DNA from: Sphaerisporangium rufum
GTDB lineage: Bacteria; Actinomycetota; Actinomycetes; Streptosporangiales; Streptosporangiaceae
Direction: 5' to 3'
NCBI RefSeq assembly: GCF_016863395.1
Contig: NZ_BOOU01000032.1
Span: 62,001 to 126,000, forward strand
DNA: 64,000 nucleotides
Part shown: one piece after another, positions 1-64,000 of the stretch
Numbering within the stretch: the stretch's first letter is position 1
How the letters are laid out: each line of letters starts with the position of its first letter
Notes under the pieces: model-generated
Told to the model about the DNA's origin: nothing
The model's database searches: none
Seen by the model: the letters and a program-made list of their open reading frames with translations, nothing else
Program-made: the position numbers and the translations under genes

Positions 1-61
1 ACCTTCCCCGCAGAGCACCTTTCCCGGCATCATCGGGGACGCATCGGCATGCGGAGACGGG

Positions 62-1165
62 GTGGCGAGGATGGACGGGCCCGGCACGGGCATCGAGCGG
101 ACCGCCGACGGCGGGCGGGACGCCGCGGAGGGCTCCGGCACCGACCATGCGGCCGCCGCGGCCGCCGCGGCCGTCGTGCGCGGCGGCGGCGAGGCGGCGT
201 TCGGGGCGCTGCTGGAGGGTCACCGGCGGGAGCTGCGGGTGCACTGCTACCGCATGCTGGGCTCGCTGGAGGACGCCGAGGACCAGGTGCAGGAGACGTT
301 CCTGCGCGCCTTCCGGGGACGGGCCGGCTTCGAGGGGCGCAGCACCGTCCGCGCCTGGCTGTACCGGATCGCGACCAACGCCTGCCTGGACTTCCTGGAC
401 CGCCATCCGCGCCGCCCGCAGCCGCGGCCCGAGCCCGCGCTGGCCACCCCGGGGGTGACCGCCCGCTCGCGGACCGAGGTGCCGTGGCTGCGGCCCTTCC
501 CGGACGTGCTGCTGGAGCCCGCGGGCCCGCCCGGCGAGCAGCCGGACGCCGCGCTGGTGGCCCGGGAGACGATCGAGCTGGCCTTCCTGGCGGCGATCCA
601 GCACCTGCCGCCCCGCCAGCGGGTGGTGGTGATCCTGCGGGACGTGCTCGGCTGGCCGGCGCCGGAGACCGCCGAGCTGCTGGACACCAGCGTCGCCGCG
701 GTGAAGAGCGCGCTGCAGCGGGCCCGCCCGGTGCTGCGCGAGCACCTGCCGGCCGACCGTGGGGCATGGGCACCGGCCACCGAGCCCACCGCCGAGGAGC
801 GCGAGGTGCTGCGGCGCTACATCACCGCGGTCGAGCGGGCCGACCCGGAGGTCCTGGCCGCCGTGCTGCGCAAGGACGCCCTGCAGACCATGCCCCCGGC
901 GCCGATCTGGATCCTCGGCGGCCCGGCCATCGTGGCGAACTGGACGCCGGCCATGGTGGGCCCGCAGGCGTGGGGCGACTGGCGGCTCGTCCCCACCGCG
1001 GCCAACCGCCAGCCCGCGGCGGCGGCGTACCTGCGGCGCCCCGGCGACACCGCCTTCCGGGCCTCCTGGCTCGCGGTGCTGCGGGTCGAGGACGGCCTGA
1101 TCTCCGAGATCACCACGTTCGGCGAGGACCTGTTCCCGGCGTTCGGGCTGCCACCCGTCCGGTGA
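62..1165 (+). CDS. ECF sigma factor with SnoaL-like C-terminal domain
   Basis: RNA polymerase sigma factor of the extracytoplasmic-function class that carries a C-terminal NTF2/SnoaL-like domain (SigJ/TIGR02960-like). Region 2 is seen around residues 50-115 (HCYRMLGSLEDAEDQVQETF, then YRIATNACLDFLDRHPRR). Region 4 is around 175-225 (PPRQRVVVILRDVLGWPAPE, SAVKSALQRAR-type recognition helix). The last ~120 residues resemble SnoaL. In this family the tail usually replaces an anti-sigma factor as activity modulator; that is family knowledge. Start is GTG 62; ATG 71 in the same frame is an alternative. A serine esterase gene follows after a hairpin. Target genes are not visible. Confidence 0.9.
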   Translation: MARMDGPGTGIERTADGGRDAAEGSGTDHAAAAAAAAVVRGGGEAAFGALLEGHRRELRVHCYRMLGSLEDAEDQVQETFLRAFRGRAGFEGRSTVRAWLYRIATNACLDFLDRHPRRPQPRPEPALATPGVTARSRTEVPWLRPFPDVLLEPAGPPGEQPDAALVARETIELAFLAAIQHLPPRQRVVVILRDVLGWPAPETAELLDTSVAAVKSALQRARPVLREHLPADRGAWAPATEPTAEEREVLRRYITAVERADPEVLAAVLRKDALQTMPPAPIWILGGPAIVANWTPAMVGPQAWGDWRLVPTAANRQPAAAAYLRRPGDTAFRASWLAVLRVEDGLISEITTFGEDLFPAFGLPPVR

Positions 1166-1180
1166 CCGATTCCTTTTCGC

Positions 1181-1217
1181 GCGGGCCGCCGTCTCAACCC
1201 TTGCGACGACGGCCCGC
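1181..1217 (+). terminator. Hairpin between sigma gene and esterase
   Basis: Arms 1181-1193 (GCGGGCCGCCGTC) and 1205-1217 (GACGACGGCCCGC) pair at 12 of 13 positions around an 11-nt loop. It starts 15 nt after the sigma stop codon and ends 30 nt before the esterase ATG. It could terminate or attenuate transcription. There is no U-tract, which is common in high-G+C actinobacteria. Confidence 0.5.
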
Positions 1218-1247
1218 CCGGGGCCGCCCGGTGTGAAGGGAACGACG

Positions 1248-2375
1248 ATGACCGATCTTCAGCGACAGGTCCAGGACGCCGCCGACCGGCTGGTGGAGTC
1301 CGGCGCCGAGACGGGCGTGCAGGTGGCGGTCTACCGGCACGGCGAGCAGGTGGTCGACGTGGTGGCCGGCCTGGCCGACCCGGCGACCGGCCGGCCGATG
1401 ACGGCCGCGACGCCGGTCTACTGCTCCTCCACCGGCAAGGGTGTCACCGCGACCGTGGTGCACGTGCTCGCCGAGCGCGGCGTGCTCGGGTACGACACGC
1501 CGATCGCCGAGGTGTGGCCGGAGTTCGGTGCGCACGGCAAGCAGGACGCGACCGTCGGGCAGGCGCTCACCCACACGACCGGGGTGCCCGGCCTGCCGGT
1601 GGACACCACCCCGGAGGACCTGTGCGACTGGGACCGGATGTGCGCCGTGGTCGCCGGTTCGCGGCCCTGGTGGCGGCCCGGCACCCGCGCCGGGTACCAC
1701 GCCCAGACCTACGGCTACATCCTGGGCGAGGTGGTCCGCCGGGTGACCGGGCGGCCGATCTCGCAGGTGCTGCGCGAGGAGGTGGCCGGCCCGCTCGGCG
1801 TGGCCGGCGAGCTGTTCTTCGGCGTCCCCGAGCCGCTGCTCGGCACGGTGGCCCGGCTGGACGAGCCGTCGGGGGCGCCGGAGATCCCGGCGGAGATGCT
1901 CGCGGCCATGCCGTTCTTCCAGGTCGTGAACGGCGCCACCGCCGCGCCGCCCGCGGCGATGCCGGACGCGGCCTTCGGCAACCGGGCCGACGTGCTGGCC
2001 GCCGACATCCCGGCCGGCGGCACCATGTCGGCGCGCGCGGTGGCGCGGATGTACGCCGCGCTGCTCGGCGAGGTGGACGGCGTGCGGCTGGTCTCCCCCG
2101 GGCGGGCGCGGCGGATCGCCGAGCCGGCGTTCGAGGGGATGGACGAGCTGTTCGGCGCGCCGGTGGTCCGCGCGCTGGGCTACCAGATCGGCGCGCCGTG
2201 GCCCGGCGCGGACGCCGCGTTCGGCATGGGCGGCTCCGGCGGGACGGGGGCGTACGCCGACCCGGCCACCGGCACCGCGTTCGCGGTGACCAAGAACCGG
2301 GTGTCGGCCGGCGACTTCGGCACCGTCGCGTTGTTCGGCGAGCTGGTCGGCGCGGCGGTCCCGGCCGGCGGGTGA
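1248..2375 (+). CDS. Serine hydrolase, beta-lactamase/EstB-type esterase
   Basis: Class C beta-lactamase-fold hydrolase, 375 residues, probably a cytosolic esterase because no signal peptide is seen. The nucleophile motif SxxK is visible as STGK in YCSSTGKGVT (about residue 58), and the YHAQTYGYILGEV segment supplies the Tyr-containing second motif, as in EstB-like esterases. The C-terminal GMGGSGGTGAYADPATG matches the third, Gly-rich motif region. Start ATG 1248 is chosen because AAGGGA lies 6 nt upstream; a GTG at 1233 is in frame but has no such site. Substrate cannot be told. It may share a transcript with the upstream sigma gene. Confidence 0.88.
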   Translation: MTDLQRQVQDAADRLVESGAETGVQVAVYRHGEQVVDVVAGLADPATGRPMTAATPVYCSSTGKGVTATVVHVLAERGVLGYDTPIAEVWPEFGAHGKQDATVGQALTHTTGVPGLPVDTTPEDLCDWDRMCAVVAGSRPWWRPGTRAGYHAQTYGYILGEVVRRVTGRPISQVLREEVAGPLGVAGELFFGVPEPLLGTVARLDEPSGAPEIPAEMLAAMPFFQVVNGATAAPPAAMPDAAFGNRADVLAADIPAGGTMSARAVARMYAALLGEVDGVRLVSPGRARRIAEPAFEGMDELFGAPVVRALGYQIGAPWPGADAAFGMGGSGGTGAYADPATGTAFAVTKNRVSAGDFGTVALFGELVGAAVPAGG

Positions 2376-2388
2376 GGCGGCCGGGCGG

Positions 2389-3366
2389 TCAGCGGCACAG
2401 CTCGTCGCCGAGGGCGCTGCGGCCGTACAGGACGCTGCGCCCGTGCCGGGCACGGGTGACCAGCCGGGCGTCGCGCAGTACGGCGAGGTGCTGGCTGACC
2501 GCGCCCGGTGTCACCCCGAGCCGGTAGGCCAGCTCGGTGGTGGACGCCGGATGCTCCAGCAGCACCAGCAGCCGGGCACGCGGCGTGCCGAGCAGGCGCT
2601 CCAGCGTGCCGGGCGGGCGCGGCGGCCCGGTCTCGCTCATGGTCGCCCGCCCCCGGGCCGGGTAGATGATCATGGGTGGCCCGGCCGGATCGATGGAGGT
2701 GACGGCGCCGCGGGCGAACATGGTGGGCGCCAGCACCAGCCCGCGCCCGGCGACGTCGGCCCGCCGCTCGCCGCCGAACCCGTACGAATAACGGACGGTG
2801 AGCGTGCCGTCCGACCAGCTCAGCCGGGGATCCAGGTCGGCGAACAACCCCTGGGCGCCGGACCGGGCCAGCACCCGCGCGCGGTAGACGATGTCGGCCT
2901 CCAGCACCGAGCGGGCCCGCGGCCACCAGGCCGGCGCCAGGCAGCGGGCCCAGTACGCCTCCAGGGCGTCGGCGATCCTTTCCAGCAGCTCCGCCGGGTC
3001 ACCGAGGTGGCGCCGCAGCGGTTCGGGCACCGCCCCCTCGGGCTCGAAGGTGCGCTCCAGGTCGGGGACCACCGCCTCCGGCGGCGTGCGGCGCAGCACG
3101 CCGAGCTCCTGGTGGAAGTCGGGCCAAGGGGTGCTCGGCCGCGGCGTGAGGAAGTCGGGGATCCAGCGCCGGACGCCGACCAGCGCGCACAGCAGTTCGG
3201 TGTCCAGGGTGGCGAAGTCGGCGCGCATGCGCCGGAACCAGTCGGCCTGCTCGGCGTAGTAGCCGGGATGGGTCCACATCCGCAGGCTGAGCGCCGCCTC
3301 GTGCAGCGCCGAGCAGGCGAAGGACGTGGCGGCGAGGTCGGTGATGTCCAGCCGGAACGTGAGCAT
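2389..3366 (-). CDS. ArsR/winged-helix transcriptional regulator (DUF5937 type)
   Basis: Regulator of 325 residues with an N-terminal helical domain of the DUF5937 type (SFACSALHEAALSLRMW near the start) and a C-terminal ArsR-like winged helix. The helix is seen in STTELAYRLGVTPGAVSQHLAVLRDARLVTRARHG around residues 270-305, where VSQHLAVL is the recognition helix. It is divergent from the MFS exporter with only 57 bp between starts, so it very likely controls that exporter and itself. No Cys-rich metal site is evident, so a non-metal ligand is likely. Convergent with the esterase, with 13 bp between stops. Confidence 0.85.
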   Translation of the reverse strand: MLTFRLDITDLAATSFACSALHEAALSLRMWTHPGYYAEQADWFRRMRADFATLDTELLCALVGVRRWIPDFLTPRPSTPWPDFHQELGVLRRTPPEAVVPDLERTFEPEGAVPEPLRRHLGDPAELLERIADALEAYWARCLAPAWWPRARSVLEADIVYRARVLARSGAQGLFADLDPRLSWSDGTLTVRYSYGFGGERRADVAGRGLVLAPTMFARGAVTSIDPAGPPMIIYPARGRATMSETGPPRPPGTLERLLGTPRARLLVLLEHPASTTELAYRLGVTPGAVSQHLAVLRDARLVTRARHGRSVLYGRSALGDELCR

Positions 3367-3423
3367 TCAGTCCCATGCTAAATCAGTTCCGGAGGATGCC
3401 CGTGGCGCGGTGTCATCGGCCGC

Positions 3424-4716
3424 ATGGCCTCCGATCCCTCGACCGCCCCCGCCGCCCCGCCCGCCCGGGGCCTGGCCCGGCTGGTACCCGCCGACCCGGT
3501 GCTGCGCCGGCTCGCGCTGATCTCGCTGGTCACCTCGTTCGGCAACGGCCTGACGATGACGGTGAGCGTGCTGTTCTTCACCCGCTCGCTCGGTTTCGGC
3601 GTCGCCCAGGTGGGCGCCGGACTCACCGCCGCCGGGATCTGCGGCATCGTGGCCGGGGTGCCGGCCGGCCGGGCCGCCGACCGGTGGGGCAGCCGCCGGG
3701 TGCTCATCGTGCTCACCCTGGTGCAGGCGGCGGGCATGGCCGGCTACGCGCTGGTCCGGTCGTTCCCGGCCTTCCTGCTCCTGCTGTGCGCGGTGATGGC
3801 GGTGGACCGTGGCGCCTCGGCGGTGCGCGGCGCGCTCTACGCCGACGTGCTGCCCCGCGAGACCCTGGTGCGCGGCCGCGCCTACCTGCGCGCGGTGACC
3901 AACGTGGCGATCGGCGTCGGCGCGTCGCTTGCGGCGCTCGCGCTGCAGGCCGACACCCGGGAGGCGTACCTGACCGCCATCATGGTGGACGCGGTGACCT
4001 TCGCGCTGGTCGCGCCGCTGCTGCTCGGCCTGCCGGCCACCCGCCGCGCCGCCCCGCCCGGGCGCTCCCCCGGACGCGCCGGTGACGGCGGCCCGCGCCG
4101 GGGCACGGTGCTGCGCGACCGGCCGTATCTGGCGGTGACCGCGCTGAACGGCATCACCTGCCTGCAGTTCGCCATGATCGAGGTGGCCGTGCCGCTGTGG
4201 ATCGCCCAGGAGACACACGCGCCGCGGGCCACCGTCGCGGCCGTGCTGGTGGTCAACACCGTCCTCGTCGTGCTGCTCCAGGTGCGGGCGACCCGGAACA
4301 CCGGCACGCCGGCCACCGCCGCCCGGACGTTCACCCGGGGCGGGTTGCTGCTGGCCGTCTCCTGCCTGGTGTTCGCCGCGGCGGCCGGGCTGCCGGCCGC
4401 CGCGGCCGCCGCGGTCCTGCTCGCCGGAGTGGCGCTGCAGGCCCTGGGCGAGGTGTTCTCGCAGGCCGGCGGCTGGGCGCTGAGCTACGACCTGGCCGAG
4501 GAGAGCGCGCACGGCGCCTACCAGGGGGTGTTCCTGGCCGGGCTGACGGCGGCGCAGACGCTCGGCCCGGCGCTCATCACCGCCACGGCGATCACCTACG
4601 GCCTGCCGGGCTGGGCGGGGCTGGCCGTCCTGTTCGCCGCCGCCGCGCTGGCGATGCCCGCCACCGCCCGCTGGGCGGCCCGCGCCGCCCGCGCCCCGCT
4701 TGAGACGATCGGCTGA
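3424..4716 (+). CDS. MFS transporter
   Basis: Major facilitator superfamily exporter, 430 residues and about 12 hydrophobic segments. The loop after helix 2 reads GRAADRWGSRRVLI, the MFS motif A (GxxxDRxGRR). It sits in the cytoplasmic membrane. Divergence from an ArsR-type regulator suggests inducible efflux of a small molecule; the substrate is unknown. Start ATG 3424 lacks an obvious close Shine-Dalgarno site. A strong hairpin follows 4 nt after the stop. Confidence 0.88.
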   Translation: MASDPSTAPAAPPARGLARLVPADPVLRRLALISLVTSFGNGLTMTVSVLFFTRSLGFGVAQVGAGLTAAGICGIVAGVPAGRAADRWGSRRVLIVLTLVQAAGMAGYALVRSFPAFLLLLCAVMAVDRGASAVRGALYADVLPRETLVRGRAYLRAVTNVAIGVGASLAALALQADTREAYLTAIMVDAVTFALVAPLLLGLPATRRAAPPGRSPGRAGDGGPRRGTVLRDRPYLAVTALNGITCLQFAMIEVAVPLWIAQETHAPRATVAAVLVVNTVLVVLLQVRATRNTGTPATAARTFTRGGLLLAVSCLVFAAAAGLPAAAAAAVLLAGVALQALGEVFSQAGGWALSYDLAEESAHGAYQGVFLAGLTAAQTLGPALITATAITYGLPGWAGLAVLFAAAALAMPATARWAARAARAPLETIG

Positions 4717-4720
4717 CCCC

Positions 4721-4752
4721 CTCGACGGCCGGGCCCGTCCCCGGCCGTCGAG
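4721..4752 (+). terminator. Rho-independent-like terminator after MFS gene
   Basis: Perfect 13-bp stem: CTCGACGGCCGGG (4721-4733) and CCCGGCCGTCGAG (4740-4752) with a 6-nt loop CCCGTC, just after the MFS stop at 4714-4716. No T-run follows. Confidence 0.75.
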
Positions 4753-4875
4753 CGGGACCGGCGGCACGGCCCGCCGCCGGAACCGCCGTAGTACGGCGCG
4801 GGGTTTCGGCTGCTGGTCGCCGGGACGGGACGGTAACCCGGGTCGCCCCCGAGCGGAACGGCGGGCGGCGGCAGG

Positions 4876-4898
4876 AAGCTGCCAGGCCGCGGCAGCTT
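4876..4898. promoter_or_regulatory. Inverted repeat upstream of small ORF
   Basis: AAGCTGCC (4876-4883) and GGCAGCTT (4891-4898) form an 8-bp dyad with a 7-nt spacer, about 115 bp before the small gene at 5012. It may be an operator. The rest of 4753-5011 holds no gene I can support. Confidence 0.3.
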
Positions 4899-5011
4899 GC
4901 TGCGCCTTTCTCCGCTGGTGGCCGGCGCCGGAAACGCGGATCGTTGTGGGTGCGGGACGGACTCCCGACACCCGGTCCGCAGCCGGAGAAAGCCGGAGAA
5001 GGAGGGGCGAA

Positions 5012-5131
5012 ATGCAGCGTCGAAACGTCTTGCCCGCCGCGTCGCGGAGCGGTTCCGCGGCCCGCGGGACGATCACCCCGGGCGGTCCCGCGGCGCCGGC
5101 CGGCGCCCGGCCCGGCCGGACCGGGCGATGA
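5012..5131 (+). CDS. Small hypothetical ORF, 39 residues
   Basis: Not recognised. The ATG at 5012 is preceded by AAGGAGGGGCGAA, one of the strongest ribosome-binding sites in the window, which is the main support for translation. The product starts MQRRNVLPAASRSGSAARG and continues as a basic, Pro/Gly/Ala-rich tail, with no membrane segment or Cys. Its stop lies 12 nt before the ATG of the next small gene, so they may be cotranslated. It could be a leader peptide. The amino-acid composition is what random G+C-rich DNA would give, so caution is needed. Confidence 0.35.
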   Translation: MQRRNVLPAASRSGSAARGTITPGGPAAPAGARPGRTGR

Positions 5132-5143
5132 GGGGCGGCGGCC

Positions 5144-5476
5144 ATGCTGGCGGTGGTGACGATGCGCCGCACCGGGCCGCACCGGCCGGGCGACTCCCCG
5201 GTGGACGCCGCGGGATTCCTTGCCCGGTTGCCGCGCGGCTGGGCGACGGACCTGCGGCAGGTGCCGGGATATCTCGCCCTCCGGGTGCGCACCGAGCAGG
5301 AGATCGGCCTGGAGCTGATCCGCGAGGTGGTGGTGGCGGCCCTCGGCGACCCGGAACAGGGTCACTGGCGGCTGATCGGCTGCCAGGCCCTCGGCGGCGG
5401 CGCGTCGGTGCCGCGGCCGGCGGTACCGGTGGGGGCGGCCGGGTGGCGGTCGCACCTGGTCGCGGAATGGAACTGA
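5144..5476 (+). CDS. Hypothetical protein, 110 residues
   Basis: Not recognised. The central part (PRGWATDLRQVPGYLALRVR, then TEQEIGLELIREVVVAAL) has balanced composition and likely folds as a small alpha/beta domain, unlike frame-shadow ORFs. No signal peptide or membrane helix is seen. It follows the 39-residue ORF by 12 nt and converges with the MEDS/ATPase gene, 45 bp between stops. The in-frame ATG at 5162 is an alternative start. Confidence 0.5.
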   Translation: MLAVVTMRRTGPHRPGDSPVDAAGFLARLPRGWATDLRQVPGYLALRVRTEQEIGLELIREVVVAALGDPEQGHWRLIGCQALGGGASVPRPAVPVGAAGWRSHLVAEWN

Positions 5477-5521
5477 CCGTGCCGGGGCGAGGCGGCGGGC
5501 GGCCGGCGGTGGCGGCCGGGA

Positions 5522-6490
5522 TCAGGACGGCGGCGGGATTCCGAGGTCGAAGTGCAGCCGGATGCTGGTCCCCCCGGGCCGGCGGTGGATGCGCACCAGG
5601 TCCGCGAGCTCGTTCACCACCAGGACGCCGCGCCCGCGGCCCACGGAGTCCGCGGGCGGCACCCGCCCGGCGAGCGGGTCGTCCAGGTGCCCCTGGTCGT
5701 CGATCTGGCACACCATGACGGCGTCCTCCCGCCAGAGCAGCAGCGTCCCGGGGCCGCCGGTGTAGTCGGCGGTGTTGGTGGCCAGCTCGTTCACCGCGAG
5801 CAGCACGTCGGGGCGCCGGACGGAGGGCAGCCCGGCGGCGTCCGCCCAGCCGGCGACGAACGCCCGCACCCCGGGCAGGTCCGGGAAGCCCTCGAAGACC
5901 AGCCGGGCCGCCCCGGCGGGCGGCAGGGGCAGCGGGACGTCGAAGTCCGCCGCGGTGGCCACCGGGTCGCCGTAGGCGGGACTGGCCCGGCGGCCGGCCC
6001 CGTCGAGCATGACGGGGTGGGTGCGCCAGGCGTCCTCGACCATGTCCGAGGGCAGCCGGGCGGCGTCGTAGGGGCACAGCACGATGGCGTCGTGCCGGGC
6101 CAGCGCCACGTTGATCAGGGCCTCGTGCATCGCGCAGGCGGGGTATTCGAGGCCGGTGCGCCCGGGCCAGATGGGTTCGCCGATGATGCGGACCCGGCGG
6201 CCGGGGTGCGCCGCGGCGAAGGCCAGCAGCACCCCCGGGATGATCCGCCCGGGGTTGCGGCCGGCCACCGCCATGTCGGCGAACCGGACCTCGGCCCGGC
6301 CGGTGCCGAGCCGGTCGCGGATGAGATCGCCGTTGGCCCCGGGCACCGCCACCAGCGCGGGGTCGCCGGCCGCCAGGCCGTCGGCCAGGAAGGCCGCGCA
6401 CCGCTCGGCGTACTCCTCGGCATCCCGGTAGAGCAGGCCGAGATGGTCGAGCCTGCTCGCCGCGGCGGGCGGTGACGAGGTGGCGGTCAT
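5522..6490 (-). CDS. MEDS-domain sensor with HATPase (anti-sigma-like)
   Basis: Protein of 322 residues with an N-terminal MEDS sensory domain (LDHLGLLYRDAEEYAERCAAF, then an ATP-grasp-like/RecA-like core) and a C-terminal GHKL ATPase domain (LLAVNELATNTADYTGG with the N-box, then CQIDDQGHLDDPLAG and GRGVLVVNELADLVRI as the G boxes). No phospho-accepting His domain is present, so it resembles the RsbW-like kinases common in actinomycetes that act on anti-anti-sigma factors. Start ATG 6490 is preferred over the in-frame upstream codon because the MEDS domain begins about 15 residues later. It is the last gene on its strand before the galactan locus. Confidence 0.82.
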   Translation of the reverse strand: MTATSSPPAAASRLDHLGLLYRDAEEYAERCAAFLADGLAAGDPALVAVPGANGDLIRDRLGTGRAEVRFADMAVAGRNPGRIIPGVLLAFAAAHPGRRVRIIGEPIWPGRTGLEYPACAMHEALINVALARHDAIVLCPYDAARLPSDMVEDAWRTHPVMLDGAGRRASPAYGDPVATAADFDVPLPLPPAGAARLVFEGFPDLPGVRAFVAGWADAAGLPSVRRPDVLLAVNELATNTADYTGGPGTLLLWREDAVMVCQIDDQGHLDDPLAGRVPPADSVGRGRGVLVVNELADLVRIHRRPGGTSIRLHFDLGIPPPS

Positions 6491-6586
6491 CTGCCGTGAT
6501 CCGATCGGACGTCGCACATTTGCATTTCCACGATACGCTGCGCGCCGAGCAGCCGGAGCCACCCCCGGACCCGCCGGCCTCGCCGC

Positions 6587-7591
6587 TCAGGCGGAGGCGC
6601 GCACGACCAGTTCGGTGGGCAGTATCACCGGGCCGGCGCCGGGCCCGGCACCGCCGTCGATGAGCGCGAGCAGCAGCCGGACGGTCTCCTCGGCCACCCG
6701 GGTGAGCGGCTGGCGGATCGTGGTGAGCGGCGGATGCGTGGACACCGCGACCGGGGAGTCGTCGAAGCCGCCGACCGCCACGTCCTGCGGCACCCGGCGG
6801 CCCTGATCGCGCAGGGCGGCCAGCGCGCCGGCGGCCATCAGGTCGGAGGCGACGAACACGGCGTCCAGGTCGGGAACCCGGGCCAGCAACTCCGCCATCG
6901 CCCGCTCGCCGCTGGCCCGGGTCCAGTCGCCGTGGGCGATGAGCTTCTTGCCGGCCCGGCGGCCCATCACCTCGGTGAAACCCTCCAGCCGCTGGATGCC
7001 GCCCGGGGTGTCCATCGGCCCGGTGATCATCGCGATGCGGCGGCGGCCCTGGGCCAGCAGGTACTCGGTCATCTGCCGAGCGCCGAGCCGCTCGTCGGCC
7101 GCGGCGTAGGGGATGACGCTCTCCCGGCCGATGACCGCGCCGCAGGAGACGGCGGGGACCGGGCCGCCGACCAGCGCGTCGACCATGGGGTCGCCGGCGT
7201 GCGTGGACAGCAGCAGCACCCCGTCGGCGTGCCCGCCGCGCACGTAGCGCACCACCCGCTCGCGGTCGCCGTCGCCGGCGGCCATCATGAGCACCAGCGA
7301 CAGATCGCGCTCGGCGAGCAGCCGGGTGGCCACCCGCATCGTGGTGCTGTAGTTGGGGTCCTCGAACAGCTTCTCCTGCGGCTCCGACAGCACCATCACC
7401 ACCGACCCGGTCTTCTGGGTGACCAGGCTGCGGGCGTTGCGGTTGACCACGTAGCCCGTCGCCGAGATGGCCCGCTCGATGGCCAGCCGCGCCCCGGTGC
7501 TGACGTACTTGTCCCCGTTGAGCAGCCGGGACACGGTGCCGCGGGAGACGCCGGCGGCGGCCGCGACATCGTGGATGGTGGGTCGTTTCAT
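6587..7591 (-). CDS. LacI-family repressor of the galactan locus
   Basis: LacI/GalR regulator, 334 residues. The N-terminal HTH reads TIHDVAAAAGVSRGTVSRLLNG, followed by the hinge helix (VNRNARSLVTQKTG) and a periplasmic-binding-like sensor domain ending FDDSPVAVSTHPPLTTIRQP. It is the fourth gene of the binding protein-permease-permease-regulator operon, with its ATG overlapping the stop of the second permease. The likely operators are the exact inverted 16-bp copies at 10835-10850 and 10960-10975. A galacto-oligosaccharide or galactose inducer is inferred from the neighbours. Confidence 0.9.
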   Translation of the reverse strand: MKRPTIHDVAAAAGVSRGTVSRLLNGDKYVSTGARLAIERAISATGYVVNRNARSLVTQKTGSVVMVLSEPQEKLFEDPNYSTTMRVATRLLAERDLSLVLMMAAGDGDRERVVRYVRGGHADGVLLLSTHAGDPMVDALVGGPVPAVSCGAVIGRESVIPYAAADERLGARQMTEYLLAQGRRRIAMITGPMDTPGGIQRLEGFTEVMGRRAGKKLIAHGDWTRASGERAMAELLARVPDLDAVFVASDLMAAGALAALRDQGRRVPQDVAVGGFDDSPVAVSTHPPLTTIRQPLTRVAEETVRLLLALIDGGAGPGAGPVILPTELVVRASA

Positions 7592-8448
7592 CGCAGGGCT
7601 CCAGAGGACAGGTCCGTCCTCCAGTATCGCTGCATGCTCAGGAACAGCGCGATCAGCGGAATGATCGACAGGGCCGCGCCGGTGAGGATCAGGTTGTACA
7701 GCGACGGCTGGTTGGCGCCGGCGGCGAGCAGGGTGTACAGGCCGACGGTCAGCGGGAACTTGCCGTCGTCGCCGAGCATGATGAAGGGCAGCAGGAAGTT
7801 GTTCCAGATGGCGACGAACTGGAACAGGAAGATCGTCACCAGCCCGGGCACCATGATCGGCAAGGCGATCCGGACGGCCAGCCCCGCCTCGCCGGCGCCG
7901 TCCAGCCGGGCGGCCTCCAGCAGCGTGTCGGGAACGGCGGCGGTGGCGTAGATGCGGGCCAGGTAGATGCTGTAGGGACTGAGCATCTGCGGCAGCAGCA
8001 CCGCCCAGTAGGTGTCGGCCAGGCCGATCGTGGAGAACAGCAGGTACTGCGGGACGGCCAGCACCACCGCCGGCACCAGGACGCCGCCGATCAGCAGGTT
8101 GAAGATCAGGTTCCGGCCGGGGAAACGGTACTTGGCCAGCGCGAAGCCGGCGATCGCCGCCACCGCGGTGGCCAGCAGGGCCCCGCCGCCCGCGTACAGC
8201 ACGGTGTTCAGCAGCCACCGCCAGAACACGCCGTCGCGGTAGGCCAGCAGCTCGGTGAGGTTGTCCAGCAGGCCGGTGCCGGGGGCCAGGGTGGGGGTGG
8301 TGAACAGCTCGCCGGGTGACTTGGTGGCGGCGACCAGCACCCAGCTCACCGGGAACAGGCAGTAGACCGCGCCGAGCAGCAGGACGGCGGTCGGTGCCAG
8401 GCCCAGCGGCCGGCGGGCGCGCCGGGCCGGTGTGGTGACGGCGGCCAT
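7588..8448 (-). CDS. Sugar ABC importer permease, MalG type
   Basis: Inner-membrane permease of a CUT1 carbohydrate importer, 286 residues, six predicted helices. The EAA motif that contacts the ATPase is seen as EAARLDGAGEAGLAVRIALPIMVPG (residues about 175-200). It overlaps the upstream permease by 1 bp and the LacI gene by 4 bp, so translation is coupled. No ATPase gene is in the operon; a shared MsiK-type ATPase elsewhere is usual in actinomycetes (family knowledge). Likely imports galacto-oligosaccharides made by the nearby GH53 enzyme. Confidence 0.9.
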   Translation of the reverse strand: MAAVTTPARRARRPLGLAPTAVLLLGAVYCLFPVSWVLVAATKSPGELFTTPTLAPGTGLLDNLTELLAYRDGVFWRWLLNTVLYAGGGALLATAVAAIAGFALAKYRFPGRNLIFNLLIGGVLVPAVVLAVPQYLLFSTIGLADTYWAVLLPQMLSPYSIYLARIYATAAVPDTLLEAARLDGAGEAGLAVRIALPIMVPGLVTIFLFQFVAIWNNFLLPFIMLGDDGKFPLTVGLYTLLAAGANQPSLYNLILTGAALSIIPLIALFLSMQRYWRTDLSSGALR

Positions 8449-9473
8449 CAGCCCTCCCCGAAGGCGCGGTCGCGGACCACGCGCAGGAATCCGAACGACA
8501 GGACGAGCGAGATCGCCGCGATGACGATCGAGGTGGCGGCGGCCGAGTAGAGGTCGCCGGTGACGAAGGCGTCGCGGTACACCTTCATGAGCGGGCTCCA
8601 GGTGGAGCCGATGGTGTTGGTGAGCGGCCGCAGCGCGGTCGGCTCGGCGAACACCTGGATGGTGGCGATGATCGAGAAGACGGTGGTCAGGATGATGGCC
8701 GGCATCAGCAGCGGCAGCTTGATCCGCAACGCGATCCGCACCTCGCCGCCACCGTCCAGCCGGGCGGCCTCGTACAGCTCGCCGGGGACGGCGCGCAGCG
8801 CGGTGTACAGCACCAGCATGTTGAAGCCGACCCCGCCCCACACCGCGATGTTGGCCATCGAGAAGGTGACCGTGCCGGGGCCGAGCAGGTCGGCGTCCAG
8901 CAGGCCGCGCAGCGGGCTGAGCGAGGGCAGGTAGAGGAAGCCCCACATCAGGGTCGCGGCGACGCCGGGCACCGCGTACGGCAGGTAGATGGCGATGCGG
9001 GAGAAGCGGGCCAGCCGGACCGTCGCCGAGTCCAGCAGCAGGGCGAACAGCACGGCCAGGCCGAGCATCGCCGCGAGCACCAGCGCGCCGTAACCGAGCA
9101 CGCGCAGCCAGCCCGCCCACAGCTCGCCGTCAGCGAGCGCGGTGGCGAAGTTGTCCAGGCCGGCGGAGACCTCGCGCCGGCTCCCCCGGCCGAGCCCGAG
9201 CCCGGACACCTTGATCCGCCGGGTGGCCAGGTAGGCGGTGTAGCAGATCGGCACCGCGAAGAACAGGGTGAACAGCAGGACGGCCGGCAGGAGGAACAGG
9301 TACGGCGCGGCGCCGCCGCGGCGCGCGGCGTCCCCCCGGCCCGGCCGCGGCGGGCGGCCGGGCCGGGCCGGGGATCCGGTCGCGGGTCCGGGCACGGGTC
9401 CAGGGACGGGTCCGGGTGCGGTGTCCGCGCCGGACCCGGCGGCCCGCGCGGCGCCGGTCAAGGGCTCGGTCAC
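8448..9473 (-). CDS. Sugar ABC importer permease, MalF type
   Basis: Partner permease of the CUT1 importer, 341 residues. A Pro/Gly-rich cytoplasmic N-terminus of about 55 residues contains GPVPGPVPGPATG repeats. Membrane helices follow from YLFLLPAVLLFTLFF. The EAA loop is EAARLDGGGEVRIALRIKLPLLMPA. Start GTG 9473 overlaps the stop of the solute-binding protein (GTGA), which fixes the start. It acts with the MalG-type subunit and the lipoprotein as one importer. Confidence 0.9.
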   Translation of the reverse strand: MTEPLTGAARAAGSGADTAPGPVPGPVPGPATGSPARPGRPPRPGRGDAARRGGAAPYLFLLPAVLLFTLFFAVPICYTAYLATRRIKVSGLGLGRGSRREVSAGLDNFATALADGELWAGWLRVLGYGALVLAAMLGLAVLFALLLDSATVRLARFSRIAIYLPYAVPGVAATLMWGFLYLPSLSPLRGLLDADLLGPGTVTFSMANIAVWGGVGFNMLVLYTALRAVPGELYEAARLDGGGEVRIALRIKLPLLMPAIILTTVFSIIATIQVFAEPTALRPLTNTIGSTWSPLMKVYRDAFVTGDLYSAAATSIVIAAISLVLSFGFLRVVRDRAFGEG

Positions 9474-10780
9474 GGCGCGAGCTGGAAGCCGGACTTGCGC
9501 ATGTCGGCCACCGTCGCGTCCTGCATGGCCTGCACCGCCGCGGAGAAGGACGTCTTCTTGGCGACCGCCTGGTCGAAGGCGTCCTTGAAGGCGTTGTAGG
9601 TGACGCCGACGTTCGGGCCGAAGGTGAAGCCGCGGGCGGCGGTGGCGGCGGTGGCGGCCTGCTGCCAGAAGTCGGCCTGGCCGGCGAAGTAGTCCGGCGC
9701 CTTGGTCATGGCGGCCTGCGCCTTGCCGGCGGCCGGATAGATCGCCGCCTCCTCGACCAGCAGGCGCAGCGCCTCGGGGTCGGTGTTCAGCCAGGTGATG
9801 AACCGCGCGGCGGCCGCCTTGTTCGGGCTCTTGGCCGACACCGCCACCGACGAGCCGCCCCAGAACCCGCTGTGCCCCTCCCCGGCGGTCCACTGCGGCA
9901 GCGGGGCCACCGCCCACCTGTCCTTGCCCTTGGGGGCGTTGGCCGACAGCACCCCGGGCGCCCAGACCGCGCACGGCCAGGTGAGCAGCCTGCCGTCATT
10001 GAGGGCCTTGTTCCATTCGGGGGTGAAGTACGGTATGCCGTCGATCACGCCCTCCTTGACCAGGCCGCCCCAGTAGTCGGCGACCTTCTTCGTCGGCTCG
10101 TCGGCGACGGCGACCTTCCAGGACTGGCCGTCGATGGACCACCACTGCGCGCCGGCCTGCTGGGCGAGCCCGGCGAAGGAGCCGGGGTCCTTGCTGGAGA
10201 AGGTGCCGAGATAGACCTTGGGATCGGCCTTGTGCACCTTGCGCGCCGCCTCGGCGTATTCGTCCCAGGTCTTCGGCGGCGCGATGCCGTACTTGTCGAA
10301 CAGGTCCTTGCGGTAGAACAGCATCATCGGGCCGCTGTCCTGCGGCAGGCCGTAGACCGCGTCGGTGCCGAGGGTGACCATCTTCCACAGGCCCTCGCTG
10401 AACTCCGCCCGGCTCGCGCCGACCTCGGCCTTGATGTCGGCCACCGCCTCGGCGGCGACGAACGACGGCAGGTGCTGGTATTCGGCCTGTACCAGGTCGG
10501 GCGGGTTGCCGGCCTTGGCGGCGGTGAGGAACTTGGCGGAGGCGTCGTCCCCGCCGGCCTGCTTGCTGACCTTGACGGTGATGTCGGGGTGCGCGGCGTT
10601 CCACACCTTCGCGATCTTGTCCATCCCCGGGGCCCAGGTCCAGTACGTCAGGGTCACCGGGCCGGCCGCCGCGGAGGTCTCCGCGGGCCGGGGCGCCGCC
10701 GCCGGTTCGGACGAGCAGCCCGTCGCGATGCCGGCCGCGACGATCGCGGCCGCCGCGGCCGCCAGGGGTCTTGCGCGCAT
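9470..10780 (-). CDS. Sugar-binding lipoprotein of ABC importer
   Basis: Extracellular solute-binding protein family 1, 436 residues. The signal peptide MRARPLAAAAAAIVAAGIATGC ends in a lipobox (IATGC) with lipidated Cys22. The body has the family look: VTLTYWTWAPGMDKIAKVWN, then DLVQAEYQHLPSFV. Start ATG 10780 is set by GGAGGTTCCCC just before it; an upstream in-frame start would put charged residues before the signal peptide. First gene of the importer operon, divergent from GH42, under the paired LacI operators. Ligand is inferred to be a galacto-oligosaccharide. Confidence 0.9.
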   Translation of the reverse strand: MRARPLAAAAAAIVAAGIATGCSSEPAAAPRPAETSAAAGPVTLTYWTWAPGMDKIAKVWNAAHPDITVKVSKQAGGDDASAKFLTAAKAGNPPDLVQAEYQHLPSFVAAEAVADIKAEVGASRAEFSEGLWKMVTLGTDAVYGLPQDSGPMMLFYRKDLFDKYGIAPPKTWDEYAEAARKVHKADPKVYLGTFSSKDPGSFAGLAQQAGAQWWSIDGQSWKVAVADEPTKKVADYWGGLVKEGVIDGIPYFTPEWNKALNDGRLLTWPCAVWAPGVLSANAPKGKDRWAVAPLPQWTAGEGHSGFWGGSSVAVSAKSPNKAAAARFITWLNTDPEALRLLVEEAAIYPAAGKAQAAMTKAPDYFAGQADFWQQAATAATAARGFTFGPNVGVTYNAFKDAFDQAVAKKTSFSAAVQAMQDATVADMRKSGFQLAP

Positions 10781-10834
10781 GGGGAACCTCCAACGCCGAG
10801 CCGGGGCCCGCGGCACGGCGGGGCTTCGGCAGCT

Positions 10835-10850
10835 CTGTGAACGTGCACAG
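10835..10850. promoter_or_regulatory. LacI-type operator O1
   Basis: CTGTGAACGTGCACAG, a near-palindrome with the central CG typical of LacI operators. It lies 55 bp upstream of the binding-protein ATG. On the minus strand a TTGACG (about 10876-10881) stands upstream, so the operator overlaps or follows the likely promoter. Its exact reverse complement occurs at 10960-10975. Confidence 0.8.
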
Positions 10851-10959
10851 ACTGAAACGCGCCGAGTCGCAGCGTCAAGGGCCTGTTACGTGGTCGTTAA
10901 GAACGCGGCGTGCGGCGAAATTCCGGCTGACGTCTATCGCACCCGGTGGATGCGGGCTA

Positions 10960-10975
10960 CTGTGCACGTTCACAG
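10960..10975. promoter_or_regulatory. LacI-type operator O2
   Basis: CTGTGCACGTTCACAG, the exact reverse complement of the site at 10835-10850, 45 bp upstream of the GH42 ATG. A CTGACG hexamer at about 10926 could be the -35 element for the rightward promoter. The two sites are about 125 bp apart centre to centre (about 12 helical turns), a spacing that would allow looping by a tetrameric repressor. Confidence 0.8.
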
Positions 10976-11019
10976 AAGGGTGTGGACGCCGCGGGCCGGC
11001 GTGGAGATCAGGGGGGCGG

Positions 11020-12999
11020 ATGTATCCGGAGCTTCCGGCGGGAATCGCCTACGGCGGCGACTACTATCCCGAGCAGTGGCCGCGGGAGGTCCAGGAGGAG
11101 GACATCGCGCTCATGCGGGAGGCCGGGATCAACCTGGTGAGCGTCGGCATGTTCTCCTGGGTGCTCATGGAGCCCGCCGAGGGCCGCTACGAGTTCGGCT
11201 GGCTGGACGAGATCCTGGACCGGCTGCACGCGGCCGGCGTCCGGGTGAACCTGGCCACCCCGACCGCCGCGCCGCCCGCCTGGTTCCTGCGCGCGCACCC
11301 CGACGCGCTGCCGGTCACCCGGGAGGGCGTGCGCATCGGCCCCGGCGGCCGGCAGAGCGCCTGCTCCAGCTCGCCCGCCTTCCGGGAGGCCGGCGCGCGC
11401 CTGGTCCGCGCGCTGGCCACGCGCTACCGCGACCACCCGGCCGTGGTCATGTGGCACGTGCACAACGAGTACGGCGCGCCGCTCGGCGAGTGCTACTGCG
11501 AGCACAGCGTGGCGGCGTTCCGCGCCTGGCTGCGCCGCGCCTACCGCGACATCGCCGCGCTGAACGACGCCTGGGGGACGGTGTTCTGGGGGCAGGTCTA
11601 CGGCGACTGGGCCGAGATCGACGCCCCCCGGCACAATCACACCGCGGTCAACCCGGCCCAGCGGCTGGACTTCGCGCGGTTCAGCGACGAGCAGCACCGT
11701 GAGCACTACGCGCTGCAGCGCGACATCCTCCGCGAGATCACCCCGCACCTGCCGATCACCACGAACTTCGCCGGCACCGTCAACTGCAAGTCCACCGACC
11801 TGTGGAAGTGGGCCCGCGAGCTGGACGTCGTCGCCAACGACCACTACCTCAAGGCCGAGCGGCCGGACAACCACATCGACCTGGCGATGTCGGCGGACCT
11901 GGCCCGCTCGGTGGCGGGCGGCGCGCCGTGGATGCTCATGGAGCACTCGGTCGGCGCGGTCAACTGGCAGCCGCGCAACCTGGCCAAGCGGCCCGGGGAG
12001 ATGCGCCGCAACAGCCTGGCGCACGTGGCGCGCGGCTCCGACAGCGTGCTGTTCTTCCAGTTCCGGGCGTCCCGCTTCGGCGCGGAGAAGTTCCACTCGG
12101 CGATGGTGCCGCACGCCGGGCCCACCTCCCCGCAGTGGCGGGAGGTGGTCGGGCTGGGCGCCGACCTGCGGGCGCTGGCCGGGGTGCGCGGATCCCGGGT
12201 GCGGGCCGAGGTCGCGCTGCTGTGGGACTGGGAGTCGTACTGGGCGCTGGAGCTGGACTGGCGCCCCTCGGCGGACCTGTCGTTCCGCGAGCGGATGGAC
12301 GCCTATTACGAGGCGCTGTGGCGCGAGCACGTCACCGTGGACTTCGCCCATCCCGCCGCCGACCTGTCCGGCTACCGGCTGGTGATCGCGCCGAGCGCCT
12401 ACCTGCTCGGCGAGGCCGCGGCCAAGAACCTGCACCGCTACGTGGAGTCCGGCGGGCACCTGCTGGTGTCGTACTTCTCCGGCATCGTGGACGAGCACGA
12501 CGCGGTGCACCCCGGCGCCGTGCCGGGCGCGCTGCGCGACGTGCTCGGCCTGTCGGTCGAGGAGTTCCACCCGCTGCCGGCCGGCGGCACCGTCGCGCTG
12601 TCGGACGGCGGCACCGGCCGGATCTGGTCGGAGCGGGTCGTGCGCGCCGGCGCGGCCACCGTCCGGACCTTCGCCGGCGGCCTGGACGACGGCCACCCGG
12701 CGGTGACCTGCCACGCCCTGGGCACCGGCCGCGCCTGGTACGCCGCCACCGCGCCGGAGCCGGGCACGCTGCGGGAACTGCTCGGCGAGGTGCTGGACGG
12801 CGCCGGGGTGCGCCGGCCGGCCGGGCTGCCGGAGACCGTGGAGATCGTGCGGCGCGGCGACCATCTGTTCCTGCTCAACCATGGCGACCAGGCGGCGGCC
12901 GTGCCGGAGGTGACCGGCACCGACGTGCTGGCCGGCACGGCGTTCGGCGGCTCGGTCCCGGCCGGCGGGGTCGCGGTGGTGCGGGTGGCCGGCCGGTAG
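11020..12999 (+). CDS. GH42 beta-galactosidase
   Basis: Glycoside hydrolase family 42, 659 residues, cytosolic (no signal peptide). It starts MYPELPAGIAYGGDYYPEQWP, the family hallmark. The acid/base Glu is E150 in HVHNEYGAP and the nucleophile is E308 in LMEHSVGAVNW. The trimerisation and C-terminal domains follow. Cys residues in ACSSS and ECYCEH match the family's zinc cluster region. It should split galacto-oligosaccharides that enter through the neighbouring importer. ATG 11020 is preferred to the far-upstream in-frame start because the domain begins at once. Divergent from the importer operon and followed by the GH53 gene after 80 bp. Confidence 0.93.
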   Translation: MYPELPAGIAYGGDYYPEQWPREVQEEDIALMREAGINLVSVGMFSWVLMEPAEGRYEFGWLDEILDRLHAAGVRVNLATPTAAPPAWFLRAHPDALPVTREGVRIGPGGRQSACSSSPAFREAGARLVRALATRYRDHPAVVMWHVHNEYGAPLGECYCEHSVAAFRAWLRRAYRDIAALNDAWGTVFWGQVYGDWAEIDAPRHNHTAVNPAQRLDFARFSDEQHREHYALQRDILREITPHLPITTNFAGTVNCKSTDLWKWARELDVVANDHYLKAERPDNHIDLAMSADLARSVAGGAPWMLMEHSVGAVNWQPRNLAKRPGEMRRNSLAHVARGSDSVLFFQFRASRFGAEKFHSAMVPHAGPTSPQWREVVGLGADLRALAGVRGSRVRAEVALLWDWESYWALELDWRPSADLSFRERMDAYYEALWREHVTVDFAHPAADLSGYRLVIAPSAYLLGEAAAKNLHRYVESGGHLLVSYFSGIVDEHDAVHPGAVPGALRDVLGLSVEEFHPLPAGGTVALSDGGTGRIWSERVVRAGAATVRTFAGGLDDGHPAVTCHALGTGRAWYAATAPEPGTLRELLGEVLDGAGVRRPAGLPETVEIVRRGDHLFLLNHGDQAAAVPEVTGTDVLAGTAFGGSVPAGGVAVVRVAGR

Positions 13000-13079
13000 C
13001 GCGGGCCGGCCGGGCCGGCCTGACGGGGGCCTTAGGACTTCGGGGGACGTCCAGCACTCCTCTCCTGATCGGAGGACCC

Positions 13080-14645
13080 ATGAGAACATCCATCACCGCG
13101 GTGGCGGCACGATCGGCGCTGTCGGCGCTGACCGCGCTGGCCTGCGCGGCGGCGCTGGCCGCGGCCACGCTCGCCGGCCCGCCGGCCGGCGCCGCGGCGT
13201 CGGTCGCCAACGGCGGCTTCGAGGCCGACGGCACCGGCGTGGCCGCGCCGGCCGGGTGGACCACCACCGGCACCGCGGCCGCCGACTACACCGAGACCGG
13301 CGGGCGGTCGGGCACCTACCGGCTGACCCACTGGTCGTCCGGCGCGTACACCGTGCGGACCTCGCAGCGGCTGACCGGCCTGGGCTCGGGCCCCTACACC
13401 CTGAGCCTGTGGGTCAAGAACGGCGGCGGCCAGTCGTCGATCCACGCGGCGCTGGAGAACTGCGGCGGCCCCGACCGGCGCACCGCGATCCCGGTCACCG
13501 CCGACTGGCTGAAGGTGGTCGTCTCCACCAGCGTCTCCGGGGGCTCGTGCACCGTCAGCCTGTACTCGGCCGCGGCCGCCGGCAACTGGGCGAGCTTCGA
13601 CGACGTGTCCTTCACCCCCGGCGCGACCGCCCTGACGCTGCGGGGCGCGGACGTGTCCAGCCTGGCCAAGTCCGAGGCGCGCGGCGGCGTCTACTACGGG
13701 CCCGACGGGGCGCGCCGGGACGCGCTGACCATCCTGCGCAACGCCGGCGCGAACCACGCCCGGCTGAAGGTCTGGGTGAACCCGGCGGACGGCTTCAACG
13801 ACAAGGCGCACGTCCTGGCGATGGCCCGGCGGGTCAAGGCGCTCGGCATGGGCCTGCTGGTCGACTTCCACTACTCCGACACCTGGGCCGACCCCGGCAA
13901 GCAGTACAAGCCGGCCGCCTGGACCGGGTACTCGTTCGACCGGCTGCGGCAGGCGGTGTACGACCACACCTACGACGTGCTGAACGCGCTGAAGTCGCAG
14001 GGCACCACGGCGGACATGGTGCAGGTGGGCAACGAGATCAACGACGGCATGCTGTGGGAGGACGGCCGCAGCGCGAACTTCGACCGGCTCGCCGACCTGC
14101 TGAAGTCCGGGGTGAGCGCGGTCCGCGCGGTCTCCGGCTCGACCAGGGTGGTGCTGCACCTGGCCGAGGCCGCCAACTCCTCGCTGTTCCGCTGGTGGTT
14201 CGACAACGCCACCTCCCGGGGGGTGCCGTTCGACATGATCGGCGCGTCCTACTACCCGTACTGGCACGGCACCCTGGCCGCGATGCAGGCCAATCTCATG
14301 GACGTCCGGGCCCGCTACGGCAGGCCGGTGTTCCTCGCCGAGACCGCCTACCCGTTCGGCACCGGCAACGACGACGCCGAGCCGAACATCATCACCGCGG
14401 CCACGCCCTACCCCGGATACCCGGCCACCCCGGCCGGCCAGGCGGCGCTGTTCCGCGACGTGCTGAGCACCGTGCAGGCGGCGGGCGGGCTCGGCGCCTT
14501 CTACTGGGAGCCCACCTGGACCGCGGTGACCGGCAACGGCTGGGACCCGGCGAACCCCGCGTCCGGCAACGGGTGGGAGAACCAGGCCCTGTTCGACTTC
14601 GCCGACCGGGCCACCCCGGCGCTCGCCGAGTTCGCGCACCAGTAA
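13080..14645 (+). CDS. Secreted GH53 arabinogalactan endo-beta-1,4-galactanase
   Basis: Secreted endo-1,4-galactanase, 521 residues. A Sec signal peptide covers residues 1-40 (ends AGAAAS). Residues about 40-180 form a beta-sandwich carbohydrate-binding-like module (VANGGFEADGTG to FDDVSFTPG). The GH53 catalytic barrel follows from LRGADVSSLAKSE. The acid/base is E319 (QVGNEIND) and the nucleophile E421 (FLAETAYPF). Upstream GGAGGACCC is a strong ribosome-binding site. It depolymerises pectic galactan outside the cell and so feeds the ABC importer and GH42 enzyme. It probably shares the GH42 transcript. Confidence 0.93.
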   Translation: MRTSITAVAARSALSALTALACAAALAAATLAGPPAGAAASVANGGFEADGTGVAAPAGWTTTGTAAADYTETGGRSGTYRLTHWSSGAYTVRTSQRLTGLGSGPYTLSLWVKNGGGQSSIHAALENCGGPDRRTAIPVTADWLKVVVSTSVSGGSCTVSLYSAAAAGNWASFDDVSFTPGATALTLRGADVSSLAKSEARGGVYYGPDGARRDALTILRNAGANHARLKVWVNPADGFNDKAHVLAMARRVKALGMGLLVDFHYSDTWADPGKQYKPAAWTGYSFDRLRQAVYDHTYDVLNALKSQGTTADMVQVGNEINDGMLWEDGRSANFDRLADLLKSGVSAVRAVSGSTRVVLHLAEAANSSLFRWWFDNATSRGVPFDMIGASYYPYWHGTLAAMQANLMDVRARYGRPVFLAETAYPFGTGNDDAEPNIITAATPYPGYPATPAGQAALFRDVLSTVQAAGGLGAFYWEPTWTAVTGNGWDPANPASGNGWENQALFDFADRATPALAEFAHQ

Positions 14646-14697
14646 GGCGCGAGCGCCCGGGCGGCACCCTCGCCCAGCATGATCCACAATTGCCCAC

Positions 14698-14811
14698 CGG
14701 CTCCTGACGATCTTGGCAAGTCTCCACATTCCCTCACATCGGAGGTTCTGCCAGCCTGGTACCGGATTCTGGCCGGCTGAGCCGGAATCGGTTCCGGATC
14801 GTCAGGAGCCG
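14698..14811 (+). promoter_or_regulatory. Long dyad with nested hairpin before the RiPP-like cluster
   Basis: A perfect 15-bp inverted repeat (14698-14712 and 14797-14811; core GGCTCCTGACGATC / GATCGTCAGGAGCC) encloses 84 nt that holds a second imperfect hairpin (ACCGGATTC near 14761 with GGAATCGGT near 14792). It lies in the 308-bp gap between the GH53 gene and the precursor peptide. It could be a leader structure (attenuator) or a terminator for the galactan transcript. Confidence 0.45.
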
Positions 14812-14953
14812 CACGGGGGCGATCGGCGGGTCTCGAGGGGTGCCCGCCCGCATCTGGTCCGGCGCGGCCGCGGCCACCCCCGGCCGCAGAGCGCGTCGCG
14901 CCGCGGCGGGCTCTGGCCAGCACCCCGACGAGCCAGGCCCGAGAGGGGACGCG

Positions 14954-15022
14954 ATGAAGCGATACGAGAAGCCGAAGGTCAAGAAGGTGGACACCGGAGC
15001 AGTGCTCCGGAGCAACTCCTGA
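14954..15022 (+). CDS. Putative RiPP precursor peptide, 22 residues
   Basis: Tiny gene with a purine-rich site (GAGAGGGGACGCG) just before ATG 14954. The peptide opens MKRYEKPKVKKV and ends DTGAVLRSNS. The YxxP followed by an alternating basic/hydrophobic stretch and a Thr-Gly matches the leader signature of lasso precursors (YxxPxL...T), which RRE proteins bind. If the leader ends after Thr14-Gly15, the core would be the heptapeptide AVLRSNS. That core has no Asp/Glu that could close a lasso ring, so an ordinary lasso peptide is unlikely. It is followed by a strong hairpin and then an AsnB homologue and RRE genes. A longer in-frame GTG form (from 14840) is less likely. Function as precursor is inference. 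Confidence 0.65.
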   Translation: MKRYEKPKVKKVDTGAVLRSNS

Positions 15023-15027
15023 CACCG

Positions 15028-15067
15028 GCGCGTGGGACCCGGCCGGCTCCGGCCCGGTCCCACGCGC
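15028..15067 (+). terminator. Strong hairpin after precursor peptide
   Basis: Arms 15028-15044 and 15051-15067 pair at 16 of 17 positions (GCGCGTGGGACC with GGTCCCACGCGC at the base) round a GGCTCC loop. It begins 5 nt after the peptide stop and lies 63 nt before the AsnB start. Such partial terminators often raise precursor mRNA over the enzyme mRNA in RiPP clusters. Confidence 0.65.
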
Positions 15068-15130
15068 ACGCGGGCATCCAGGGGGCCGCCCGGCCACGGG
15101 ACCGGGCGGCGGGACGACGGGGGACGGCTG

Positions 15131-17317
15131 ATGTGCGGACTTGCGGGCGTGGCCGTGATCGGTGGGCAGGACCTGCCGGCCGGGATCGACGCCGTGCTGG
15201 AGCGGATGTCGCGGGCGGTGGGGCACCGCGGCCCGGACGCCGAGCGCCACCACCGGGAGGGCCCGGTCGCGCTGGCCTTCCGGCGCCTGGCCCTGGTCGG
15301 CCCCGAGAGCGGCGACCAGCCGCTGTTCAGCGAGGACGGCACCTGCGCCCTGATCGCCAACGGCGAGGTGTACAACCATCACGAGCTGGCCGCCCGGGAG
15401 AGGATGCGGCTGCGGACCAGGTCCGACTGCGAGGTGCTCCCCAACCTGTACGCCCGGTACGACGTCCGCTTCCTGGACGACGTGCAGGGCATGTGCGCCG
15501 TCGTGCTGTGGGATCGCGCCCGCGACCGCCTGGTCCTCGCCCGCGACCGGTTCGGCATCAAGCCGCTGTACTACGCGCGCGCCGGCGACACCGTGGTGTT
15601 CGCCTCCGAGATCAAGGCGCTGTTCGAGCACCCCGGCTGCCCGCGGGAGCTGGACTGGGAGGTCGCGCTCGCCGACCAGTCGATGACCTCGGCCCCCCAG
15701 CTGACCGACGCCCCGGTCACCAGCTGGTTTCGCGGCGTCCATCTGGTCCCGGCGGGCACCGTCGTCTCGATCGACCTGCGGACCGGTGACAGCGACGAGC
15801 ACGTCTACTGGCGCCTGCCCTCGTTCACCGGCGGCTCGGACGCCTCCGAGGAGGAACTGGTCGGCGCCTACCGCGACCTGCTGGCCTCCTCGGTCCGGGC
15901 CTGCGCGTCGGCCGACACCGAACTCGGCCTGTTCCTGAGCGGCGGCGTCGACTCCGCCGCGGTGGCCGCGCTGGCCGCGGCCGGTGGCACCCCCCTGCAC
16001 ACCTTCTCGGTGCTCAGCGGCAGCACCCTGGCCAACGGGGACGCCGAGTCGGCCCATCGCGCGGCGGCCGCGCTCGGCCTGCCCAACCACCAGGTGCTCT
16101 TCGATTTCGCCACGATGCCGGGCGCGGCGGAGTGGAAGCGCCTGCTGTGGCTGCTGGAGACCCCGCTGTGCGGGCCGGAGCAGTATTTCAAGTACGAGCT
16201 GTACCGCCATGCCCGGCACGCCCGGCCCGGCCTGCGCGGGATGCTGCTCGGCGCGGGCAGCGACGAGTACAACGGCGGCTTCTCCACCATCTTCGGCACC
16301 GGCGAGGGCTGGGCCGGCTTCCAGGCCGGGATCGGGCAGCTCGCCCGGGCCGGCGCGCTGCGGGGCCGGCCGGCGCTCGCCTCCTGGCAGGACGGGCCGG
16401 ACGGCCCGCTGCTCGCCGACACGGCGCTCGGCCCACCGGCGGGCGCCGATCCCTACCCGGCCTACGTGGCGTGGCGGCACCGGCACATGCTCCAGTACAA
16501 CTGCTGGCACGAGGACCGCACCGCCGCCGGTAACGGCGTCGAGGCGCGGGTGCCGTTCCTCGACCACCGCATCGTCGAACTGCTGGCCGGCATCCCGCCG
16601 CACCGCCGCGCCGCGCTGCTGTGGGACAAGGCGATCCTGCGCCGGGCCGTGGCCGGGGTGGTGCCCGGGTGGGTCGCCGCCCGGCCGAAGGTGCCCTTCT
16701 ATTACGGGGACGGCGCCGGCTACACCCACCGCATGGTCGTCCGCATGCTGGCGCAGGACGGCGCCTCCCTGGTGGAGGAGGCGCTGCACTCCCCCGGCGG
16801 CCGGCGGTTCCTGCGCCCGGACACGATGCGCGCGGCGCTCGCCCGCCTGGGCGGACAGGGTGAACCCTGGGAGGTGGAACAGCTGTTCCGGCTGGTCAAC
16901 CTCGGCCTGCTGGACGCCATGGCCCGCGCGGTGCCGCCGGTGCCGCTGGACGCCCCGGCACGTGCCGTGTTGCCCGCGGTGCCGGTGGCCGACTGGGACC
17001 GCGACGCCCCGGCGCTGGCCGTCCGGCTGGAGGACCGCACTCCGCCCGCTCTGGACGGTGTCCTCGGCTTCCGCGACGACGTGCTGGTCGTCCACGAACC
17101 AGCTGAACCCCACCGGATGTACGTGAGCGTCGCCGGCAGCCTGGAGTACGTCGCCGAGGCCGCCGACGATCCCGCGTGGTTCGCGCTGCTGCGGGAGATC
17201 GACGGGCGGCGCACGCTCGGCGAGCTGCTCGCGGCGAGCGGCCAGAGCTACGACGCGGTGGCCGGCGTGCTGCGCGACACCATCGGCGCGGGCGTACTAC
17301 AGGAGGCCCGCCCGTGA
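15131..17317 (+). CDS. AsnB-like amidotransferase/cyclase fused to PqqD-like RRE
   Basis: Class II glutamine amidotransferase/ATP-dependent ligase of the asparagine synthetase B fold, 728 residues. Cys2 (MCGLAG) is the glutaminase nucleophile, and SGGVDS at 270-275 is the ATP pyrophosphatase loop. Residues about 635-728 form a separate PqqD-like domain (YVSVAGSLEYVAEA, then LREIDGRRTLGELLAA), likely an RRE that grips the leader peptide. Start ATG 15131 is fixed by the required Cys2. Homologues of this fold close the isopeptide ring in lasso peptides or amidate side chains. It overlaps the nucleotidyltransferase by GTGA. The fusion to an RRE is unusual. Confidence 0.85.
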   Translation: MCGLAGVAVIGGQDLPAGIDAVLERMSRAVGHRGPDAERHHREGPVALAFRRLALVGPESGDQPLFSEDGTCALIANGEVYNHHELAARERMRLRTRSDCEVLPNLYARYDVRFLDDVQGMCAVVLWDRARDRLVLARDRFGIKPLYYARAGDTVVFASEIKALFEHPGCPRELDWEVALADQSMTSAPQLTDAPVTSWFRGVHLVPAGTVVSIDLRTGDSDEHVYWRLPSFTGGSDASEEELVGAYRDLLASSVRACASADTELGLFLSGGVDSAAVAALAAAGGTPLHTFSVLSGSTLANGDAESAHRAAAALGLPNHQVLFDFATMPGAAEWKRLLWLLETPLCGPEQYFKYELYRHARHARPGLRGMLLGAGSDEYNGGFSTIFGTGEGWAGFQAGIGQLARAGALRGRPALASWQDGPDGPLLADTALGPPAGADPYPAYVAWRHRHMLQYNCWHEDRTAAGNGVEARVPFLDHRIVELLAGIPPHRRAALLWDKAILRRAVAGVVPGWVAARPKVPFYYGDGAGYTHRMVVRMLAQDGASLVEEALHSPGGRRFLRPDTMRAALARLGGQGEPWEVEQLFRLVNLGLLDAMARAVPPVPLDAPARAVLPAVPVADWDRDAPALAVRLEDRTPPALDGVLGFRDDVLVVHEPAEPHRMYVSVAGSLEYVAEAADDPAWFALLREIDGRRTLGELLAASGQSYDAVAGVLRDTIGAGVLQEARP

Positions 17318-18102
17318 CCGGAGTGCCGGCCGGCTGCCAGGAGGCCCGCACGGTCCTCGGCGAGCACCGCCTGCTGCCCGGCGACGCGCTCGCGGCGTTC
17401 GTCGTCGGATCCACCGCGCGCGGGTGGGCCAACCCGGGCAGCGACATCGACGTCGTGGTCGTCTCGGCCGCGCCCTTCGCCGACGATCGCGCGGTGACCA
17501 CCCGGGTGGCACTGGTGCCCGACACCCTCCCGGTCGTGACCTTCCGGCGCGGGGAGCGGCGGTGGGAGCTCAAGTACTGGACCGCGGCCCAGGTGGACCA
17601 GGTGATGAACAAGATCACCTGGTCGGCCTTCGAGGCGGACCGCCGGGTCGGCGACCGGCTCACGCTGACCGAGAACCTGTTCCTGGCCCGGCTGCGCTCG
17701 TGTGTGCCGGTGTTCGGCGCCGGCTGGGTGGAGCAGGCGCGCCGCCGGCTGGACGGCACCGCCTACCGGTCCTTCATGGTGATCGAGGCGCTGGCGGAGG
17801 CCGACGACGCGGTCGAGGACGCCCTGGGGCAGCTGGCCGCCGGGGACGTGGAGAGCGCGGTGCTGTCGGCGCAGGCGGCGTTCGGGTTCGCGGTGGAGGC
17901 CGTGCTGGCCGGGCACGGCGAGTTCGGGCCGCAACCCAAGTGGCGGGCCCGCCGGTTGCGGGCCGCCGCACCCGAGATCCTGCCCTTCGCCGAGTACTGG
18001 TCGATCCAGACGATGCGCGACTTCGACCCCGAGCGGCCGCAGGAGTGGGTACGCCGCGTCGCCGAGACCTGCCGGCGGGTGGCGATGGAGGTGGAGGTCT
18101 AG
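17314..18102 (+). CDS. Nucleotidyltransferase-domain protein
   Basis: Protein of 262 residues with an N-terminal pol-beta-type nucleotidyltransferase fold. The signature FVVGSTARGWANPGSDIDVVVV (about residues 29-50) has the GS motif and the DxD metal site. The C-terminal half is helical (FMVIEALAEADDAVEDAL), as in kanamycin-nucleotidyltransferase-like and MNT proteins. Start GTG 17314 overlaps the stop of the AsnB gene, with AGGAGG 7 nt upstream. In this setting it may transfer a nucleotide to the peptide or to a small partner; nucleotidyltransferases also occur in some lasso clusters. The substrate is not shown by the sequence. Confidence 0.8.
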   Translation: MTGVPAGCQEARTVLGEHRLLPGDALAAFVVGSTARGWANPGSDIDVVVVSAAPFADDRAVTTRVALVPDTLPVVTFRRGERRWELKYWTAAQVDQVMNKITWSAFEADRRVGDRLTLTENLFLARLRSCVPVFGAGWVEQARRRLDGTAYRSFMVIEALAEADDAVEDALGQLAAGDVESAVLSAQAAFGFAVEAVLAGHGEFGPQPKWRARRLRAAAPEILPFAEYWSIQTMRDFDPERPQEWVRRVAETCRRVAMEVEV

Positions 18103-18381
18103 GTGACGGCGCAGGTGGCGGCCCGGTCGGTGCCCCGCGTCCGGGACGACGTGCGCGTCCGGCGCTACCGCGGCCGGCTCCTGGTCGCCGGCCCGGTGGA
18201 CGCCTACGAGCTGACCGAGTCGGCGGAGTTCGTCTTCCGCCGGATCGACGGGCGCCGGACGGCCGGTGATATCGGCGCACTGCTGGCGCAGGAGTACGAC
18301 ATCGCGGCGGCCGTCGCCGGGCAGGACGTGCTGGACCTGCTCGGAGAACTGACCGTCCACCAGATCATCGAGCTGGACTGA
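18103..18381 (+). CDS. PqqD-like peptide-binding protein (RRE)
   Basis: Stand-alone PqqD-fold protein of 92 residues, a RiPP recognition element by family. The winged core is VRRYRGRLLVAGPVDAYELT, then FVFRRIDGRRTAGDIGALLA and a C-terminal helix (GQDVLDLLGEL). Its GTG directly abuts the nucleotidyltransferase stop (0 bp). It likely presents the 22-residue peptide to the modifying enzymes; a second RRE-like domain is fused to the AsnB protein, so two enzymes may have their own leader grips. Confidence 0.85.
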   Translation: MTAQVAARSVPRVRDDVRVRRYRGRLLVAGPVDAYELTESAEFVFRRIDGRRTAGDIGALLAQEYDIAAAVAGQDVLDLLGELTVHQIIELD

Positions 18382-18385
18382 CGCC

Positions 18386-19447
18386 GTGCGCCCCCCTCAC
18401 TCCGCCGGCGCCGCCGAGCCTCCCGACACGTCCGAGGTCGCCAAGGGCCCCGGGGACGCCTACCGGAGCGCCTTCCGGCATTGGGAGTCGCGGGCCGGCG
18501 TGCGGACCCGCCCGCGGCGGGTGCTGGACGAGCGCGGGCGCGACGCCCTGTTCTTCCCGCCGGAGTTCGTGCCCGCCACCGCGCATCCGCTGGTGGCCGC
18601 GCGCGGCCCCGGGACGGCCCACCGCCTGCTGGTGCATTCCCTGTACCAGTACCTGCACTTCACGACGGTGCTGGAACAGCTCGCCGTACTCCCGGTCACC
18701 GCCGCGCTGTCGTTGGGCCGGGCCGGTGTCGAGCTACCCGACGGGATGCGCGCGGACGCGTTCAAGATAACCACCGACGAGGCCTGGCACGCCCAGTTCT
18801 CCTACGAGTTCACCGGCGAGGTGGCCCGGGTTACCGGCATCGCCCCGTCCGCCGTGGTGGAGCCGCGGCTGGTGCGCGCCCTGGAGGAGACGCGGCTGGC
18901 GTTCGAACCGGCGCTGCACGGGCTGGTGGACCTGGTGTTCGCCGTGGTCAGCGAGACATTGGTCTCCGCCCTGCTGCACGATGTCCCGCGGGACGGCCGG
19001 CTGCCGGGGCCGGTACGCGCCCTGGTGGCCGACCACGCCGCCGACGAGGGCCGCCACCACGCCTACTTCCGAGAGTTCCTCCGGCGGCTGTGGCCGGCGC
19101 TGGGCCCGGCCGCCCGGACGGTCGGCCCCCGGGTGCCGGAACTGGTCCGAGTGTTCCTCGATCCGGACATGTCCGCGGTCGCGGCGGGCCTGCGCGCCTC
19201 GGGCTTCACCCCGCCGCAGATCACCGAGATCATCGCCGACTGCTACGGGCCCGCCGCGCCGTGCCGGGACGTCCGGCCCGCGGCCCGGGCCACCGTACGG
19301 GCATTCGCCGAGGTGGGCGCCCTGGACGACACCTGCACCCGCGACGCGTTCGCCGACGCCGGGCTGCTCGTCGAAGGGCCGGCGGCCGCCGGAGCCCGCA
19401 CCGACCTCAAGACGGCGACGTGCCCGGACCGGCCCCGGGAGGAATGA
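18386..19447 (+). CDS. AurF-like diiron oxygenase
   Basis: Non-haem diiron enzyme of the AurF (p-aminobenzoate N-oxygenase) type, 353 residues, helical bundle. Metal ligands are visible in order: LHFTTVLEQ (Glu), TDEAWHAQFSYEF (Glu and His), VSETLVSAL (Glu) and ADHAADEGRHHAYF (Glu, His, His). AurF-type enzymes oxidise aryl amines to nitro groups; related ones hydroxylate other substrates. GTG 18386 starts 4 nt after the PqqD stop. It probably oxygenates the peptide or a small building block of the cluster. Target inferred only. Confidence 0.82.
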   Translation: MRPPHSAGAAEPPDTSEVAKGPGDAYRSAFRHWESRAGVRTRPRRVLDERGRDALFFPPEFVPATAHPLVAARGPGTAHRLLVHSLYQYLHFTTVLEQLAVLPVTAALSLGRAGVELPDGMRADAFKITTDEAWHAQFSYEFTGEVARVTGIAPSAVVEPRLVRALEETRLAFEPALHGLVDLVFAVVSETLVSALLHDVPRDGRLPGPVRALVADHAADEGRHHAYFREFLRRLWPALGPAARTVGPRVPELVRVFLDPDMSAVAAGLRASGFTPPQITEIIADCYGPAAPCRDVRPAARATVRAFAEVGALDDTCTRDAFADAGLLVEGPAAAGARTDLKTATCPDRPREE

Positions 19448-19454
19448 GGCAGCA

Positions 19455-20105
19455 GTGGACGACTCAGCACTTCCGGCAACGATACGGCAGGCACTGACCA
19501 CCACGACGGCGGGCGCCTCCGGAGTGGCCCGGCTGGTCGTGGCGGGCCTGCTGGAGATCGGCGACGACGCCGCCCGGCGCGCGGCCACCGCGGACCTGCT
19601 GCTGCGGCGCCTCCCCGGCTACGCGCCGATCTGGCACATCGCCGCGGCGGCCCGCGGCGCCGGCTGGGCCGACGCGCTGCGGGCGATCCGGGCCGACCTG
19701 GACCGGTCGGTGGAGGACAGCGTGGCGACGGCGCTGGCCTGGCTGGCGGCCCGCCCGGGCCCGGTACTGTCCGCGCCGAGCAGCTCCGTCGTCGCCCGCG
19801 TGCTCGACCGGCTGCCCGCGCCCGCCGCGGACGGGCCGCCGGTCGCGCTGGCCGGGGCCGACGCCATCGGGCCGGACGCCGTGCTCAACATCGCCGGCAC
19901 CCGCGACCTGGCCCGGCGGCACCCGACCCTGGTGGTCACCACGTCGTTGAAGCTGGTCCCGGCGGCCGTGTTCGCCACCCTCGGCTCGCCGGCCTTCGAA
20001 CGGATCCCGCTCGCGGAGTTCGCCGGGGTCGTCCTGGACGGCGAGCTGCTGGACCCGGCCGACGCCGGCCGGCGGGCCGCCGGGCGCGGCCCGCTCCGGC
20101 GATGA
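19455..20105 (+). CDS. Compact eIF-2B/MtnA-family protein
   Basis: 216-residue member of the eIF-2B alpha/MtnA/ribose-bisphosphate isomerase superfamily. Landmarks in family order: TAGASGVARLVVAGL, LPGYAPIWHIAAAAR, VLSAPSSSVVARVL (the family's VLTHxxSxxV) and ALAGADAIGPDAVLNIAGT (with the conserved Asp of GAD), then FERIPLAEFAG. It is short for the family (about 300 or more residues): the segment between the VLS motif and GADAI is missing about 50 residues. The MtnA catalytic Cys has no match, so isomerase activity is doubtful. GTG 19455 has GAGG upstream, and the stop overlaps the next gene (ATGA). Confidence 0.75.
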   Translation: MDDSALPATIRQALTTTTAGASGVARLVVAGLLEIGDDAARRAATADLLLRRLPGYAPIWHIAAAARGAGWADALRAIRADLDRSVEDSVATALAWLAARPGPVLSAPSSSVVARVLDRLPAPAADGPPVALAGADAIGPDAVLNIAGTRDLARRHPTLVVTTSLKLVPAAVFATLGSPAFERIPLAEFAGVVLDGELLDPADAGRRAAGRGPLRR

Positions 20106-21208
20106 GCGCCACCTCGCCGCCCGGCGTGCCCGAACACCTGTCCGGCCTGCCGGCCAAGCGGGCGCTGTACGCGGCCGACACCTACTTCCGGGAGGTGCTG
20201 GAGGACCTGCGGGCCGCGTGCGCCGCGGACGGCGGATCGGTGCGCCGGTTCTGCCACGACCACACGCTGCTGCTGTTCAAGCCGGACGCGGCGGTGGCCC
20301 GCAAGATGAGACCCGGCCTGGAGCTGGTCGCCGCGCGCGGCTTCTCGGTGGTGGCGGCGACCCCGGTGACCATGAACCGGCACTCCATCCGCGCCCTGTG
20401 GCAGTACGGCTACCCGGCGGCGAGCCGGGACCGGCGGGACGCGGCCGACCTCTACATGACCGCCGGTGACTGCCTGCTCGTCCTGCTGGCCCGGCCCGGC
20501 CACGCGCGGCCGGCCAGCGTGCTGCTGAGCCAGGAGAAAGGGCCGGCCCGGCCCGAGGACTGCCGGCCCGGCCAGCTCCGCCACGAGCTGGGCGGCACCG
20601 GATACCAGCTGAACCTGCTGCACGCCCCGGACGAGCCGGCCGACCTGCTGCGCGAACTCGGCGTGCTGTGCGACGCGCCCGCCCGCGCCCTGCTGTACCG
20701 GCAGGCCCGCGCCCGGCAGGACGCGGCGGCACCGGCCCACCGGCTGGCGGAGCGGCTGGAGGCGGCCGCGCCGCGCGCCGAGCTGCGGGCCGGTCCGGTG
20801 CTGCGCGCGCTGCACGAGGCGGTGGCGGCGGCGCTCGCCCGCCGCCCGCGGGACGTCCCGGCCGGGCTGCCGCCGCTGCTGGCCGCCGTCCGGTCGGGCC
20901 GGTCCCGCGACTGGCGCGGCCTGCTGGGCCTACTCGACGCCGGCCGGATCGAGATCACCCGATGGCAGCGGATCGTGGTGGCCACGGCTCTGCTGGACCC
21001 CTTCGAACCCGGCCGCCAAAGCCTGCTGCCGGACGCCTCCGCTCGGCCACCGCAGGCCCCGGACGCGACGGGTGGCCCGGGCACGCTTCACGGCACAGAC
21101 AACATGGACCGCACGGGCGGCACCACGGCCACCGACGTTCCGGAGGGCATCGGCGACACCGGAACGGCGGCACGGCACCGGGCGGCACGGGACGGAGCCG
21201 GCCGATGA
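20102..21208 (+). CDS. NDP-kinase-like protein 1
   Basis: 368 residues, with a nucleoside-diphosphate-kinase-like domain at about 54-190. The phosphate-binding KPDA is intact (LLLFKPDAAV, K60), RPASVLLSQEKGPARPEDCR matches the family loop, and NLLHAPDEP places the phospho-accepting His at 174. The remaining ~175 residues are a helical, then Gly/Thr-rich, extension of unknown role. Typical NDP kinases have about 140 residues, so this is a modified version. It overlaps genes on both sides by 4 bp. Phosphotransfer to a nucleotide or peptide intermediate is inferred. Confidence 0.72.
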   Translation: MSATSPPGVPEHLSGLPAKRALYAADTYFREVLEDLRAACAADGGSVRRFCHDHTLLLFKPDAAVARKMRPGLELVAARGFSVVAATPVTMNRHSIRALWQYGYPAASRDRRDAADLYMTAGDCLLVLLARPGHARPASVLLSQEKGPARPEDCRPGQLRHELGGTGYQLNLLHAPDEPADLLRELGVLCDAPARALLYRQARARQDAAAPAHRLAERLEAAAPRAELRAGPVLRALHEAVAAALARRPRDVPAGLPPLLAAVRSGRSRDWRGLLGLLDAGRIEITRWQRIVVATALLDPFEPGRQSLLPDASARPPQAPDATGGPGTLHGTDNMDRTGGTTATDVPEGIGDTGTAARHRAARDGAGR

Positions 21209-22422
21209 CGGCCGCGGACATGGCGGTGCCGGCCGCCTACCACGGTGACGCGGACTTCGCGCGGGGCTGGGCGACGGCGGCCGAAGTGCTGGGCCACCGC
21301 CTGGACGGCGTGCTGCTCGAAGCCGCGATGCTGCTACTGTCTCCGCCCGCGGTCGCCACCGGCCGGGTGCCGGTCGCGCTGGACTGGCTGGCCGCCCACG
21401 GCTTCACCGTCCGGCACGCCGCCCGCGTCCACCTCACCCGGGACCAGGTGCGCCGGCTGTGGAAGTACCAGGCGGCCCGGCCGGACCCCGCCCGGGTGGA
21501 GATCTTCGGGACGCTCATGACGAGCGGACCGTGCGTGCTGCTGCTCGCCCGCGGGACACCGGACGGCCCGCTGCCGGCGGCCGCCCGGCTGCGGGCGCTG
21601 AAGGGGCCGTCCGACCCGCGCCGCTGCGCCCCGCACCACCTGCGGTCCTGCCTCGGCGCGGCCAACATGTTCAACAACCTCGTGCACACCTCCGACGGCC
21701 CGCCGGAGGTGGTCCGGGAGACCGCCATAGTGCTCGGTGACACCGGGCCGGCCGTAATGTGGCGCGACGCGGTCGCCGCCGCCCCGGTGGACCCGGTCCG
21801 GGCGCGGACGGTGGCCGCGGCCGCATCCGGCGTGCCCGGCGGGATCTCCCTGGCCCACGCGGGGGTGGCGCTGCGCCGGCGGTTGCTGCGCCGGCTGCGC
21901 GCCGTACTGCCCGAGGCGGACCCCACCGGCGCCGCCGACCGGCTGCTCGCCACGGAGGAGGCGTGGGCTCGCGGGTACGACCCGGCACGGCCGGTGGCGG
22001 CGCTGGCGGCGTTCCGTGGCCGGTTCACGCCGGTCGCGCCGGCGCTGTCACCGCCGGGGGCGCGGCCCGGGCCGGCCGCCCGTCACCTGATCGGCCTGTT
22101 CGTCCAGGTGGAGGCGGCGCTGTTCGGCACCGGTCTCGACTTCGAGCGGCTGACCGAGACCGCCCGGCTCGCGCGCGTCACGCTGGGATCCCGTGACCGG
22201 CTGGTACTGGCCACCGAGTGGCTGACACTGCGCACCCTGCGGCAGGTCGCGGCCGCCCCGCCGGAAGCGGGCTCAGGCGCCGACAGGACGGCAGCGGTGG
22301 CGGCCGTCGTCGGTGCGGGTGGTCAGCCGGGCCCTCTCGAGGTGCTCCAGCAGGGGCACCGCGACGCGGCGGCTGGTGTCGAGGGCCTGGCGGGCCTGGC
22401 TGACGGTGAACGGCTGAGGTAG
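21205..22422 (+). CDS. NDP-kinase-like protein 2
   Basis: 405 residues, paralogue of the preceding protein. The domain is degenerate at the KPDA site (LLLSPPAVATG) yet keeps the catalytic His region (NNLVHTSDGP, H161). A C-terminal helical part of about 240 residues follows. One active and one degenerate copy could form a hetero-oligomer. Its last ~50 codons run antisense over the 3' end of selB; that part has low-complexity composition. Last gene of the cluster. Confidence 0.65.
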   Translation: MTAADMAVPAAYHGDADFARGWATAAEVLGHRLDGVLLEAAMLLLSPPAVATGRVPVALDWLAAHGFTVRHAARVHLTRDQVRRLWKYQAARPDPARVEIFGTLMTSGPCVLLLARGTPDGPLPAAARLRALKGPSDPRRCAPHHLRSCLGAANMFNNLVHTSDGPPEVVRETAIVLGDTGPAVMWRDAVAAAPVDPVRARTVAAAASGVPGGISLAHAGVALRRRLLRRLRAVLPEADPTGAADRLLATEEAWARGYDPARPVAALAAFRGRFTPVAPALSPPGARPGPAARHLIGLFVQVEAALFGTGLDFERLTETARLARVTLGSRDRLVLATEWLTLRTLRQVAAAPPEAGSGADRTAAVAAVVGAGGQPGPLEVLQQGHRDAAAGVEGLAGLADGERLR

Positions 22423-24087
22423 TCCTGCCAGCAGGGCGGCGGCCCGGCGGTCGGCGCCGGGGAGCAGCACGACGCCCTCGGCGATCCGCAGCAGCGCGCC
22501 GGCCCGCACCGCGGCGGCGATCTCCTTGCGGCCCAGGCCGAGCGCGGCCAGCCGGTCGGCCTCCGGGGCGCGGAACGGCGCGCCGGCCAGCTCCGCGCGC
22601 AGTCGGTCGACGGCCGCCGCCACCGGCGCGGGCAGCCCGGACGCGCCGCCGGTGGTGATCCGCCCGGCTGCCAGGGTGAGCGGCGGCCGGATCAGTGCCG
22701 CCACCAGGCGCCGGTCGGGCAGGCCCAGCGCCCGCCGGGCCGCCTCGACCGGCATGCCGGGCTCCATCGGGTCGTGCGCCGCGTACTCGCCGACCGCCGC
22801 GGCCAGCCGGCCGGGCAGCGCCTGCCACAGCTCCGGGTCGGCGTGCCAGTCGCCGGCGACCGGCGGGCCGGGCGGCTTCACCCCCATCGCGGCCAGTTCG
22901 GCGGCCGGCAGGAACCGGTGGGTGCGCAGCAGGGCCGCCGCGCCCGGCGCGGCGGCGAGCTCGGCGGCGCGGGCGCGGGCCGCGCCGCGGCGGCGCAGCG
23001 CGGGCGGCCGGACGTCCAGCACGGCGGCGCCCGCCACCACGCTCGGCAGCTCGCGGGGGCGGCCCGGATCGCGCAGCACCAGCACGTCGCCCACGTGCAA
23101 GGGCAGCGGCCTGGCCAGCCGCAGCCGCGCGGTGCCCGCGCCGAGCGGGCGCACCCGGCAGGTCACCGCCGCCGACCCGATGTGCGCGGTGACCTCGGCG
23201 GGCAGCGCGAAGGCGTCCCCGCCGGCGGCCGGCCCGGGGCGGCCGCCGGGCGGTGCGGTCCCGCCGTCCCCGCGGGGACCGGGAGCGGTGAGCCGGACGT
23301 CGACCAGGTCGGTGCCCGTCCAGGCGCCCGGGGTGACCAGGGCGGTGCCCCGGGTGAAGGCGCCGCGCAGGTTGACGGCGACCCGGGCGACCCCGGTCAC
23401 CGACTCCGCCTGCTCCTTGAGGGTCTGCAGGCCGCGCACCCGGACGGGCGTGCCGTCCAGCGACAGCTCGTCCCCGGCCCGGATCCGGCCGGCGGGCAGG
23501 GTTCCGGTGACGACGGTGCCGCTCCCCCGCACGGTGAAGACCCGGTCCACCCACAGCCGCGCCGGGGCGGCCGGATCGGCGCCGGGCAGCCGGGCGGCCA
23601 GCCGGTCCAGCTCGGCGGTGAGCTCCGCCAGCCCGGTCCCGGTGCGGCCGCTCACCGCGACGGCCGGGACGCCGGGCAGGCCGCCGGCGGCCAGCCGGGC
23701 CAGGGCCTGCCGGGTGGCCGGTCCGGGGTCGGCGAGGTCGGACCGGGTGACGGCGAGCAGGACGTGCCGCACGCCGAGGGCCTCCAGGGCCAGCAGGTGC
23801 TCCTCCGACTGCGGCATCCACCCCTCGTCGGCCGCGACGACCAGCAGCGCGGCCGGGACCGGGCCGGCACCGGCCAGCATGGTGGACAGGAACCGTTCGT
23901 GGCCGGGCACGTCGACCAGCGCCAGCCGGGCACCGGACGGCAGGGTGGTCCAGGCGTAGCCGAGTTCGATGGTCAGCCCACGGCGGCGCTCCTCGGCCAG
24001 CCGGTCCGGCTCCATGCCGGTCAGCGCCCGTACCAGGGTGGACTTGCCGTGGTCCACATGTCCCGCCGTGGCGATCACGTGCATCAC
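22273..24087 (-). CDS. selB: Selenocysteine-specific elongation factor SelB
   Basis: Specialised EF-Tu-like GTPase of 604 residues that carries Sec-tRNA to the ribosome at UGA codons with a SECIS. The G-domain begins MMHVIATAGHVDHGKSTLVRAL (P-loop) with DVPGHERFLSTML as the G3 motif and TRSD as G4. Domains II-III follow, and the last ~200 residues contain winged helices that bind the SECIS. Start GTG 24087 or ATG 24084; it overlaps the selA stop. Its client is the formate dehydrogenase at 29455-32646. Confidence 0.95.
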   Translation of the reverse strand: MMHVIATAGHVDHGKSTLVRALTGMEPDRLAEERRRGLTIELGYAWTTLPSGARLALVDVPGHERFLSTMLAGAGPVPAALLVVAADEGWMPQSEEHLLALEALGVRHVLLAVTRSDLADPGPATRQALARLAAGGLPGVPAVAVSGRTGTGLAELTAELDRLAARLPGADPAAPARLWVDRVFTVRGSGTVVTGTLPAGRIRAGDELSLDGTPVRVRGLQTLKEQAESVTGVARVAVNLRGAFTRGTALVTPGAWTGTDLVDVRLTAPGPRGDGGTAPPGGRPGPAAGGDAFALPAEVTAHIGSAAVTCRVRPLGAGTARLRLARPLPLHVGDVLVLRDPGRPRELPSVVAGAAVLDVRPPALRRRGAARARAAELAAAPGAAALLRTHRFLPAAELAAMGVKPPGPPVAGDWHADPELWQALPGRLAAAVGEYAAHDPMEPGMPVEAARRALGLPDRRLVAALIRPPLTLAAGRITTGGASGLPAPVAAAVDRLRAELAGAPFRAPEADRLAALGLGRKEIAAAVRAGALLRIAEGVVLLPGADRRAAALLAGLPQPFTVSQARQALDTSRRVAVPLLEHLERARLTTRTDDGRHRCRPVGA

Positions 24088-25634
24088 CCGGCCGTCCCTC
24101 CGTACTCCTGCGGGTGGGCGCCCGGCATCCCACCGCCCCGGCCGTTCGCGCCACTGGCGCTGTCGGCGCCGTCCGCGCCTTCCGGGCCTTCCGGGCCTTC
24201 CGGGCCAACCGAACCGTCAGGGCCGGCCAGGCCGCCGGAGCCGTCAGGGCCGGCCGCGCGGTTCGCCTTCCGCCGGGCACCGAGACCGGCCGAACCGCCC
24301 GGATCGCCCGGGCCGCCGGTGCCGGCCGGGGCGGCGTGACCGCGCCCGGCGGCCAGGGCGGTGACGGCGGCGGCGATCTCGGCGTCCTCCTCCGGGAGGA
24401 CGGCGCGCAGGTCGAGCAGCAGGCCATCGTCCTCGACCCGGCCGACGACCGCCGGCTCGGCGGTGCGCAGCGGCCCGGCCAGCGCGGCCGGCAGCCGGAC
24501 CGCGCCGCTCGGCAGGGTGACCCCCGGCGCGCCGCCGCCGCCGACCGCGGCGCGCGTGGCCACGGCGGTGGCCGGCACGCCCGCCGCGCGCAGCGTCGCG
24601 GCCAGCGCGCCGGCCCGCTTGGCCAGCACCTGCGGGTCGGCGTGCAGCGCGGCGGTGACCGGCGGGGCCGGGTCGCGCAGGGTGGCCTCCAGCGCGGCGA
24701 GCGTGAGCTTGCCGACCCGCAGCGCGCGGGCCAGCGGGTGCCGGCGCAGGCGCTCCACCAGGTCGCGCCGGCCCAGCAGCAGCCCGGCCTGCGGGCCGCC
24801 GAGCAGCTTGTCGCCACTGGCGGTGACCAGGGCGGCCCCGGACCGCAGCGCGGTGGCGGCGTCCGGCTCGTCCGGTAGCAGCGGCTCGCGCTCCAGCAGC
24901 CCGGAGCCGATGTCGGCGACCACCGGCACGCCGAGGGTGGCCAGCTCGCGCACCTCGACGGTGCCGGTGAAGCCCTCCACCCGGAAGTTCGACGGGTGCA
25001 CCTTGAGCACGAAACCGGTGTCCGGGCCGATGGCGGCGGCGTAGTCGGCCAGGTGGGTGCGGTTGGTGGTGCCGACCTCGCGCAGCCGGGCGCCGGTGGA
25101 CACCAGCAGGTCCGGGATGCGGAAACCGTCGCCGATCTCGACCAGCTCGCCGCGGCTGACCACGATCTCCCGGCCGGCGGCCAGCGCGGTGGCGGCCAGC
25201 ACCAGCGCGGCGGCGTTGTTGTTCACGATGTGCACGGCCTCGGCGCCGGGCACCGCGGCGGCCAGCGCGGCCAGGGCGCCACGGCCGCGCCGGCCCCGAG
25301 TGCCGGTGCGCAGGTCGAACTCCACGTCGGTGGCCCCGGCCGCGGCGGCGACCGCGCGGGCCGCGGACGGTGACAGCGGCGCCCGGCCGAGGTTGGTGTG
25401 CAGCAGCACGCCGGTCGCGTTGATCACCCGGCGCGGCGGGCCGAGCTCGGCCAGGTGCGCCAGCGCCGCGCCGGCCACCTCCTCCGGCGCGATCGTCCCG
25501 GCCCGGGCCCGCTGCTGCGCCGCGACGACGGCCGCCTTGACCAGCGGCCTGCCCAGCCGCCCGGCGGCGGCGACCAGCCGGCGGTCGGCCAGCACGGCGT
25601 CGGTGCGCGGCACCCGCCGGCGAGGATCGTCCAT
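24084..25634 (-). CDS. selA: L-seryl-tRNA(Sec) selenium transferase SelA
   Basis: PLP enzyme that turns Ser-tRNA(Sec) into Sec-tRNA(Sec) with selenophosphate. The chain starts MDDPRRRVPRTDAVLADRRL; INATGVLLHTNLGRAPLS and the PLP-lysine site ASGDKLLGGPQAG are diagnostic. Length 516 residues; the last ~60 form a Gly-rich collagen-like tail (AGPDGSGGLAGPDGS, then PEGPEGPEG) that is not part of the usual enzyme. ATG 25634 is chosen as the domain starts there. Operon with selB (overlap). Confidence 0.94.
   Translation of the reverse strand: MDDPRRRVPRTDAVLADRRLVAAAGRLGRPLVKAAVVAAQQRARAGTIAPEEVAGAALAHLAELGPPRRVINATGVLLHTNLGRAPLSPSAARAVAAAAGATDVEFDLRTGTRGRRGRGALAALAAAVPGAEAVHIVNNNAAALVLAATALAAGREIVVSRGELVEIGDGFRIPDLLVSTGARLREVGTTNRTHLADYAAAIGPDTGFVLKVHPSNFRVEGFTGTVEVRELATLGVPVVADIGSGLLEREPLLPDEPDAATALRSGAALVTASGDKLLGGPQAGLLLGRRDLVERLRRHPLARALRVGKLTLAALEATLRDPAPPVTAALHADPQVLAKRAGALAATLRAAGVPATAVATRAAVGGGGAPGVTLPSGAVRLPAALAGPLRTAEPAVVGRVEDDGLLLDLRAVLPEEDAEIAAAVTALAAGRGHAAPAGTGGPGDPGGSAGLGARRKANRAAGPDGSGGLAGPDGSVGPEGPEGPEGADGADSASGANGRGGGMPGAHPQEYGGTAG
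24178..24207. repeat. 9-bp tandem repeat in the selA 3' end
   Basis: CCTTCCGGG-type 9-mers in three successive copies encode the PEGPEGPEG part of the SelA tail on the minus strand. Likely slippage-generated. Confidence 0.6.
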
Positions 25635-25811
25635 GCCAGCCGAGCATAGGCCCGGCCGGCCTCCGGGCCCGAACGCCGCCCCCGCGTTCGCGGCGACCGG
25701 CCCGGGACGGCCGGCGGCGACGGGGCTCCCGGCGGGGACGGCCGTCCGGGCGGCGGCGGACCGCGCCGGCACCGGGCCGTCCGGACCTGGACGGGTGGCG
25801 GATGAGGCGGA

Positions 25812-25907
25812 TGGCGGAGGCGGACGGGAATCGAACCCGCCAGGCCGAGATCCTCGGCCTCGTCGGTTTTGAAGACCGCGGGGGCCACCAGGCACCCGGA
25901 CGCCTCC
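25812..25907 (-). tRNA. selC: tRNA-Sec (anticodon TCA)
   Basis: Minus-strand tRNA of about 96 nt including an encoded CCA. Acceptor arms GGAGGCG (5', from 25907) and CGCCTCC pair. The anticodon loop reads CTTCAAA with TCA. The very long variable arm AGGCCGAG-GAT-CTCGGCCT is typical of tRNA-Sec, and the T-loop is GGGTTCGATTCCC. It lies between selA and selD and completes the Sec machinery. Confidence 0.95.
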
Positions 25908-26002
25908 GCGTCGAACCCTACCGGCGCCCGCCGCCATCCCCGAACCGGGGCGCCTGACCCGGCCCGGCACCATCCGGACCGCCACCACCGAGCCAGGCGC
26001 CA

Positions 26003-26086
26003 CGGACCAGACAGCCCCGGACGAGACAGCATCGGACCAGACAGCCCCGGACCAGGCAGCGTCGGACCAGGCAGCGTCGGACCACG
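26003..26086. repeat. 15-bp minisatellite upstream of selD and tRNA-Sec
   Basis: Five to six degenerate copies of a ~15-bp unit, CGGACCAGRCAGCNY, run between the tRNA-Sec 5' end and the selD start. They fill much of the 285-bp gap. No gene is supported here; the long minus-strand reading frame through it is repeat-driven. Confidence 0.7.
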
Positions 26087-26192
26087 CGCCACCGGGCAGG
26101 CGGCGGGCCGGCCAGGGCACGGGTACACCGGCTCCGGGGCGTCCGGCGGGCGGCTAGGGTGCGGGCGACGGCACGTGTGAGGAGACCGCTGG

Positions 26193-27173
26193 ATGACCAT
26201 ACGGCTGACGCAGTACGCGCACGGGGGCGGCTGCGCCTGCAAGATCCCGCCGGGCGAGCTGGAGGCGATCGTGGCGGGCCTGGTGCGGCCGCCGGGCGAC
26301 GACCTGCTGATCGGGCTGGACGACGGCGACGACGCGGCGGCGATCCGGCTGGACGGGGACCGCGCGGTGGTGGCCACCGCCGACTTCTTCACCCCGGTGG
26401 TGGACGACGCCTACACCTGGGGCCGGATCGCCGCGACCAACGCCCTGTCGGACGTGTACGCGGTGGGCGGCGAGCCGCTGCTGGCGGTCAACCTGCTGGG
26501 CTGGCCGCGAGACGTCCTGCCGATGGAGCTGGTGACCGAGGTGCTGCGCGGCGGGCTGGACGCCGCCGACGCGGCGGGCTGCCACGTGGCGGGCGGGCAC
26601 AGCGTGGACGACCCCGAGCCGAAGTACGGGATGGCCGTCACCGGCCTGGCCGACCCCGGCCGGCTGCTGCGGATCGGCGCCGGCCGGGCCGGGGTGCCGC
26701 TGTCGCTGAGCAAGCCGCTCGGCGTCGGGGTGCTGAACACCCGGCACAAGGCGACCGGCGAGGTGTCCGTCGAGGCGGTGGCGGTGATGACCACCCTGAA
26801 CCGGGACGCCTCGCGGGCCGCCCTGGCCGCCGGCGCGGTGTGCGCGACCGATGTGACCGGCTTCGGGCTGCTCGGCCACCTGTACAAGCTGGCCCGGGCG
26901 AGCGGGGTGACGGCCGTGCTGGACACCGCGGCGGTCGGCTACGTCGAGGGCGCCCGGGAGGCGGTCCGGGCCGGCCACGTCAGCGGCGGCACCCGGCGCA
27001 ACCTGGCCTGGGTGGCGCCGCACCTGGAGCCCGGCGGCGTCCCGGAGGAGACCCTGCTGCTGCTCGCGGACGCGCAGACCTCCGGCGGGCTGCTGGTGGC
27101 CGGCGAGATCCCCGGCGCCCCGGTGATCGGCGAGCTGGTGCCCGCCGCCGGCCCGGCCATCACGCTGCGCTGA
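26193..27173 (+). CDS. selD: Selenide, water dikinase SelD
   Basis: Makes selenophosphate from selenide and ATP for SelA. 326 residues. The N-terminal catalytic loop HGGGCACKI carries Cys (TGC), not Sec, and the Lys. Downstream LIGLDDGDDAAAI and GGHSVDDPEPKYGMAVTG are family signatures, as is CATDVTGFGLLGHL. ATG 26193 has GAGGAG 11 nt upstream. Convergent with the formate dehydrogenase operon, 183 bp apart. Confidence 0.95.
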   Translation: MTIRLTQYAHGGGCACKIPPGELEAIVAGLVRPPGDDLLIGLDDGDDAAAIRLDGDRAVVATADFFTPVVDDAYTWGRIAATNALSDVYAVGGEPLLAVNLLGWPRDVLPMELVTEVLRGGLDAADAAGCHVAGGHSVDDPEPKYGMAVTGLADPGRLLRIGAGRAGVPLSLSKPLGVGVLNTRHKATGEVSVEAVAVMTTLNRDASRAALAAGAVCATDVTGFGLLGHLYKLARASGVTAVLDTAAVGYVEGAREAVRAGHVSGGTRRNLAWVAPHLEPGGVPEETLLLLADAQTSGGLLVAGEIPGAPVIGELVPAAGPAITLR

Positions 27174-27356
27174 CCCGCCCGGCCGTCCGTCGCCGGGTCG
27201 GCGTCGTGCGGTGTCCGCTTCCGGCCGGCCCGGTACCGGACCCGGCCAGAGGCGCCGACGGGCCGGTTCGCGCGCCCGCGATGTTCCGGCGAGCCCGGCG
27301 ATCCGCCTGACCACCGCACGTGAGGGCGGGCGCCCCGGCCGCCTCCGGAGCGGGTG

Positions 27357-28541
27357 TCAACCGGATCCGCCGGCCGGCCGGTCACCGTCTCCGGCAGTCC
27401 GGCCGCCGTCTCCGGCAGTCCGGCCGCCGTCTCCGGGGGTGCGGGCGGCCTCGGCGGCCCGGCGGGCGGCCAGGCGCTCGCGCTGCGGGCCGACGATGTA
27501 GGCGGGATCGGCGGCCGAGGCCCGGCCGGCCCGCAGCACGCCGAAGCGGGTGCACACGGCGCCGGCGGTCAGCGCGGCGGCGGCCGCCACGCCGGCCAGC
27601 TCCCGCAGGCCCGGCCGGGACGCCGTCCGGGCGCCCGCGTAGCCGGACCGTGCCGCCGCCACCGCGGCTCGCGCGGCCCGGACCGGCCCGCCGGCCGAAG
27701 CGCGGCCGGCGGATCCCGGCCACCCGCCGGCCGGGCCCCGGCCGGCGGGCACGATCCCTTGGCCGCGCCGGCTCCCGCCGCGCGGTCCGGCGGGCAGGCC
27801 GGCCAGCGCGGCGAGCACGCCGCCGGCGGCGGTCAGCAGCCGGCCGGCGCGCATCATGCCGTCCTGCCGGTAGGGGTCGGCCAGCGTACCGAGGCGGCGT
27901 TCCATCACGGTGCTCGCCACGGTCTCCACCGCCGCGCCCAGCGCGGCCATCCGGCGGCCGGGCACCGCGGTCTCCGGCCGGGCCAGGCCGCTCACGATGC
28001 CGACCGCCCCCGCGCCGGCCAGCGCGCTGCCGGCGAACAGGAAGGGCAGCTCGCGGCGGGCCTCGTGCCAGGCGGGGACGGCGGTGTCGGCGACCAGCAC
28101 GGCGGTGTAGGTGGACATCACCGGCCCGGTCAGCCCGGAGGCGAGCGCGGCGAGCCGGCCGGCGGCGGGCAGCAGGCCGGTGACCGCCGAGCCGGCGGCG
28201 AGCGCGGTCGCCCCGCCGTGCGCGGCCAGCACCCAGGAGCCGACGCTCATCGGCGAGGTCGGCTTGAAGACGCGCAGCATGTTGAGGAATCGCTCGGGCC
28301 GGCCCAGCTCGGCGACCAGGAAGCCGGCCCCCGCGGCCGCGGCGGCCGCCGCCGCCAGCCGGGCGACCGTGGCCGGCGGCCCGCCGGGCCCGGCCCGCAG
28401 CTCCTCCACCGCGGCGGCCAGCCCGCACGCGCCGGACAGCCCGCCCAGGTAGAGATAGAGCGGCATGTGCGGCTCGTGCCAGATCGGCGCCTTGATGATC
28501 GGCTGGCCGTAGTAGGAGCCGAACTCGGCCTTCGGCACCAT
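27357..28541 (-). CDS. NrfD/PsrC-like membrane subunit of formate dehydrogenase
   Basis: Integral membrane quinone-side subunit, 394 residues, about 8-9 hydrophobic segments. The N-terminus SYYGQPIIKAPIWHEPHMPLYLYLGGLSGA is typical of the NrfD family. It would anchor the FdhAB pair and pass electrons to menaquinone. It replaces the cytochrome b subunit of FdnGHI enzymes. Start ATG 28541 is chosen; in-frame GTGs at 28559 and 28565 are possible. The C-terminus has tandem repeats (DGGRTAGDGGRTAGDG). Confidence 0.85.
   Translation of the reverse strand: MVPKAEFGSYYGQPIIKAPIWHEPHMPLYLYLGGLSGACGLAAAVEELRAGPGGPPATVARLAAAAAAAAGAGFLVAELGRPERFLNMLRVFKPTSPMSVGSWVLAAHGGATALAAGSAVTGLLPAAGRLAALASGLTGPVMSTYTAVLVADTAVPAWHEARRELPFLFAGSALAGAGAVGIVSGLARPETAVPGRRMAALGAAVETVASTVMERRLGTLADPYRQDGMMRAGRLLTAAGGVLAALAGLPAGPRGGSRRGQGIVPAGRGPAGGWPGSAGRASAGGPVRAARAAVAAARSGYAGARTASRPGLRELAGVAAAAALTAGAVCTRFGVLRAGRASAADPAYIVGPQRERLAARRAAEAARTPGDGGRTAGDGGRTAGDGDRPAGGSG
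27385..27436. repeat. 21-bp tandem repeat in the NrfD gene 3' end
   Basis: Two exact 21-bp units (27385-27405, 27406-27426; CCGTCTCCGGCAGTCCGGCCG in plus-strand reading is one unit over 20 nt, so only its start CCGTCTCCGG is given as motif) and a 10-bp partial third. They encode the Gly/Asp-rich C-terminal repeat of the membrane subunit. Confidence 0.7.
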
Positions 28542-28712
28542 CGCCCGTTCACGCGCCACCGCCACCACTCCCCCCGGCCCGGCCGGCCGGTCTCGCCGTA
28601 CCGGCCCCGCTCGCCTCGGGCACCGTACCCACCGTGCTCGCCGTTCGCCGGCCGTCCCCGCCACCCCGCCGGGCGCTCCCGGTCACCGGCCCGGCCGCGC
28701 CGCCGCGCGCGC

Positions 28713-29462
28713 TCACCGGCGGCGGCCGGCGGTGGCCAGCACGGTGACACCCACCATGGACAGCGCGGCCGCGGCGGCCCAGCGCCACATGGCCGGCAGG
28801 TCCCTGGTGGTGACGACCGGGTCGGGCGGCAGGCCGTAGGTCTCCGGTTCGGCCATGAGCAGGAAGAACGCGCCGTCGCCGCCCACCCCGTCCGCCGGAT
28901 CCTCCCCGTACAGGCGGGCCTCGGTGCGGCCGGCGGCGTGCAGGCCGGCGACCCGGGCCGCGGCGCGCTCGCGCAGCTCGTCGAGCGGCCCGAACTGGAT
29001 GGAATCGGTGGGACACGCCTTGGCGCAGGCGGGCTCCAGGCCGCCGCGCAGCCGGTCGTAGCACATCGTGCACTTCCAGGCCCGGCCGTCGCCCTCCCGC
29101 CGGTCGATCACCCCGTAGGGGCAGGCCGGGACGCAGTAGCCGCAGCCGTTGCACACGTCGGACTGCACGACGACGGTGTCGAACTCGGTGCGGAACAGCG
29201 CGCCGGTGGGACAGACGTCCAGGCAGGCGGCGTCGGTGCAGTGCTTGCACACGTCCGACGACATCAGCCAGCCGTCGCCGTTCTCGATGAACGCCACGTG
29301 CCGCCAGGTGCTGGCGCCGAGCGCGCCGGTGTTGTCGTAGGAGGTGGCCCGGAAGACGAACCCGTCGTCGGGCACGTCGTTCCACTCCTTGCAGGCGACC
29401 TCGCAGGCCTTGCACCCGATGCAGACGCTGGTGTCGGTGAAGAAGCCCATGCGCTCACTCAC
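28713..29462 (-). CDS. fdhB: Formate dehydrogenase iron-sulfur subunit
   Basis: Electron-transfer subunit with four 4Fe-4S clusters, 249 residues. Cys sets are CIGCKACEVACKEW, CKHCTDAACLDVCPTGA, CNGCGYCVPACPYG and CTMCYDRLRGGLEPACAKACPT. The C-terminal helix WRWAAAAALSMVGVTVLA can anchor it in the membrane. GTG 29462 overlaps the fdhA stop; ATG 29450 is an alternative. It links the selenoenzyme to the NrfD subunit encoded downstream. Confidence 0.93.
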   Translation of the reverse strand: MSERMGFFTDTSVCIGCKACEVACKEWNDVPDDGFVFRATSYDNTGALGASTWRHVAFIENGDGWLMSSDVCKHCTDAACLDVCPTGALFRTEFDTVVVQSDVCNGCGYCVPACPYGVIDRREGDGRAWKCTMCYDRLRGGLEPACAKACPTDSIQFGPLDELRERAAARVAGLHAAGRTEARLYGEDPADGVGGDGAFFLLMAEPETYGLPPDPVVTTRDLPAMWRWAAAAALSMVGVTVLATAGRRR

Positions 29463-32400
29463 GGCGGTACTCCTCGATGAGATCGAGCAGGGCGCGCCCG
29501 GTGGGGCGGCGACCCGGGCGGATGTCGCAGGTGGAGGCCTTGCCCTCCTGGATGTAAACGTTGGGGTCCAGCACGATGGGCATCAGGTCGTTGGCGGCGT
29601 CGCCGGTCACCACGCCGCCGCCGGCCCAGCCCCAGTGGTAGGGCACGCCGACCTGGTGGATCGTGCGGCCCTGCAGGCGCAGCGCGCGGACGCGCCCGCT
29701 GACCAGCACCCGGGCCTCGATGGCCGCCCGGCTGGTGACGATGGTCGCCCAGCCGCCGTTGACCAGTCCGCGCTCGGCGGCCAGTTCCGGCGACACCTCG
29801 CAGAACATCTCCGGCTGCAACTCGGCCAGGTAGGGCAGCGTGCGGCTCATCCCGCCGGCGGTGTGGTGCTCGGTGAGGCGGTAGGTGGTGAGCACGTAGG
29901 GGAACCGGGACGACCCCGCGGGGTTGTACGGCGTCTCCGGCCGGTCGTAGATCTTGCGGGCCGGGTTGGCGCGCTGCCCGTACAGCAGGTTGGGCAGCGG
30001 CGACTCGTGCGGCTCGTAGTGGGCCGGCAGCGGCCCGTCGCCGAGGCCGGACGGCGCGAACAGCCAGCCCTTGCCGTCGGCCTGCATGATGAACGGATCG
30101 GTGCCGGAGATGGCGGCCTGCGCGGTGGCGCCGGGGGGCGGCCGGTAGTCCGGCGACTTGTCCCGCTCGAAGTCGGGGACGTCGGCGCCGGTCCACTCGC
30201 CGCGCTCCTCGTCCCACCAGACGTAGGCCTTGCGCTCGCTCCACGGGCGGCCCCGCGGGTCGGCGGAGGCGCGGTTGTAGAGCATGCGGCGGTTGAGCGG
30301 CCACGCCCATCCCCACTCGGGGGCGACCAGTGACTGCTCGCCGCCGGGCTTGCGGCGGGCCGCCTGGTTGACCTCGTCGGCGTAGACGCCGCAGTAGATC
30401 CAGCAGCCGCACCGGGTGGAGCCGTCCGCCTTGAGGTCCAGGTAGGACGACAGGGCGCGGCCGTCCGGCCCGGTGCCGTTGATCTCGCGCAGCACCGCCT
30501 CGGCCGAGGGCTCGCGGCTCTCGCCGTGCTCGGGGTAGTCCCAGGTGAGGTCGCGCAGCGGGCGGTCGATCTCGTCGTCGGCCAGCCGCTGCCGGATCCG
30601 CTTGCCCAGGTGGTAATAGAACCACAGGTCGCTGCGGCAGTCGCCGGGCGGCTCGACGGCCTTCTCCCGCCACTGCAGCAGCCGCTGCGTCTGGGTGAAG
30701 GTGCCCTCCTTCTCCACGTGCGAGGCGGCGGGCAGGAAGAACACCTCGGTGCCGATGTCCTCCGGGCGCAGCTCGCCGGTCTCGATCTCCGGGCCGTCCC
30801 GCCAGAACGTCGCGGTCTCGATCAGGGTCATGTCCCGGACGACCAGCCACTCCAGCCCGGCCAGGCCGAGCCGCTGCGTGCGACCGCCCGACGACCCCAC
30901 CGCCGGGTTCTCCCCGACGACGAAGTAGCCCTTGACGGTGCCGTCGATCTGGCCGAGCACGGTGCTGTAGGTGCCGTGGTCGCCGGTCAGCCGGGGCAGG
31001 TAGTCGTAGCAGTAGTCGTTGGCGGCGGTGGCCGCGTCCCCCCACCAGGACTTCAGCAGGCTGACCAGGTAGGACCGCTTGTTGCCCCAGAAACCGGTGT
31101 CGGTGGCGGCGTGCGCCAGGTACTCCTCCAGGCCGCGGTTCACCCCGGCCTTGGGCATCGGCAGGTAGCCGGGCAGGATGTTGAACAGGGTCGGGATGTC
31201 GGTGGAGCCCTGGATGCTGGCGTGGCCGCGCAGCGCGAGGATGCCCCCGCCGGGGCGGCCCATGTTGCCGAGCAGCAGCTGCAGGATCGCCGCCGAGCGG
31301 ATGTACTGGACGCCGACCGTGTGCTGGGTCCAGCCGACGGAGTACACCCAGGCGGTGGTGTGCTCGCGGCCGCTGGCGGCGACGACCGCCGCGGCCAGCC
31401 GGTGGAAGTCGGCGGCCGGGATGCCGCACATCTGCTCCACCATCTCCGGGGAGTACCGGGAGAAGTGCCGCTTGAGCAGCTGGTAAACGCAACGCGGATG
31501 GGTGAGCGTCTCGTCGCGGCGCGGGCGCGGGTGGGCGGTGGCGCCACCGGAGCCGTACTGGTCCGGCCGGGCCGTCTCGGCGTGGTGGCGCCCCCCGCCG
31601 GCGTGCTCGCCGCCGCGCGGGGCCGCCTCGCCCTCCTCGGCCGGCTCGTAGGACCAGCTGGCCGGGTCGTAGGTGCGCGACTCGGCGTCGAAGCCGGAGA
31701 ACAGCCCGTCCAGGTCCTCGGTGTCCCGGAACTCGGCCGACACGATGTCGGCGGCGTTGGTGTAGGCCAGCACGTACTCGCGGAAGTCGTGCCCGCCCGA
31801 CAGCACGTGGTTGATCAGCGCGCCGAGCAGCACGATGTCGCTGCCCGCGCGGATCGGCACGTGATGGTCGGCCATCGCGCTGGTGCGGGTGAAGCGCGGG
31901 TCGATGTGGAAGACCTTCGTCCCGCGCGCCTTCGCCTCCATCACCCACTGGAACCCCACCGGATGGCACTCGGCCATGTTGGAGCCCTGGATGACGATGC
32001 AGTCACTGTTGACCAGGTCCTGCTGGAAGGTCGTCGCGCCGCCGCGCCCGAAGCTGGTCCCCAGACCGGGGACGGTGGAGGAGTGTCAAATACGGGCCTG
32101 GTTCTCGATCTGCACCGCCCCCATCGCGGTGTAGAGCTTCTTCATCAGGTAGTTCTCTTCGTTGTCCAGCGTCGCGCCGCCGAGGCTCGCGATGCCGAGG
32201 GTGCGCCGGACCTGCTCTCCCTCGCAGGTCTGCTCCCAGGTGCGCCGCCGGGTCTCCACCACCCGGTCGGCGATCATGTCCATCGCCCGCTCCAGGTCGA
32301 GCCGCTCCCATCCGGTGCCGTGCGGGCGCCGGTAGAGCACCTCGGTGACCCGGCCGGGCCGGGTGACGAGCTGCTTGCTGGCCGACCCCTTGGGGCAGAG

Positions 32401-32646
32401 CCGGCCGCGGGAGATGGGCGAGTCGGGGTCGCCCTCGATCTGGGTGACCTTGCCGTCCTTGACGTAGACGAGCTGGCCGCAGCCGACCGCGCAGTACGGG
32501 CAGACCGATCTGGCGACCGAGTCGGCCGTGGCGGTGCGCGGGACGAGCGCGTCGGTGCGCGCGGAGCGGGCGGCGTCACGGCGCGGGTCCTGCCCGGCCA
32601 GCTGCCGCAGCACCGGCCAGCGGCCGGCCCACTCCCGTGCTCCCAT
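29455..32646 (-). CDS. fdhA: Selenocysteine formate dehydrogenase, catalytic subunit
   Basis: Molybdo/tungsto-bis-MGD enzyme of 1063 residues that oxidises formate to CO2. The N-terminal 4Fe-4S site is CPYCAVGCGQLVYV plus CPKG. The reading frame is broken by TGA at 32086-32088 in NQARI-(TGA)-HSSTVPGLG, exactly where the active-site Sec/Cys stands; read as Sec it is residue 187. A SECIS hairpin follows 12 nt later. The two parts therefore make one selenoprotein, not two genes. ATG 32646 is chosen as start; no Tat signal is seen, so it may be cytosolic. First gene of the fdhA-fdhB-nrfD operon. Confidence 0.95.
32057..32073 (-). promoter_or_regulatory. SECIS hairpin in fdhA mRNA
   Basis: On the minus strand GTCCCC-GGTCT-GGGGAC forms a 6-bp stem with the apical GGUCU loop also found in E. 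coli fdhF/fdnG SECIS elements. It begins 12 nt after the UGA codon (32088-32086). SelB would bind it to direct Sec insertion. Confidence 0.88.
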
Positions 32647-32765
32647 GGGCCCGTCCTGCCCCCTCCGACGCGTCGTACACCTCACGGGCATGATCTCAGA
32701 CCGGCGGGTCACCGCGCCGGCGGATCCCCTCACCCGCCGTGGAGTTGCGTAATTTGTTAATTCCC

Positions 32766-32771
32766 TATAAT
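32766..32771 (+). promoter_or_regulatory. -10 element of DUF3073 gene
   Basis: A consensus TATAAT in a short AT-rich patch, 41 bp before the GTG at 32813, with a possible GAGTTG -35 element 18 bp upstream. One of the few clear sigma-70-type -10 boxes in the window. Confidence 0.55.
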
Positions 32772-32812
32772 CGAAACGCAGATCCGAGTCGGGCCGTCGG
32801 AAGGGGCGAGCC

Positions 32813-32992
32813 GTGGGACGTGGTCGGGCCAAGGCCAAGCAGGTGAAGGTCGCGCGGATGCTGAAGTACAGCGGCGGGGGCGACCTCGAGTCGCTGCGCC
32901 GCGAGCTCGGGGTGGATCGGACGCCGGTAGGCGGGCCGGCGCCGGACCTTGATGACGTATACCGCGACCTCGAGGCCGACCGGGGCGAATGA
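32813..32992 (+). CDS. DUF3073 protein, 59 residues
   Basis: Small basic actinobacterial protein. It starts MGRGRAKAKQVKVARMLKYS and continues LESLRRELGVDR, which is the DUF3073 signature; the C-terminus is acidic (DDVYRDLEADRGE). GTG 32813 has GGAAGGGG upstream. The family is widespread in actinomycetes with no established function. It stands between the divergent fdhA operon and an ArsR gene. Confidence 0.88.
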   Translation: MGRGRAKAKQVKVARMLKYSGGGDLESLRRELGVDRTPVGGPAPDLDDVYRDLEADRGE

Positions 32993-33048
32993 GCGCCTTC
33001 GCCGATGGGTCGCACACCGGGCGGGCCACCGGGACGGAGGGGTGAGCC

Positions 33049-33384
33049 GTGCCCGTCCCGCTGTACCAGGCCAAGGCCGAGCTGTTCAAGACGCTCGGCC
33101 ATCCCATGCGCGTAAGGATCGTGGAACTGCTGTGCGACCGGCCGCGGCCGGTGCGGGACCTGCTGGCGGCGATCGAGACCGAGGCCCCGCAGCTGTCGCA
33201 GCAGCTCGCCGTCCTGCGCCGGGCGGGGCTGGTGACCGCCCGGCGCGAGGGCGCGACGGTGGTGTACGAGCTGGCCGGCGCGGACGTGTCGGAGCTGATG
33301 CGCGCCGCCCGGCGGATCATCACCGACCTGCTGGCCGACCAGGGTGAGCTGCTGGCCGAGCTGACCGCCGACCGCCCTGCGTAG
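33049..33384 (+). CDS. ArsR-family transcriptional regulator
   Basis: Winged-helix repressor of 111 residues: LFKTLGHPMRVRIVELLCDR, then LLAAIETEAPQLSQQLAVLRRAGLV (recognition helix LSQQLAVL) and the wing ARREGATVVYELA. Only one Cys (C25 region), so the classical ELCVC metal site is absent. GTG 33049 is preceded by GGAGGGGTGAG. Directly convergent with the MFS exporter gene (stops adjoin). Target unknown. Confidence 0.87.
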   Translation: MPVPLYQAKAELFKTLGHPMRVRIVELLCDRPRPVRDLLAAIETEAPQLSQQLAVLRRAGLVTARREGATVVYELAGADVSELMRAARRIITDLLADQGELLAELTADRPA

Positions 33385-34914
33385 TCAGCCCGGTGTCCGG
33401 ACGCCGCGCAGCAGCGTGACGACCAGCACCGCCAGCACCGCCATCAGCACGGCGCTGGCGGCCACGCTCAGGTGGAAGCCCGCGACGAACGCGGCGCGGG
33501 CCGCACCGAGCAGCTCGGCGGCGGCCGGCCCGGGCAGCGTCCCGGCCACCGCGACCGCGCCGCCGAGGGTGTCGCGGGCGGCGGCCGGCAGGCCGGGCAG
33601 CAGGCCGGGCGGCACGGCGGCCGCCATCTCGCCGCGGTACACCGCGGTCATGACGCTGCCGAGCACCGCGATGCCGAGCGCGCCGCCGAGCTGCGGCGCC
33701 ATCGAGGAGACGGCCGAGGCCGCCCCGGCGCGCTCCGGTGGCGCCACGGCGACGATCATGTCGGTGGCCAGGGCCATCATCGGGCCTAGGCCGGCGGACA
33801 CCACGATCGAGCCGGTCACCAGCGCGGCGAGCCCGCCACCGGTGCCGGCCTGGGTCAGCACGGTGAACCCGGCGGCGGCCAGGGCGAGCCCGGCGCCGAT
33901 GACCCGGCCGTGGCCGAACCGCCGGGCGATCCGGGTGCCGAGCAGCGATCCGGCGATGACGCCGGCGGCCGAGGGTGCCGTCCACAGCCCGGCCGCGAGC
34001 GGCGCCAGGCCACGGACCAGTTGCAGGTACTGGGCGATGGCGTAGTTGGCGCCCCACAGCACGAAGATGCCGAGGGCGAGCGTGGCGGCGGCGGTGCCGA
34101 ACGCCCGACCGGTGAACAGGCGCAGGTCCAGCAGCGGATCGGCCACCCGCAACTGCCGGCGGGCGAACACCACGGCGAACGCCGCGCCGGCCGCCATCGG
34201 CAGCAGGGCGGGCAGGCCCGCGCCCGCGGCGGCCACCTGCTTGAGGCCGTACACCACCGGCAGTACCGCGGCCAGTGACAGCACGGCGCCGACCGGATCG
34301 AGCCGCCGGGCGGTGGCCTCGCGCCCGGCCGGCAGCAGGAACGGCCCGGCGGCCAGCAGCAGCGCCATGACCGGAACGGCGAGCAGGAACGCCGAGCCCC
34401 ACCAGAACCGCTCCAGCAGCCAGCCGCCCACCGGCGGCCCGATGGCGGTGCCGCCGGAGACGCAGGCGATGACCACGCTGACCGCGACCGCCCGCTGCCG
34501 GCCGTCGCGGAACATGGTGACGGTGAGGGCCAGCACCGAGGGCATCAGGGTGGCGCCGGCCACGCCGAGCAGGGCACGGACCGCGATGAGCATCCCGGCG
34601 CTGGTGGCGTAGGCCGCCAGCACCGAGGCCGCTCCGTAGACGGCGGCCCCGCCCAGCAGCAGCCGCCGGCGGCCGATCCGGTCCCCGAGCGCGCCCATGA
34701 CGGTCAGCGACCCGGCGAGCAGGAACGCGTAGATGTCGACGATCCACAGCGGTTGGGCGCCGCCGGCCCGCAGGTCGGCGGCGATGGCGGGCAGGGCGAG
34801 GTGGGTCACCGTCAGTTCCAGCGAGGCCAGCAGCGCGGGCAGGGACAGCACGGCGAGGCCGGCCCACTCGCGGCGCCCGGCCCGCGGGGCGGCGATGGCG
34901 GGTGTCGTGGTCAT
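33385..34914 (-). CDS. DHA2-type MFS multidrug exporter
   Basis: Drug:H+ antiporter-2 family, 509 residues, 14 predicted helices. Motif A is seen as GALGDRIGRRRLLLGG and motif C region as LLGVAGATLMPSVLALT. Divergent from soxR with a SoxR box in between, so redox-cycling or quinone-like compounds are likely inducers and substrates (inference from the known actinobacterial SoxR regulon). The minus-strand promoter would have TTGACC and a 19-bp spacer across the box, giving a very short leader before ATG 34914. Confidence 0.88.
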   Translation of the reverse strand: MTTTPAIAAPRAGRREWAGLAVLSLPALLASLELTVTHLALPAIAADLRAGGAQPLWIVDIYAFLLAGSLTVMGALGDRIGRRRLLLGGAAVYGAASVLAAYATSAGMLIAVRALLGVAGATLMPSVLALTVTMFRDGRQRAVAVSVVIACVSGGTAIGPPVGGWLLERFWWGSAFLLAVPVMALLLAAGPFLLPAGREATARRLDPVGAVLSLAAVLPVVYGLKQVAAAGAGLPALLPMAAGAAFAVVFARRQLRVADPLLDLRLFTGRAFGTAAATLALGIFVLWGANYAIAQYLQLVRGLAPLAAGLWTAPSAAGVIAGSLLGTRIARRFGHGRVIGAGLALAAAGFTVLTQAGTGGGLAALVTGSIVVSAGLGPMMALATDMIVAVAPPERAGAASAVSSMAPQLGGALGIAVLGSVMTAVYRGEMAAAVPPGLLPGLPAAARDTLGGAVAVAGTLPGPAAAELLGAARAAFVAGFHLSVAASAVLMAVLAVLVVTLLRGVRTPG

Positions 34915-34929
34915 CCGCTCAGCATGAAA

Positions 34930-34947
34930 CCTCGACCATAGTCGAGG
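34930..34947. promoter_or_regulatory. SoxR box
   Basis: CCTCGACCATAGTCGAGG: a perfect 7-bp dyad with 4-nt centre, 18 bp in all, close to the SoxR consensus CCTCAAnnnnnnTTGAGG. The -35/-10 spacing is 19 bp for soxR (CTCGAC 34931, TACCAT 34956), as expected of MerR-family promoters. Confidence 0.85.
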
Positions 34948-34967
34948 TCAACCTCTACCATGCCGGC

Positions 34968-35522
34968 ATGACCAAGCCCCCTTTCGACGCCAAGGAACTG
35001 ACCGTCGGCCAGGTGGCCGCCAGGTCCGGGGTGGCGGTGACCGCCCTGCACTTCTACGAGGAGAAGGGCCTGATCAGCAGCCGCCGGACGGCGGGCAACC
35101 AGCGACGGTACCCCCGCGACACGCTGCGGCGGATCTCGTTCGTCCGGGTGGCGCAGCGGGTCGGCATCCCGCTGCGCATGGTCGCCGAGGCGCTGGCCGA
35201 GCTGCCTGAGGGCCGCACCCCCACCCGGGAGGACTGGGCGCGACTGTCGGAGAGCTGGCGCGCGGCACTGGACGACCGCATCGACCAGTTGCTGCGGCTG
35301 CGGGACACCCTGTCGGACTGCATCGGCTGCGGCTGCCTGTCCATCGACCGGTGCGTGCTGCGCAACCCCGACGACCGCCTCGGCGACGAGGGCGCGGGCC
35401 CCCGGCGCCTCCTCACCGCCCGCGCCGCCGAGCAGAGCCGGTCCGGCGGTCCCGACCCGCGCCGGCCGGACCGTCGATCGGTCGCCGGCCCGCCGTCATC
35501 CGCCGGTGATCATCCCGCGTGA
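34968..35522 (+). CDS. soxR: Redox-sensitive activator SoxR
   Basis: MerR-family regulator, 184 residues. HTH: LTVGQVAARSGVAVTALHFYEEKGLI. The 2Fe-2S ligand set is intact in CIGCGCLSIDRC. The last ~35 residues after NPDDRLG are an extra basic tail, longer than E. coli SoxR. Divergent from the DHA2 exporter with the SoxR box between. Its 3' end overlaps the convergent TetR gene by 27 bp. Confidence 0.92.
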   Translation: MTKPPFDAKELTVGQVAARSGVAVTALHFYEEKGLISSRRTAGNQRRYPRDTLRRISFVRVAQRVGIPLRMVAEALAELPEGRTPTREDWARLSESWRAALDDRIDQLLRLRDTLSDCIGCGCLSIDRCVLRNPDDRLGDEGAGPRRLLTARAAEQSRSGGPDPRRPDRRSVAGPPSSAGDHPA

Positions 35523-36080
35523 CGGGTCATGCCCCGGCGGGGCGGCCAGACCCGCACAGGCGATCTCGATCATTCGCCGGCGGGCTTCGGCGTCGGTGAA
35601 GGCCCCTTCGCGCGCCAGGCAGCCGACGATGAGCGCCTTGACGTCGGCCCAGGTGAGGTCCGGCCGGACCGCTCCCGCCCGCCGGGCGTGGTCCAGCAGC
35701 TCCCGCTCGACGCCATCCAGGTCGAGGCCGGTCCGCGCCGCGGCCGCCTCGACGTCGAAACCGTCACCGGCCAGCGCCTCGGCCAGGCCCCGGTTGGCGG
35801 CCGCCTGATCCACCATGTGCGCGAAGAAGGCGAAGAAGGCGGTGCCGGGATCCTTGGTCGCGGCCAGCCACCGCGCCTGGTCGACGATCTCACCGACCCG
35901 TAGCAGCACGATGGCCTCGTAGAGCGACTCTTTCGTCGGGAAATGGCGGCTGACGGTGCCGGTCCCGACCCCCGCGCGGCGCGCGATCTCGGCGACCGAC
36001 ACCGACAGCCCGCCGGTCGCGAACGCCGTCATGGCGGCGGCGAGTACCCGGGCACGGTTGCGTTCGGCGTCGGCGCGCAT
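35496..36080 (-). CDS. TetR-family regulator of the SDR gene
   Basis: 194 residues. N-terminal HTH: VAEIARRAGVGTGTVSRHFPTKESLYEAIV. The C-terminal ligand domain ends CAGLAAPPG. Divergent from the SDR gene; two exact inverted 16-bp operators at 36107-36149 lie between, directly upstream of both, so it probably represses both genes. Ligand unknown. Confidence 0.88.
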   Translation of the reverse strand: MRADAERNRARVLAAAMTAFATGGLSVSVAEIARRAGVGTGTVSRHFPTKESLYEAIVLLRVGEIVDQARWLAATKDPGTAFFAFFAHMVDQAAANRGLAEALAGDGFDVEAAAARTGLDLDGVERELLDHARRAGAVRPDLTWADVKALIVGCLAREGAFTDAEARRRMIEIACAGLAAPPGHDPSRGMITGG

Positions 36081-36106
36081 GGAGCACTCTCTTCCGGCTC
36101 GACAAA

Positions 36107-36149
36107 CGGGATGGTCGTCCCGTATCGTTAAAGCGGGACGACCATCCCG
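36107..36149. promoter_or_regulatory. Paired inverted TetR operators
   Basis: CGGGATGGTCGTCCCG (36107-36122) and its exact reverse complement CGGGACGACCATCCCG (36134-36149), separated by TATCGTTAAAG, which likely includes a -10 element. The 43-bp element is itself a dyad and fits two TetR dimers. Confidence 0.82.
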
Positions 36150-36166
36150 ATTATAGGGGGTTATGC

Positions 36167-37132
36167 ATGCTCGATTCGAGTTGGACAACCGACCAGATCG
36201 GTCCCCAGCACCGGCGAGTCGTGCTGGTGACCGGCGCCAACAGCGGTATCGGCTTCGAGACCGCCAGGGTGCTCGCCGCCCGGGGCGCCACGGTGGTGCT
36301 CGCCGGCCGCGACCAGGCGCGATTGAGTACCGCGGTGACCCGATTACGGGACGCCGCACCGGACGCCAAGGCCGCGCCCCTGACGCTCGACCTCGCCTCG
36401 CTCGCCTCCGTTCGCGCGGCGGCGGCGGAGTTCCACCACCGGTGGGACCGGCTGGACCTGCTGATCAACAACGCCGGCCTGATGATCCCGCCTTACGGGC
36501 GGACCTCCGACGGGTTCGAGTCCCAGTTCGGCGTCAACCATCTCGGCCACTTCGCGCTCACCGGCCTGCTGCTGGACCGATTGCTCGGCACCCCCGGGTC
36601 ACGGATCGTCACGGTCAGCAGCAATGGGCACCGCCGGGGGACCATCGACTTCGACGACCTGCACGCCGAACGGCGGTACCGGCCGATGGCCGCCTATGCA
36701 CAGTCGAAACTTGCCAACCTGCTGTTCACCTACGAGTTGCAGGACCGGCTGGCCGCGAACCGCGCCACGACGATCGCGGTGGCCGCTCACCCCGGCGCCG
36801 CCCGCACCCGGCTGATGCGCCACAGTCCATGGCATTTCCGGTTCGTGGTCAGCGGGCACACCCGGATGCTGTTCTCCTGGCTGATCCAGGACGAGGAGGC
36901 CGGAGCCCTGCCGACCCTGCGCGCGGCCACCGACCCGGCCACCCGTGGCGGCGAGTACTACGGCCCGGACGGATGGAAGGAGTTCACCGGCCGGCATCCG
37001 GTGCCGGTCTCCTCCAGCCCTCGCTCTCACGACACCGGCCTGCGGCGGCGCCTGTGGCAGGAGTCGGAGCGCCTCACCGGCGTGCACTACGAGTTCGCCC
37101 CGGTCACCGGCGACGCATTGGCGGAGTCATGA
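36167..37132 (+). CDS. Short-chain dehydrogenase/reductase (retinol-dehydrogenase-like)
   Basis: NAD(P)-dependent SDR, 321 residues. Cofactor loop VTGANSGIGFETARVLAARGA, then NNAGLM. The catalytic region has VTVSSNGH and YAQSKLANLLFTYEL (YxxxK, with the Ser upstream). The C-terminus resembles plant-type protochlorophyllide/retinol dehydrogenases. ATG 36167 is preferred, with AGGGGG upstream. Under the paired TetR operators. Substrate unknown. Confidence 0.9.
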   Translation: MLDSSWTTDQIGPQHRRVVLVTGANSGIGFETARVLAARGATVVLAGRDQARLSTAVTRLRDAAPDAKAAPLTLDLASLASVRAAAAEFHHRWDRLDLLINNAGLMIPPYGRTSDGFESQFGVNHLGHFALTGLLLDRLLGTPGSRIVTVSSNGHRRGTIDFDDLHAERRYRPMAAYAQSKLANLLFTYELQDRLAANRATTIAVAAHPGAARTRLMRHSPWHFRFVVSGHTRMLFSWLIQDEEAGALPTLRAATDPATRGGEYYGPDGWKEFTGRHPVPVSSSPRSHDTGLRRRLWQESERLTGVHYEFAPVTGDALAES

Positions 37133-37540
37133 CCGCACGCCGCCTGCCGAGGATCTCGGCGGTGTACTTCGCCCCGCTCGGCGTGGCCTCCCTCGTCGCC
37201 CCGCAGGCCGCGGCGACCGGGCTCGGCCGCTCTCTGACCTCGTTCGACGTCTTCGCGGCGCACGGTCGGCGCGCACCTGGCGGCATCCGCCCTGGCCGGC
37301 CGGACTGCGGCCACCACCCGGGCGCCCGGCGGCATCCTGGCCGCGAACACGCTGCTCAACGTCTCGCCGGCGGCCATCGACATCGCCGCCATCGCGGATC
37401 GGACGATCGGGCCGGGCGGCTGGACCGGGATCATCGCGCATCTGGTGCCGGCGGGGGCGGCCCTCCTGATCGCCGTCCGATGGCGGCAGGCCGGCCGCTC
37501 GGCCCCGCACCGTGCTACTCTAATGAACCAGCGTTCATGA
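37129..37540 (+). pseudogene. Frameshifted small membrane-protein gene
   Basis: Overlaps the SDR stop (ATGA). The first frame gives MTARRLPRISAVYFAPLGV to SFDVFAA (about 44 codons). Then a +1 shift near 37260 is needed to continue as TVGAHLAASALAGRTAATT, then ANTLLNVSPAAIDIAAIA and a last hydrophobic helix (AHLVPAGAALLIAVRW). Joined, it is about 136 residues with 3-4 membrane helices, perhaps DUF4267-like; that assignment is weak. Either a recent pseudogene or a sequencing error. Confidence 0.6.
37523..37538. promoter_or_regulatory. Palindromic operator before methyltransferase
   Basis: ATGAACCAGCGTTCAT, two 6-bp arms around CAGC, 42 bp before the methyltransferase GTG. The ATGAAC/GTTCAT half-sites look like a TetR-type operator; the TetR gene at 38625 is a candidate binder. 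Confidence 0.5.
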
Positions 37541-37579
37541 ATAGATGTTCACCGACTGGTGTCGCGGAGGGCGGAGACC

Positions 37580-38428
37580 GTGGGGGCGATCGTCAACACC
37601 CATCAGGCCGAGGCGTGGAACGGTTACGAGGGCGGCCACTGGGCCGATCACCACGACCGTTACGACGCCGTCAACAGCGGGTTCAACGATCCGCTGCTGC
37701 GCGCGGCCGCGATCGGCCCGGCCGACCGGGTGCTGGACGTGGGCTGCGGCACCGGGCAGGTGAGCCGGCTGGCCGCCCGGCTGGCCCCGCACGGTCACGT
37801 CACCGGCCTGGACCTGTCGGCGCCGATGCTGCGCCGGGCGCGCGAGCTGGCCGCCGGCAAGGGGCTGGCCAACGTCTCCTTCGTCCAAGGCGACGCCCAG
37901 GTGCACCCGCTGCCGGCGGACGGGTTCGACGTGGCCGTCAGCCGGTTCGCGGTGATGTTCTTCGCCGACCCGGTGGCCGCGTTCGCCAACATCCGCCGGG
38001 CGCTGCGGCCCGACGGCCGGGTGGCCTTCCTCAGCCTGCAGGCGATGGAACGCAACGAGGTCGGCGCGGTGTTCGGCGCGATGCTCCGGCAGCTGCCCGG
38101 CGGCGGACCGGCCGGCGGGCGGGCGGCCGGGGCGGGGCCGGAATCCCTGGCCGACCCGGCGCGGATCCACGAGGTGCTCGGCGCCGCGGGCTTCACCGAC
38201 GTGGTGACCGTCGGTGTGGAGGCGCCGCAGGTCTGGGGGCGCGACACCGCGGACGCGGCCGCGTTCCTCGGCGCGTGGGGCCCGGTCCGGCACCTGCTGG
38301 GCGGGGTGGCGGAGCCGGTGGCCGCCCGCGCCCACGCCGCGCTGGCCGAGGCGCTGCGGCCGTTCGAGCGGCCCGGCGGGGTGCGGCTGCGCGGCGCCGG
38401 ATGGCTGATCACCGCCACCCGCCCCTGA
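37580..38428 (+). CDS. Class I SAM-dependent methyltransferase
   Basis: 282 residues. SAM site: VLDVGCGTGQVSRLAARLAP (motif I), then GLDLSAPML and FVQGDAQVHPLPADGFDVAVSR. N-terminal HQAEAWNGYEGGHWADHHDRYD is common in UbiE/ArsM-like small-molecule methyltransferases. GTG 37580 with GGAGG 10 nt upstream is preferred over GTG 37559. A strong terminator follows. Substrate unknown. Confidence 0.87.
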   Translation: MGAIVNTHQAEAWNGYEGGHWADHHDRYDAVNSGFNDPLLRAAAIGPADRVLDVGCGTGQVSRLAARLAPHGHVTGLDLSAPMLRRARELAAGKGLANVSFVQGDAQVHPLPADGFDVAVSRFAVMFFADPVAAFANIRRALRPDGRVAFLSLQAMERNEVGAVFGAMLRQLPGGGPAGGRAAGAGPESLADPARIHEVLGAAGFTDVVTVGVEAPQVWGRDTADAAAFLGAWGPVRHLLGGVAEPVAARAHAALAEALRPFERPGGVRLRGAGWLITATRP

Positions 38429-38433
38429 CCCGC

Positions 38434-38470
38434 GGTCGTCCGGCGCCGGCGGGGCGGGCGCCGGACGACC
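38434..38470 (+). terminator. Terminator after methyltransferase
   Basis: Perfect 14-bp stem GGTCGTCCGGCGCC (38434-38447) / GGCGCCGGACGACC (38457-38470), loop 9 nt, 5 nt after the stop. No T-run. Confidence 0.75.
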
Positions 38471-38624
38471 GGGGGCCGGGCGGGCGGCCGAGCCCGGTGA
38501 GCGCCTGGCGGCGCGCGGAGATCGGCGCCCGCCGGGCCGGGCGGAGGGAGGTCCACGCCGCGCCGGATCGGGGGCCGGGCACGGCGTGGACCGGCCGCCC
38601 CGCGCGACAGGGCTACGATTGCCG

Positions 38625-39266
38625 ATGATGTCCCCGCGAAGACCCGCCGCGCTCGCCAACGGCGACCACCGGACCCTGCGCGACCACCTGATCGCCACCG
38701 CGGCGCGCCTGGTCGCCGAGCGAGGGTGCGCCACGCTCACCGTACGCGCCATCGCCCGCGAGGCCGGGGTGGCCGACGGCGTGCTGTACAACCACTTCAC
38801 CGACAAGGAGGAGTTGCTGGCGCTCGCCCTGCACGCTCACGTGCGGGCGGCCGAGCAGGCGCTCGGCATGCCGCCGCCGCGCGCGGGCGAGGGCACCGTG
38901 GCCGACAACCTGCGCGCCTACGTCGAGCGGGCGCTGGCCCTGCACGGGGCGATCCTGCCCGCCTTCGACGGCCTGACGCCGCACTCGAAGGTGCTCGCCC
39001 GCTTCGCCGAGACGGGCGGCCACCCGGCCGGGGGCCTGGGCCTGCGCGGGGAGCTGCGCGAGTACCTGGAGGCGGAGCGAACGCTCGGCCGGCTGGATCC
39101 GGCCGCCCGGGTGGGCACCGCCGTCACGATGATCGTCGGTGCCTGCCACGAGGTCGTGCTGCCGCCGGCGTTCCGGGGCGGCGGCGAGCCGGCGGGCCCG
39201 CCGCCGGAGGGATTCGCCGCCGACCTGGCCGCCACCGTCCTGTCCGGCATCGCCGCCCGGCCCTGA
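38625..39266 (+). CDS. TetR-family regulator
   Basis: 213 residues. HTH: LTVRAIAREAGVADGVLYNHFTDKEELLALAL. The ligand domain is all-helical. Starts ATGATG at 38625/38628. Convergent with the sulfotransferase-like gene. It may act on the palindrome at 37523 before the methyltransferase; this is inferred from position only. Confidence 0.87.
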   Translation: MMSPRRPAALANGDHRTLRDHLIATAARLVAERGCATLTVRAIAREAGVADGVLYNHFTDKEELLALALHAHVRAAEQALGMPPPRAGEGTVADNLRAYVERALALHGAILPAFDGLTPHSKVLARFAETGGHPAGGLGLRGELREYLEAERTLGRLDPAARVGTAVTMIVGACHEVVLPPAFRGGGEPAGPPPEGFAADLAATVLSGIAARP

Positions 39267-39297
39267 CCCGGGCCGGGCGCCACGGTGATCGCCCGCC

Positions 39298-40008
39298 TCA
39301 GGCTCGCGGGCGGGGGGCGTCGAAGGGGGTGACCGGCCCGCCGCCGCCGATCATCTCCTCGAACATCCGCCCCATCGTCTCGGTGTCGTTGAGGTGCGGG
39401 AACGGCTCGCCGGCGGGCACCTCGACGCCCAGGAACCGGCACAGCGGGTCCCAGCCCTCGGCGACGTCGAACGTCAGCAGCCGGTCCGCCGGAACCGCCG
39501 CCTGCACGGCGGCGTTGTGCCGGCGGAACACCTCGACCGCCTGTTCCTCCTCCGGCACCGTCGCGCCGAACTCCCAGGAATCCCCGCCGAAGGTGACCTG
39601 GCCCATCCGCTGCAGCACCGGCCGCATGCGCGCCATCGCCGCCAGCGCGGGGTGCACCTCGGCGCCCTCCTCGATCGGCGGCCTGGGCCGGGTGATCAGC
39701 GTGCGGAAGCTGCGGTACCAGCGGTGCGGGTCGCGCGTGGACAGGATGATCTTCGCGTCGGGGTAGGCCGCGGCCAGGTCGCTCCAGAAGAACGAGGCCG
39801 GCCAGTCGACCGCCGACCGGTAGCCCGCGAGCACCTGGTCCCAGCCGGGCGGGTCGTCGGACAGCACCGCCAGCCAGCGGTCCACGTGCCCGGGATTCCG
39901 CATGACCTCGAACATGTGATAGCAGGGCCCGAAGCCCAGCCGCTCCAGCGCCGCCTTGAGCGAGGTGGTGCCCGTCCGCGGGAACCCCGCACCGATCACC
40001 GTCAACAT
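39298..40008 (-). CDS. Sulfotransferase-family protein
   Basis: 236 residues. The PAPS-type P-loop is MLTVIGAGFPRTGTTSLKAAL, followed by KIILSTRDPHRWYRSF, the 3'-phosphate-binding Arg/Ser region. Such proteins (NodH-related family) are common next to small-molecule pathways in actinomycetes and their acceptors are rarely known. ATG 40008 with GGAGGAAGCGGA just upstream. Divergent from the VOC gene; the 272 bp between hold nothing further I can support. Confidence 0.85.
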   Translation of the reverse strand: MLTVIGAGFPRTGTTSLKAALERLGFGPCYHMFEVMRNPGHVDRWLAVLSDDPPGWDQVLAGYRSAVDWPASFFWSDLAAAYPDAKIILSTRDPHRWYRSFRTLITRPRPPIEEGAEVHPALAAMARMRPVLQRMGQVTFGGDSWEFGATVPEEEQAVEVFRRHNAAVQAAVPADRLLTFDVAEGWDPLCRFLGVEVPAGEPFPHLNDTETMGRMFEEMIGGGGPVTPFDAPRPRA

Positions 40009-40280
40009 TCCGCTTCCTCCCACCAGCCGCGTTCCACCAGGAATCACCGAAGAACAGGGACGTACCGGAGTGCACCGGGCGCGCGCGACCGGCACCTCAT
40101 GGTGTCACACGGCCACCGCGGTCCCCACCGGCACCCGCGCCCCGCCGGCCGTCCGGATCATGCCATACCGATCGTGCCCGACCGACCGGGTCTCACCAGG
40201 GGAATTGTGGCCGCGACCCCCTGCCGCCGCACCCTGCGGACCGGTATGAATGGGTACGAACTCGCACGACGGAGGTTGCC

Positions 40281-40739
40281 ATGCCCCTGCACCCGCTCGA
40301 ATGGAAGGTCGTCGTCGACTGCGCCGACCCGCACCGGCAGGCCGGCTTCTGGGCCGCCGCGCTGTGCTACGTCGTCGAGGACAACAGTGCCTTCATCGAG
40401 CGGCTGCTGGCCCGCCGGGCGGTGAGCGAGGGGCGGCTGGTGGTGGTACGCGGCCGGCACGCCTGGCGGGAGCTGGCCGCCATCCGCCACCCCGCCGACC
40501 CGGTGGACGCCGACACCGGCACCGGCCTGGGCCGGCGGCTGCTGTTCCAGGCGGTGCCCGAGCCCAAGACCGCGAAGAACCGGCTGCACCTGGACCTGCA
40601 CGTCGGCCGGCACCGGCTGGCCGAGGAGGTCGACCGGCTGACGCACATCGGCGCGACCGTACTGCGCACCGTGGACGACCGCGGATCCCACCACGTCACC
40701 ATGGCCGATCCGGAGGGCAACGAGTTCGACGTGCAGTGA
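40281..40739 (+). CDS. VOC (glyoxalase-like) family protein
   Basis: 152 residues, two VOC beta-alpha-beta-beta-beta units: LEWKVVVDCADPHRQAGFWAAAL at the start, LHLDLHVGRHRLAEEVDRLTHIGA, then VTMADPEGNEFDVQ at the end. It resembles glyoxalase/bleomycin-resistance-like proteins of unknown substrate. ATG 40281 with GGAGGTTGCC upstream. Confidence 0.85.
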   Translation: MPLHPLEWKVVVDCADPHRQAGFWAAALCYVVEDNSAFIERLLARRAVSEGRLVVVRGRHAWRELAAIRHPADPVDADTGTGLGRRLLFQAVPEPKTAKNRLHLDLHVGRHRLAEEVDRLTHIGATVLRTVDDRGSHHVTMADPEGNEFDVQ

Positions 40740-40799
40740 CCGGCGGACGTGCACGGGCCCGACGGACGGTCAGGGGCCGCCGGCGGCCCGGCGGCCGGT

Positions 40800-41354
40800 T
40801 CAGCCCGCGGCGGACCGCCGCGCCGGTGGAGTGGCGGCGGCGCGGCGCCGGATGGCGCGCAGCCAGACATGCCGGATCAGCCCGCTGCCGGCCCGGATGG
40901 CCAGCCAGTAGACCGCGAACATCCGCCGGGCCGGCGCGCTGGTCGCCTGGACCCGGGTCTCGGTGCTCAGCTCGCCGTCCACGCACCGGAAGTTCATCCC
41001 GATCTTGATGTGGCCGGGCCGGTCGAAGGCCCGGAACTCCTCGACGGTCCGTCCCGCGGCCGTGACCATGGGGCGGCGGGCGGACAGGCCCTCGATCGCG
41101 CCCACCAGGATCTCTCCCCGGTCGCGGTGCAGGATGGCGAAGCCGGCGTCGGTGAAGGTGTCCAGCACCCGCCCGCCGGGCGCGAGCGACCGCCTGCCGA
41201 GGGCCGGCATCGCCGTCATGATGGCCCGGAACAGCGGGACCTCGTGCCAGGTGAGCCGCTCGGCGGCGTCAATCACGACCTCGGGGGCGGCGCTCACCCG
41301 CACCCGGTGGCGTTCCCGTCGGTCCCAGCGCGGCAGCGCGGCGTCCAGCGTCAC
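40800..41354 (-). CDS. Hypothetical protein, SRPBCC/DUF2867-like
   Basis: 184 residues. The pattern VRVSAAPEVVIDAAERLTWHEVPLFRAIM, then KIGMNFRCVDGELSTETRVQATSAPARRMFAVYWLAIRAG is like SRPBCC-fold or DUF2867 proteins that bind hydrophobic ligands; the match is weak. GTG 41354 has GCGAGGAGAATGCC upstream. A basic C-terminal tail follows. Not assigned a function. Confidence 0.6.
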   Translation of the reverse strand: MTLDAALPRWDRRERHRVRVSAAPEVVIDAAERLTWHEVPLFRAIMTAMPALGRRSLAPGGRVLDTFTDAGFAILHRDRGEILVGAIEGLSARRPMVTAAGRTVEEFRAFDRPGHIKIGMNFRCVDGELSTETRVQATSAPARRMFAVYWLAIRAGSGLIRHVWLRAIRRRAAATPPARRSAAG

Positions 41355-41545
41355 GGCATTCTCCTCGCACGCGTCGGCGACCTCGGCGCGGGCGGGCGCT
41401 CGCGGCGTCGTTAAGAGGTCTCCGGGACATACCGTACTCGTCGGTAACCCCGGCCCCGGCGGCGGATCGGGCCCGGCCACCGCGTGGCCGGACCGGCCCG
41501 GACCGGCCGGACCTCGACGGGCTGCCCGGCGTACCCGCGCACCGC

Positions 41546-43015
41546 TCAGGAGGTGGCGTGGTGTTCGAGGAAGGTGTAGACGTCGGCCTCGTCGACGCCG
41601 GGGAAGGACCCGGGCGGCAGCGCGGCGAGCACGTGCGAGTTGGCGCGGGCCGACGGCCAGGCGTACCCCTCCCAGCGCCGGGTCAGCTCGGCCGGCGGCC
41701 GGCGACAGCAGTCGCCGGACGGGCAGTCCGACCTGGTGCGAACGGTGGTCTCCCGGCCGCGGAACCAGCGCGACTCGCGGTAGGGCACGCCGAGCGTGAT
41801 CGCGAAGTCGCGCTCGCGGGACGGGTCCACGTGCGCGACGCAGAAGTAGGTGCCGGTGGGCGAATCGGAGTACTGGTGGAGCACCGAGAAGCGGTCCGGG
41901 GTGCGGAACACCTGGCGTCCCGACCACTGCAGGCACATGCGCTGGCCCTCGATCGCCCCCTGCTCGTCCGCCGGGAAGACGATCCCGTCGTTCTCGTAGG
42001 CCTTGTAGATGATGCCGCCGGCGTCGTTGCGCACGAAGTGGCAGACGAGCCCCAGGTGGTGGGTGGCCAGGTTGGTGAAGCGGTGCGCGGCCATCTCGTA
42101 GGAGACGGCGAATACGTCGCGTAGATCCTCCACCGACAGCGCGCGGTCCTGCTTGGCCTCGCGCAGGTAGGGCACGGCGGCCGTCTCGGGCACCAGCACG
42201 GCGGCGGCGAAGTAGTTGGCCTCGGTGCGCTGCCGCAGGAAGTCGGCGAAGTCACGCGGCCGGTGGTGGCCCAGGGCGAGGTGGCCGAGCGTCTGCAGCA
42301 GGATGGTGCGCGGGGAGTGCATGCCGAGCTGCTCGTGCTTGACGTAGATGCGGCGGTTGCGCAGGTCGGTGATCGAGCGCACCGATCGGGGCAGGTCCTG
42401 CGCGGTGCGCACCGTGTAGCCGAAGTGGGTGACCAGCGCCTGCACGGTGCCCTGCGACAGCGCGCCGGTCCGGTAGCCGACGGCGGTCAGCGCCTCGGCG
42501 GCGGCGCCCTCGATCTCGGCGAAGTAGTTGCCCTGCTCGCGCTGCTTGCGGCGCAGTTCGGCGTTGGCCGCCCGCGCCTCCTCCGGCGTCGCCGTCCCCT
42601 TCGCCTCGCGCGAGCGCAGCTCCCCGTACAGCGCCAGGATGTGCTCCAGCACGTCGCTCGGCACCCGGGCGGAGACCTTCAGCCGGGGCAGGCCGAGCGA
42701 GGCGTACAGCGGGTCGCGCTGGGCCTCCTCCAGGGCGATCTCCAGCTGGGCGCGCCGGGTCGGCGCCTGGCGGCGCAGCAGTTCCTCGACCGGGACGCCG
42801 AGGGCGGCGGCCAGCGACTTTAGCAGTGACAGCTTCGGCTCGCGCCGGCCGTTCTCCAGCAGCGACAGCTGGCTGGGCGCCCGGCCGACCTGCTCCCCCA
42901 GTTCGGCCAGGGTGAGCTTGCGCTGCTTGCGCAGGTGCCGCAGCCGCTGACCGAAGGCCAGCAGGTCCAGCTCCTGCGGCAAAGTCGATGATTCTTCGCT
43001 CAGTGGAGATGCCAC
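41546..43015 (-). CDS. ramB: XRE-family regulator of acetate metabolism, RamB
   Basis: 489 residues. N-terminal XRE HTH (FGQRLRHLRKQRKLTLAELGEQVGRAPSQLSLLENG), a central IrrE/ImmA-like domain and a C-terminal DUF2083 domain with a Cys pair (SDCPSGDCC). The ImmA zinc motif is degenerate (QTLGHLALGHH in place of HExxH). In corynebacteria and mycobacteria RamB controls aceA, and here the gene is divergent from aceA, as expected. GTG 43015 is the likely start; ATG 43045 is possible. Confidence 0.9.
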   Translation of the reverse strand: MASPLSEESSTLPQELDLLAFGQRLRHLRKQRKLTLAELGEQVGRAPSQLSLLENGRREPKLSLLKSLAAALGVPVEELLRRQAPTRRAQLEIALEEAQRDPLYASLGLPRLKVSARVPSDVLEHILALYGELRSREAKGTATPEEARAANAELRRKQREQGNYFAEIEGAAAEALTAVGYRTGALSQGTVQALVTHFGYTVRTAQDLPRSVRSITDLRNRRIYVKHEQLGMHSPRTILLQTLGHLALGHHRPRDFADFLRQRTEANYFAAAVLVPETAAVPYLREAKQDRALSVEDLRDVFAVSYEMAAHRFTNLATHHLGLVCHFVRNDAGGIIYKAYENDGIVFPADEQGAIEGQRMCLQWSGRQVFRTPDRFSVLHQYSDSPTGTYFCVAHVDPSRERDFAITLGVPYRESRWFRGRETTVRTRSDCPSGDCCRRPPAELTRRWEGYAWPSARANSHVLAALPPGSFPGVDEADVYTFLEHHATS

Positions 43016-43223
43016 CCCAGCATCGTAGGCGAAATTTCGGCACATCTTCCAGCATCCCGGCTGGCGGCTCCCCCAGGCCCAGGCTGCTCTCCGCGACCCT
43101 GCGAACCGGCACGGTGGATGCACGGTGGAGTCACGCCGGCCCTCGGTTCGCCCCATCATCCGCCGCCCAGGGTCGCCGGATTGGTCTAGGCCATAGCGAA
43201 AATTTTACATTTCTTGCCACGGA

Positions 43224-43239
43224 AATACTGGCCAGTATT
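43224..43239. promoter_or_regulatory. 16-bp perfect palindrome before aceA
   Basis: AATACTGGCCAGTATT, in the AT-rich part of the ramB-aceA gap, about 108 bp before the aceA ATG. It is a candidate operator (RamB or another acetate/carbon regulator). A GGCGATTTTTTCGCC hairpin stands at about 43259. Confidence 0.5.
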
Positions 43240-43346
43240 CACCTAAAACGCAAGAAGGGCGATTTTTTCGCCGAACATCGTTGCCGCTACTCCGACTTTC
43301 CCCGCAGACTCGAAGCAAGCGCCCAGAGGACGTCAAAGGAGTCAAA

Positions 43347-44639
43347 ATGGAAGATCGCCTCAAGGGAGCTGCAGAGGAACTGCGGCGGGAGTGGGAGAGC
43401 GACCCGCGCTGGAAGAACGTCGATCGGACCTACTCGGCCGAGGACGTCGTTCGCCTGCGGGGCTCGGTCCAGGAGGAGCACACTCTCGCGCGGCTCGGCG
43501 CCGAACGGCTGTGGAGCCTGCTGCAGAGCGAGGAGTACGTGCACGCCCTCGGCGCGCTGACCGGCAACCAGGCCGTGCAGCAGGTCAAGGCGGGCCTGAA
43601 GGCCATCTACCTGTCCGGCTGGCAGGTCGCCGCCGACGCCAACCTCGGCGGCCAGACCTACCCCGACCAGAGCCTGTATCCCGCGAACTCGGTGCCCGCC
43701 GTGGTCCGCCGGATCAACAACGCGCTGCTGCGCGCCGACCAGATCACCTGGTCGGAGGGCGACACCAGGGCCCCGCACTGGCTCGCCCCGATCGTGGCCG
43801 ACGCCGAGGCCGGGTTCGGCGGCGTGCTCAACGCCTACGAGCTCATGAAGGGCATGATCGCCGCCGGTGCCGCCGGGGTGCACTGGGAGGACCAGCTCGC
43901 CTCGGAGAAGAAGTGCGGCCACCTCGGCGGCAAGGTGCTGATCCCGACCGGGCAGCACATCAAGACGCTGAACGCCGCCCGGCTGGCCGCCGACGTGTGC
44001 GACGTGCCGTCTCTGATCATCGCGCGGACCGACGCCCAGGCCGCGACCCTGCTGACCACCGACGTCGACCCGCGCGACCAGGCCTTCACCACCGGTGACC
44101 GTACCGCCGAGGGCTTCTACCGGGTCCGCAACGGCGTGGACGCCTGCATCGCCCGCGGGCTGGCCTACGCACCGTACGCCGACCTGCTGTGGATGGAGAC
44201 CTCCACCCCCGACCTGGACGTGGCCCGGCGGTTCGCCGAGGCGATCAAGGCCGAGTACCCCGACCAGATGCTCGCCTACAACTGCTCGCCGTCGTTCAAC
44301 TGGAAGCAGCACCTCGACGACTCCACCATCGCCAAGTTCCAGCGCGAGCTCGGCCACATGGGGTACCGCTTCCAGTTCATCACGCTGGCGGGCTTCCACT
44401 CGCTGAACCACTCGATGTTCGACCTGGCCCGCGGCTACGCCGACGAGGGCATGACCGCCTACGTCGAGCTGCAGGAGGCCGAGTTCGCCGCCGAGTCGCG
44501 CGGCTACACCGCCACCCGCCACCAGCGGGAGGTCGGCACCGGCTACTTCGACCTGATCAGCACGGCGGTCTCGCCGGACTCCTCCACGGTGGCGCTCAAG
44601 GGCTCCACCGAGGCCGAGCAGTTCACCCGCTCGCACTGA
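43347..44639 (+). CDS. aceA: Isocitrate lyase
   Basis: Splits isocitrate into glyoxylate and succinate for growth on acetate or fatty acids. 430 residues, prokaryotic short form. The catalytic signature KKCGHLGGK has the active Cys at 190. Upstream AAAGGAGTCAAA fixes ATG 43347. Divergent from ramB; no malate synthase gene is in the window. Confidence 0.95.
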
Positions 44640-44700
44640 TCACGGCACCGTCCGCCGCGGGCGCACCCGAGAGCACTCGCGGCGGGCGGCCCCCCAGATC

Positions 44701-44758
44701 CGCGGGTTCGTCCGGTCACAACCGCCTGGGCAGCGGCTCCCCTCCGGACGAACCCGCG
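44701..44758. terminator. 15-bp inverted repeat between aceA and parA-like gene
   Basis: CGCGGGTTCGTCCGG (44701-44715) and CCGGACGAACCCGCG (44744-44758) are exact inverted copies with a 28-nt loop. The loop contains the last codons and stop of the ParA-like gene. It is likely a bidirectional terminator, or it could be an edge mark of the acquired two-gene unit. Confidence 0.55.
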
Positions 44759-45834
44759 CTCTCATCACCGGGGTTCGGCTCTGAGCCCGGCGACTTCACC
44801 TCGTCAATTCGCCGGAGCACGTTCTCTGCCAGGACACGGAACTCAGCCCGGCACTTTTGAACGTATGCCTGGGTACTGCCCAACGCGCCGTCAGCCGCCC
44901 TCAGATCGAACATCGGCTTGCGGGCGTCATGAGCAAGCGGCATCAGGCTCTGGTAGTTGCGCAAGGTGGCGATCTCATAGGAGCGTCCCGAATCGGCAGG
45001 CACGGGGTCACCAAGAACCGAACCGTTGAAGATTGTCGGAATGCGTTCCAGCCACCGCTGGTAGGCCTTGACCGGTCGATCGAGCCGCATGGTCGGCTGC
45101 ATGATCACATATCCCAGCGGACGCATCGCTCCGGAAGGAGCCGAAATCGAGGGCGGCACCTTCGGACGCAGGTCCCGCTGCCACATGGCCCGCCATGAAC
45201 GCAGCGTCGGACCAAGGTTGCGCAGGCCGCGCAGCGAGAACAGGTCCGCCGCAAGCGGCATGAGAACCGTGTCCGCGGTCAAGAGTGCAGCACGGTTGAT
45301 GGCACCAAGATTCGGGCCGACATCGATGAGGACCAGGTCGGCACGGACGCGACGCGCGGCGTCATCGATGATACGGAAGAACGCGGTGGTCGTCCGGATG
45401 GCTGCGGGATCACCCATGACGCAGTTCGGCCAGGCAGCCGAGAGCCTGTCCTCGAAGGCGCTGAGCTCAAGGTCACCAGGTGTGAGCCAAAGACCGTCCA
45501 TGATCTGGATCGGCGCGTAGAACGCGACATCGCCCAACCCTTCCATGATCGGCCTTACCGAGGCCGCGACGGTGCCCGACCTCCCCGTGACACGCCGGAT
45601 GGGCGACTCCGAAAGCGCAGATGAGGCACCGCCCCACGCCGGGCTTTCCGGCTCCGCCCAGAGAACCGCCAGTTCCTCCTCATCGAGGAAGGCCGCAGTC
45701 AGATTGGACTGAGGATCGAGGTCGACCGCCAGTACCCGATGGCCGAGTCGCTGGAACATATGGGCCAGGTGATAGGTGAGCGTCGTCTTGCCGACCCCGC
45801 CCTTGTTGTTGAAGAGAGCCACCGAGACCGTCAT
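44716..45834 (-). CDS. ParA-like P-loop ATPase
   Basis: Deviant Walker-A ATPase of the ParA/Soj type, 372 residues. NNKGGVGKTTLTYHLAHMF (Walker A'), VDLDPQSNL and DLVLIDVGPNLGAINRAAL are family marks. Compared with chromosomal ParA it has a long C-terminal extension and no ParB gene beside it. ATG 45834 overlaps the stop of the upstream AlbA_2 gene and has GAGGAGG before it. The pair is coupled in translation, so the proteins likely work together. G+C is lower than that of neighbours. Confidence 0.82.
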   Translation of the reverse strand: MTVSVALFNNKGGVGKTTLTYHLAHMFQRLGHRVLAVDLDPQSNLTAAFLDEEELAVLWAEPESPAWGGASSALSESPIRRVTGRSGTVAASVRPIMEGLGDVAFYAPIQIMDGLWLTPGDLELSAFEDRLSAAWPNCVMGDPAAIRTTTAFFRIIDDAARRVRADLVLIDVGPNLGAINRAALLTADTVLMPLAADLFSLRGLRNLGPTLRSWRAMWQRDLRPKVPPSISAPSGAMRPLGYVIMQPTMRLDRPVKAYQRWLERIPTIFNGSVLGDPVPADSGRSYEIATLRNYQSLMPLAHDARKPMFDLRAADGALGSTQAYVQKCRAEFRVLAENVLRRIDEVKSPGSEPNPGDESAGSSGGEPLPRRL

Positions 45835-47018
45835 CCCGACCTCCTCAATGTCACCGACCATGAGGTGTCGTCCACCAGGAACTCCGCTGGAGGATTACCG
45901 TTCTCCGCCAGCGATGCCTGGATCCGGCCGATGCCCCGACCGAACCTGTTCACGTAACCGAGTGACTTCATGGCGGCAGCGAGCGACGGATTCCGGAAAT
46001 CGCTCACCCGGTCGAAATTATCTGGTCGAACTTGCCCGAAGGGCCCCCCCGGGTTGGTGACCTCGATCCGGTCGGCGAACCACAGGATGCGGACCGGAGC
46101 GTAGGAGGTCTCATAATTGCGGTGCATGACCGCGTTCATGCACACCTCCCGTAGCGCGGCGAACGGGTAATCCGGCTTCTGCCTTTCCCGCAGCCCGTCC
46201 GCCTCCACTACGCGGGTATGGAGATGGCCGCGGAGCACCGCCTCAAGGCGTCCGGCGAGATCGATCACGTTGTAACGCAGTTCCTGATCATCGGCGATCG
46301 CCGCATCCCACCCGATACCGTCGTACCTTACGAACTGCAGGTAGGCGCCCGGGATGAATCCGCTCGGGTTGAACCCGAGGACCAGCAGACCAAGAATCGT
46401 TGGAGTGCCTGCCAGATCGGCCATGCCCAGGCTGGCGAGCTGCAGCCCTTCGGGCCGGCCGTTCTCCTCAATGACGTCCGGCGCGACGACCGACGGCAGA
46501 TAGGTGGACCGGAACGCCACCAGATCAAGATCGCCTAGCGTGCCGCCAGGAACGCTTCGACCATCGAAGGGACCGTCCTTGGCGCGGCGTCGCTCAGCCA
46601 GTACCCGTTCGTCGTCCCGGGTCGCCTTGCGAGTCGTCGGTCCCGGGCGCACCCAGACGACGCCGTCATACCGAACCGGTGGGCTCGCGGAGGCCTCGAC
46701 CCGGATTCTGACCACCGGCTTTCCCTTGAACGTCCCCGCCTCCACCGTCATTGACGGCCGATCGAGAATCTGACCGCTGTCGCGGAACTCGGTGAGCTTA
46801 CGCAGATCTTCGTCGCCGTCTTTGACATCGGCCACCGGCTCGCCCTTATCGTTCACACCGACCAGCAGGTCCCCGCCACCACGCCCGCACAGGTCATTGG
46901 CGAAGGCGCAGATCGCCTGCCCGATCTTGTCGCGGTTCACGGCCGACTGCTTGAACTCCAGAACGGTGCTCTCCCGGTCGCCGAGCAGGTCGGCCAGGTC
47001 CATGGTCATGTCGGCCAT
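45831..47018 (-). CDS. AlbA_2/HATPase_c_4 protein (RecG-like, Schlafen-AlbA type)
   Basis: 395 residues. The N-terminal AlbA_2 (Schlafen-like DNA/RNA-binding) domain shows STVLEFKQSAVNRDKIGQAI and GGGDLLVGVNDKGE. The C-terminal ATPase-like part has EVCMNAVMHRNYETSYAPVRI and RIEVTNPGGPFG, as in HATPase_c_4. Such proteins occur in defence and regulatory islands (family knowledge). ATG 47018; in-frame ATGs at 47009 and 47003. First of the two-gene operon with the ParA-like gene. Confidence 0.8.
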   Translation of the reverse strand: MADMTMDLADLLGDRESTVLEFKQSAVNRDKIGQAICAFANDLCGRGGGDLLVGVNDKGEPVADVKDGDEDLRKLTEFRDSGQILDRPSMTVEAGTFKGKPVVRIRVEASASPPVRYDGVVWVRPGPTTRKATRDDERVLAERRRAKDGPFDGRSVPGGTLGDLDLVAFRSTYLPSVVAPDVIEENGRPEGLQLASLGMADLAGTPTILGLLVLGFNPSGFIPGAYLQFVRYDGIGWDAAIADDQELRYNVIDLAGRLEAVLRGHLHTRVVEADGLRERQKPDYPFAALREVCMNAVMHRNYETSYAPVRILWFADRIEVTNPGGPFGQVRPDNFDRVSDFRNPSLAAAMKSLGYVNRFGRGIGRIQASLAENGNPPAEFLVDDTSWSVTLRRSG

Positions 47019-47120
47019 TCTGCCGGGCGACGCACACCACCGTCCTGTGGACGGCATCCACCAGAGGTTCACAGATCCGCAACGAGAGCACTCCTGGATC
47101 GCAATCTCCACATTTCAGGC

Positions 47121-47762
47121 TCACTGGCGGTGGGCGAGGAGGTAGGCGCGGCAGGTCTCCACTTCGGCGGGGTGGTTCACCCGTTCCATCCACATCTGGA
47201 CGGCGAACCCGGTGTCCGCCAGCAGCCCGATGATGTGATCCGGCTGGTAGAAGCGGAAGTCGACGTCGACCTTCTGGTCCAGCCACTCCGCCAGATGCCG
47301 CACCTCGGTGCCGATGTGGAAGGAGAGCAGGAACGGCGCCCCGGGCAGCAGCGTCCGGCGGACCTCGGCGAACGCGGCGGGCAGCTCGCCGGGGCCCAGG
47401 TGGATGATCGAGTAGAACGCGACGGCCGCGCCGAACTCGCCGTCGCCGGCGGGCAGCGCGACCAGGTCCCCCTCGCGGAACTCGACGTCCGGGTGCGCTC
47501 GCGCGGCGGCGGCCACCATCGCCGGGGACAGGTCGACGCCGACGGCGCGCATCCCGTGGGCGGCCAGCCAGGCCGCGACGTGCCCGGGACCGCAGCCCAA
47601 GTCGGCCACCGGCGCGTCGGGCACCGCCTGCTCGGCCAGCGCCGCCAGCAGCGCCCGGTCCAGCGGCTTGCCGGCCAGCTCGTCCCCGAACCGGGCCGCG
47701 TACGCCTCGGCGACCGCGTCATAGCTGCGCCGGACGCCGTCCCGCCGTCCATGATCAGACAT
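47121..47762 (-). CDS. SAM-dependent methyltransferase
   Basis: 213 residues, class I fold: YDAVAEAYAARFGDELAG at the N-terminus, VADLGCGPGHVAAWLAA (motif I), VGVDLSPAMVAAAA, then SFHIGTEVRHLAEWLDQ. Typical of small-molecule methyltransferases of unknown substrate. ATG 47762 is preferred. It shows normal high G+C, so the low-G+C unit ends before it. Confidence 0.85.
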   Translation of the reverse strand: MSDHGRRDGVRRSYDAVAEAYAARFGDELAGKPLDRALLAALAEQAVPDAPVADLGCGPGHVAAWLAAHGMRAVGVDLSPAMVAAAARAHPDVEFREGDLVALPAGDGEFGAAVAFYSIIHLGPGELPAAFAEVRRTLLPGAPFLLSFHIGTEVRHLAEWLDQKVDVDFRFYQPDHIIGLLADTGFAVQMWMERVNHPAEVETCRAYLLAHRQ

Positions 47763-47814
47763 GCCGGACAGCATCCCACAACCCGCCCGGACCGCCCACC
47801 CGGCCCGGCTCGCC

Positions 47815-48036
47815 CTACTGGAAGTCGAACTCGTCGGCCCGCACCCCGGCGAGGAACGCCTCCCACTCGCCACGGGTGTAGACGATCACCGGACCGTCCG
47901 GCTTCCGGCTGTGCCGCACCGCCACCCGGCCACTCCCATCCAGCACCGGCCCCGCCTCGACACAGTTGGGTCCACCGTCCGGACTGAAGCTACTGATGTG
48001 CCATGCGACAGGGGGTTCATGCTCAGATGTCGCCAT
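47815..48036 (-). CDS. DUF397 protein
   Basis: 73 residues, DUF397 signature: WHISSFSPDGGPNCVEAG, then VAVRHSRKPDGPVIVYTRGEWEAFLAGV. In actinomycetes these small proteins pair with XRE/DUF5753 regulators, as here (15 bp downstream of one). The role is probably in developmental or antibiotic regulation (known trend, not shown here). Confidence 0.92.
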   Translation of the reverse strand: MATSEHEPPVAWHISSFSPDGGPNCVEAGPVLDGSGRVAVRHSRKPDGPVIVYTRGEWEAFLAGVRADEFDFQ

Positions 48037-48051
48037 CGTTCTTCGCCTCTC

Positions 48052-48903
48052 CTACGGCAGACTGTCGATAAGGGTACGAATGAACTTCTTCGACTCTGAC
48101 GGTTCGTAGGCGTCCCGCCGGATATGGTCAAGTTTAAGCACGAAACGAGGAACTTCGCGGCTCTCTACGTAGATCCCGCCTCCCGGCGTATCCATGTAGA
48201 CGACCTCCGGATAGGGGTCCGGCATGTCAAAGATCCTGAATGGCCCTTCCGGGCTCGCATGAGCTCCAGAAGAGAAGGGCAGCACTCGGATTTCTATGTG
48301 CGGTTGCTCCGACAGGGCCAGCACGTGCTCGAGTTGTGACTTGAGGACCGCCGGCCCACCTGCACAACGACGCAGAACCCCCTCGTCCAGGATCGCCTCG
48401 ATACGTGGCGGCTGAGGGTCGGAGAGAATCTGCTGGCGAGTGAGCCGGAAGCGTACGCCGGAGGTGATCTGAACCGGCGAGGAGTCGACGACGGCCGCCT
48501 GTACCGCTTCCATGTAGGCGCGGGTCTGCAGCAGGCCCGGGATCACCAGCGTGTCGAAGGAGCAGATGCGCCGGGCCCGCGACTCCACCCAGGCGTAGTC
48601 GACCATGATCTTTGAAAGATCCTCCGAATAGCTGTCCCACCATCCGGCCTGCCACACCTCTCCGGCCAGCTTGATCAGTCCGTCCCGCCGGGACACCTCC
48701 GTGACGCCGTACAAATCAAGCATCGCGCGTACATCTGGCGTTCTGGCCGGGTAGATTCCGGCTTCTATCCTGCTCACCGTCCCGCCGTCGCGCTGGATGA
48801 ATGCGCCGACCTCCTTGAGGGTGAGGCCACTCATCTCTCGGAGTTGCCGCAATTCGCGGCCTAGCCACTGCGCTCGCAGCGTCATAGCACGCTTGGACGT
48901 CAT
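48052..48903 (-). CDS. XRE-family regulator with DUF5753 domain
   Basis: 283 residues. HTH: LGRELRQLREMSGLTLKEVGAFIQRDGGTVSRIEAG; DUF5753 follows (SFDTLVIPGLLQTRAYMEA, then EVVYMDTPGGGIYVE). Operon with DUF397. Divergent from the HATPase gene at 49056; this three-gene set recurs in actinomycete genomes. G+C is somewhat lower than usual. Confidence 0.92.
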   Translation of the reverse strand: MTSKRAMTLRAQWLGRELRQLREMSGLTLKEVGAFIQRDGGTVSRIEAGIYPARTPDVRAMLDLYGVTEVSRRDGLIKLAGEVWQAGWWDSYSEDLSKIMVDYAWVESRARRICSFDTLVIPGLLQTRAYMEAVQAAVVDSSPVQITSGVRFRLTRQQILSDPQPPRIEAILDEGVLRRCAGGPAVLKSQLEHVLALSEQPHIEIRVLPFSSGAHASPEGPFRIFDMPDPYPEVVYMDTPGGGIYVESREVPRFVLKLDHIRRDAYEPSESKKFIRTLIDSLP

Positions 48904-49055
48904 CGTGCACCTCGTGGGGAATTCAGGGGTTAAGTCAGATTCCGGATGCTACAAATTTGTGTTTCTCTGCAAACGACCCGCAGGGATGTCTCCGACCTGG
49001 CATCGTTCAGTAATGGATCGTACACACAGAGTTGTCGACCGGGGAGGGGTTCGCC

Positions 49056-49664
49056 ATGGAGGACGGGTGCCAAGCGCAGGCGGCGGTGGATCAGCGGCCA
49101 TCGTGGCAGCTGGAAGGGACGCTCGGGTTGCCGGCGGTCTCGCGGCGGTTCGCGCCGCGGGCGGAGCTGGTGCGGGAGGTGCGCGGGTTCGTGTCCGGGC
49201 TGCTCGGCGCCGGGCATCCGCACCTGGACGACGTGATCCTGCTGACCAGCGAGCTGGCGGCGAACGTCGTGCGGCACGCCCCCGGGCAGGACTTCCTGGT
49301 CTCGGTGGCCTTCCCCGGCGGCGGCGTGCTGGTGGCGGTCACCGACGGCGGCTCGGCCGGCTCGCCGCGGCTCCGGAGGGCGGCCGACGACGAGGTGGAC
49401 GGGCGCGGGCTCGTCCTGGTGGACGGGCGCGGGCTCGTCCTGGTGGACGGGCTGGCCGCGCGCTGGGGGTTCGAGCGGGGACGGCGCGGCACGGTGGTGT
49501 GGTTCGAGCTGGACGAACCGAACGCCCTGGACGAATCGCACGCCCTGCGGGGCATGGGCGCCTTGGACGAATCGAACGCCCCCGGGCGGCATGGGCGCAC
49601 TGCACGGCCCGGTCAAGCCGGGCCGGGCGGGCTCGCGGAAGGCCGGCGAGCGGGAGGCGGTTGA
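49056..49664 (+). CDS. RsbW-like GHKL ATPase with duplicated G-box
   Basis: 202 residues, single HATPase domain of the anti-sigma/serine-kinase type. N-box: ILLTSELAANVVRHAPG. G1: VAVTDGGSAGSP. The G2 element GRGLVLVDG is present twice in tandem because of an exact 24-bp duplication (49395-49442), before LAARWGFERG. The C-terminus has degenerate repeats (NALDESHALRG, GALDESNAPG). ATG 49056 with GGGGAGGGG upstream. Part of the HATPase-XRE-DUF397 set. The duplicated lid may alter activity. Confidence 0.85.
   Translation: MEDGCQAQAAVDQRPSWQLEGTLGLPAVSRRFAPRAELVREVRGFVSGLLGAGHPHLDDVILLTSELAANVVRHAPGQDFLVSVAFPGGGVLVAVTDGGSAGSPRLRRAADDEVDGRGLVLVDGRGLVLVDGLAARWGFERGRRGTVVWFELDEPNALDESHALRGMGALDESNAPGRHGRTARPGQAGPGGLAEGRRAGGG
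49395..49442 (+). repeat. 24-bp exact tandem duplication in HATPase gene
   Basis: Two identical 24-bp units (49395-49418, 49419-49442; start GTGGACGGGCGCGGG) plus a 9-bp partial third copy. Encodes VDGRGLVL twice, in frame. Confidence 0.95.
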
Positions 49665-49696
49665 GCGAGAGGCGGTTGAGCGCGGCCCTGGGCCGG

Positions 49697-50974
49697 TCAG
49701 GCGTCGGCGGTGGCGAGCGGGGTGGCCTCGGGGGCGGCGCCGCGCATCCGGTCCAGCCGGCGCATGATCGGGGTGGCGGTGGTGCCGTGCAGCGCGACCG
49801 AGAGAAGCACCGTGAAACCGACCACCGCCCACAGCTCCTCCGGCAGCACGCCGAAGTCGGCGTGGCCGAGGGCGTAGGCGAGGTAGTAGATCGACCCGAT
49901 GCCGCGGATGCCGAAGAAGGCGATCACCGCGCGCTCGCGCCGGTCGGCACACCCCCTGGCCTGCACCAGCCAGCCGACCACCGGGCGGATGACCAGGACG
50001 AGCAGCAGCCCGACCGCGGCACCGCGCCAGGTGAGCGCGGCCAGGCCGCCGGTGGCGATGAACCCGCCGAGCAGGAGCAGCAGCCAGGCGGTCAGCAGCC
50101 GCTCGACCTGTTCCACGAAGCCGTGCAGCACGCCGTTGTAGCCGTGGCCGCGCTCGGCGTTGCGGACCGTGCAGGCGGTGACGAAGACCGCGATGAAGCC
50201 GTAGCCGCCGACGAGTTCGGTCGCTCCGTAGGCGAGGAAGGTGGCGGCCAGCGCGACGAAGCCGTCGCGGTGCTCGGCCAGCCGCACCTTCTCGGTCCGG
50301 GCGTGGAAGAAGAGCCGGCCCAGCAGCCGGCCGATCAGCAGGCCGCCGACGATCCCGGCGCCGATCTTGTAGAGGACGTCGACCAGCACCCACTCCCCCA
50401 CCCAGCCGAACGTCCCGGCGGTGGCGAGCGCCATGGTGATGGCGGCGTAGACGAACGGGAAGCCGGCCCCGTCGTTGAGGCCCGCCTCCGAGGTGAGGGC
50501 GAAGCGCACCTCGTCGTCCGCCTTCTCCGAGTCGACCGGCTCGCCGACCTGGACGTCGGAGGCGAGCACCGGGTCGGTCGGCGACAGCACCGCGCCGATC
50601 AGCAGCGCGGCGGCGATCGGCCAGCCGAGCAGTCCCCAGACGGCCACCGCGACCGCGCCGACGGTGAGCGGCATGGCCAGGCCGAGCAACCGCCAGGTGG
50701 ACGACCAGCGGCGCCGGCCGATCACCCGGTTGATCGCCAGACCGGCGCCCATCAGCGAGATCACCACGCAGATCTCCGCGATGTGCTCGACGGCGCCGCG
50801 GTTGGCCACCGGGTCGGGCTCGGGCAGCGGCAGGGGCAGCAGGTAGACCAGCATGCCGCCGAGCAGGCAGACGAGCGGCAGCGAGAATGGCCGCTTGCGC
50901 AGCAGCGGGGGCATGATCGCGGCGAGCAGGGCTCCGGCGCCGGCCAGGGCGAAGAGAAGATCAGGGGTGGTCAT
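49697..50974 (-). CDS. Cation:proton antiporter (CPA1, NhaP-like)
   Basis: 425 residues, about 12-13 helices. Signature AVLSPTDPVLASDVQ (ion-binding TDP) and LTSEAGLNDGAGFPFV (the ND motif) are typical of CPA1 Na+/H+ antiporters. A short cytosolic C-terminus follows. ATG 50974. Convergent with the HATPase gene. Probably handles Na+ or pH stress. Confidence 0.9.
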   Translation of the reverse strand: MTTPDLLFALAGAGALLAAIMPPLLRKRPFSLPLVCLLGGMLVYLLPLPLPEPDPVANRGAVEHIAEICVVISLMGAGLAINRVIGRRRWSSTWRLLGLAMPLTVGAVAVAVWGLLGWPIAAALLIGAVLSPTDPVLASDVQVGEPVDSEKADDEVRFALTSEAGLNDGAGFPFVYAAITMALATAGTFGWVGEWVLVDVLYKIGAGIVGGLLIGRLLGRLFFHARTEKVRLAEHRDGFVALAATFLAYGATELVGGYGFIAVFVTACTVRNAERGHGYNGVLHGFVEQVERLLTAWLLLLLGGFIATGGLAALTWRGAAVGLLLVLVIRPVVGWLVQARGCADRRERAVIAFFGIRGIGSIYYLAYALGHADFGVLPEELWAVVGFTVLLSVALHGTTATPIMRRLDRMRGAAPEATPLATADA

Positions 50975-51147
50975 CGCCCGGGTCCCTGCCCCGCCTACGG
51001 TAAAACATCCCGAATCACACAACAAGTGACGGAAATCGCGTCGCCGAGGTCTCCGCCGGGCGGAGCCGCCGTTTCAGCGGCAGCCCCTGCCGGCGGTTGC
51101 GGGCGGGCGATCCGGCCCAGCGGTCAGCGGCCGGGGGTCATCGGGGC

Positions 51148-51260
51148 ATCTATCTCGGCAGGGACTGACCGGCGCCAACCGGGAACGGCCCGGCCTCGAT
51201 CAGGCTCTGGCAGCCGTCCGCGCCGGCGACACCCTGGTCGTTGCGAGACCGGGCGGTCGC
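51148..51260 (+). pseudogene. Serine recombinase (resolvase) remnant
   Basis: In the 387-bp gap between antiporter and SnoaL genes. One frame reads LTGANRERPGLDQALAAVR and then AGDTLVV, a clear match to the resolvase catalytic domain (family: ...GLTGTNRDRPGLREAL...GDTLVVTKLDRLAR). The preceding IYLGR is one base out of frame, and downstream the expected TKLDR is degraded to RDRAVAGP in another frame. No start or C-terminal HTH remains. A relic of a past mobile element. Confidence 0.65.
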
Positions 51261-51361
51261 AGGACCGGCCGACGGCGTCCAGCTTGCCGTACTGCGGCCG
51301 CCAGGGGTGTTCGTCGCCGCGTTCTCGCGACGGGGACGGGCCGGCGGCCGCTGGACGGGGA

Positions 51362-51775
51362 CTACTGCTCGGGGGTCAGGACCGGGCTGTTGTGGTAGGC
51401 GGCGATCAGCCACTGGCCGTCGCGCTTCTCGAAGACCCAGGTGGCGTTCACCTTGCGGTGGTCGTCGGTGATCTCGGTTTCGCCGGGGAAGAGGATGGCG
51501 GATTCGCTGACGAGGATCGCGGCGTCCTGGCCGAGGAAGCGGATGCTGAGCTGCTTGTTCTGGGTGGAGCTGCCCTTGAGGGGGCCGGCGAAGGCTTGGG
51601 CCATGTTCTGGCGGATCATCTCGCGGCCGTCGCGGAGCGAGCCGGGCATGATGGCGGTCGCGTCCGTGGCGTAGTCGGCGACCATGCCGTCGGCGTCGCC
51701 GGCCTCCCACGCCTTGTAGGAGTCGGCCAGCACGGCCTGGATCGCGGCCTCGTCATGGGCACGGGTGTTCGGCAT
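51362..51775 (-). CDS. SnoaL-like/SgcJ-EcaC family protein
   Basis: 137 residues, NTF2-like fold: DEAAIQAVLADSYKAWEAGDADGMVADYATDATAIMPG at the start, TWVFEKRDGQWLIAAYHNSPV at the end, as in the SgcJ/EcaC group. ATG 51775. Lies beside, and on the same strand as, an ECF sigma factor with a SnoaL-like tail. Ligand unknown. Confidence 0.87.
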   Translation of the reverse strand: MPNTRAHDEAAIQAVLADSYKAWEAGDADGMVADYATDATAIMPGSLRDGREMIRQNMAQAFAGPLKGSSTQNKQLSIRFLGQDAAILVSESAILFPGETEITDDHRKVNATWVFEKRDGQWLIAAYHNSPVLTPEQ

Positions 51776-51866
51776 CGGGTTCTCCCTTGTGATCGGCTCG
51801 CCCGGGGTGTTCCGGAGAGCCCGCCGATACATACCGGCGGCGCGGGCCGAACTCATCGCACCGTCG

Positions 51867-52880
51867 TCAGGAGATTTCAGTGGGCAGGCCGAAGGCCGCG
51901 AAGATCTCGGGGTCCTGGAACACCGAGTTCCTGCTGATGCCCTCGGCCGTGACGGTGAAGATCTGGAGCGTGTGCAGCCGGTATCCGTCGCCGGCGCGCC
52001 GGTAGGCGGCGAATCCGGGCTGGCCTCCGTTGGCGGTGACCTCCTTGAGACGCCAGTCCTTACCGGCGGCGTCGAACACCCACCCCATGAACAGGCCGTA
52101 GTTCCCGCGTCCGGTGAACCAGTTGAGCATCGGCGGCATCTCCATGAGGACGTCCTCGGTGATCAGCCGTTTGAGGGCCTCGACGTCCGCGAGCTCGAAC
52201 GCCTTCATGTAGCGCTCGACCCAGGCGCGCTGCTCGGCCGCGGACGGCTCGCCGACCAGTTCCTGCCGGACCCCGGTCTCCTTCAGACGGGCACGTGCCC
52301 GCTGCAGGGAGCTGTTCACCGACACCGCGGTGGTGTCGAGGATCTCCGCCGTCTCGGAAGCCGAGAAGCCGAGCACCTCACGCAGGATCAACGCGCCGCG
52401 CTGCCGCGCCGACAGGTGCTGCAGCGCGGACACGAACGCCAGCCGCAGGCTGCTGCGGTCGATCACGGTCACAGCCGGGTCGCCCGTCTCCAGCAGCGAG
52501 TCCGGCAAGGGCTGGAGCCAGGCGTGCTCGCCCGGGACGAGCGGCGCGAGCGGATCCGACGCGGCCACCAGCCCTGACGGCAGCGGCCTGCCGCCGCGAG
52601 ACTTCAGCGCGGTCAGGCAGGCGTTCGTCGCGATCCGGTACAGCCAGGTCCGCACCGAACTGCGCGTCTGGTCGTACTGCTCCCGCGCCCGCCACGCCCG
52701 CAGATACGTCTCCTGAACGAGGTCCTCGGCGTCGTGAACCGACCCGAGCATCCGGTAGCAGTACGCGAGCAGCTCCGTCCGGAACGACTCGATCCGACGG
52801 TCGAAGCCCTCTTCCCCCGACAACACGCCACGCCCCTTCTCCACCGCCGCCGCAACATTATGGACGGACTGACCTCTCAT
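51867..52880 (-). CDS. ECF sigma factor with SnoaL-like tail (SigJ/ECF41-like)
   Basis: 337 residues. Region 2: LLAYCYRMLGSVHDAEDLVQETYLRAW and LYRIATNACLTALKSRGGRPLP; region 4: LSARQRGALILREVLGFSASETAEILDTT. The C-terminal SnoaL-like domain contains ANGGQPGFAAYRRAGDG, the conserved loop of ECF41/SigJ tails. ATG 52880; the neighbouring SnoaL protein may be a partner or target. Second sigma of this type in the window. Confidence 0.9.
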   Translation of the reverse strand: MRGQSVHNVAAAVEKGRGVLSGEEGFDRRIESFRTELLAYCYRMLGSVHDAEDLVQETYLRAWRAREQYDQTRSSVRTWLYRIATNACLTALKSRGGRPLPSGLVAASDPLAPLVPGEHAWLQPLPDSLLETGDPAVTVIDRSSLRLAFVSALQHLSARQRGALILREVLGFSASETAEILDTTAVSVNSSLQRARARLKETGVRQELVGEPSAAEQRAWVERYMKAFELADVEALKRLITEDVLMEMPPMLNWFTGRGNYGLFMGWVFDAAGKDWRLKEVTANGGQPGFAAYRRAGDGYRLHTLQIFTVTAEGISRNSVFQDPEIFAAFGLPTEIS

Positions 52881-52925
52881 CGGTGCGGTGGCGCCGTGTG
52901 CCCGGCGCGTGGGCAGGAACTCCGG

Positions 52926-53735
52926 TCACCGGGCGCGGAGCGCGTGGGCGTGCCAGCGGCCGTCGCGGCGGCCGAGCGACAGCGGGCGGCCGAAGCACGC
53001 CGACGCCAGGTCGGCGGTGAGCACCTCCGCCACCGGGCCGGCGGCCAGCACCCGGGCGTCCCGCATCAGCAGCGCGTGCGTGGTGGTGGCCGGCACCTCC
53101 TCCAGGTGATGGGTGACCAGCACCGTGGTCAGCGCCACCCGGGTCTGCGCCAGGGTTTCCAGCGCGCCGATCAGATCCTCCCGGGCCGGCAGATCCAGCC
53201 CGGCGAACGGCTCGTCCAGCAGGAGCAGGGCCGGCTGGGCCATCATCGCCCGGGCCACCCGCACCCGGGCCCGCTCGCCCTGCGAGCAGACCGCGAACGG
53301 CCGGTCGGCCAGGTCCTTGCAGCCGAGATCGGCGAGCAGCGCCTCGGCCCGCTCCCGCTCGGCCGGCCCGTAGCGGTCCCACAGCGGGGCGCTGCTGCCG
53401 GTGTGCCCGGTGAGGACGACCGTGTGCGCGGTGAGGCCCTCCCCCTCCATGAGCTGCTCGTCCACCAGGCGCTGGCTGGCCGCCACCAGGCCCACGCGGC
53501 GGCGCAGCTCGCGCAGGTCCACCCGGCCCAGCCGGTTGCCGAGCACCGCGGCCGTCCCCGAACTCGGGTGGCGGACCGCGGCGGCGATCGACAGCAGGGT
53601 GGTCTTGCCCGCGCCGTTCGGCCCGAGCACCACCCAGTGCTCGCCGAACCCGACCCGCCAGTCCACCTCGTCCAGCAGGGCACGGCCCGGCACCCGGACC
53701 GTCACCCCCGAGACCTCCACCGCGGCGGCGGCCAT
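52926..53735 (-). CDS. ABC transporter ATP-binding protein
   Basis: 269 residues. Walker A: LGPNGAGKTTLLS; signature is atypical (CSQGERARVRVARAM, SQGE for SGGQ); Walker B: LLLLDEPFAGLD; switch His: VLVTHHLEE. Resembles YlmA/ModF-like cytosolic ABC proteins; no permease gene is adjacent, so a stand-alone or trans partner role is possible. ATG 53735 with GGAGA upstream. Confidence 0.87.
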   Translation of the reverse strand: MAAAAVEVSGVTVRVPGRALLDEVDWRVGFGEHWVVLGPNGAGKTTLLSIAAAVRHPSSGTAAVLGNRLGRVDLRELRRRVGLVAASQRLVDEQLMEGEGLTAHTVVLTGHTGSSAPLWDRYGPAERERAEALLADLGCKDLADRPFAVCSQGERARVRVARAMMAQPALLLLDEPFAGLDLPAREDLIGALETLAQTRVALTTVLVTHHLEEVPATTTHALLMRDARVLAAGPVAEVLTADLASACFGRPLSLGRRDGRWHAHALRAR

Positions 53736-54040
53736 CTCACTCTCCTGCGGCCCCATCGGCCCCCCTTCCCGCCAGCAGCATAAGAGGATGCGTCCCGGCC
53801 GCGTGACGCTTCGCCCTTTTGCCCGCTTCAGCACCGGGCCGGTAAGCGCGTCAGTCGTGACACATATCGCGATCACCAGCAGCGTTCCGCCGGTGACACC
53901 AATCACGGTCCAGCGAGATGGCCGGACCAGGCGATTATGACGAGCAAAGGCCTCGCCGGGAGCCGGGTAGGCAGCGCGTGCAACAGTTCGGGGGGCGTGG
54001 CCGTCTTGTGCGGGACGGAGGAGAGAGGACACCGACCCCT

Positions 54041-54553
54041 GTGGACGAACCACGATTCGAGGACTTCGCCGGTGAGCGGGCGGACGCGCTGCTGCGGTAC
54101 GCGTACCTGCTCACCGGCGACCCGCACGACGCGGCCGACCTCGTGCAGGAAGGGCTGGTGCGGCTGCGCGGCTCCTGGGCCAAGGTCCGGCGCAAGGACG
54201 ACCCGGAGTCGTACGTCCGCACCACGATGACCCGGCTGCACATCAACGCCTGGCGCCGGCGCTCCCGCGAGCACCTGACCGCGGTCCCGCCCGAGCGGGC
54301 GGCCCCGGGAGACCCGTTCGCCCGGGTGGAGCAGGACGACGAGCTGTGGCGCCGGCTGGCGTCGCTCCCCCGGCGCCAGCGCGCCGTACTGGTGCTGCGC
54401 TACTACGAGGAACGCACCGACCTCGAGATCGCCGAGATCCTCGGCGTCTCCCATGGCACCGTCCGCAGCCAGGCGTCCCGGGCGCTGGACAAGCTGCGCA
54501 CCACGCTCGCCACCCCGCGGGCCACCACCGAACCGGCCGGAGGAAAGGCATGA
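54041..54553 (+). CDS. SigE-family ECF sigma factor
   Basis: 170 residues. Region 2: RFEDFAGERADALLRYAYLLTGDPHDAADLVQEGLVRL; region 4: LPRRQRAVLVLRYYEERTDLEIAEILGVSHGTVRSQASRAL, the SigE/TIGR02983 pattern. GTG 54041 has GGAGGAGAGAGG 12-20 nt upstream. Stop overlaps the start of the membrane protein, its likely anti-sigma or effector. The 305-bp gap upstream (53736-54040) holds no gene I can support. Confidence 0.88.
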   Translation: MDEPRFEDFAGERADALLRYAYLLTGDPHDAADLVQEGLVRLRGSWAKVRRKDDPESYVRTTMTRLHINAWRRRSREHLTAVPPERAAPGDPFARVEQDDELWRRLASLPRRQRAVLVLRYYEERTDLEIAEILGVSHGTVRSQASRALDKLRTTLATPRATTEPAGGKA

Positions 54554-55890
54554 CGACCGACATCGAGGACGCCCTCACCCGCACCCTGGCCCGGGCCGCC
54601 GGCCGCGCCCCCGCCGCGTCACCCGACCTGCTCGACCGGGTCGCCACCCGCCACGCCCGCCGGCGGCGCGGCGCGGTCCTCATCGCCGCGGCGTCGGTCA
54701 TCACCATGGCCGGCGTCGCGACCCTCGGCGTCGATGTGCTGGCCTCGCGCCTGGACGCGGCACGGCATTCCGCCACCTCCGGCCCGGCGAAGGACCGGCG
54801 GGAGGTCACGCCGAAGGACACTCCGATACCTCCGCCGCTGGCGAAGGTCTGGCACGACGGAGTATGGACCCTCCCCGCCAAGCTCTCCGACGGCCGGACC
54901 TACACGCCGATGACGTTCATCGACGAGACCCGGCTCCTGATCGCGACCAGTTCCGGCGCCGAGAAAGCCACCCGCCTGCTGTCGTACGACCTGTGGAGCA
55001 GGAAGACCACCGAGATCGCCACGATCGGCGTCCCGGCGGGGTCGGCGGCCCTCCCGTCCGGCTTCACGGTCGGCGACGGGCAGGTGGCCTGGTATTCCTT
55101 GCAGGGGGACGGCGCGGGACTCACCGTGGACATCTGGGCGGTACCGCTCACCGGTGGCACGCCACGGCGGGTGACGTCCTTCCCCGGGCTCCCCGAGGCG
55201 GGCGGGGTGGACCGGCTGGCGATCGTCGACGGCAAGGTCGTCTGGTCCCGGGCCGACGGCGCCGGGGTGTTCCAGGCGAAGCTGCCGGCGGGGAAGCCGG
55301 TCAAGATCCCGGGATCCGACGAACTGCACCTGTTCCAGTGGCCCTGGGCGGGGAGCCCCGCTTACCCCGATGAGGCCCGGTGGAGCAAGGCGAACGGACT
55401 TCCCTCCGAGTTCACGCTGGACGAGTTGACCGGATCCGCCGGAGATGTCGAGACGACCGATACGACGTGGTTCGCGCGGCTGACGAACGTGGTGACCGGT
55501 GAGCGACGGGACGCCGTCCAGCGCCCGAAAGCCGTCCGCGGTACCGCGTCGTGCGGAATGATCCGGTGCGCCGGTGCGACCGATGACGGTCTGGTGACCT
55601 GGGACCGCGACGACCCGGCGCCGACCGCCGTGGCGCCCAACGGGGGCCTCGCCGCGCACCGCCCCCCCGCACTCGACCGATTCGTCACCACTCTCCTGGT
55701 CCAGAACGGGCGCCTCGCGGGTGTCGCACTGCGTGATCTGCAGACCGGGCTGGCCGCGGACCTGGGCCTCCGGCCGAACAAGGCCGGCTTCATCAGGACG
55801 CCGTATGTCCACGACGGTGACATGCGCATGCTCGCCTACCCGCTGCCCGGGCGGATGGTGGTGATCGATCTGACCAAGCTCCTCGGGTGA
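54550..55890 (+). CDS. Membrane-anchored beta-propeller-like protein, possible anti-sigma
   Basis: 446 residues. A cytosolic N-terminus of about 40 residues (MTTDIEDALTRTLARAAGR) is followed by a single helix (GAVLIAAASVITMAGVATLGV) and a large extracytoplasmic beta-rich domain with repeated strands such as GQVAWYSLQGDGAGLTVDIW and GKVVWSRADGAG, like a propeller. Overlap with the SigE-type gene suggests it acts as its membrane anti-sigma or sensor; the short cytosolic part lacks a clear zinc motif. Inference. Confidence 0.7.
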   Translation: MTTDIEDALTRTLARAAGRAPAASPDLLDRVATRHARRRRGAVLIAAASVITMAGVATLGVDVLASRLDAARHSATSGPAKDRREVTPKDTPIPPPLAKVWHDGVWTLPAKLSDGRTYTPMTFIDETRLLIATSSGAEKATRLLSYDLWSRKTTEIATIGVPAGSAALPSGFTVGDGQVAWYSLQGDGAGLTVDIWAVPLTGGTPRRVTSFPGLPEAGGVDRLAIVDGKVVWSRADGAGVFQAKLPAGKPVKIPGSDELHLFQWPWAGSPAYPDEARWSKANGLPSEFTLDELTGSAGDVETTDTTWFARLTNVVTGERRDAVQRPKAVRGTASCGMIRCAGATDDGLVTWDRDDPAPTAVAPNGGLAAHRPPALDRFVTTLLVQNGRLAGVALRDLQTGLAADLGLRPNKAGFIRTPYVHDGDMRMLAYPLPGRMVVIDLTKLLG

Positions 55891-55904
55891 TCGCCGGACG
55901 TCGC

Positions 55905-57500
55905 TCAGGCCGCGCCACCGGACGGCGCGCCCGGCGGCGCGGCGGGGGCCGCGGGGTCGTCGCGGCCGGGAGCCCGGGTCCGGGTCGGCCGGTCCTTGGC
56001 GGTGCGGGTCGGGCGGGCACCGGTGCCGGACGGCGGGCAGGGCCGCTCCCTGCCCCGCCGGTTCACGCAGCCGGTCGGCTCCGCCGGCGGCTCGGTGCGC
56101 GGCGGCCGTGACCCGGAGCGGGTGGCGCTCGGCCGCTCCGCGGGCGGCCGCCGCGGGCTCGCGGTGAGCCGCCCGTCGTCACCAGGGGGAACGGCGGTGC
56201 GCGGGGTGGCCGCACGCCGTGACGTGGCCGGTGCCGGGCGGGCGGGCCCGCCGGTGCGGGCGTAGGGCACCGGACGCCGGGCGGGGGTGGCGGACCGGGC
56301 CACCGGGCTCGGCGCGCCGTCGGCCGGGACGACCACCGGGACCGGCACCGGACGCCCGGCCCCGGGCTCGGCGGCCCGCCCGCCGACGCCTGCCGCGTAC
56401 ACCGTCAGCGCGGCGATCGACAGGGTGGCCAGGGCGGCGAAGCCGGCGTTGGAGGCGTGCGCGCGCCGGGCCGCGGTCCGCCGCTCGGCCCGCGAGGCCC
56501 GCGACACGGTGGCCGGTGCGCCGGCGGCCGGGCCCGCGCCGGTCGGCTCGCCGGGCCGGGGCGGCACCGGGCGCGGGTGCGGCACCGGCTCCCAGATCTC
56601 CTCCAGCACCGCGGCGACGGCCTCGCGCCGGTCCCAGGAGACGTCCACCCCGCCGGCGGCCAGCAGCCAGGTCAGCATGGCGGCGGCGTCCGGCCGCTCG
56701 GCCGGTTCCTTGGCGAGCGCCGCCGACACCGGCCCCCACAGCAGTTTGGGCACCGAGGCCAGGCGCGGCTGTTCCAGCAGGACGCGGCGGGCGAGCACGT
56801 CGTCCTCGCCGGTGCCGAAGGGATGGTGGCCGGTCGCCGCGTAGGCGATCAGGCAGCCCCAGGCGAACACGTCGGACGCCGGGATGGCGGCCTGGCCGGT
56901 GAGCCGCTCGGGCGACATCCAGCCGGGACTGCCCATGACGTGGCCCGCCCGGGTGTGCCCGCCGGGGGCGGAAAGGTCGCGGGCGATGCCGAAGTCGATC
57001 ACGCGCGGGCCGTGCGGGGAGAGCAGCACGTTGCCCGGTTTCAGGTCGCGGTGCACGAAACCGGCCTGGTGGATGGCGGTCAGCGCGGCCATCGAGCCGA
57101 CGGCCACGCCGTAGGCCTGGTCGGGGGTGAGCGGACCGCTCGCCGCGACGACCTGGGCCAGGGACGGCCCGGGGATGTGCTCGGTGACCAGGAACGGCCG
57201 GTCCCGGTCGGTGCCGTCCTCCAGCACCGCGGCGGTGCAGAACGGCACCACCCGGCGGGAGAAGGCGACCTCCTCGGCGAACCGGGCGCGCAGCTCCGGG
57301 TCGCGCAGGTGCACGGCGTGCGGGGTCTTCAACGCCACCAGGCCGCCGCCGGGCGCCTCGGCCAGGTAGACCACGCCCATTCCCCCGGCGCCGAGCCGGC
57401 CGAGCAGCAGGTAACGTCCGATGATCACCGGGTCGCCCACGGTGAGCGGCCGGACCCCCGGGGGCGGCCTGCCGGCGCCGCCCGCTCCGCCACGTGCCAT
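55905..57500 (-). CDS. Serine/threonine protein kinase (PknB-like)
   Basis: 531 residues. Kinase domain: IIGRYLLLGRLGAGGMGVVYLAE (P-loop), VALKTPH (Lys), FVHRDLKPGNVLL (catalytic), VIDFGIARDLS (DFG). After a Pro-rich linker one helix (AGFAALATLSIAALTVYAAG) and an extracytoplasmic Arg/Pro-rich tail with no PASTA repeats. Membrane signalling kinase; ligand and targets unknown. ATG 57500. Confidence 0.92.
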   Translation of the reverse strand: MARGGAGGAGRPPPGVRPLTVGDPVIIGRYLLLGRLGAGGMGVVYLAEAPGGGLVALKTPHAVHLRDPELRARFAEEVAFSRRVVPFCTAAVLEDGTDRDRPFLVTEHIPGPSLAQVVAASGPLTPDQAYGVAVGSMAALTAIHQAGFVHRDLKPGNVLLSPHGPRVIDFGIARDLSAPGGHTRAGHVMGSPGWMSPERLTGQAAIPASDVFAWGCLIAYAATGHHPFGTGEDDVLARRVLLEQPRLASVPKLLWGPVSAALAKEPAERPDAAAMLTWLLAAGGVDVSWDRREAVAAVLEEIWEPVPHPRPVPPRPGEPTGAGPAAGAPATVSRASRAERRTAARRAHASNAGFAALATLSIAALTVYAAGVGGRAAEPGAGRPVPVPVVVPADGAPSPVARSATPARRPVPYARTGGPARPAPATSRRAATPRTAVPPGDDGRLTASPRRPPAERPSATRSGSRPPRTEPPAEPTGCVNRRGRERPCPPSGTGARPTRTAKDRPTRTRAPGRDDPAAPAAPPGAPSGGAA

Positions 57501-57530
57501 CCAGAGGGGACCTCTCTTCGGGGACTACGG

Positions 57531-57545
57531 CCACAGACACTGTGG
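57531..57545. promoter_or_regulatory. Dyad upstream of kinase gene
   Basis: CCACAGACACTGTGG: exact 6-bp arms with a 3-nt centre, 31 bp before the kinase ATG. A possible operator. The rest of the 247-bp gap to the esterase stop has GC-rich 12-bp direct repeats (about 57709-57745) but no gene. Confidence 0.4.
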
Positions 57546-57747
57546 CGCGCCCGAAGCGCGTTCGGTACTCACCGGCCCGAAGTGGCATGGCCGGTAAGGC
57601 GAATGATCCTCACAGGTAAGGAACGGCTGTGACGGATGTGACAGAGGATGCTGGAGTCCGCGATGACCGGCGGGCCCGTGCCGGGGCTCTGCGGTGCCGC
57701 CCTGGCCGGCCCGCGCGCCGGCCCGCGCGCCGGCCCGGCGGGGCGGT

Positions 57748-58812
57748 TCAGGCGGCGGCGTCGCCGGGGGCGGTGCCGGCGGAGGCGGGGGTCGCGGCAG
57801 CGCGATCGGGGCCGCCATCGACCGCGCCATCGACGGCGCCATCGACGGCGTCGCCGGCGGTGCCGGCCGCGGCCGCGTCGAGGAAGCGGGCGATGTGGCC
57901 GAAGACCAGGCGGGCCTCGGGCAGCACGTCGGCCAGGATGGCGAACACGTGCGGCATCCGCTGCCACTCCTCGTAGGTGACCGCGACCCCGTGCTCGCGG
58001 GCCCGCAGCGCCACCTGGCGGCCCTCGTCGCGCAGCACCTCGGTGGACCCGGTGACCACCATGAGCGGCGGCAGGCCGGTGTAGTCGCCGAAGATCGGCG
58101 AGACCAGCGGGTCGCGCCGGTCCAGGCCGGTGGTCCACCGCCGGGCGAGCCAGTCCACCCGGCGGGCGGGCAGCAGCGGGTCGGCCCAGCGGTTCGCCCG
58201 GCGCCGGCCGTCCGACAGGTCGGTCCACGGTGACAGGCATACCGCGGCGGACGGCAGCGGCAGCCCGGCGTCGCGCAGCGACAGCAGGGTGGCCAGGGTG
58301 AGGTGACCGCCGGCCGAGTCGCCGGCCAGCAGGATGTCGTCGCCGGAGTACCCCTGCTCGAGCAGCCCGCGGTAGGCGTCCAGCGCGTCGGCCAGCGACT
58401 CGGCGAGCGAGTGCACCGGGCCCTGCCGGTAGTCCAGCGCGTACACCGGGCGCCGGGCGGCGGCCGACAGCCGCCAGGTGATCGGGCGGTGCGTGGCCGG
58501 CGAGCAGAAGAAGTAGGCGCCGCCGTGCAGGTAGAGCAGGACCTTGGTCTCGTCCAGGTCCTCACCGGCGCGCACCCATTCCGAGCCGCAGCGGCCGGGC
58601 GTCTCCCGGACCACGGACACGTGCCCGGGTACCGAGCGGGGCAGCCGCTCCCCCAGCGAGGCCAGCCGGGCCATGAGCGACATTCCCATGTCGTGCCGGA
58701 GCAGCAGCGCCGAGATCGGTTTGGCGGTGCCGTGCGACAGCCCGTTCAGCAGGCCGGCCTGCCAGCTGAACGGATACGAAGGGTGGACGTCGACGTCCAG
58801 GTCCAGCCGCAT
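57748..58812 (-). CDS. Alpha/beta hydrolase (hormone-sensitive lipase family)
   Basis: 354 residues. Oxyanion motif LLYLHGGAYFF, nucleophile elbow LLAGDSAGGHLTLA, and later MPHVFAI with the catalytic His. Carboxyl-esterase of the HSL group. The last ~50 residues contain GDAVDGAVDGAVDGGPD repeats. ATG 58812 is fixed by GGAGGTACAT just before it; an in-frame start 24 nt upstream is less likely. Confidence 0.9.
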   Translation of the reverse strand: MRLDLDVDVHPSYPFSWQAGLLNGLSHGTAKPISALLLRHDMGMSLMARLASLGERLPRSVPGHVSVVRETPGRCGSEWVRAGEDLDETKVLLYLHGGAYFFCSPATHRPITWRLSAAARRPVYALDYRQGPVHSLAESLADALDAYRGLLEQGYSGDDILLAGDSAGGHLTLATLLSLRDAGLPLPSAAVCLSPWTDLSDGRRRANRWADPLLPARRVDWLARRWTTGLDRRDPLVSPIFGDYTGLPPLMVVTGSTEVLRDEGRQVALRAREHGVAVTYEEWQRMPHVFAILADVLPEARLVFGHIARFLDAAAAGTAGDAVDGAVDGAVDGGPDRAAATPASAGTAPGDAAA

Positions 58813-59020
58813 ATGTACCTCCGTGGGCGGAACCATGAAATTTCCGTCTTGCCCTACCAGCCGATATACCTCCGGTTTACAGGCTGGTTACGTTGTTTGT
58901 CCAGCGTTGGGCGGTTTCTTGACTCACCGACGGCTCCCGTCGGTCAAGTCGGCCGGAAAAGGAAGCGACGCCCGGCGGGAGCCGCCGTTACACTGCTCAC
59001 CGCCCCGCCGGACCCTGGAG

Positions 59021-59816
59021 GTGCCCGACCTTCCCCCTCTACCTGACGATCTTCAAGTACGGTTTCCGCCGCCACGCGACCTACTGGGGCGCCGCCATCG
59101 CCGGCGCGTTCACCAACACCGTCTTCGGCATCCTGCGCGCCTACGTGCTGATCGCCCTCTGGCAGGCCCGTCCCGGGCTCGCCGGATACGACGTCACCGA
59201 CGCGGTCACCTTCTGCTTCATCTCCCAGGCCGCCATCGGTCCCATGATGGTCTTCGGCGGCGGGCTGCAGATCGCCGAGCGGGTACGCACCGGCGACATC
59301 GCCCTGGACCTGGTCCGGCCCGCGTCCCTGCAGCTGTGGCACCTGGCCGACGACCTCGGCCGGGCGGCCTTCCTGTTCCTGCTGCGCAGCATCCCGCCCA
59401 CCGTGGCCGGCGGCCTGCTGTTCGGCATCCGCCTGCCCGCGCAGCCGCGCGTCTGGGCGGCGGCCGCCGCCGCGTTCACGCTGGGCGTGCTGGTCAGCTT
59501 CTGCCTGCGCTACCTGGTCGCGCTGTCCACCTGCTGGATCATGGACGAGCGCGGGTCGCAGACGACCGCGCTGGTGCTGACCGTCTTCTTCAGCGGCATG
59601 CTGCTGCCGCTGAACCTGTTCCCCGGCCTGCTCGGCACGCTGGCCAGGGCGCTGCCCTGGGCGGCGATGATCCAGGTGCCGGCCGACGTCTTCCTCGGCA
59701 AGGCCGACGTGCTGCCGGCGCTGGCCGGACAGGCGGCGTGGATCGCCGTGCTCTTCGCGGTCGGGGCGCTGGCCACCCGGGCGGCGCGCCGCAAGGTCGT
59801 CGTGCAGGGAGGGTGA
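59021..59816 (+). CDS. ABC-2 type permease 1, uncertain or frameshifted start
   Basis: Membrane permease of about 260 residues, six helices (FGILRAYVLIALWQARPG, then LFFSGMLLPLNLFP-like region). The protein clearly begins upstream of the first in-frame ATG/GTG at 59145: LYLTIFKYGFRRHATYWGAAI is coded from about 59037. No standard start precedes it in that frame. GTG 59021 (VPDL) would join it if one C of the CCCCC at 59033-59037 were removed, so a 1-bp insertion or base-call error is likely. First of three exporter genes. Confidence 0.8.
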
Positions 59817-59821
59817 GGCCG

Positions 59822-60619
59822 ATGCCGCGGATCGTCCGCCTGTACGGGCTGCTGGCCTGGGTCTGGGTGCGCGCCGCCGCGCAGTATCCCGTGTCGGCGG
59901 CGCTGCTCATGATCGGCTCGGTGGTGACCACCGGGCTGGACGTGGCGGCCATCTTCATCATCTTCCGGCACACCGGCTCGCTCGGCGGCTTCACCCTGCC
60001 GGAGGTGATGTTCCTCTACGGCACCGCCGGCCTGTCGTTCGGGATCGCCGACCTGCTGTTCGGCAACGTGGAGCGGCTCGGCCGGCACGTGCGGGCCGGC
60101 TCGCTGGACGCGATGCTGATCCGCCCGGCCAGCCCGTTCGTGCAGATCGCGGTCGAGCGGTTCTCCTTCCAGCGCATCGGGCGGACGGCACAGGCGGCGA
60201 TCGTGCTGTGGATCGGGCTGGCCGGGGTGAGCGTGCCCTGGCAGCGCGCCTGGATGATCCCGGTGATGGTGGCGTGCGGGGTCGTCATCTTCGCCGCGGT
60301 GTGGACCTTCGCCGGCGCGGTGCAGTTCCTGCTCACCGACGCGCCGGAGGTCGCCAACGCCTTCACCTACGGCGGCGGCCAGCTCACCCAGTACCCGCTC
60401 AGCGTGTACGGGGCCGACCTGGTGCGCGCGGTGACGTTCATCGTGCCGCTGGCCTTCGTCAACTGGCAGCCGGGGTTGTTCGTCCTCGGCCGGCCCGACC
60501 CGATCGGCCTGCCGCACTGGCTGCGCTTCCTCGGCCCGGTGGTGGCCCTGGCGCTGGCGGCCCTGGCCGCCCTCGCCTGGCGGGCCGGGCTGCGCCGTTA
60601 CCGTTCGACCGGGAGCTGA
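59822..60619 (+). CDS. ABC-2 type permease 2
   Basis: 265 residues, six hydrophobic segments: PVSAALLMIGSVVTTGLDVAAIFIIF, then WMIPVMVACGVVIFAAVWTF. The N-terminal cytoplasmic RLYGLLAWVWVRAA and FGNVERLGRHVRAGSLDAMLIRP are typical of the DUF990-type ABC-2 permeases. It starts 5 nt after the previous stop. Forms a heterodimer with permease 1. Substrate unknown. Confidence 0.87.
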   Translation: MPRIVRLYGLLAWVWVRAAAQYPVSAALLMIGSVVTTGLDVAAIFIIFRHTGSLGGFTLPEVMFLYGTAGLSFGIADLLFGNVERLGRHVRAGSLDAMLIRPASPFVQIAVERFSFQRIGRTAQAAIVLWIGLAGVSVPWQRAWMIPVMVACGVVIFAAVWTFAGAVQFLLTDAPEVANAFTYGGGQLTQYPLSVYGADLVRAVTFIVPLAFVNWQPGLFVLGRPDPIGLPHWLRFLGPVVALALAALAALAWRAGLRRYRSTGS

Positions 60620-60621
60620 CG

Positions 60622-61398
60622 ATGATCGAGCTGGACGAAGTGGGCCGAACCTTCACCGTGAGCCGCCGCACCGGCGTGCTGCGGCGGGAGCGGCGGGTCG
60701 TGCACGCGGTGCGCGACCTGTCGTTCACGGTGGCCGCCGGGGAGTTCGTCGGCTATCTCGGGCCGAACGGCGCCGGCAAGTCGACCACGATCAAGATGCT
60801 GACCGGCATCCTGACCCCGTCGGTCGGCCGGGTGCGGGTGGCCGGGCTGGACCCCTCCCGCCGCCGGACCGCGCTCGCCCGGCGGATCGGCGTGGTCTTC
60901 GGGCAGCGGACCACGCTGTGGTGGGATCTGCCATTGAAGGACAGCTTTCAACTGATCCGGCACCTTTACAAAGTAGATCGTGAGGCGTTCCACCGGCGGC
61001 TCGACGAGCTGTGCGAGGTGCTGGAGCTCGGCGCCTTCCTGGCCACCCCGGTGCGTCAGCTCAGCCTCGGCCAGCGGATGCGCGGCGACATCGCCGCCGC
61101 CCTGCTGCACGACCCGGCGGTGCTGGTGCTGGACGAGCCCACCATCGGGCTGGACGTGGTGAGCAAGGCGGCGGTGCGCGGCTTCCTGCGCGGCCTGAAC
61201 GCCGAGCGCGGCACCACGGTGCTGCTGACCACCCACGACCTGGGCGACATCGAGCGGCTGTGCCGCCGGGTGATGCTCATCGACCACGGCACCCTGGCCT
61301 TCGACGGGACGGTGGAGGATCTGATGGCCACCGCGCCCGGCGAGACCTCGATCGAGGAGGTCGTCACCCGCCTCTACACCCGGGCCGCGCCGTCCTGA
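60622..61398 (+). CDS. ABC-2 exporter ATP-binding protein
   Basis: 258 residues. Walker A: YLGPNGAGKSTTIKML; Q-loop GQRTTLWWDLP; signature LSLGQRMRGDIAAALL; Walker B VLVLDEPTIGLD; His-loop TTHDLGD. The W-rich Q-loop and LSLGQRMR are usual in DUF990-type partners. Third gene of the exporter, closed by a strong terminator. Confidence 0.92.
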   Translation: MIELDEVGRTFTVSRRTGVLRRERRVVHAVRDLSFTVAAGEFVGYLGPNGAGKSTTIKMLTGILTPSVGRVRVAGLDPSRRRTALARRIGVVFGQRTTLWWDLPLKDSFQLIRHLYKVDREAFHRRLDELCEVLELGAFLATPVRQLSLGQRMRGDIAAALLHDPAVLVLDEPTIGLDVVSKAAVRGFLRGLNAERGTTVLLTTHDLGDIERLCRRVMLIDHGTLAFDGTVEDLMATAPGETSIEEVVTRLYTRAAPS

Positions 61399-61402
61399 CG
61401 GT

Positions 61403-61441
61403 GGCTACTACTGACCCGCCCCGGGCGGGTCAGTAGTAGCC
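61403..61441. terminator. Bidirectional terminator, perfect 39-nt palindrome
   Basis: Arms GGCTACTACTGACCCGCCC (61403-61421) and its exact reverse complement (61423-61441) round a single C. It lies between the convergent ABC gene (stop 61398) and the membrane protein (stop 61430), and includes the last codons of the latter. Confidence 0.8.
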
Positions 61442-61939
61442 GCCCGGAGACTCGACGGTCTCCTCGGCATACCCGTCATCGGCGTCGCGGCGGCGGCCGG
61501 TCCACCGCGAGGGGAAGAGCACCGGGACGAACAGCGCGATGCCCAGCATCGCGAAGATCCCCTTGGCCAGCAGGTCCTGCATGCCCTTGCCCGCCTGGAC
61601 CAGCAGCGGGTGCATGGAGGGGTCGGTGGGCGCCAGTCCGAGCGCGCGGTTGACGTCCAGCGCGTAGACGACGGTCCACGACAGCATGACCATGGACGGG
61701 ATGAACGTCGCGAGCGGGGATATCCGTGCGGTCAGCACCAGGCCGAGCAGCAGTCCGGCGACCGCCATCGCGCCGAGGCCGACCAGCGCCCGGGTGTCGC
61801 GCGCCGGGTCGACGGCGTTGGCGGCGTCCGCGGCGGCGCTCACCATGCCGCGGGCGGCGTCCGGGGCGGCCCAGCCGGCGCCGGCCAGCAGGATCGCCGT
61901 CACCACGACGCCGAGCAGCAGCCCCAGGAAGTGCCGCAC
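61430..61939 (-). CDS. Small membrane protein, unknown function
   Basis: 169 residues, four hydrophobic helices (MRHFLGLLLGVVVTAILLAGAGW, VGLGAMAVAGLLLGLVL, FIPSMVMLSWTVVYAL, GIFAMLGIALFVPVLF) and an acidic C-terminus ending GGYY. Not recognised. GTG 61939 is used; GTG 61960 in frame is an alternative. Confidence 0.72.
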   Translation of the reverse strand: MRHFLGLLLGVVVTAILLAGAGWAAPDAARGMVSAAADAANAVDPARDTRALVGLGAMAVAGLLLGLVLTARISPLATFIPSMVMLSWTVVYALDVNRALGLAPTDPSMHPLLVQAGKGMQDLLAKGIFAMLGIALFVPVLFPSRWTGRRRDADDGYAEETVESPGGYY

Positions 61940-62219
61940 GCTCCACCACCTCGCCCTCACGCCTACCAGCGGTTCGCGGCAACAGTAGCGACAAAACTCG
62001 CGAAGGGGCAGATGCACCGGCAATAACGATCAATGCCGCACCCGGTGGCCGCGGCCCGCCCCGCACCGGCGAACGGCCCCGCCGGCACCGGTCCCGCGGC
62101 CGGTTTCACCCGGCGGCACCGCATGATCCGAGAGATTCGTACGGATTCGCCGGATCTTCCGGGCACCCGGTCCCGGTCCGCGAGATCAAGGGGCGACAGA
62201 CGTCCCCGGCCGTGGCACC

Positions 62220-62801
62220 ATGTGGGGCGTCATGCGTGCCCGCCTCCCGCTCCGCCTGCTCCGGGCGGCCGTCTTCGCGGTCGTCTGCGTGCTGCTGGCC
62301 GTGGCCGGTCACCGGGCGGCCGGCGGCGCCGGACCGGCCGGGTGGGCGGTGGCCGCCGCCACGGCCGCGGTGACCGCGGTGACCGCGCTGCTCACCGGGC
62401 GGGAGCGCTCAGCCCAGACGATCAACGGTTTCCTGGTCGCCACCCAGTTCGTGCTGCACGAACTCTTCGGCGCCTCCGAGAGCGGCATCTCCGCCGCCTT
62501 CCATCTGCGGCACGGCGACGGGCTCGGCACCGACATCGGCATGCTGACCGCCCACCTCACGGTGACCCTGATCACCGGATGGTGGCTGGCCCGCGGCGAG
62601 TACGCGCTGTGGTCGGTGCTCCGCCGGCTCGGCACCCTGGTGGTGCGGCCGCTGCTCGCACTGCTGGCCCTGCTCGCCCGCGGGCCGGCGGGCCCGGTCC
62701 GCCCTGCCGCCCCCGCCCCCCGGCACCTGCTGCCGGTCATGGCGCCCCGGCTCCGGCACGCCGTCAGCAGGCGCGGTCCACCACTTCCCGCCCTTCGCTG
62801 A
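62220..62801 (+). CDS. Membrane protein, unknown function
   Basis: 193 residues, about four helices (AVFAVVCVLLAVAGH, AVAAATAAVTAVTALLTG, GMLTAHLTVTLITGWWLA, VVRPLLALLALLARG). FLVATQFVLHELFG may be a conserved element. No family assigned. ATG 62220; ATG 62232 in frame is another option. It precedes the YcnI-like gene with 162 bp between. Confidence 0.68.
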   Translation: MWGVMRARLPLRLLRAAVFAVVCVLLAVAGHRAAGGAGPAGWAVAAATAAVTAVTALLTGRERSAQTINGFLVATQFVLHELFGASESGISAAFHLRHGDGLGTDIGMLTAHLTVTLITGWWLARGEYALWSVLRRLGTLVVRPLLALLALLARGPAGPVRPAAPAPRHLLPVMAPRLRHAVSRRGPPLPALR

Positions 62802-62963
62802 CCGGTCGCCGCCCCGGCGACCACCCGACCCGCCCGAACCTGCCCGGCCGCGGCCGGATCCGCCGTGCCCTCATGCGCGGGGACCCGCCGGCGGGCACGC
62901 GAGCCCCGGCGCGGGCACCGGGCCTTTCCGATCTTGATCTATGCCGAAGTGGAGTCTTCCCCG

Positions 62964-63719
62964 ATGTCGTTCTTCTCGCGTTCCGCCGCGCGCCGCGCGG
63001 CTCTGGTCGTCGCCGGCACCGTCGCCCTCACCGCCGGCCTCGCGCTGCCCGCACTGGCCCACGTCTCCATCAACCCCGGCACCGCGGAGAAGGGCGGCTT
63101 CACCAAGGCCGCCTTCCGGGTGCCGAACGAGCGGGACAACGCCTCGACCACCAAGATCGTGGTCGAGTTCCCCACCGACCACCCGCTGCCCTTCGTCTCG
63201 GTGCGCCCGGTGCCGGGGTGGAAGGTCGAGGTGACCGAGGGCAAGCTGCCCGCGCCGGTCAAGTCCAAGTACGGCGAGATCACCGAGGCGGTCACCAAGA
63301 TCACCTGGTCCGGCGGGAAGATCGAGCCGCACCAGTTCCAGGAGTTCGAGGTGTCGATGGGCTCGCTGCCGGAGGACACCGACCAGCTCACCTTCCCCAC
63401 CACCCAGACGTACTCCAACGACGAGGTGGTCAAGTGGGCCGACGCGCCGAAGGCCGACGGGAGCGAGGCCGAGCACCCGGTGCCGACCCTCAAGCTGGTC
63501 GCCCCGGCGGCCGGGAGCGACGAGCACGGCGCGTCCTCCCCCGCCGCCGCGACACCGGCGGTCGCGATGCCGGCCAGGGACGAGCACGCCGCCGGCTCGG
63601 CGGCCGCGGAGTCGGACGGCACCGCCCGGCTGCTGGCCGGCGCCGGCCTGCTGGTCGGCCTGGCGGGCGTGGCCACCGGCGCCGTCGCGCTGCGCCGCCG
63701 CGGCACCCCGCAGGCCTGA
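62964..63719 (+). CDS. YcnI-like copper-binding protein (DUF1775)
   Basis: 251 residues. A Sec signal peptide ends at LALPALA-HVSINPGTA, so His is the first mature residue, the hallmark of the YcnI copper site, with Trp in VPGWKVEVTEG. The beta-sandwich domain covers residues about 33-180. A Thr/Ala/His-rich linker and a C-terminal helix (LLAGAGLLVGLAGVATGAVAL) then anchor it to the membrane. The permease at the window end may or may not be related. Confidence 0.88.
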   Translation: MSFFSRSAARRAALVVAGTVALTAGLALPALAHVSINPGTAEKGGFTKAAFRVPNERDNASTTKIVVEFPTDHPLPFVSVRPVPGWKVEVTEGKLPAPVKSKYGEITEAVTKITWSGGKIEPHQFQEFEVSMGSLPEDTDQLTFPTTQTYSNDEVVKWADAPKADGSEAEHPVPTLKLVAPAAGSDEHGASSPAAATPAVAMPARDEHAAGSAAAESDGTARLLAGAGLLVGLAGVATGAVALRRRGTPQA

Positions 63720-63767
63720 CGGCCCGCTCCCGCCCGGCCCCGCACCGGGCCGGGCGGGCCAGGGCGG

Positions 63768-64000
63768 TCAGCCGGTGATGTCGCGGCCGGTGAACCGGGC
63801 CCAGGCCACCGTGCCGAACACCGCGATGTAGGCGGCGAAGACCAGCAGGCCCTGGGTCATCGTGTCGACGGCCACCGGATCGCGCAGCACCCCGTCGAAC
63901 TCGCCCCACCACGAGGTGATCAGGTAGGGGCGCACCGGCTCCAGCTGTGGGATCAGCCCGAAGATGTTGGAGCACACCACCGCGCCGACCGTCGCGGCGA
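63768..64000 (-). CDS. Membrane permease, C-terminal part (runs off window)
   Basis: Partial gene. The last 77 codons are visible: SNIFGLIPQLEPVRPYLITSWWGEFDGVL, a helix (MTQGLLVFAAYIAVFGTVAW) and the end RFTGRDITG. The frame is open to the window edge. It looks like an ABC-2 exporter permease subunit. Converges with the YcnI-like gene, 48 bp between. Confidence 0.7.
   Translation of the reverse strand, partial: AATVGAVVCSNIFGLIPQLEPVRPYLITSWWGEFDGVLRDPVAVDTMTQGLLVFAAYIAVFGTVAWARFTGRDITG

Follow-up and report, generated by a model that had tools for sequence, protein, structure and literature searches.

An eight-gene cluster on the forward strand of the analysed DNA of the soil bacterium Sphaerisporangium rufum (a stretch of 64,000 nucleotides, hereafter the window) belongs to a recurring family whose core is an AsnB-type amidotransferase with an RRE-like domain (AsnB-RRE), an AurF-like diiron enzyme, a nucleotidyltransferase (NT), a free RRE and a precursor peptide of exactly 22 residues. 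Judged from its gene content, the family probably produces a RiPP with a hydroxamate tail (a hydrazide in two relatives), perhaps tagged with a nucleotide. The analysis directly shows which genes are present and recur together, how the precursor and the active sites are conserved, and which folds are found. The earlier note on this DNA had called a RiPP-type cluster, distinct from lasso clusters and matching no known class, and this reading holds: no description of the gene set or of such a RiPP-type family was found among the openly licensed PMC papers searched.

A conserved cluster around a 22-residue peptide

All eight open reading frames called previously are present on the + strand at their coordinates, and their tight packing was confirmed, six of the seven junctions being 4-bp overlaps or gaps of at most 7 bp. 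The sole wider junction (108 bp) separates the precursor gene (14954..15022), encoding the 22-residue peptide MKRYEKPKVKKVDTGAVLRSNS with its leader-like YxKP...V region and variable last three to four residues, from asnB. Inside it, immediately 3' of the precursor stop codon, RNA folding predicts a strong hairpin (15026..15070, + strand); the 80-nt fold reaches -52 kcal/mol, with z -2.7 relative to 60 mononucleotide shuffles. Most other precursors likewise have a strong hairpin 3' of them, the exceptions being the first two copies in G974 and the copies in G798.

The AsnB-RRE type was found at 31 loci, seven of them outside the Streptomyces survey and 24 in 23 of the 392 Streptomyces genomes surveyed, a genus in which the family is not rare. 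NT, free RRE and an exactly 22-residue precursor are present at every locus and the AurF-like enzyme at 29, which makes AsnB-RRE, AurF-like enzyme, NT, RRE and 22-mer the recurring core of the family. A failure of these genes to co-occur in other genomes had been named beforehand as what would overturn the cluster; they do co-occur, at these 31 loci. In the same 392 Streptomyces genomes, the AsnB search returned 23 genomes and the NT search 27, with 23 shared (Fisher 2e-33, a value that ignores kinship and involves an AsnB profile built largely from loci found via NT). The four NT-positive genomes with no AsnB-RRE match at E <= 1e-120 were G1000, G672, G690 and G800, the last three having weak NT matches, and NT alone is an imperfect family marker. 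A class-wide sample searched with the NT profile gave matches in only 3 of 394 genomes, including the window's own and one weak match, so that the family is patchy outside Streptomyces. The absence of an exporter, noted earlier, describes the window locus rather than the family, since 17 of the 31 loci carry a related MFS gene.

The loci yielded 33 distinct precursors, every one of 22 residues, with the motif MxxYxKP and with Y4, K6 and P7 retained in 33/33. A looser scan (19-30 residues plus a ribosome-binding site) returned the same peptides together with a few dissimilar chance ORFs. The 22-residue M..Y.KP motif occurs once in the window and is absent from 600,420 bases of loci outside the clusters. 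A first motif control (11 matches in 97 loci) was discarded and replaced by this cleaner set, because each of its matches lay in an overlapping copy of these clusters. The peptide, listed earlier as one of the eight genes, is conserved together with the modifying enzymes, a 22-mer of this motif accompanying 31/31 AsnB-RRE loci. Its fixed length and variable C-terminal residues fit an action at the C-terminus.

Conservation of the precursors is leader-like up to residue 18, with free variation only in the last three to four residues, and several clusters hold small-molecule enzymes (kinases, an aminotransferase, a PdxJ-like protein, transketolase halves). Both features would also suit a disposable, PEARL-like carrier, on whose C-terminus a small unit is built up and then cut off, leaving most of the 22-mer outside the product, a scheme compatible with a hydroxamate step. 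No PEARL/LanB-type gene was found by Pfam among the eight window genes, and the variability of the tails suggests that the product depends on these last residues; we treat the carrier scheme as a possible, though not a probable, outcome.

Nucleotidyltransferase, free RRE and putative accessory proteins

The NT (17314..18102; Pfam NTP_transf_2, E-value 1e-8) keeps the GS-x10-DxD motif and has the ANT(4')/kanamycin nucleotidyltransferase fold, with structural matches to ANT(4'') (6nmk, Z 13.3) and kanamycin nucleotidyltransferase (1kny, Z 12.8); comparison of the NT profile with PDB sequences was uninformative (best E 0.056). It is followed by a free PqqD-type RRE (18103..18381; Pfam PqqD, 7e-12), a predicted leader-binding domain. 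The RRE-family model matches at 31/31 loci, including G652, whose free RRE was missed by tblastn and found by the profile. Given its fold, the NT could be a self-protection enzyme, the released product then carrying no nucleotide. That role appears unlikely, since NT and free RRE occur together at 31/31 loci, usually adjoining, which suggests action on a leader-bearing peptide. The nucleotide- or phosphate-bearing product envisaged in the earlier note is plausible, since the NT is joined by an NDK-like or thymidylate-kinase-like protein at 24 of the 31 loci (NDK-like at 12, thymidylate-kinase-like at 12, both at none).

The compact protein encoded at 19455..20105 (GTG start) has no Pfam match, and a PDB sequence search with its profile gave chance matches only. 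Its AlphaFold2 model (pLDDT 90.9), compared using VIA-align 2, superimposes on Pyrococcus eIF-2B (1vb5_B of 1vb5; Z 20.6, rmsd 2.8, 204 aligned) and on ribose-1,5-bisphosphate isomerase (Z 19.6), confirming the eIF-2B-like identity assigned from the sequence. R15P and MTR1P isomerases use a catalytic Cys, and the title of entry 5yfs names a C135S mutant. Cysteine is absent from the window protein and from all eight eIF2B-like sequences compared, which means that the protein is not a canonical isomerase. The two NDK-like proteins that follow (20102..21208 and 21205..22422; Pfam NDK, 9e-7 and 1e-12) both keep the His of the NxxH motif; the first also keeps the Lys of the KPD motif, which the second has lost. 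The eight-gene call is corrected at the end of the second: its last ~65 residues run antisense to selB, and in the genomes searched all their matches are to antisense frames. The eIF2B-NDK genes also occur elsewhere with no RiPP gene seen nearby and are a separable module.

The amidotransferase and oxygenase pair

The AsnB-type protein (15131..17317; Pfam Asn_synthase, 2e-54, plus GATase_7) ends in an RRE-like domain (about 17033-17314). Although Pfam gives no RRE match there, profile-profile alignment to the family of free RREs (hhalign, 94% probability, E 1.5e-7) makes the fusion reported earlier likely, if not certain. The glutaminase residues Cys2, R52, N77, E79 and D99 and the SGGxDS loop are kept in 29/29 family members, and the family profile matches 7ylz, annotated 'hydroxyamidotransferase', across positions 1-527. 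Identity to SaHAT is only 33% over the best piece. The glutamate of the E. coli AsnB SGEGSDE motif, which we take to be E348, is A, G, Q or S in all 29 proteins, whereas SaHAT keeps it, and the family keeps N at a position where SaHAT has S; the window protein has F where 28 of the 29 have Y. Likeness to TsnB9 was considered as proof of hydroxamate chemistry and set aside: taken alone it is weak, because TsnB9 belongs to a large subfamily (with a match at E <= 1e-150 in 127 of the 246 Streptomyces genomes) and none of the 12 subfamily loci examined (4.6 kb each) has an AurF-like gene.

Of the characterised relatives found, SaAmOx, a TsnB7-type amide N-oxygenase, comes closest to the AurF-like enzyme (18386..19447; Pfam AurF, 3.5e-23), with 36% identity. 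The family profile scores 279 bits against SaAmOx and 249 bits against a Nostoc diiron enzyme whose gene adjoins a glutamine amidotransferase gene, compared with 73 and 75 bits against part and full AurF and 56 bits against 5hyg, presumably CmlI. By these scores the enzyme groups with the amide oxygenases, far nearer SaAmOx than AurF, and all seven iron ligands are kept in 30/30 sequences. One locus (L135) carries the accessions of the three-gene module of SaAmOx, which made benzohydroxamic acid in E. coli, the oxidation of glutamine by SaAmOx being advanced as a hypothesis in the same source (PMC13418202); for the AurF homologue TsnB7, glutamine N-hydroxylation is stated (PMC11160463, PMC5719088). 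Together, AsnB-RRE and the AurF-like enzyme point to hydroxamate chemistry, a reading absent from the earlier note, with AsnB-RRE as the proposed C-terminal hydroxylamine transferase.

The AurF-like gene is absent from two of the 31 loci, G821 and G886, and a search of both whole genomes gave a single 24-bit fragment match, on another contig of G821. The absence in G821 was first noticed near a contig end. Within the stretches examined, these same two loci are the only ones with a glutamine-synthetase-like (GS-like) gene. In G821 the genes for GS-like protein, amidase, unknown protein and GNAT lie side by side, a row whose likeness to FzmN, O, P and Q is one of annotation and neighbourhood rather than of sequence; the fifth gene described for the fosfazinomycin cassette encodes adenylosuccinate lyase. 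In G886, the genes immediately before NT-RRE are of GS-like, Lys/Orn oxygenase, cupin and MetRS-like type; a GNAT gene accompanies them, and an amidase encoded nearby is, by its score, an ordinary amidase equivalog. A relative of the Lys/Orn oxygenase (29%) also occurs at the AurF-bearing locus L106, and a cupin piece at L108/L139. These gene sets recall hydrazine-on-glutamate pathways (PMC6133997), and the loss of AurF where they are present fits a changed nucleophile donor, a swap seen at two loci.

Alternatively, AsnB-RRE might add only NH3-derived nitrogen, giving a C-terminal amide or nitrile, with the AurF-like enzyme oxidising the peptide elsewhere. The window AsnB does score above the cut-off of the asparagine synthase equivalog (315.8 against 267.1 bits), and AS-like enzymes catalyse both outcomes in RiPPs, the amide by TsrC/ScdTA and the nitrile by PesC (PMC13060819). 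Neither the grouping of the AurF-like enzyme with amide oxygenases nor its replacement in G821 and G886 by genes fitting another nucleophile donor agrees with this view, and we consider it improbable.

Lasso clusters likewise combine an AsnB-like enzyme with an RRE, and YxKP resembles the YxxP motif that lasso precursors carry. That this is a macrolactam pathway of lasso or lasso-like type, its B2 protease lost, nevertheless deserves hardly any credence: the window AsnB reaches 171 bits against the lasso cyclase model (NF033535-type), far below its cut-off of 525, Pfam reveals no protease gene, transglutaminase-like or other, among the eight window proteins, Asp and Glu are both missing from the final eight residues of 30 of the 33 precursors, and the glutaminase residues are kept; the AsnB score and the missing protease decided the rejection. 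An ordinary primary-metabolism operon beside a chance small ORF, suggested solely by generic family names, is contradicted by co-occurrence, by the precursor conserved at 31/31 loci and by the clusters' presence on plasmids and in scattered genomes, and can practically be dismissed.

Proposed pathway and its significance

In the hydroxamate pathway that we propose, the AurF-like enzyme would N-hydroxylate an amide, most likely that of glutamine, to give a gamma-glutamyl hydroxamate, from which AsnB-RRE would transfer hydroxylamine onto the C-terminus of the peptide, the fixed-length 22-residue precursor thus becoming a RiPP modified at its C-terminal carboxylate. In the two relatives lacking AurF, hydrazine carried on glutamate would take the place of hydroxylamine. 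The free RRE would then present the peptide to the ANT-fold NT for nucleotidylation (producer protection being the less likely role), with the NDK-like and eIF2B-like proteins serving as an accessory nucleotide/sugar-phosphate module. Every reaction, the reaction order, leader removal and the final structure are what we infer from the genes.

The trichostatin/benzohydroxamic acid module TsnB6-7-9 (SaAmOx-AS, SaAmOx, SaHAT) likewise pairs an AurF-type amide oxygenase with an AsnB-type transferase, but acts on a free small carboxylic acid and has no RRE, precursor or NT in the region examined. The family would work like this module, yet is not filed as a member, because a tblastn search of the loci gave no homologue of the helper TsnB6/SaAmOx-AS (best E 1.9). 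Matlystatin and actinonin, which are not ribosomal, share with the family the pair of AurF homologue and AsnB-like enzyme. For these two, the pair (MatA/MatC, ActI/ActJ) is proposed to form the hydroxamate (PMC5719088). The likeness of the fosfazinomycin/kinamycin cassette (FzmN-R, FzmA) to the G821 gene row concerns the two relatives and not the window, and its acceptor is free arginine: the AsnB homologue FzmA frees hydrazine from glutamylhydrazine, with transfer to arginine proposed (PMC6133997). In the nitrilotides/nitrilobacillins, the AS-like PesC also modifies a ribosomal peptide at its C-terminus, but the product is a nitrile made with MNIO and alphaKG-HExxH enzymes, and the main text of the description nowhere mentions 'RRE' (PMC13060819). 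Leader discrimination described in Bacillota RiPPs (PMC13381572) was set aside as a different class. Among the eight window proteins, none matched an MNIO family in Pfam.

Microcin C7 is a very short ribosomal peptide bearing a C-terminal nucleotide attached with a ThiF-type adenylating enzyme. Peptide size and a possible C-terminal nucleotide are the likeness here; no ThiF-like adenylating enzyme is encoded among the eight window proteins. The NT might attach the nucleotide through the oxygen of the terminal hydroxamate or the nitrogen of the hydrazide, to yield peptidyl-C(O)-NH-O(or NH)-NMP, a speculation that we hold to be quite improbable. Such a product, if real, would be of ribosomal origin and would stably mimic an aminoacyl-adenylate, a Trojan horse like microcin C made by wholly different enzymes; the NDK-like and thymidylate-kinase-like proteins would fill one slot, in which an unusual nucleotide is prepared or phosphorylated further, and differences in the sugar genes would make that nucleotide vary between clusters.

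Hydroxamic acids are strong metal chelators and form the warheads of actinonin, matlystatin and trichostatin. If the proposed pathway is correct, a leader-guided enzyme pair that writes hydroxamates or hydrazides would constitute a new RiPP class and a source of programmable metalloenzyme inhibitors. It would also provide a tool for tailoring peptides, and with it one could test directly how an AsnB-type enzyme selects among ammonia, hydroxylamine and hydrazine.

The window operon and its proteins

All eight open reading frames proposed in the earlier note were present on the + strand of the window (14954-22422), forming a tight operon. Domain searches agreed with the identities given there for the AsnB-type amidotransferase, the nucleotidyltransferase (NT), PqqD, the AurF-type protein and two NDK-like proteins (NDK1 and NDK2). 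No Pfam models matched the eIF2B-like protein, the assignment of which was borne out by its AlphaFold2 model (pLDDT 90.9), for which the best structural matches were Pyrococcus eIF-2B (Z 20.6) and ribose-1,5-bisphosphate isomerase (Z 19.6). Cysteine is absent from 8/8 relatives, which makes a role as canonical isomerase improbable. For the putative RRE fused to AsnB, which Pfam did not detect, the sole support came from profile-profile comparison (94%). NDK2 and selB overlap tail to tail, the C-terminal ~65 residues of NDK2 lying antisense on selB. The region directly downstream (22273-31977) holds selenocysteine genes, namely selB, tRNA-Sec (25812-25907) and, assigned by eye, selA, selD and formate dehydrogenase ORFs.

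A recurring family with a 22-residue precursor

Searching 297 genomes of the order with NDK2 retrieved G208 and G231; six loci were recovered from the genome collection with an eIF2B profile, of which one was the G231 cluster again and the rest lacked AsnB; and AsnB matched three Streptomyces plasmids. The NT profile detected 3 of 394 genomes in a class sample (the S. rufum genome included), adding G302, and 27 of 392 Streptomyces genomes. A separate AsnB-RRE profile, which did not include G821 and G886, matched 23 of those 392 Streptomyces genomes (24 loci), all within the 27 NT-positive ones (Fisher 2e-33, uncorrected for kinship and with a profile built largely from NT-found loci). The census comprised 31 AsnB-RRE loci (stretches of 13 to 36 kb), with NT and a free RRE in 31/31, an AurF-like gene in 29/31 and a related MFS gene in 17/31. 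Because most Streptomyces loci came in via NT or AsnB, the presence of these two is partly due to selection; that of AurF, RRE and precursor is not a product of how the loci were selected. The co-occurrence check proposed in the earlier note was run, and the gene set recurs across these 31 loci. The AsnB-RRE clusters are a real, recurring RiPP-type family and, as had been claimed, not a lasso one; no published description of it turned up in the searchable literature, in agreement with the claim that it matches no known RiPP class.

Every one of the 31 loci carries one or more ORFs of precisely 22 codons that fit the pattern M..Y.KP, for which a control of 600,420 bases gave 0 matches. Among 33 distinct 22-mers, Y4, K6 and P7 are invariant (33/33), with K10 in 31, V/I at position 12 in 32 and V/I at position 17 in 31; the ends vary, the last residue being Val (10), Ala (10), Thr (5), Arg (5), Lys (2) or Ser (1). 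The constant length and changing tail of these peptides suggest that the enzymes gauge the distance between leader and C-terminus. A looser scan (19-30 residues) returned identical precursors and a few dissimilar chance ORFs. The nearest copy lies ~80-175 bp upstream of asnB in 27/31 loci (distances for G821 and G886 calculated from coordinates) and farther away in G208, G231, G302 and G798. There are three copies in G974 and two in G798; a strong hairpin lies 3' of the stop in most cases, being missing after the first two G974 copies and in G798.

Nucleotidyltransferase, kinase-like and neighbouring genes

The NT model (pLDDT 94.8) matched the aminoglycoside nucleotidyltransferase ANT(4'') (6nmk) over its whole length (Z 13.3, rmsd 4.4, 221 aligned) and 1kny (Z 12.8). 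At least 90% of 37 rows retain the GS...D-x-D motif. A free RRE accompanies NT in every locus, which makes the peptide its probable substrate. The genomes G921 and G823 hold extra NT genes (L108, L111 and L116); three of them lie within 4 kb at L116, where AsnB went unmatched. L103 (G1000) combines strong NT, NDK-like and inositol-monophosphatase-like genes with an AsnB (28%) bearing motifs like those of the hydroxyamidotransferase SaHAT; no AsnB-RRE, AurF or 22-mer was found in this locus.

NDK-like and thymidylate-kinase-like genes occur in 12/31 loci each and are mutually exclusive (shared in 0/31; chance ~4e-4 if independent, kinship ignored). The NDK motif His is kept in 19/19 and the KPD Lys in 15/19, all four losses being of the NDK2 type. 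The eIF2B-NDK1 pair is a module that the window cluster shares. It was seen apart from RiPP genes in Plantactinospora (L045, L047, L048) and in Sphaerisporangium corydalis (L024/L050), the latter with NDK2, a distant NT and ABC transporter genes nearby; Micromonospora L046 has an eIF2B-like gene, with no NDK1 match and no RiPP genes.

The richest cluster, L059 (G302, 5.4-18.8 kb), surrounds the same core with PdxJ-like, RmlD-like, inositol monophosphatase, PfkB kinase, zinc alcohol dehydrogenase and class III aminotransferase genes. In L022/L049 (G208, G231), transketolase-like halves (named by eye) and a Gfo/Idh oxidoreductase separate the NDK genes from the precursor, a set reminiscent of the rif kanosamine branch. 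On the S. scopuliridis plasmid (L053, 8.5-11.4 kb) a lanM gene adjoins the AsnB-RRE cluster, probably belonging to a separate lanthipeptide pathway. Enterobacterial plasmid clusters at 2.5-8.9 kb on Cronobacter dublinensis plasmid pA14-2 (L054) and a Rahnella aquatilis plasmid (L055), perhaps a sister class, contain a distant AsnB (32-33%), PqqD, methyltransferase, MFS, JmjC/cupin-like protein, unknown protein and divergent GNAT gene, with a candidate 22-residue precursor, MKKTYAKPR(V/L)VQIRRSVS(V/A)GGH, immediately before pqqD.

Proposed hydroxamate and hydrazide chemistry

The reading with most support is C-terminal hydroxamate formation (hydrazide in two loci) together with a presumed nucleotidyl step. 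Against the AurF-like family profile, the amide oxygenase SaAmOx reached 279 bits, compared with 249 for a Nostoc diiron enzyme, the gene for which adjoins a glutamine amidotransferase gene, and 73 for AurF; in a tree, on long branches of unsure placement, the first two fell near the cluster enzymes and far from AurF. SaAmOx, SaHAT and the helper SaAmOx-AS of L135 carry the accessions of a module that, according to PMC13418202, made benzohydroxamic acid in E. coli, with glutamine oxidation by SaAmOx put forward as a hypothesis. In the trichostatin scheme, as outlined in PMC11160463 and PMC5719088, an AurF homologue converts glutamine to glutamyl hydroxamate and an AsnB homologue transfers hydroxylamine onto a carboxylate; similar enzyme pairs are proposed for matlystatin and actinonin (PMC5719088). 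Glutaminase and ATP-loop residues are retained in 29/29 AsnB-RRE proteins, for which the obvious acceptor carboxylate would be the C-terminus of the peptide that AsnB's putative RRE would bind. Several observations count against this reading: no helper like trichostatin TsnB6 was found in the loci; none of the eight window genes matched a leader protease; the SGEGSDE glutamate, retained by SaHAT, is replaced by A/G/Q/S in 29/29; and AsnB proteins like trichostatin TsnB9 are common, 12/12 of those read not being beside AurF genes.

AurF is missing from two loci, G821 and G886. The G821 locus lies near a contig end, a doubt answered by searching both whole genomes, which yielded nothing beyond one fragment match of 24 bits in G821. 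Within the stretches examined, only these two of the 31 loci have a glutamine-synthetase-like (GS-like) gene. In G821, contiguous GS-like, amidase, unknown and GNAT genes (in transcript order GNAT, unknown, amidase, GS) resemble FzmN, FzmO, FzmP and FzmQ, respectively, by annotation and neighbourhood; according to PMC6133997, the Fzm proteins load hydrazine onto glutamate for fosfazinomycin and kinamycin, and the AsnB homologue FzmA releases the glutamate-loaded hydrazine. G821 and G886 also share one type of GNAT gene, at 61% identity. In G886, the genes immediately before NT and RRE are GS-like, saccharopine-dehydrogenase-like, Lys/Orn N-oxygenase, cupin and MetRS-like, which look like a hydrazine-forming set; a nearby amidase may be unrelated to it. 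Both precursors end in Val-Arg, and fosfazinomycin A contains a Val-Arg hydrazide. A Lys/Orn-oxygenase relative also occurs in one AurF-bearing locus (L106), which tempers the idea of a swap. In these two loci, a small number, the absent hydroxylamine source seems to be replaced by a hydrazine source.
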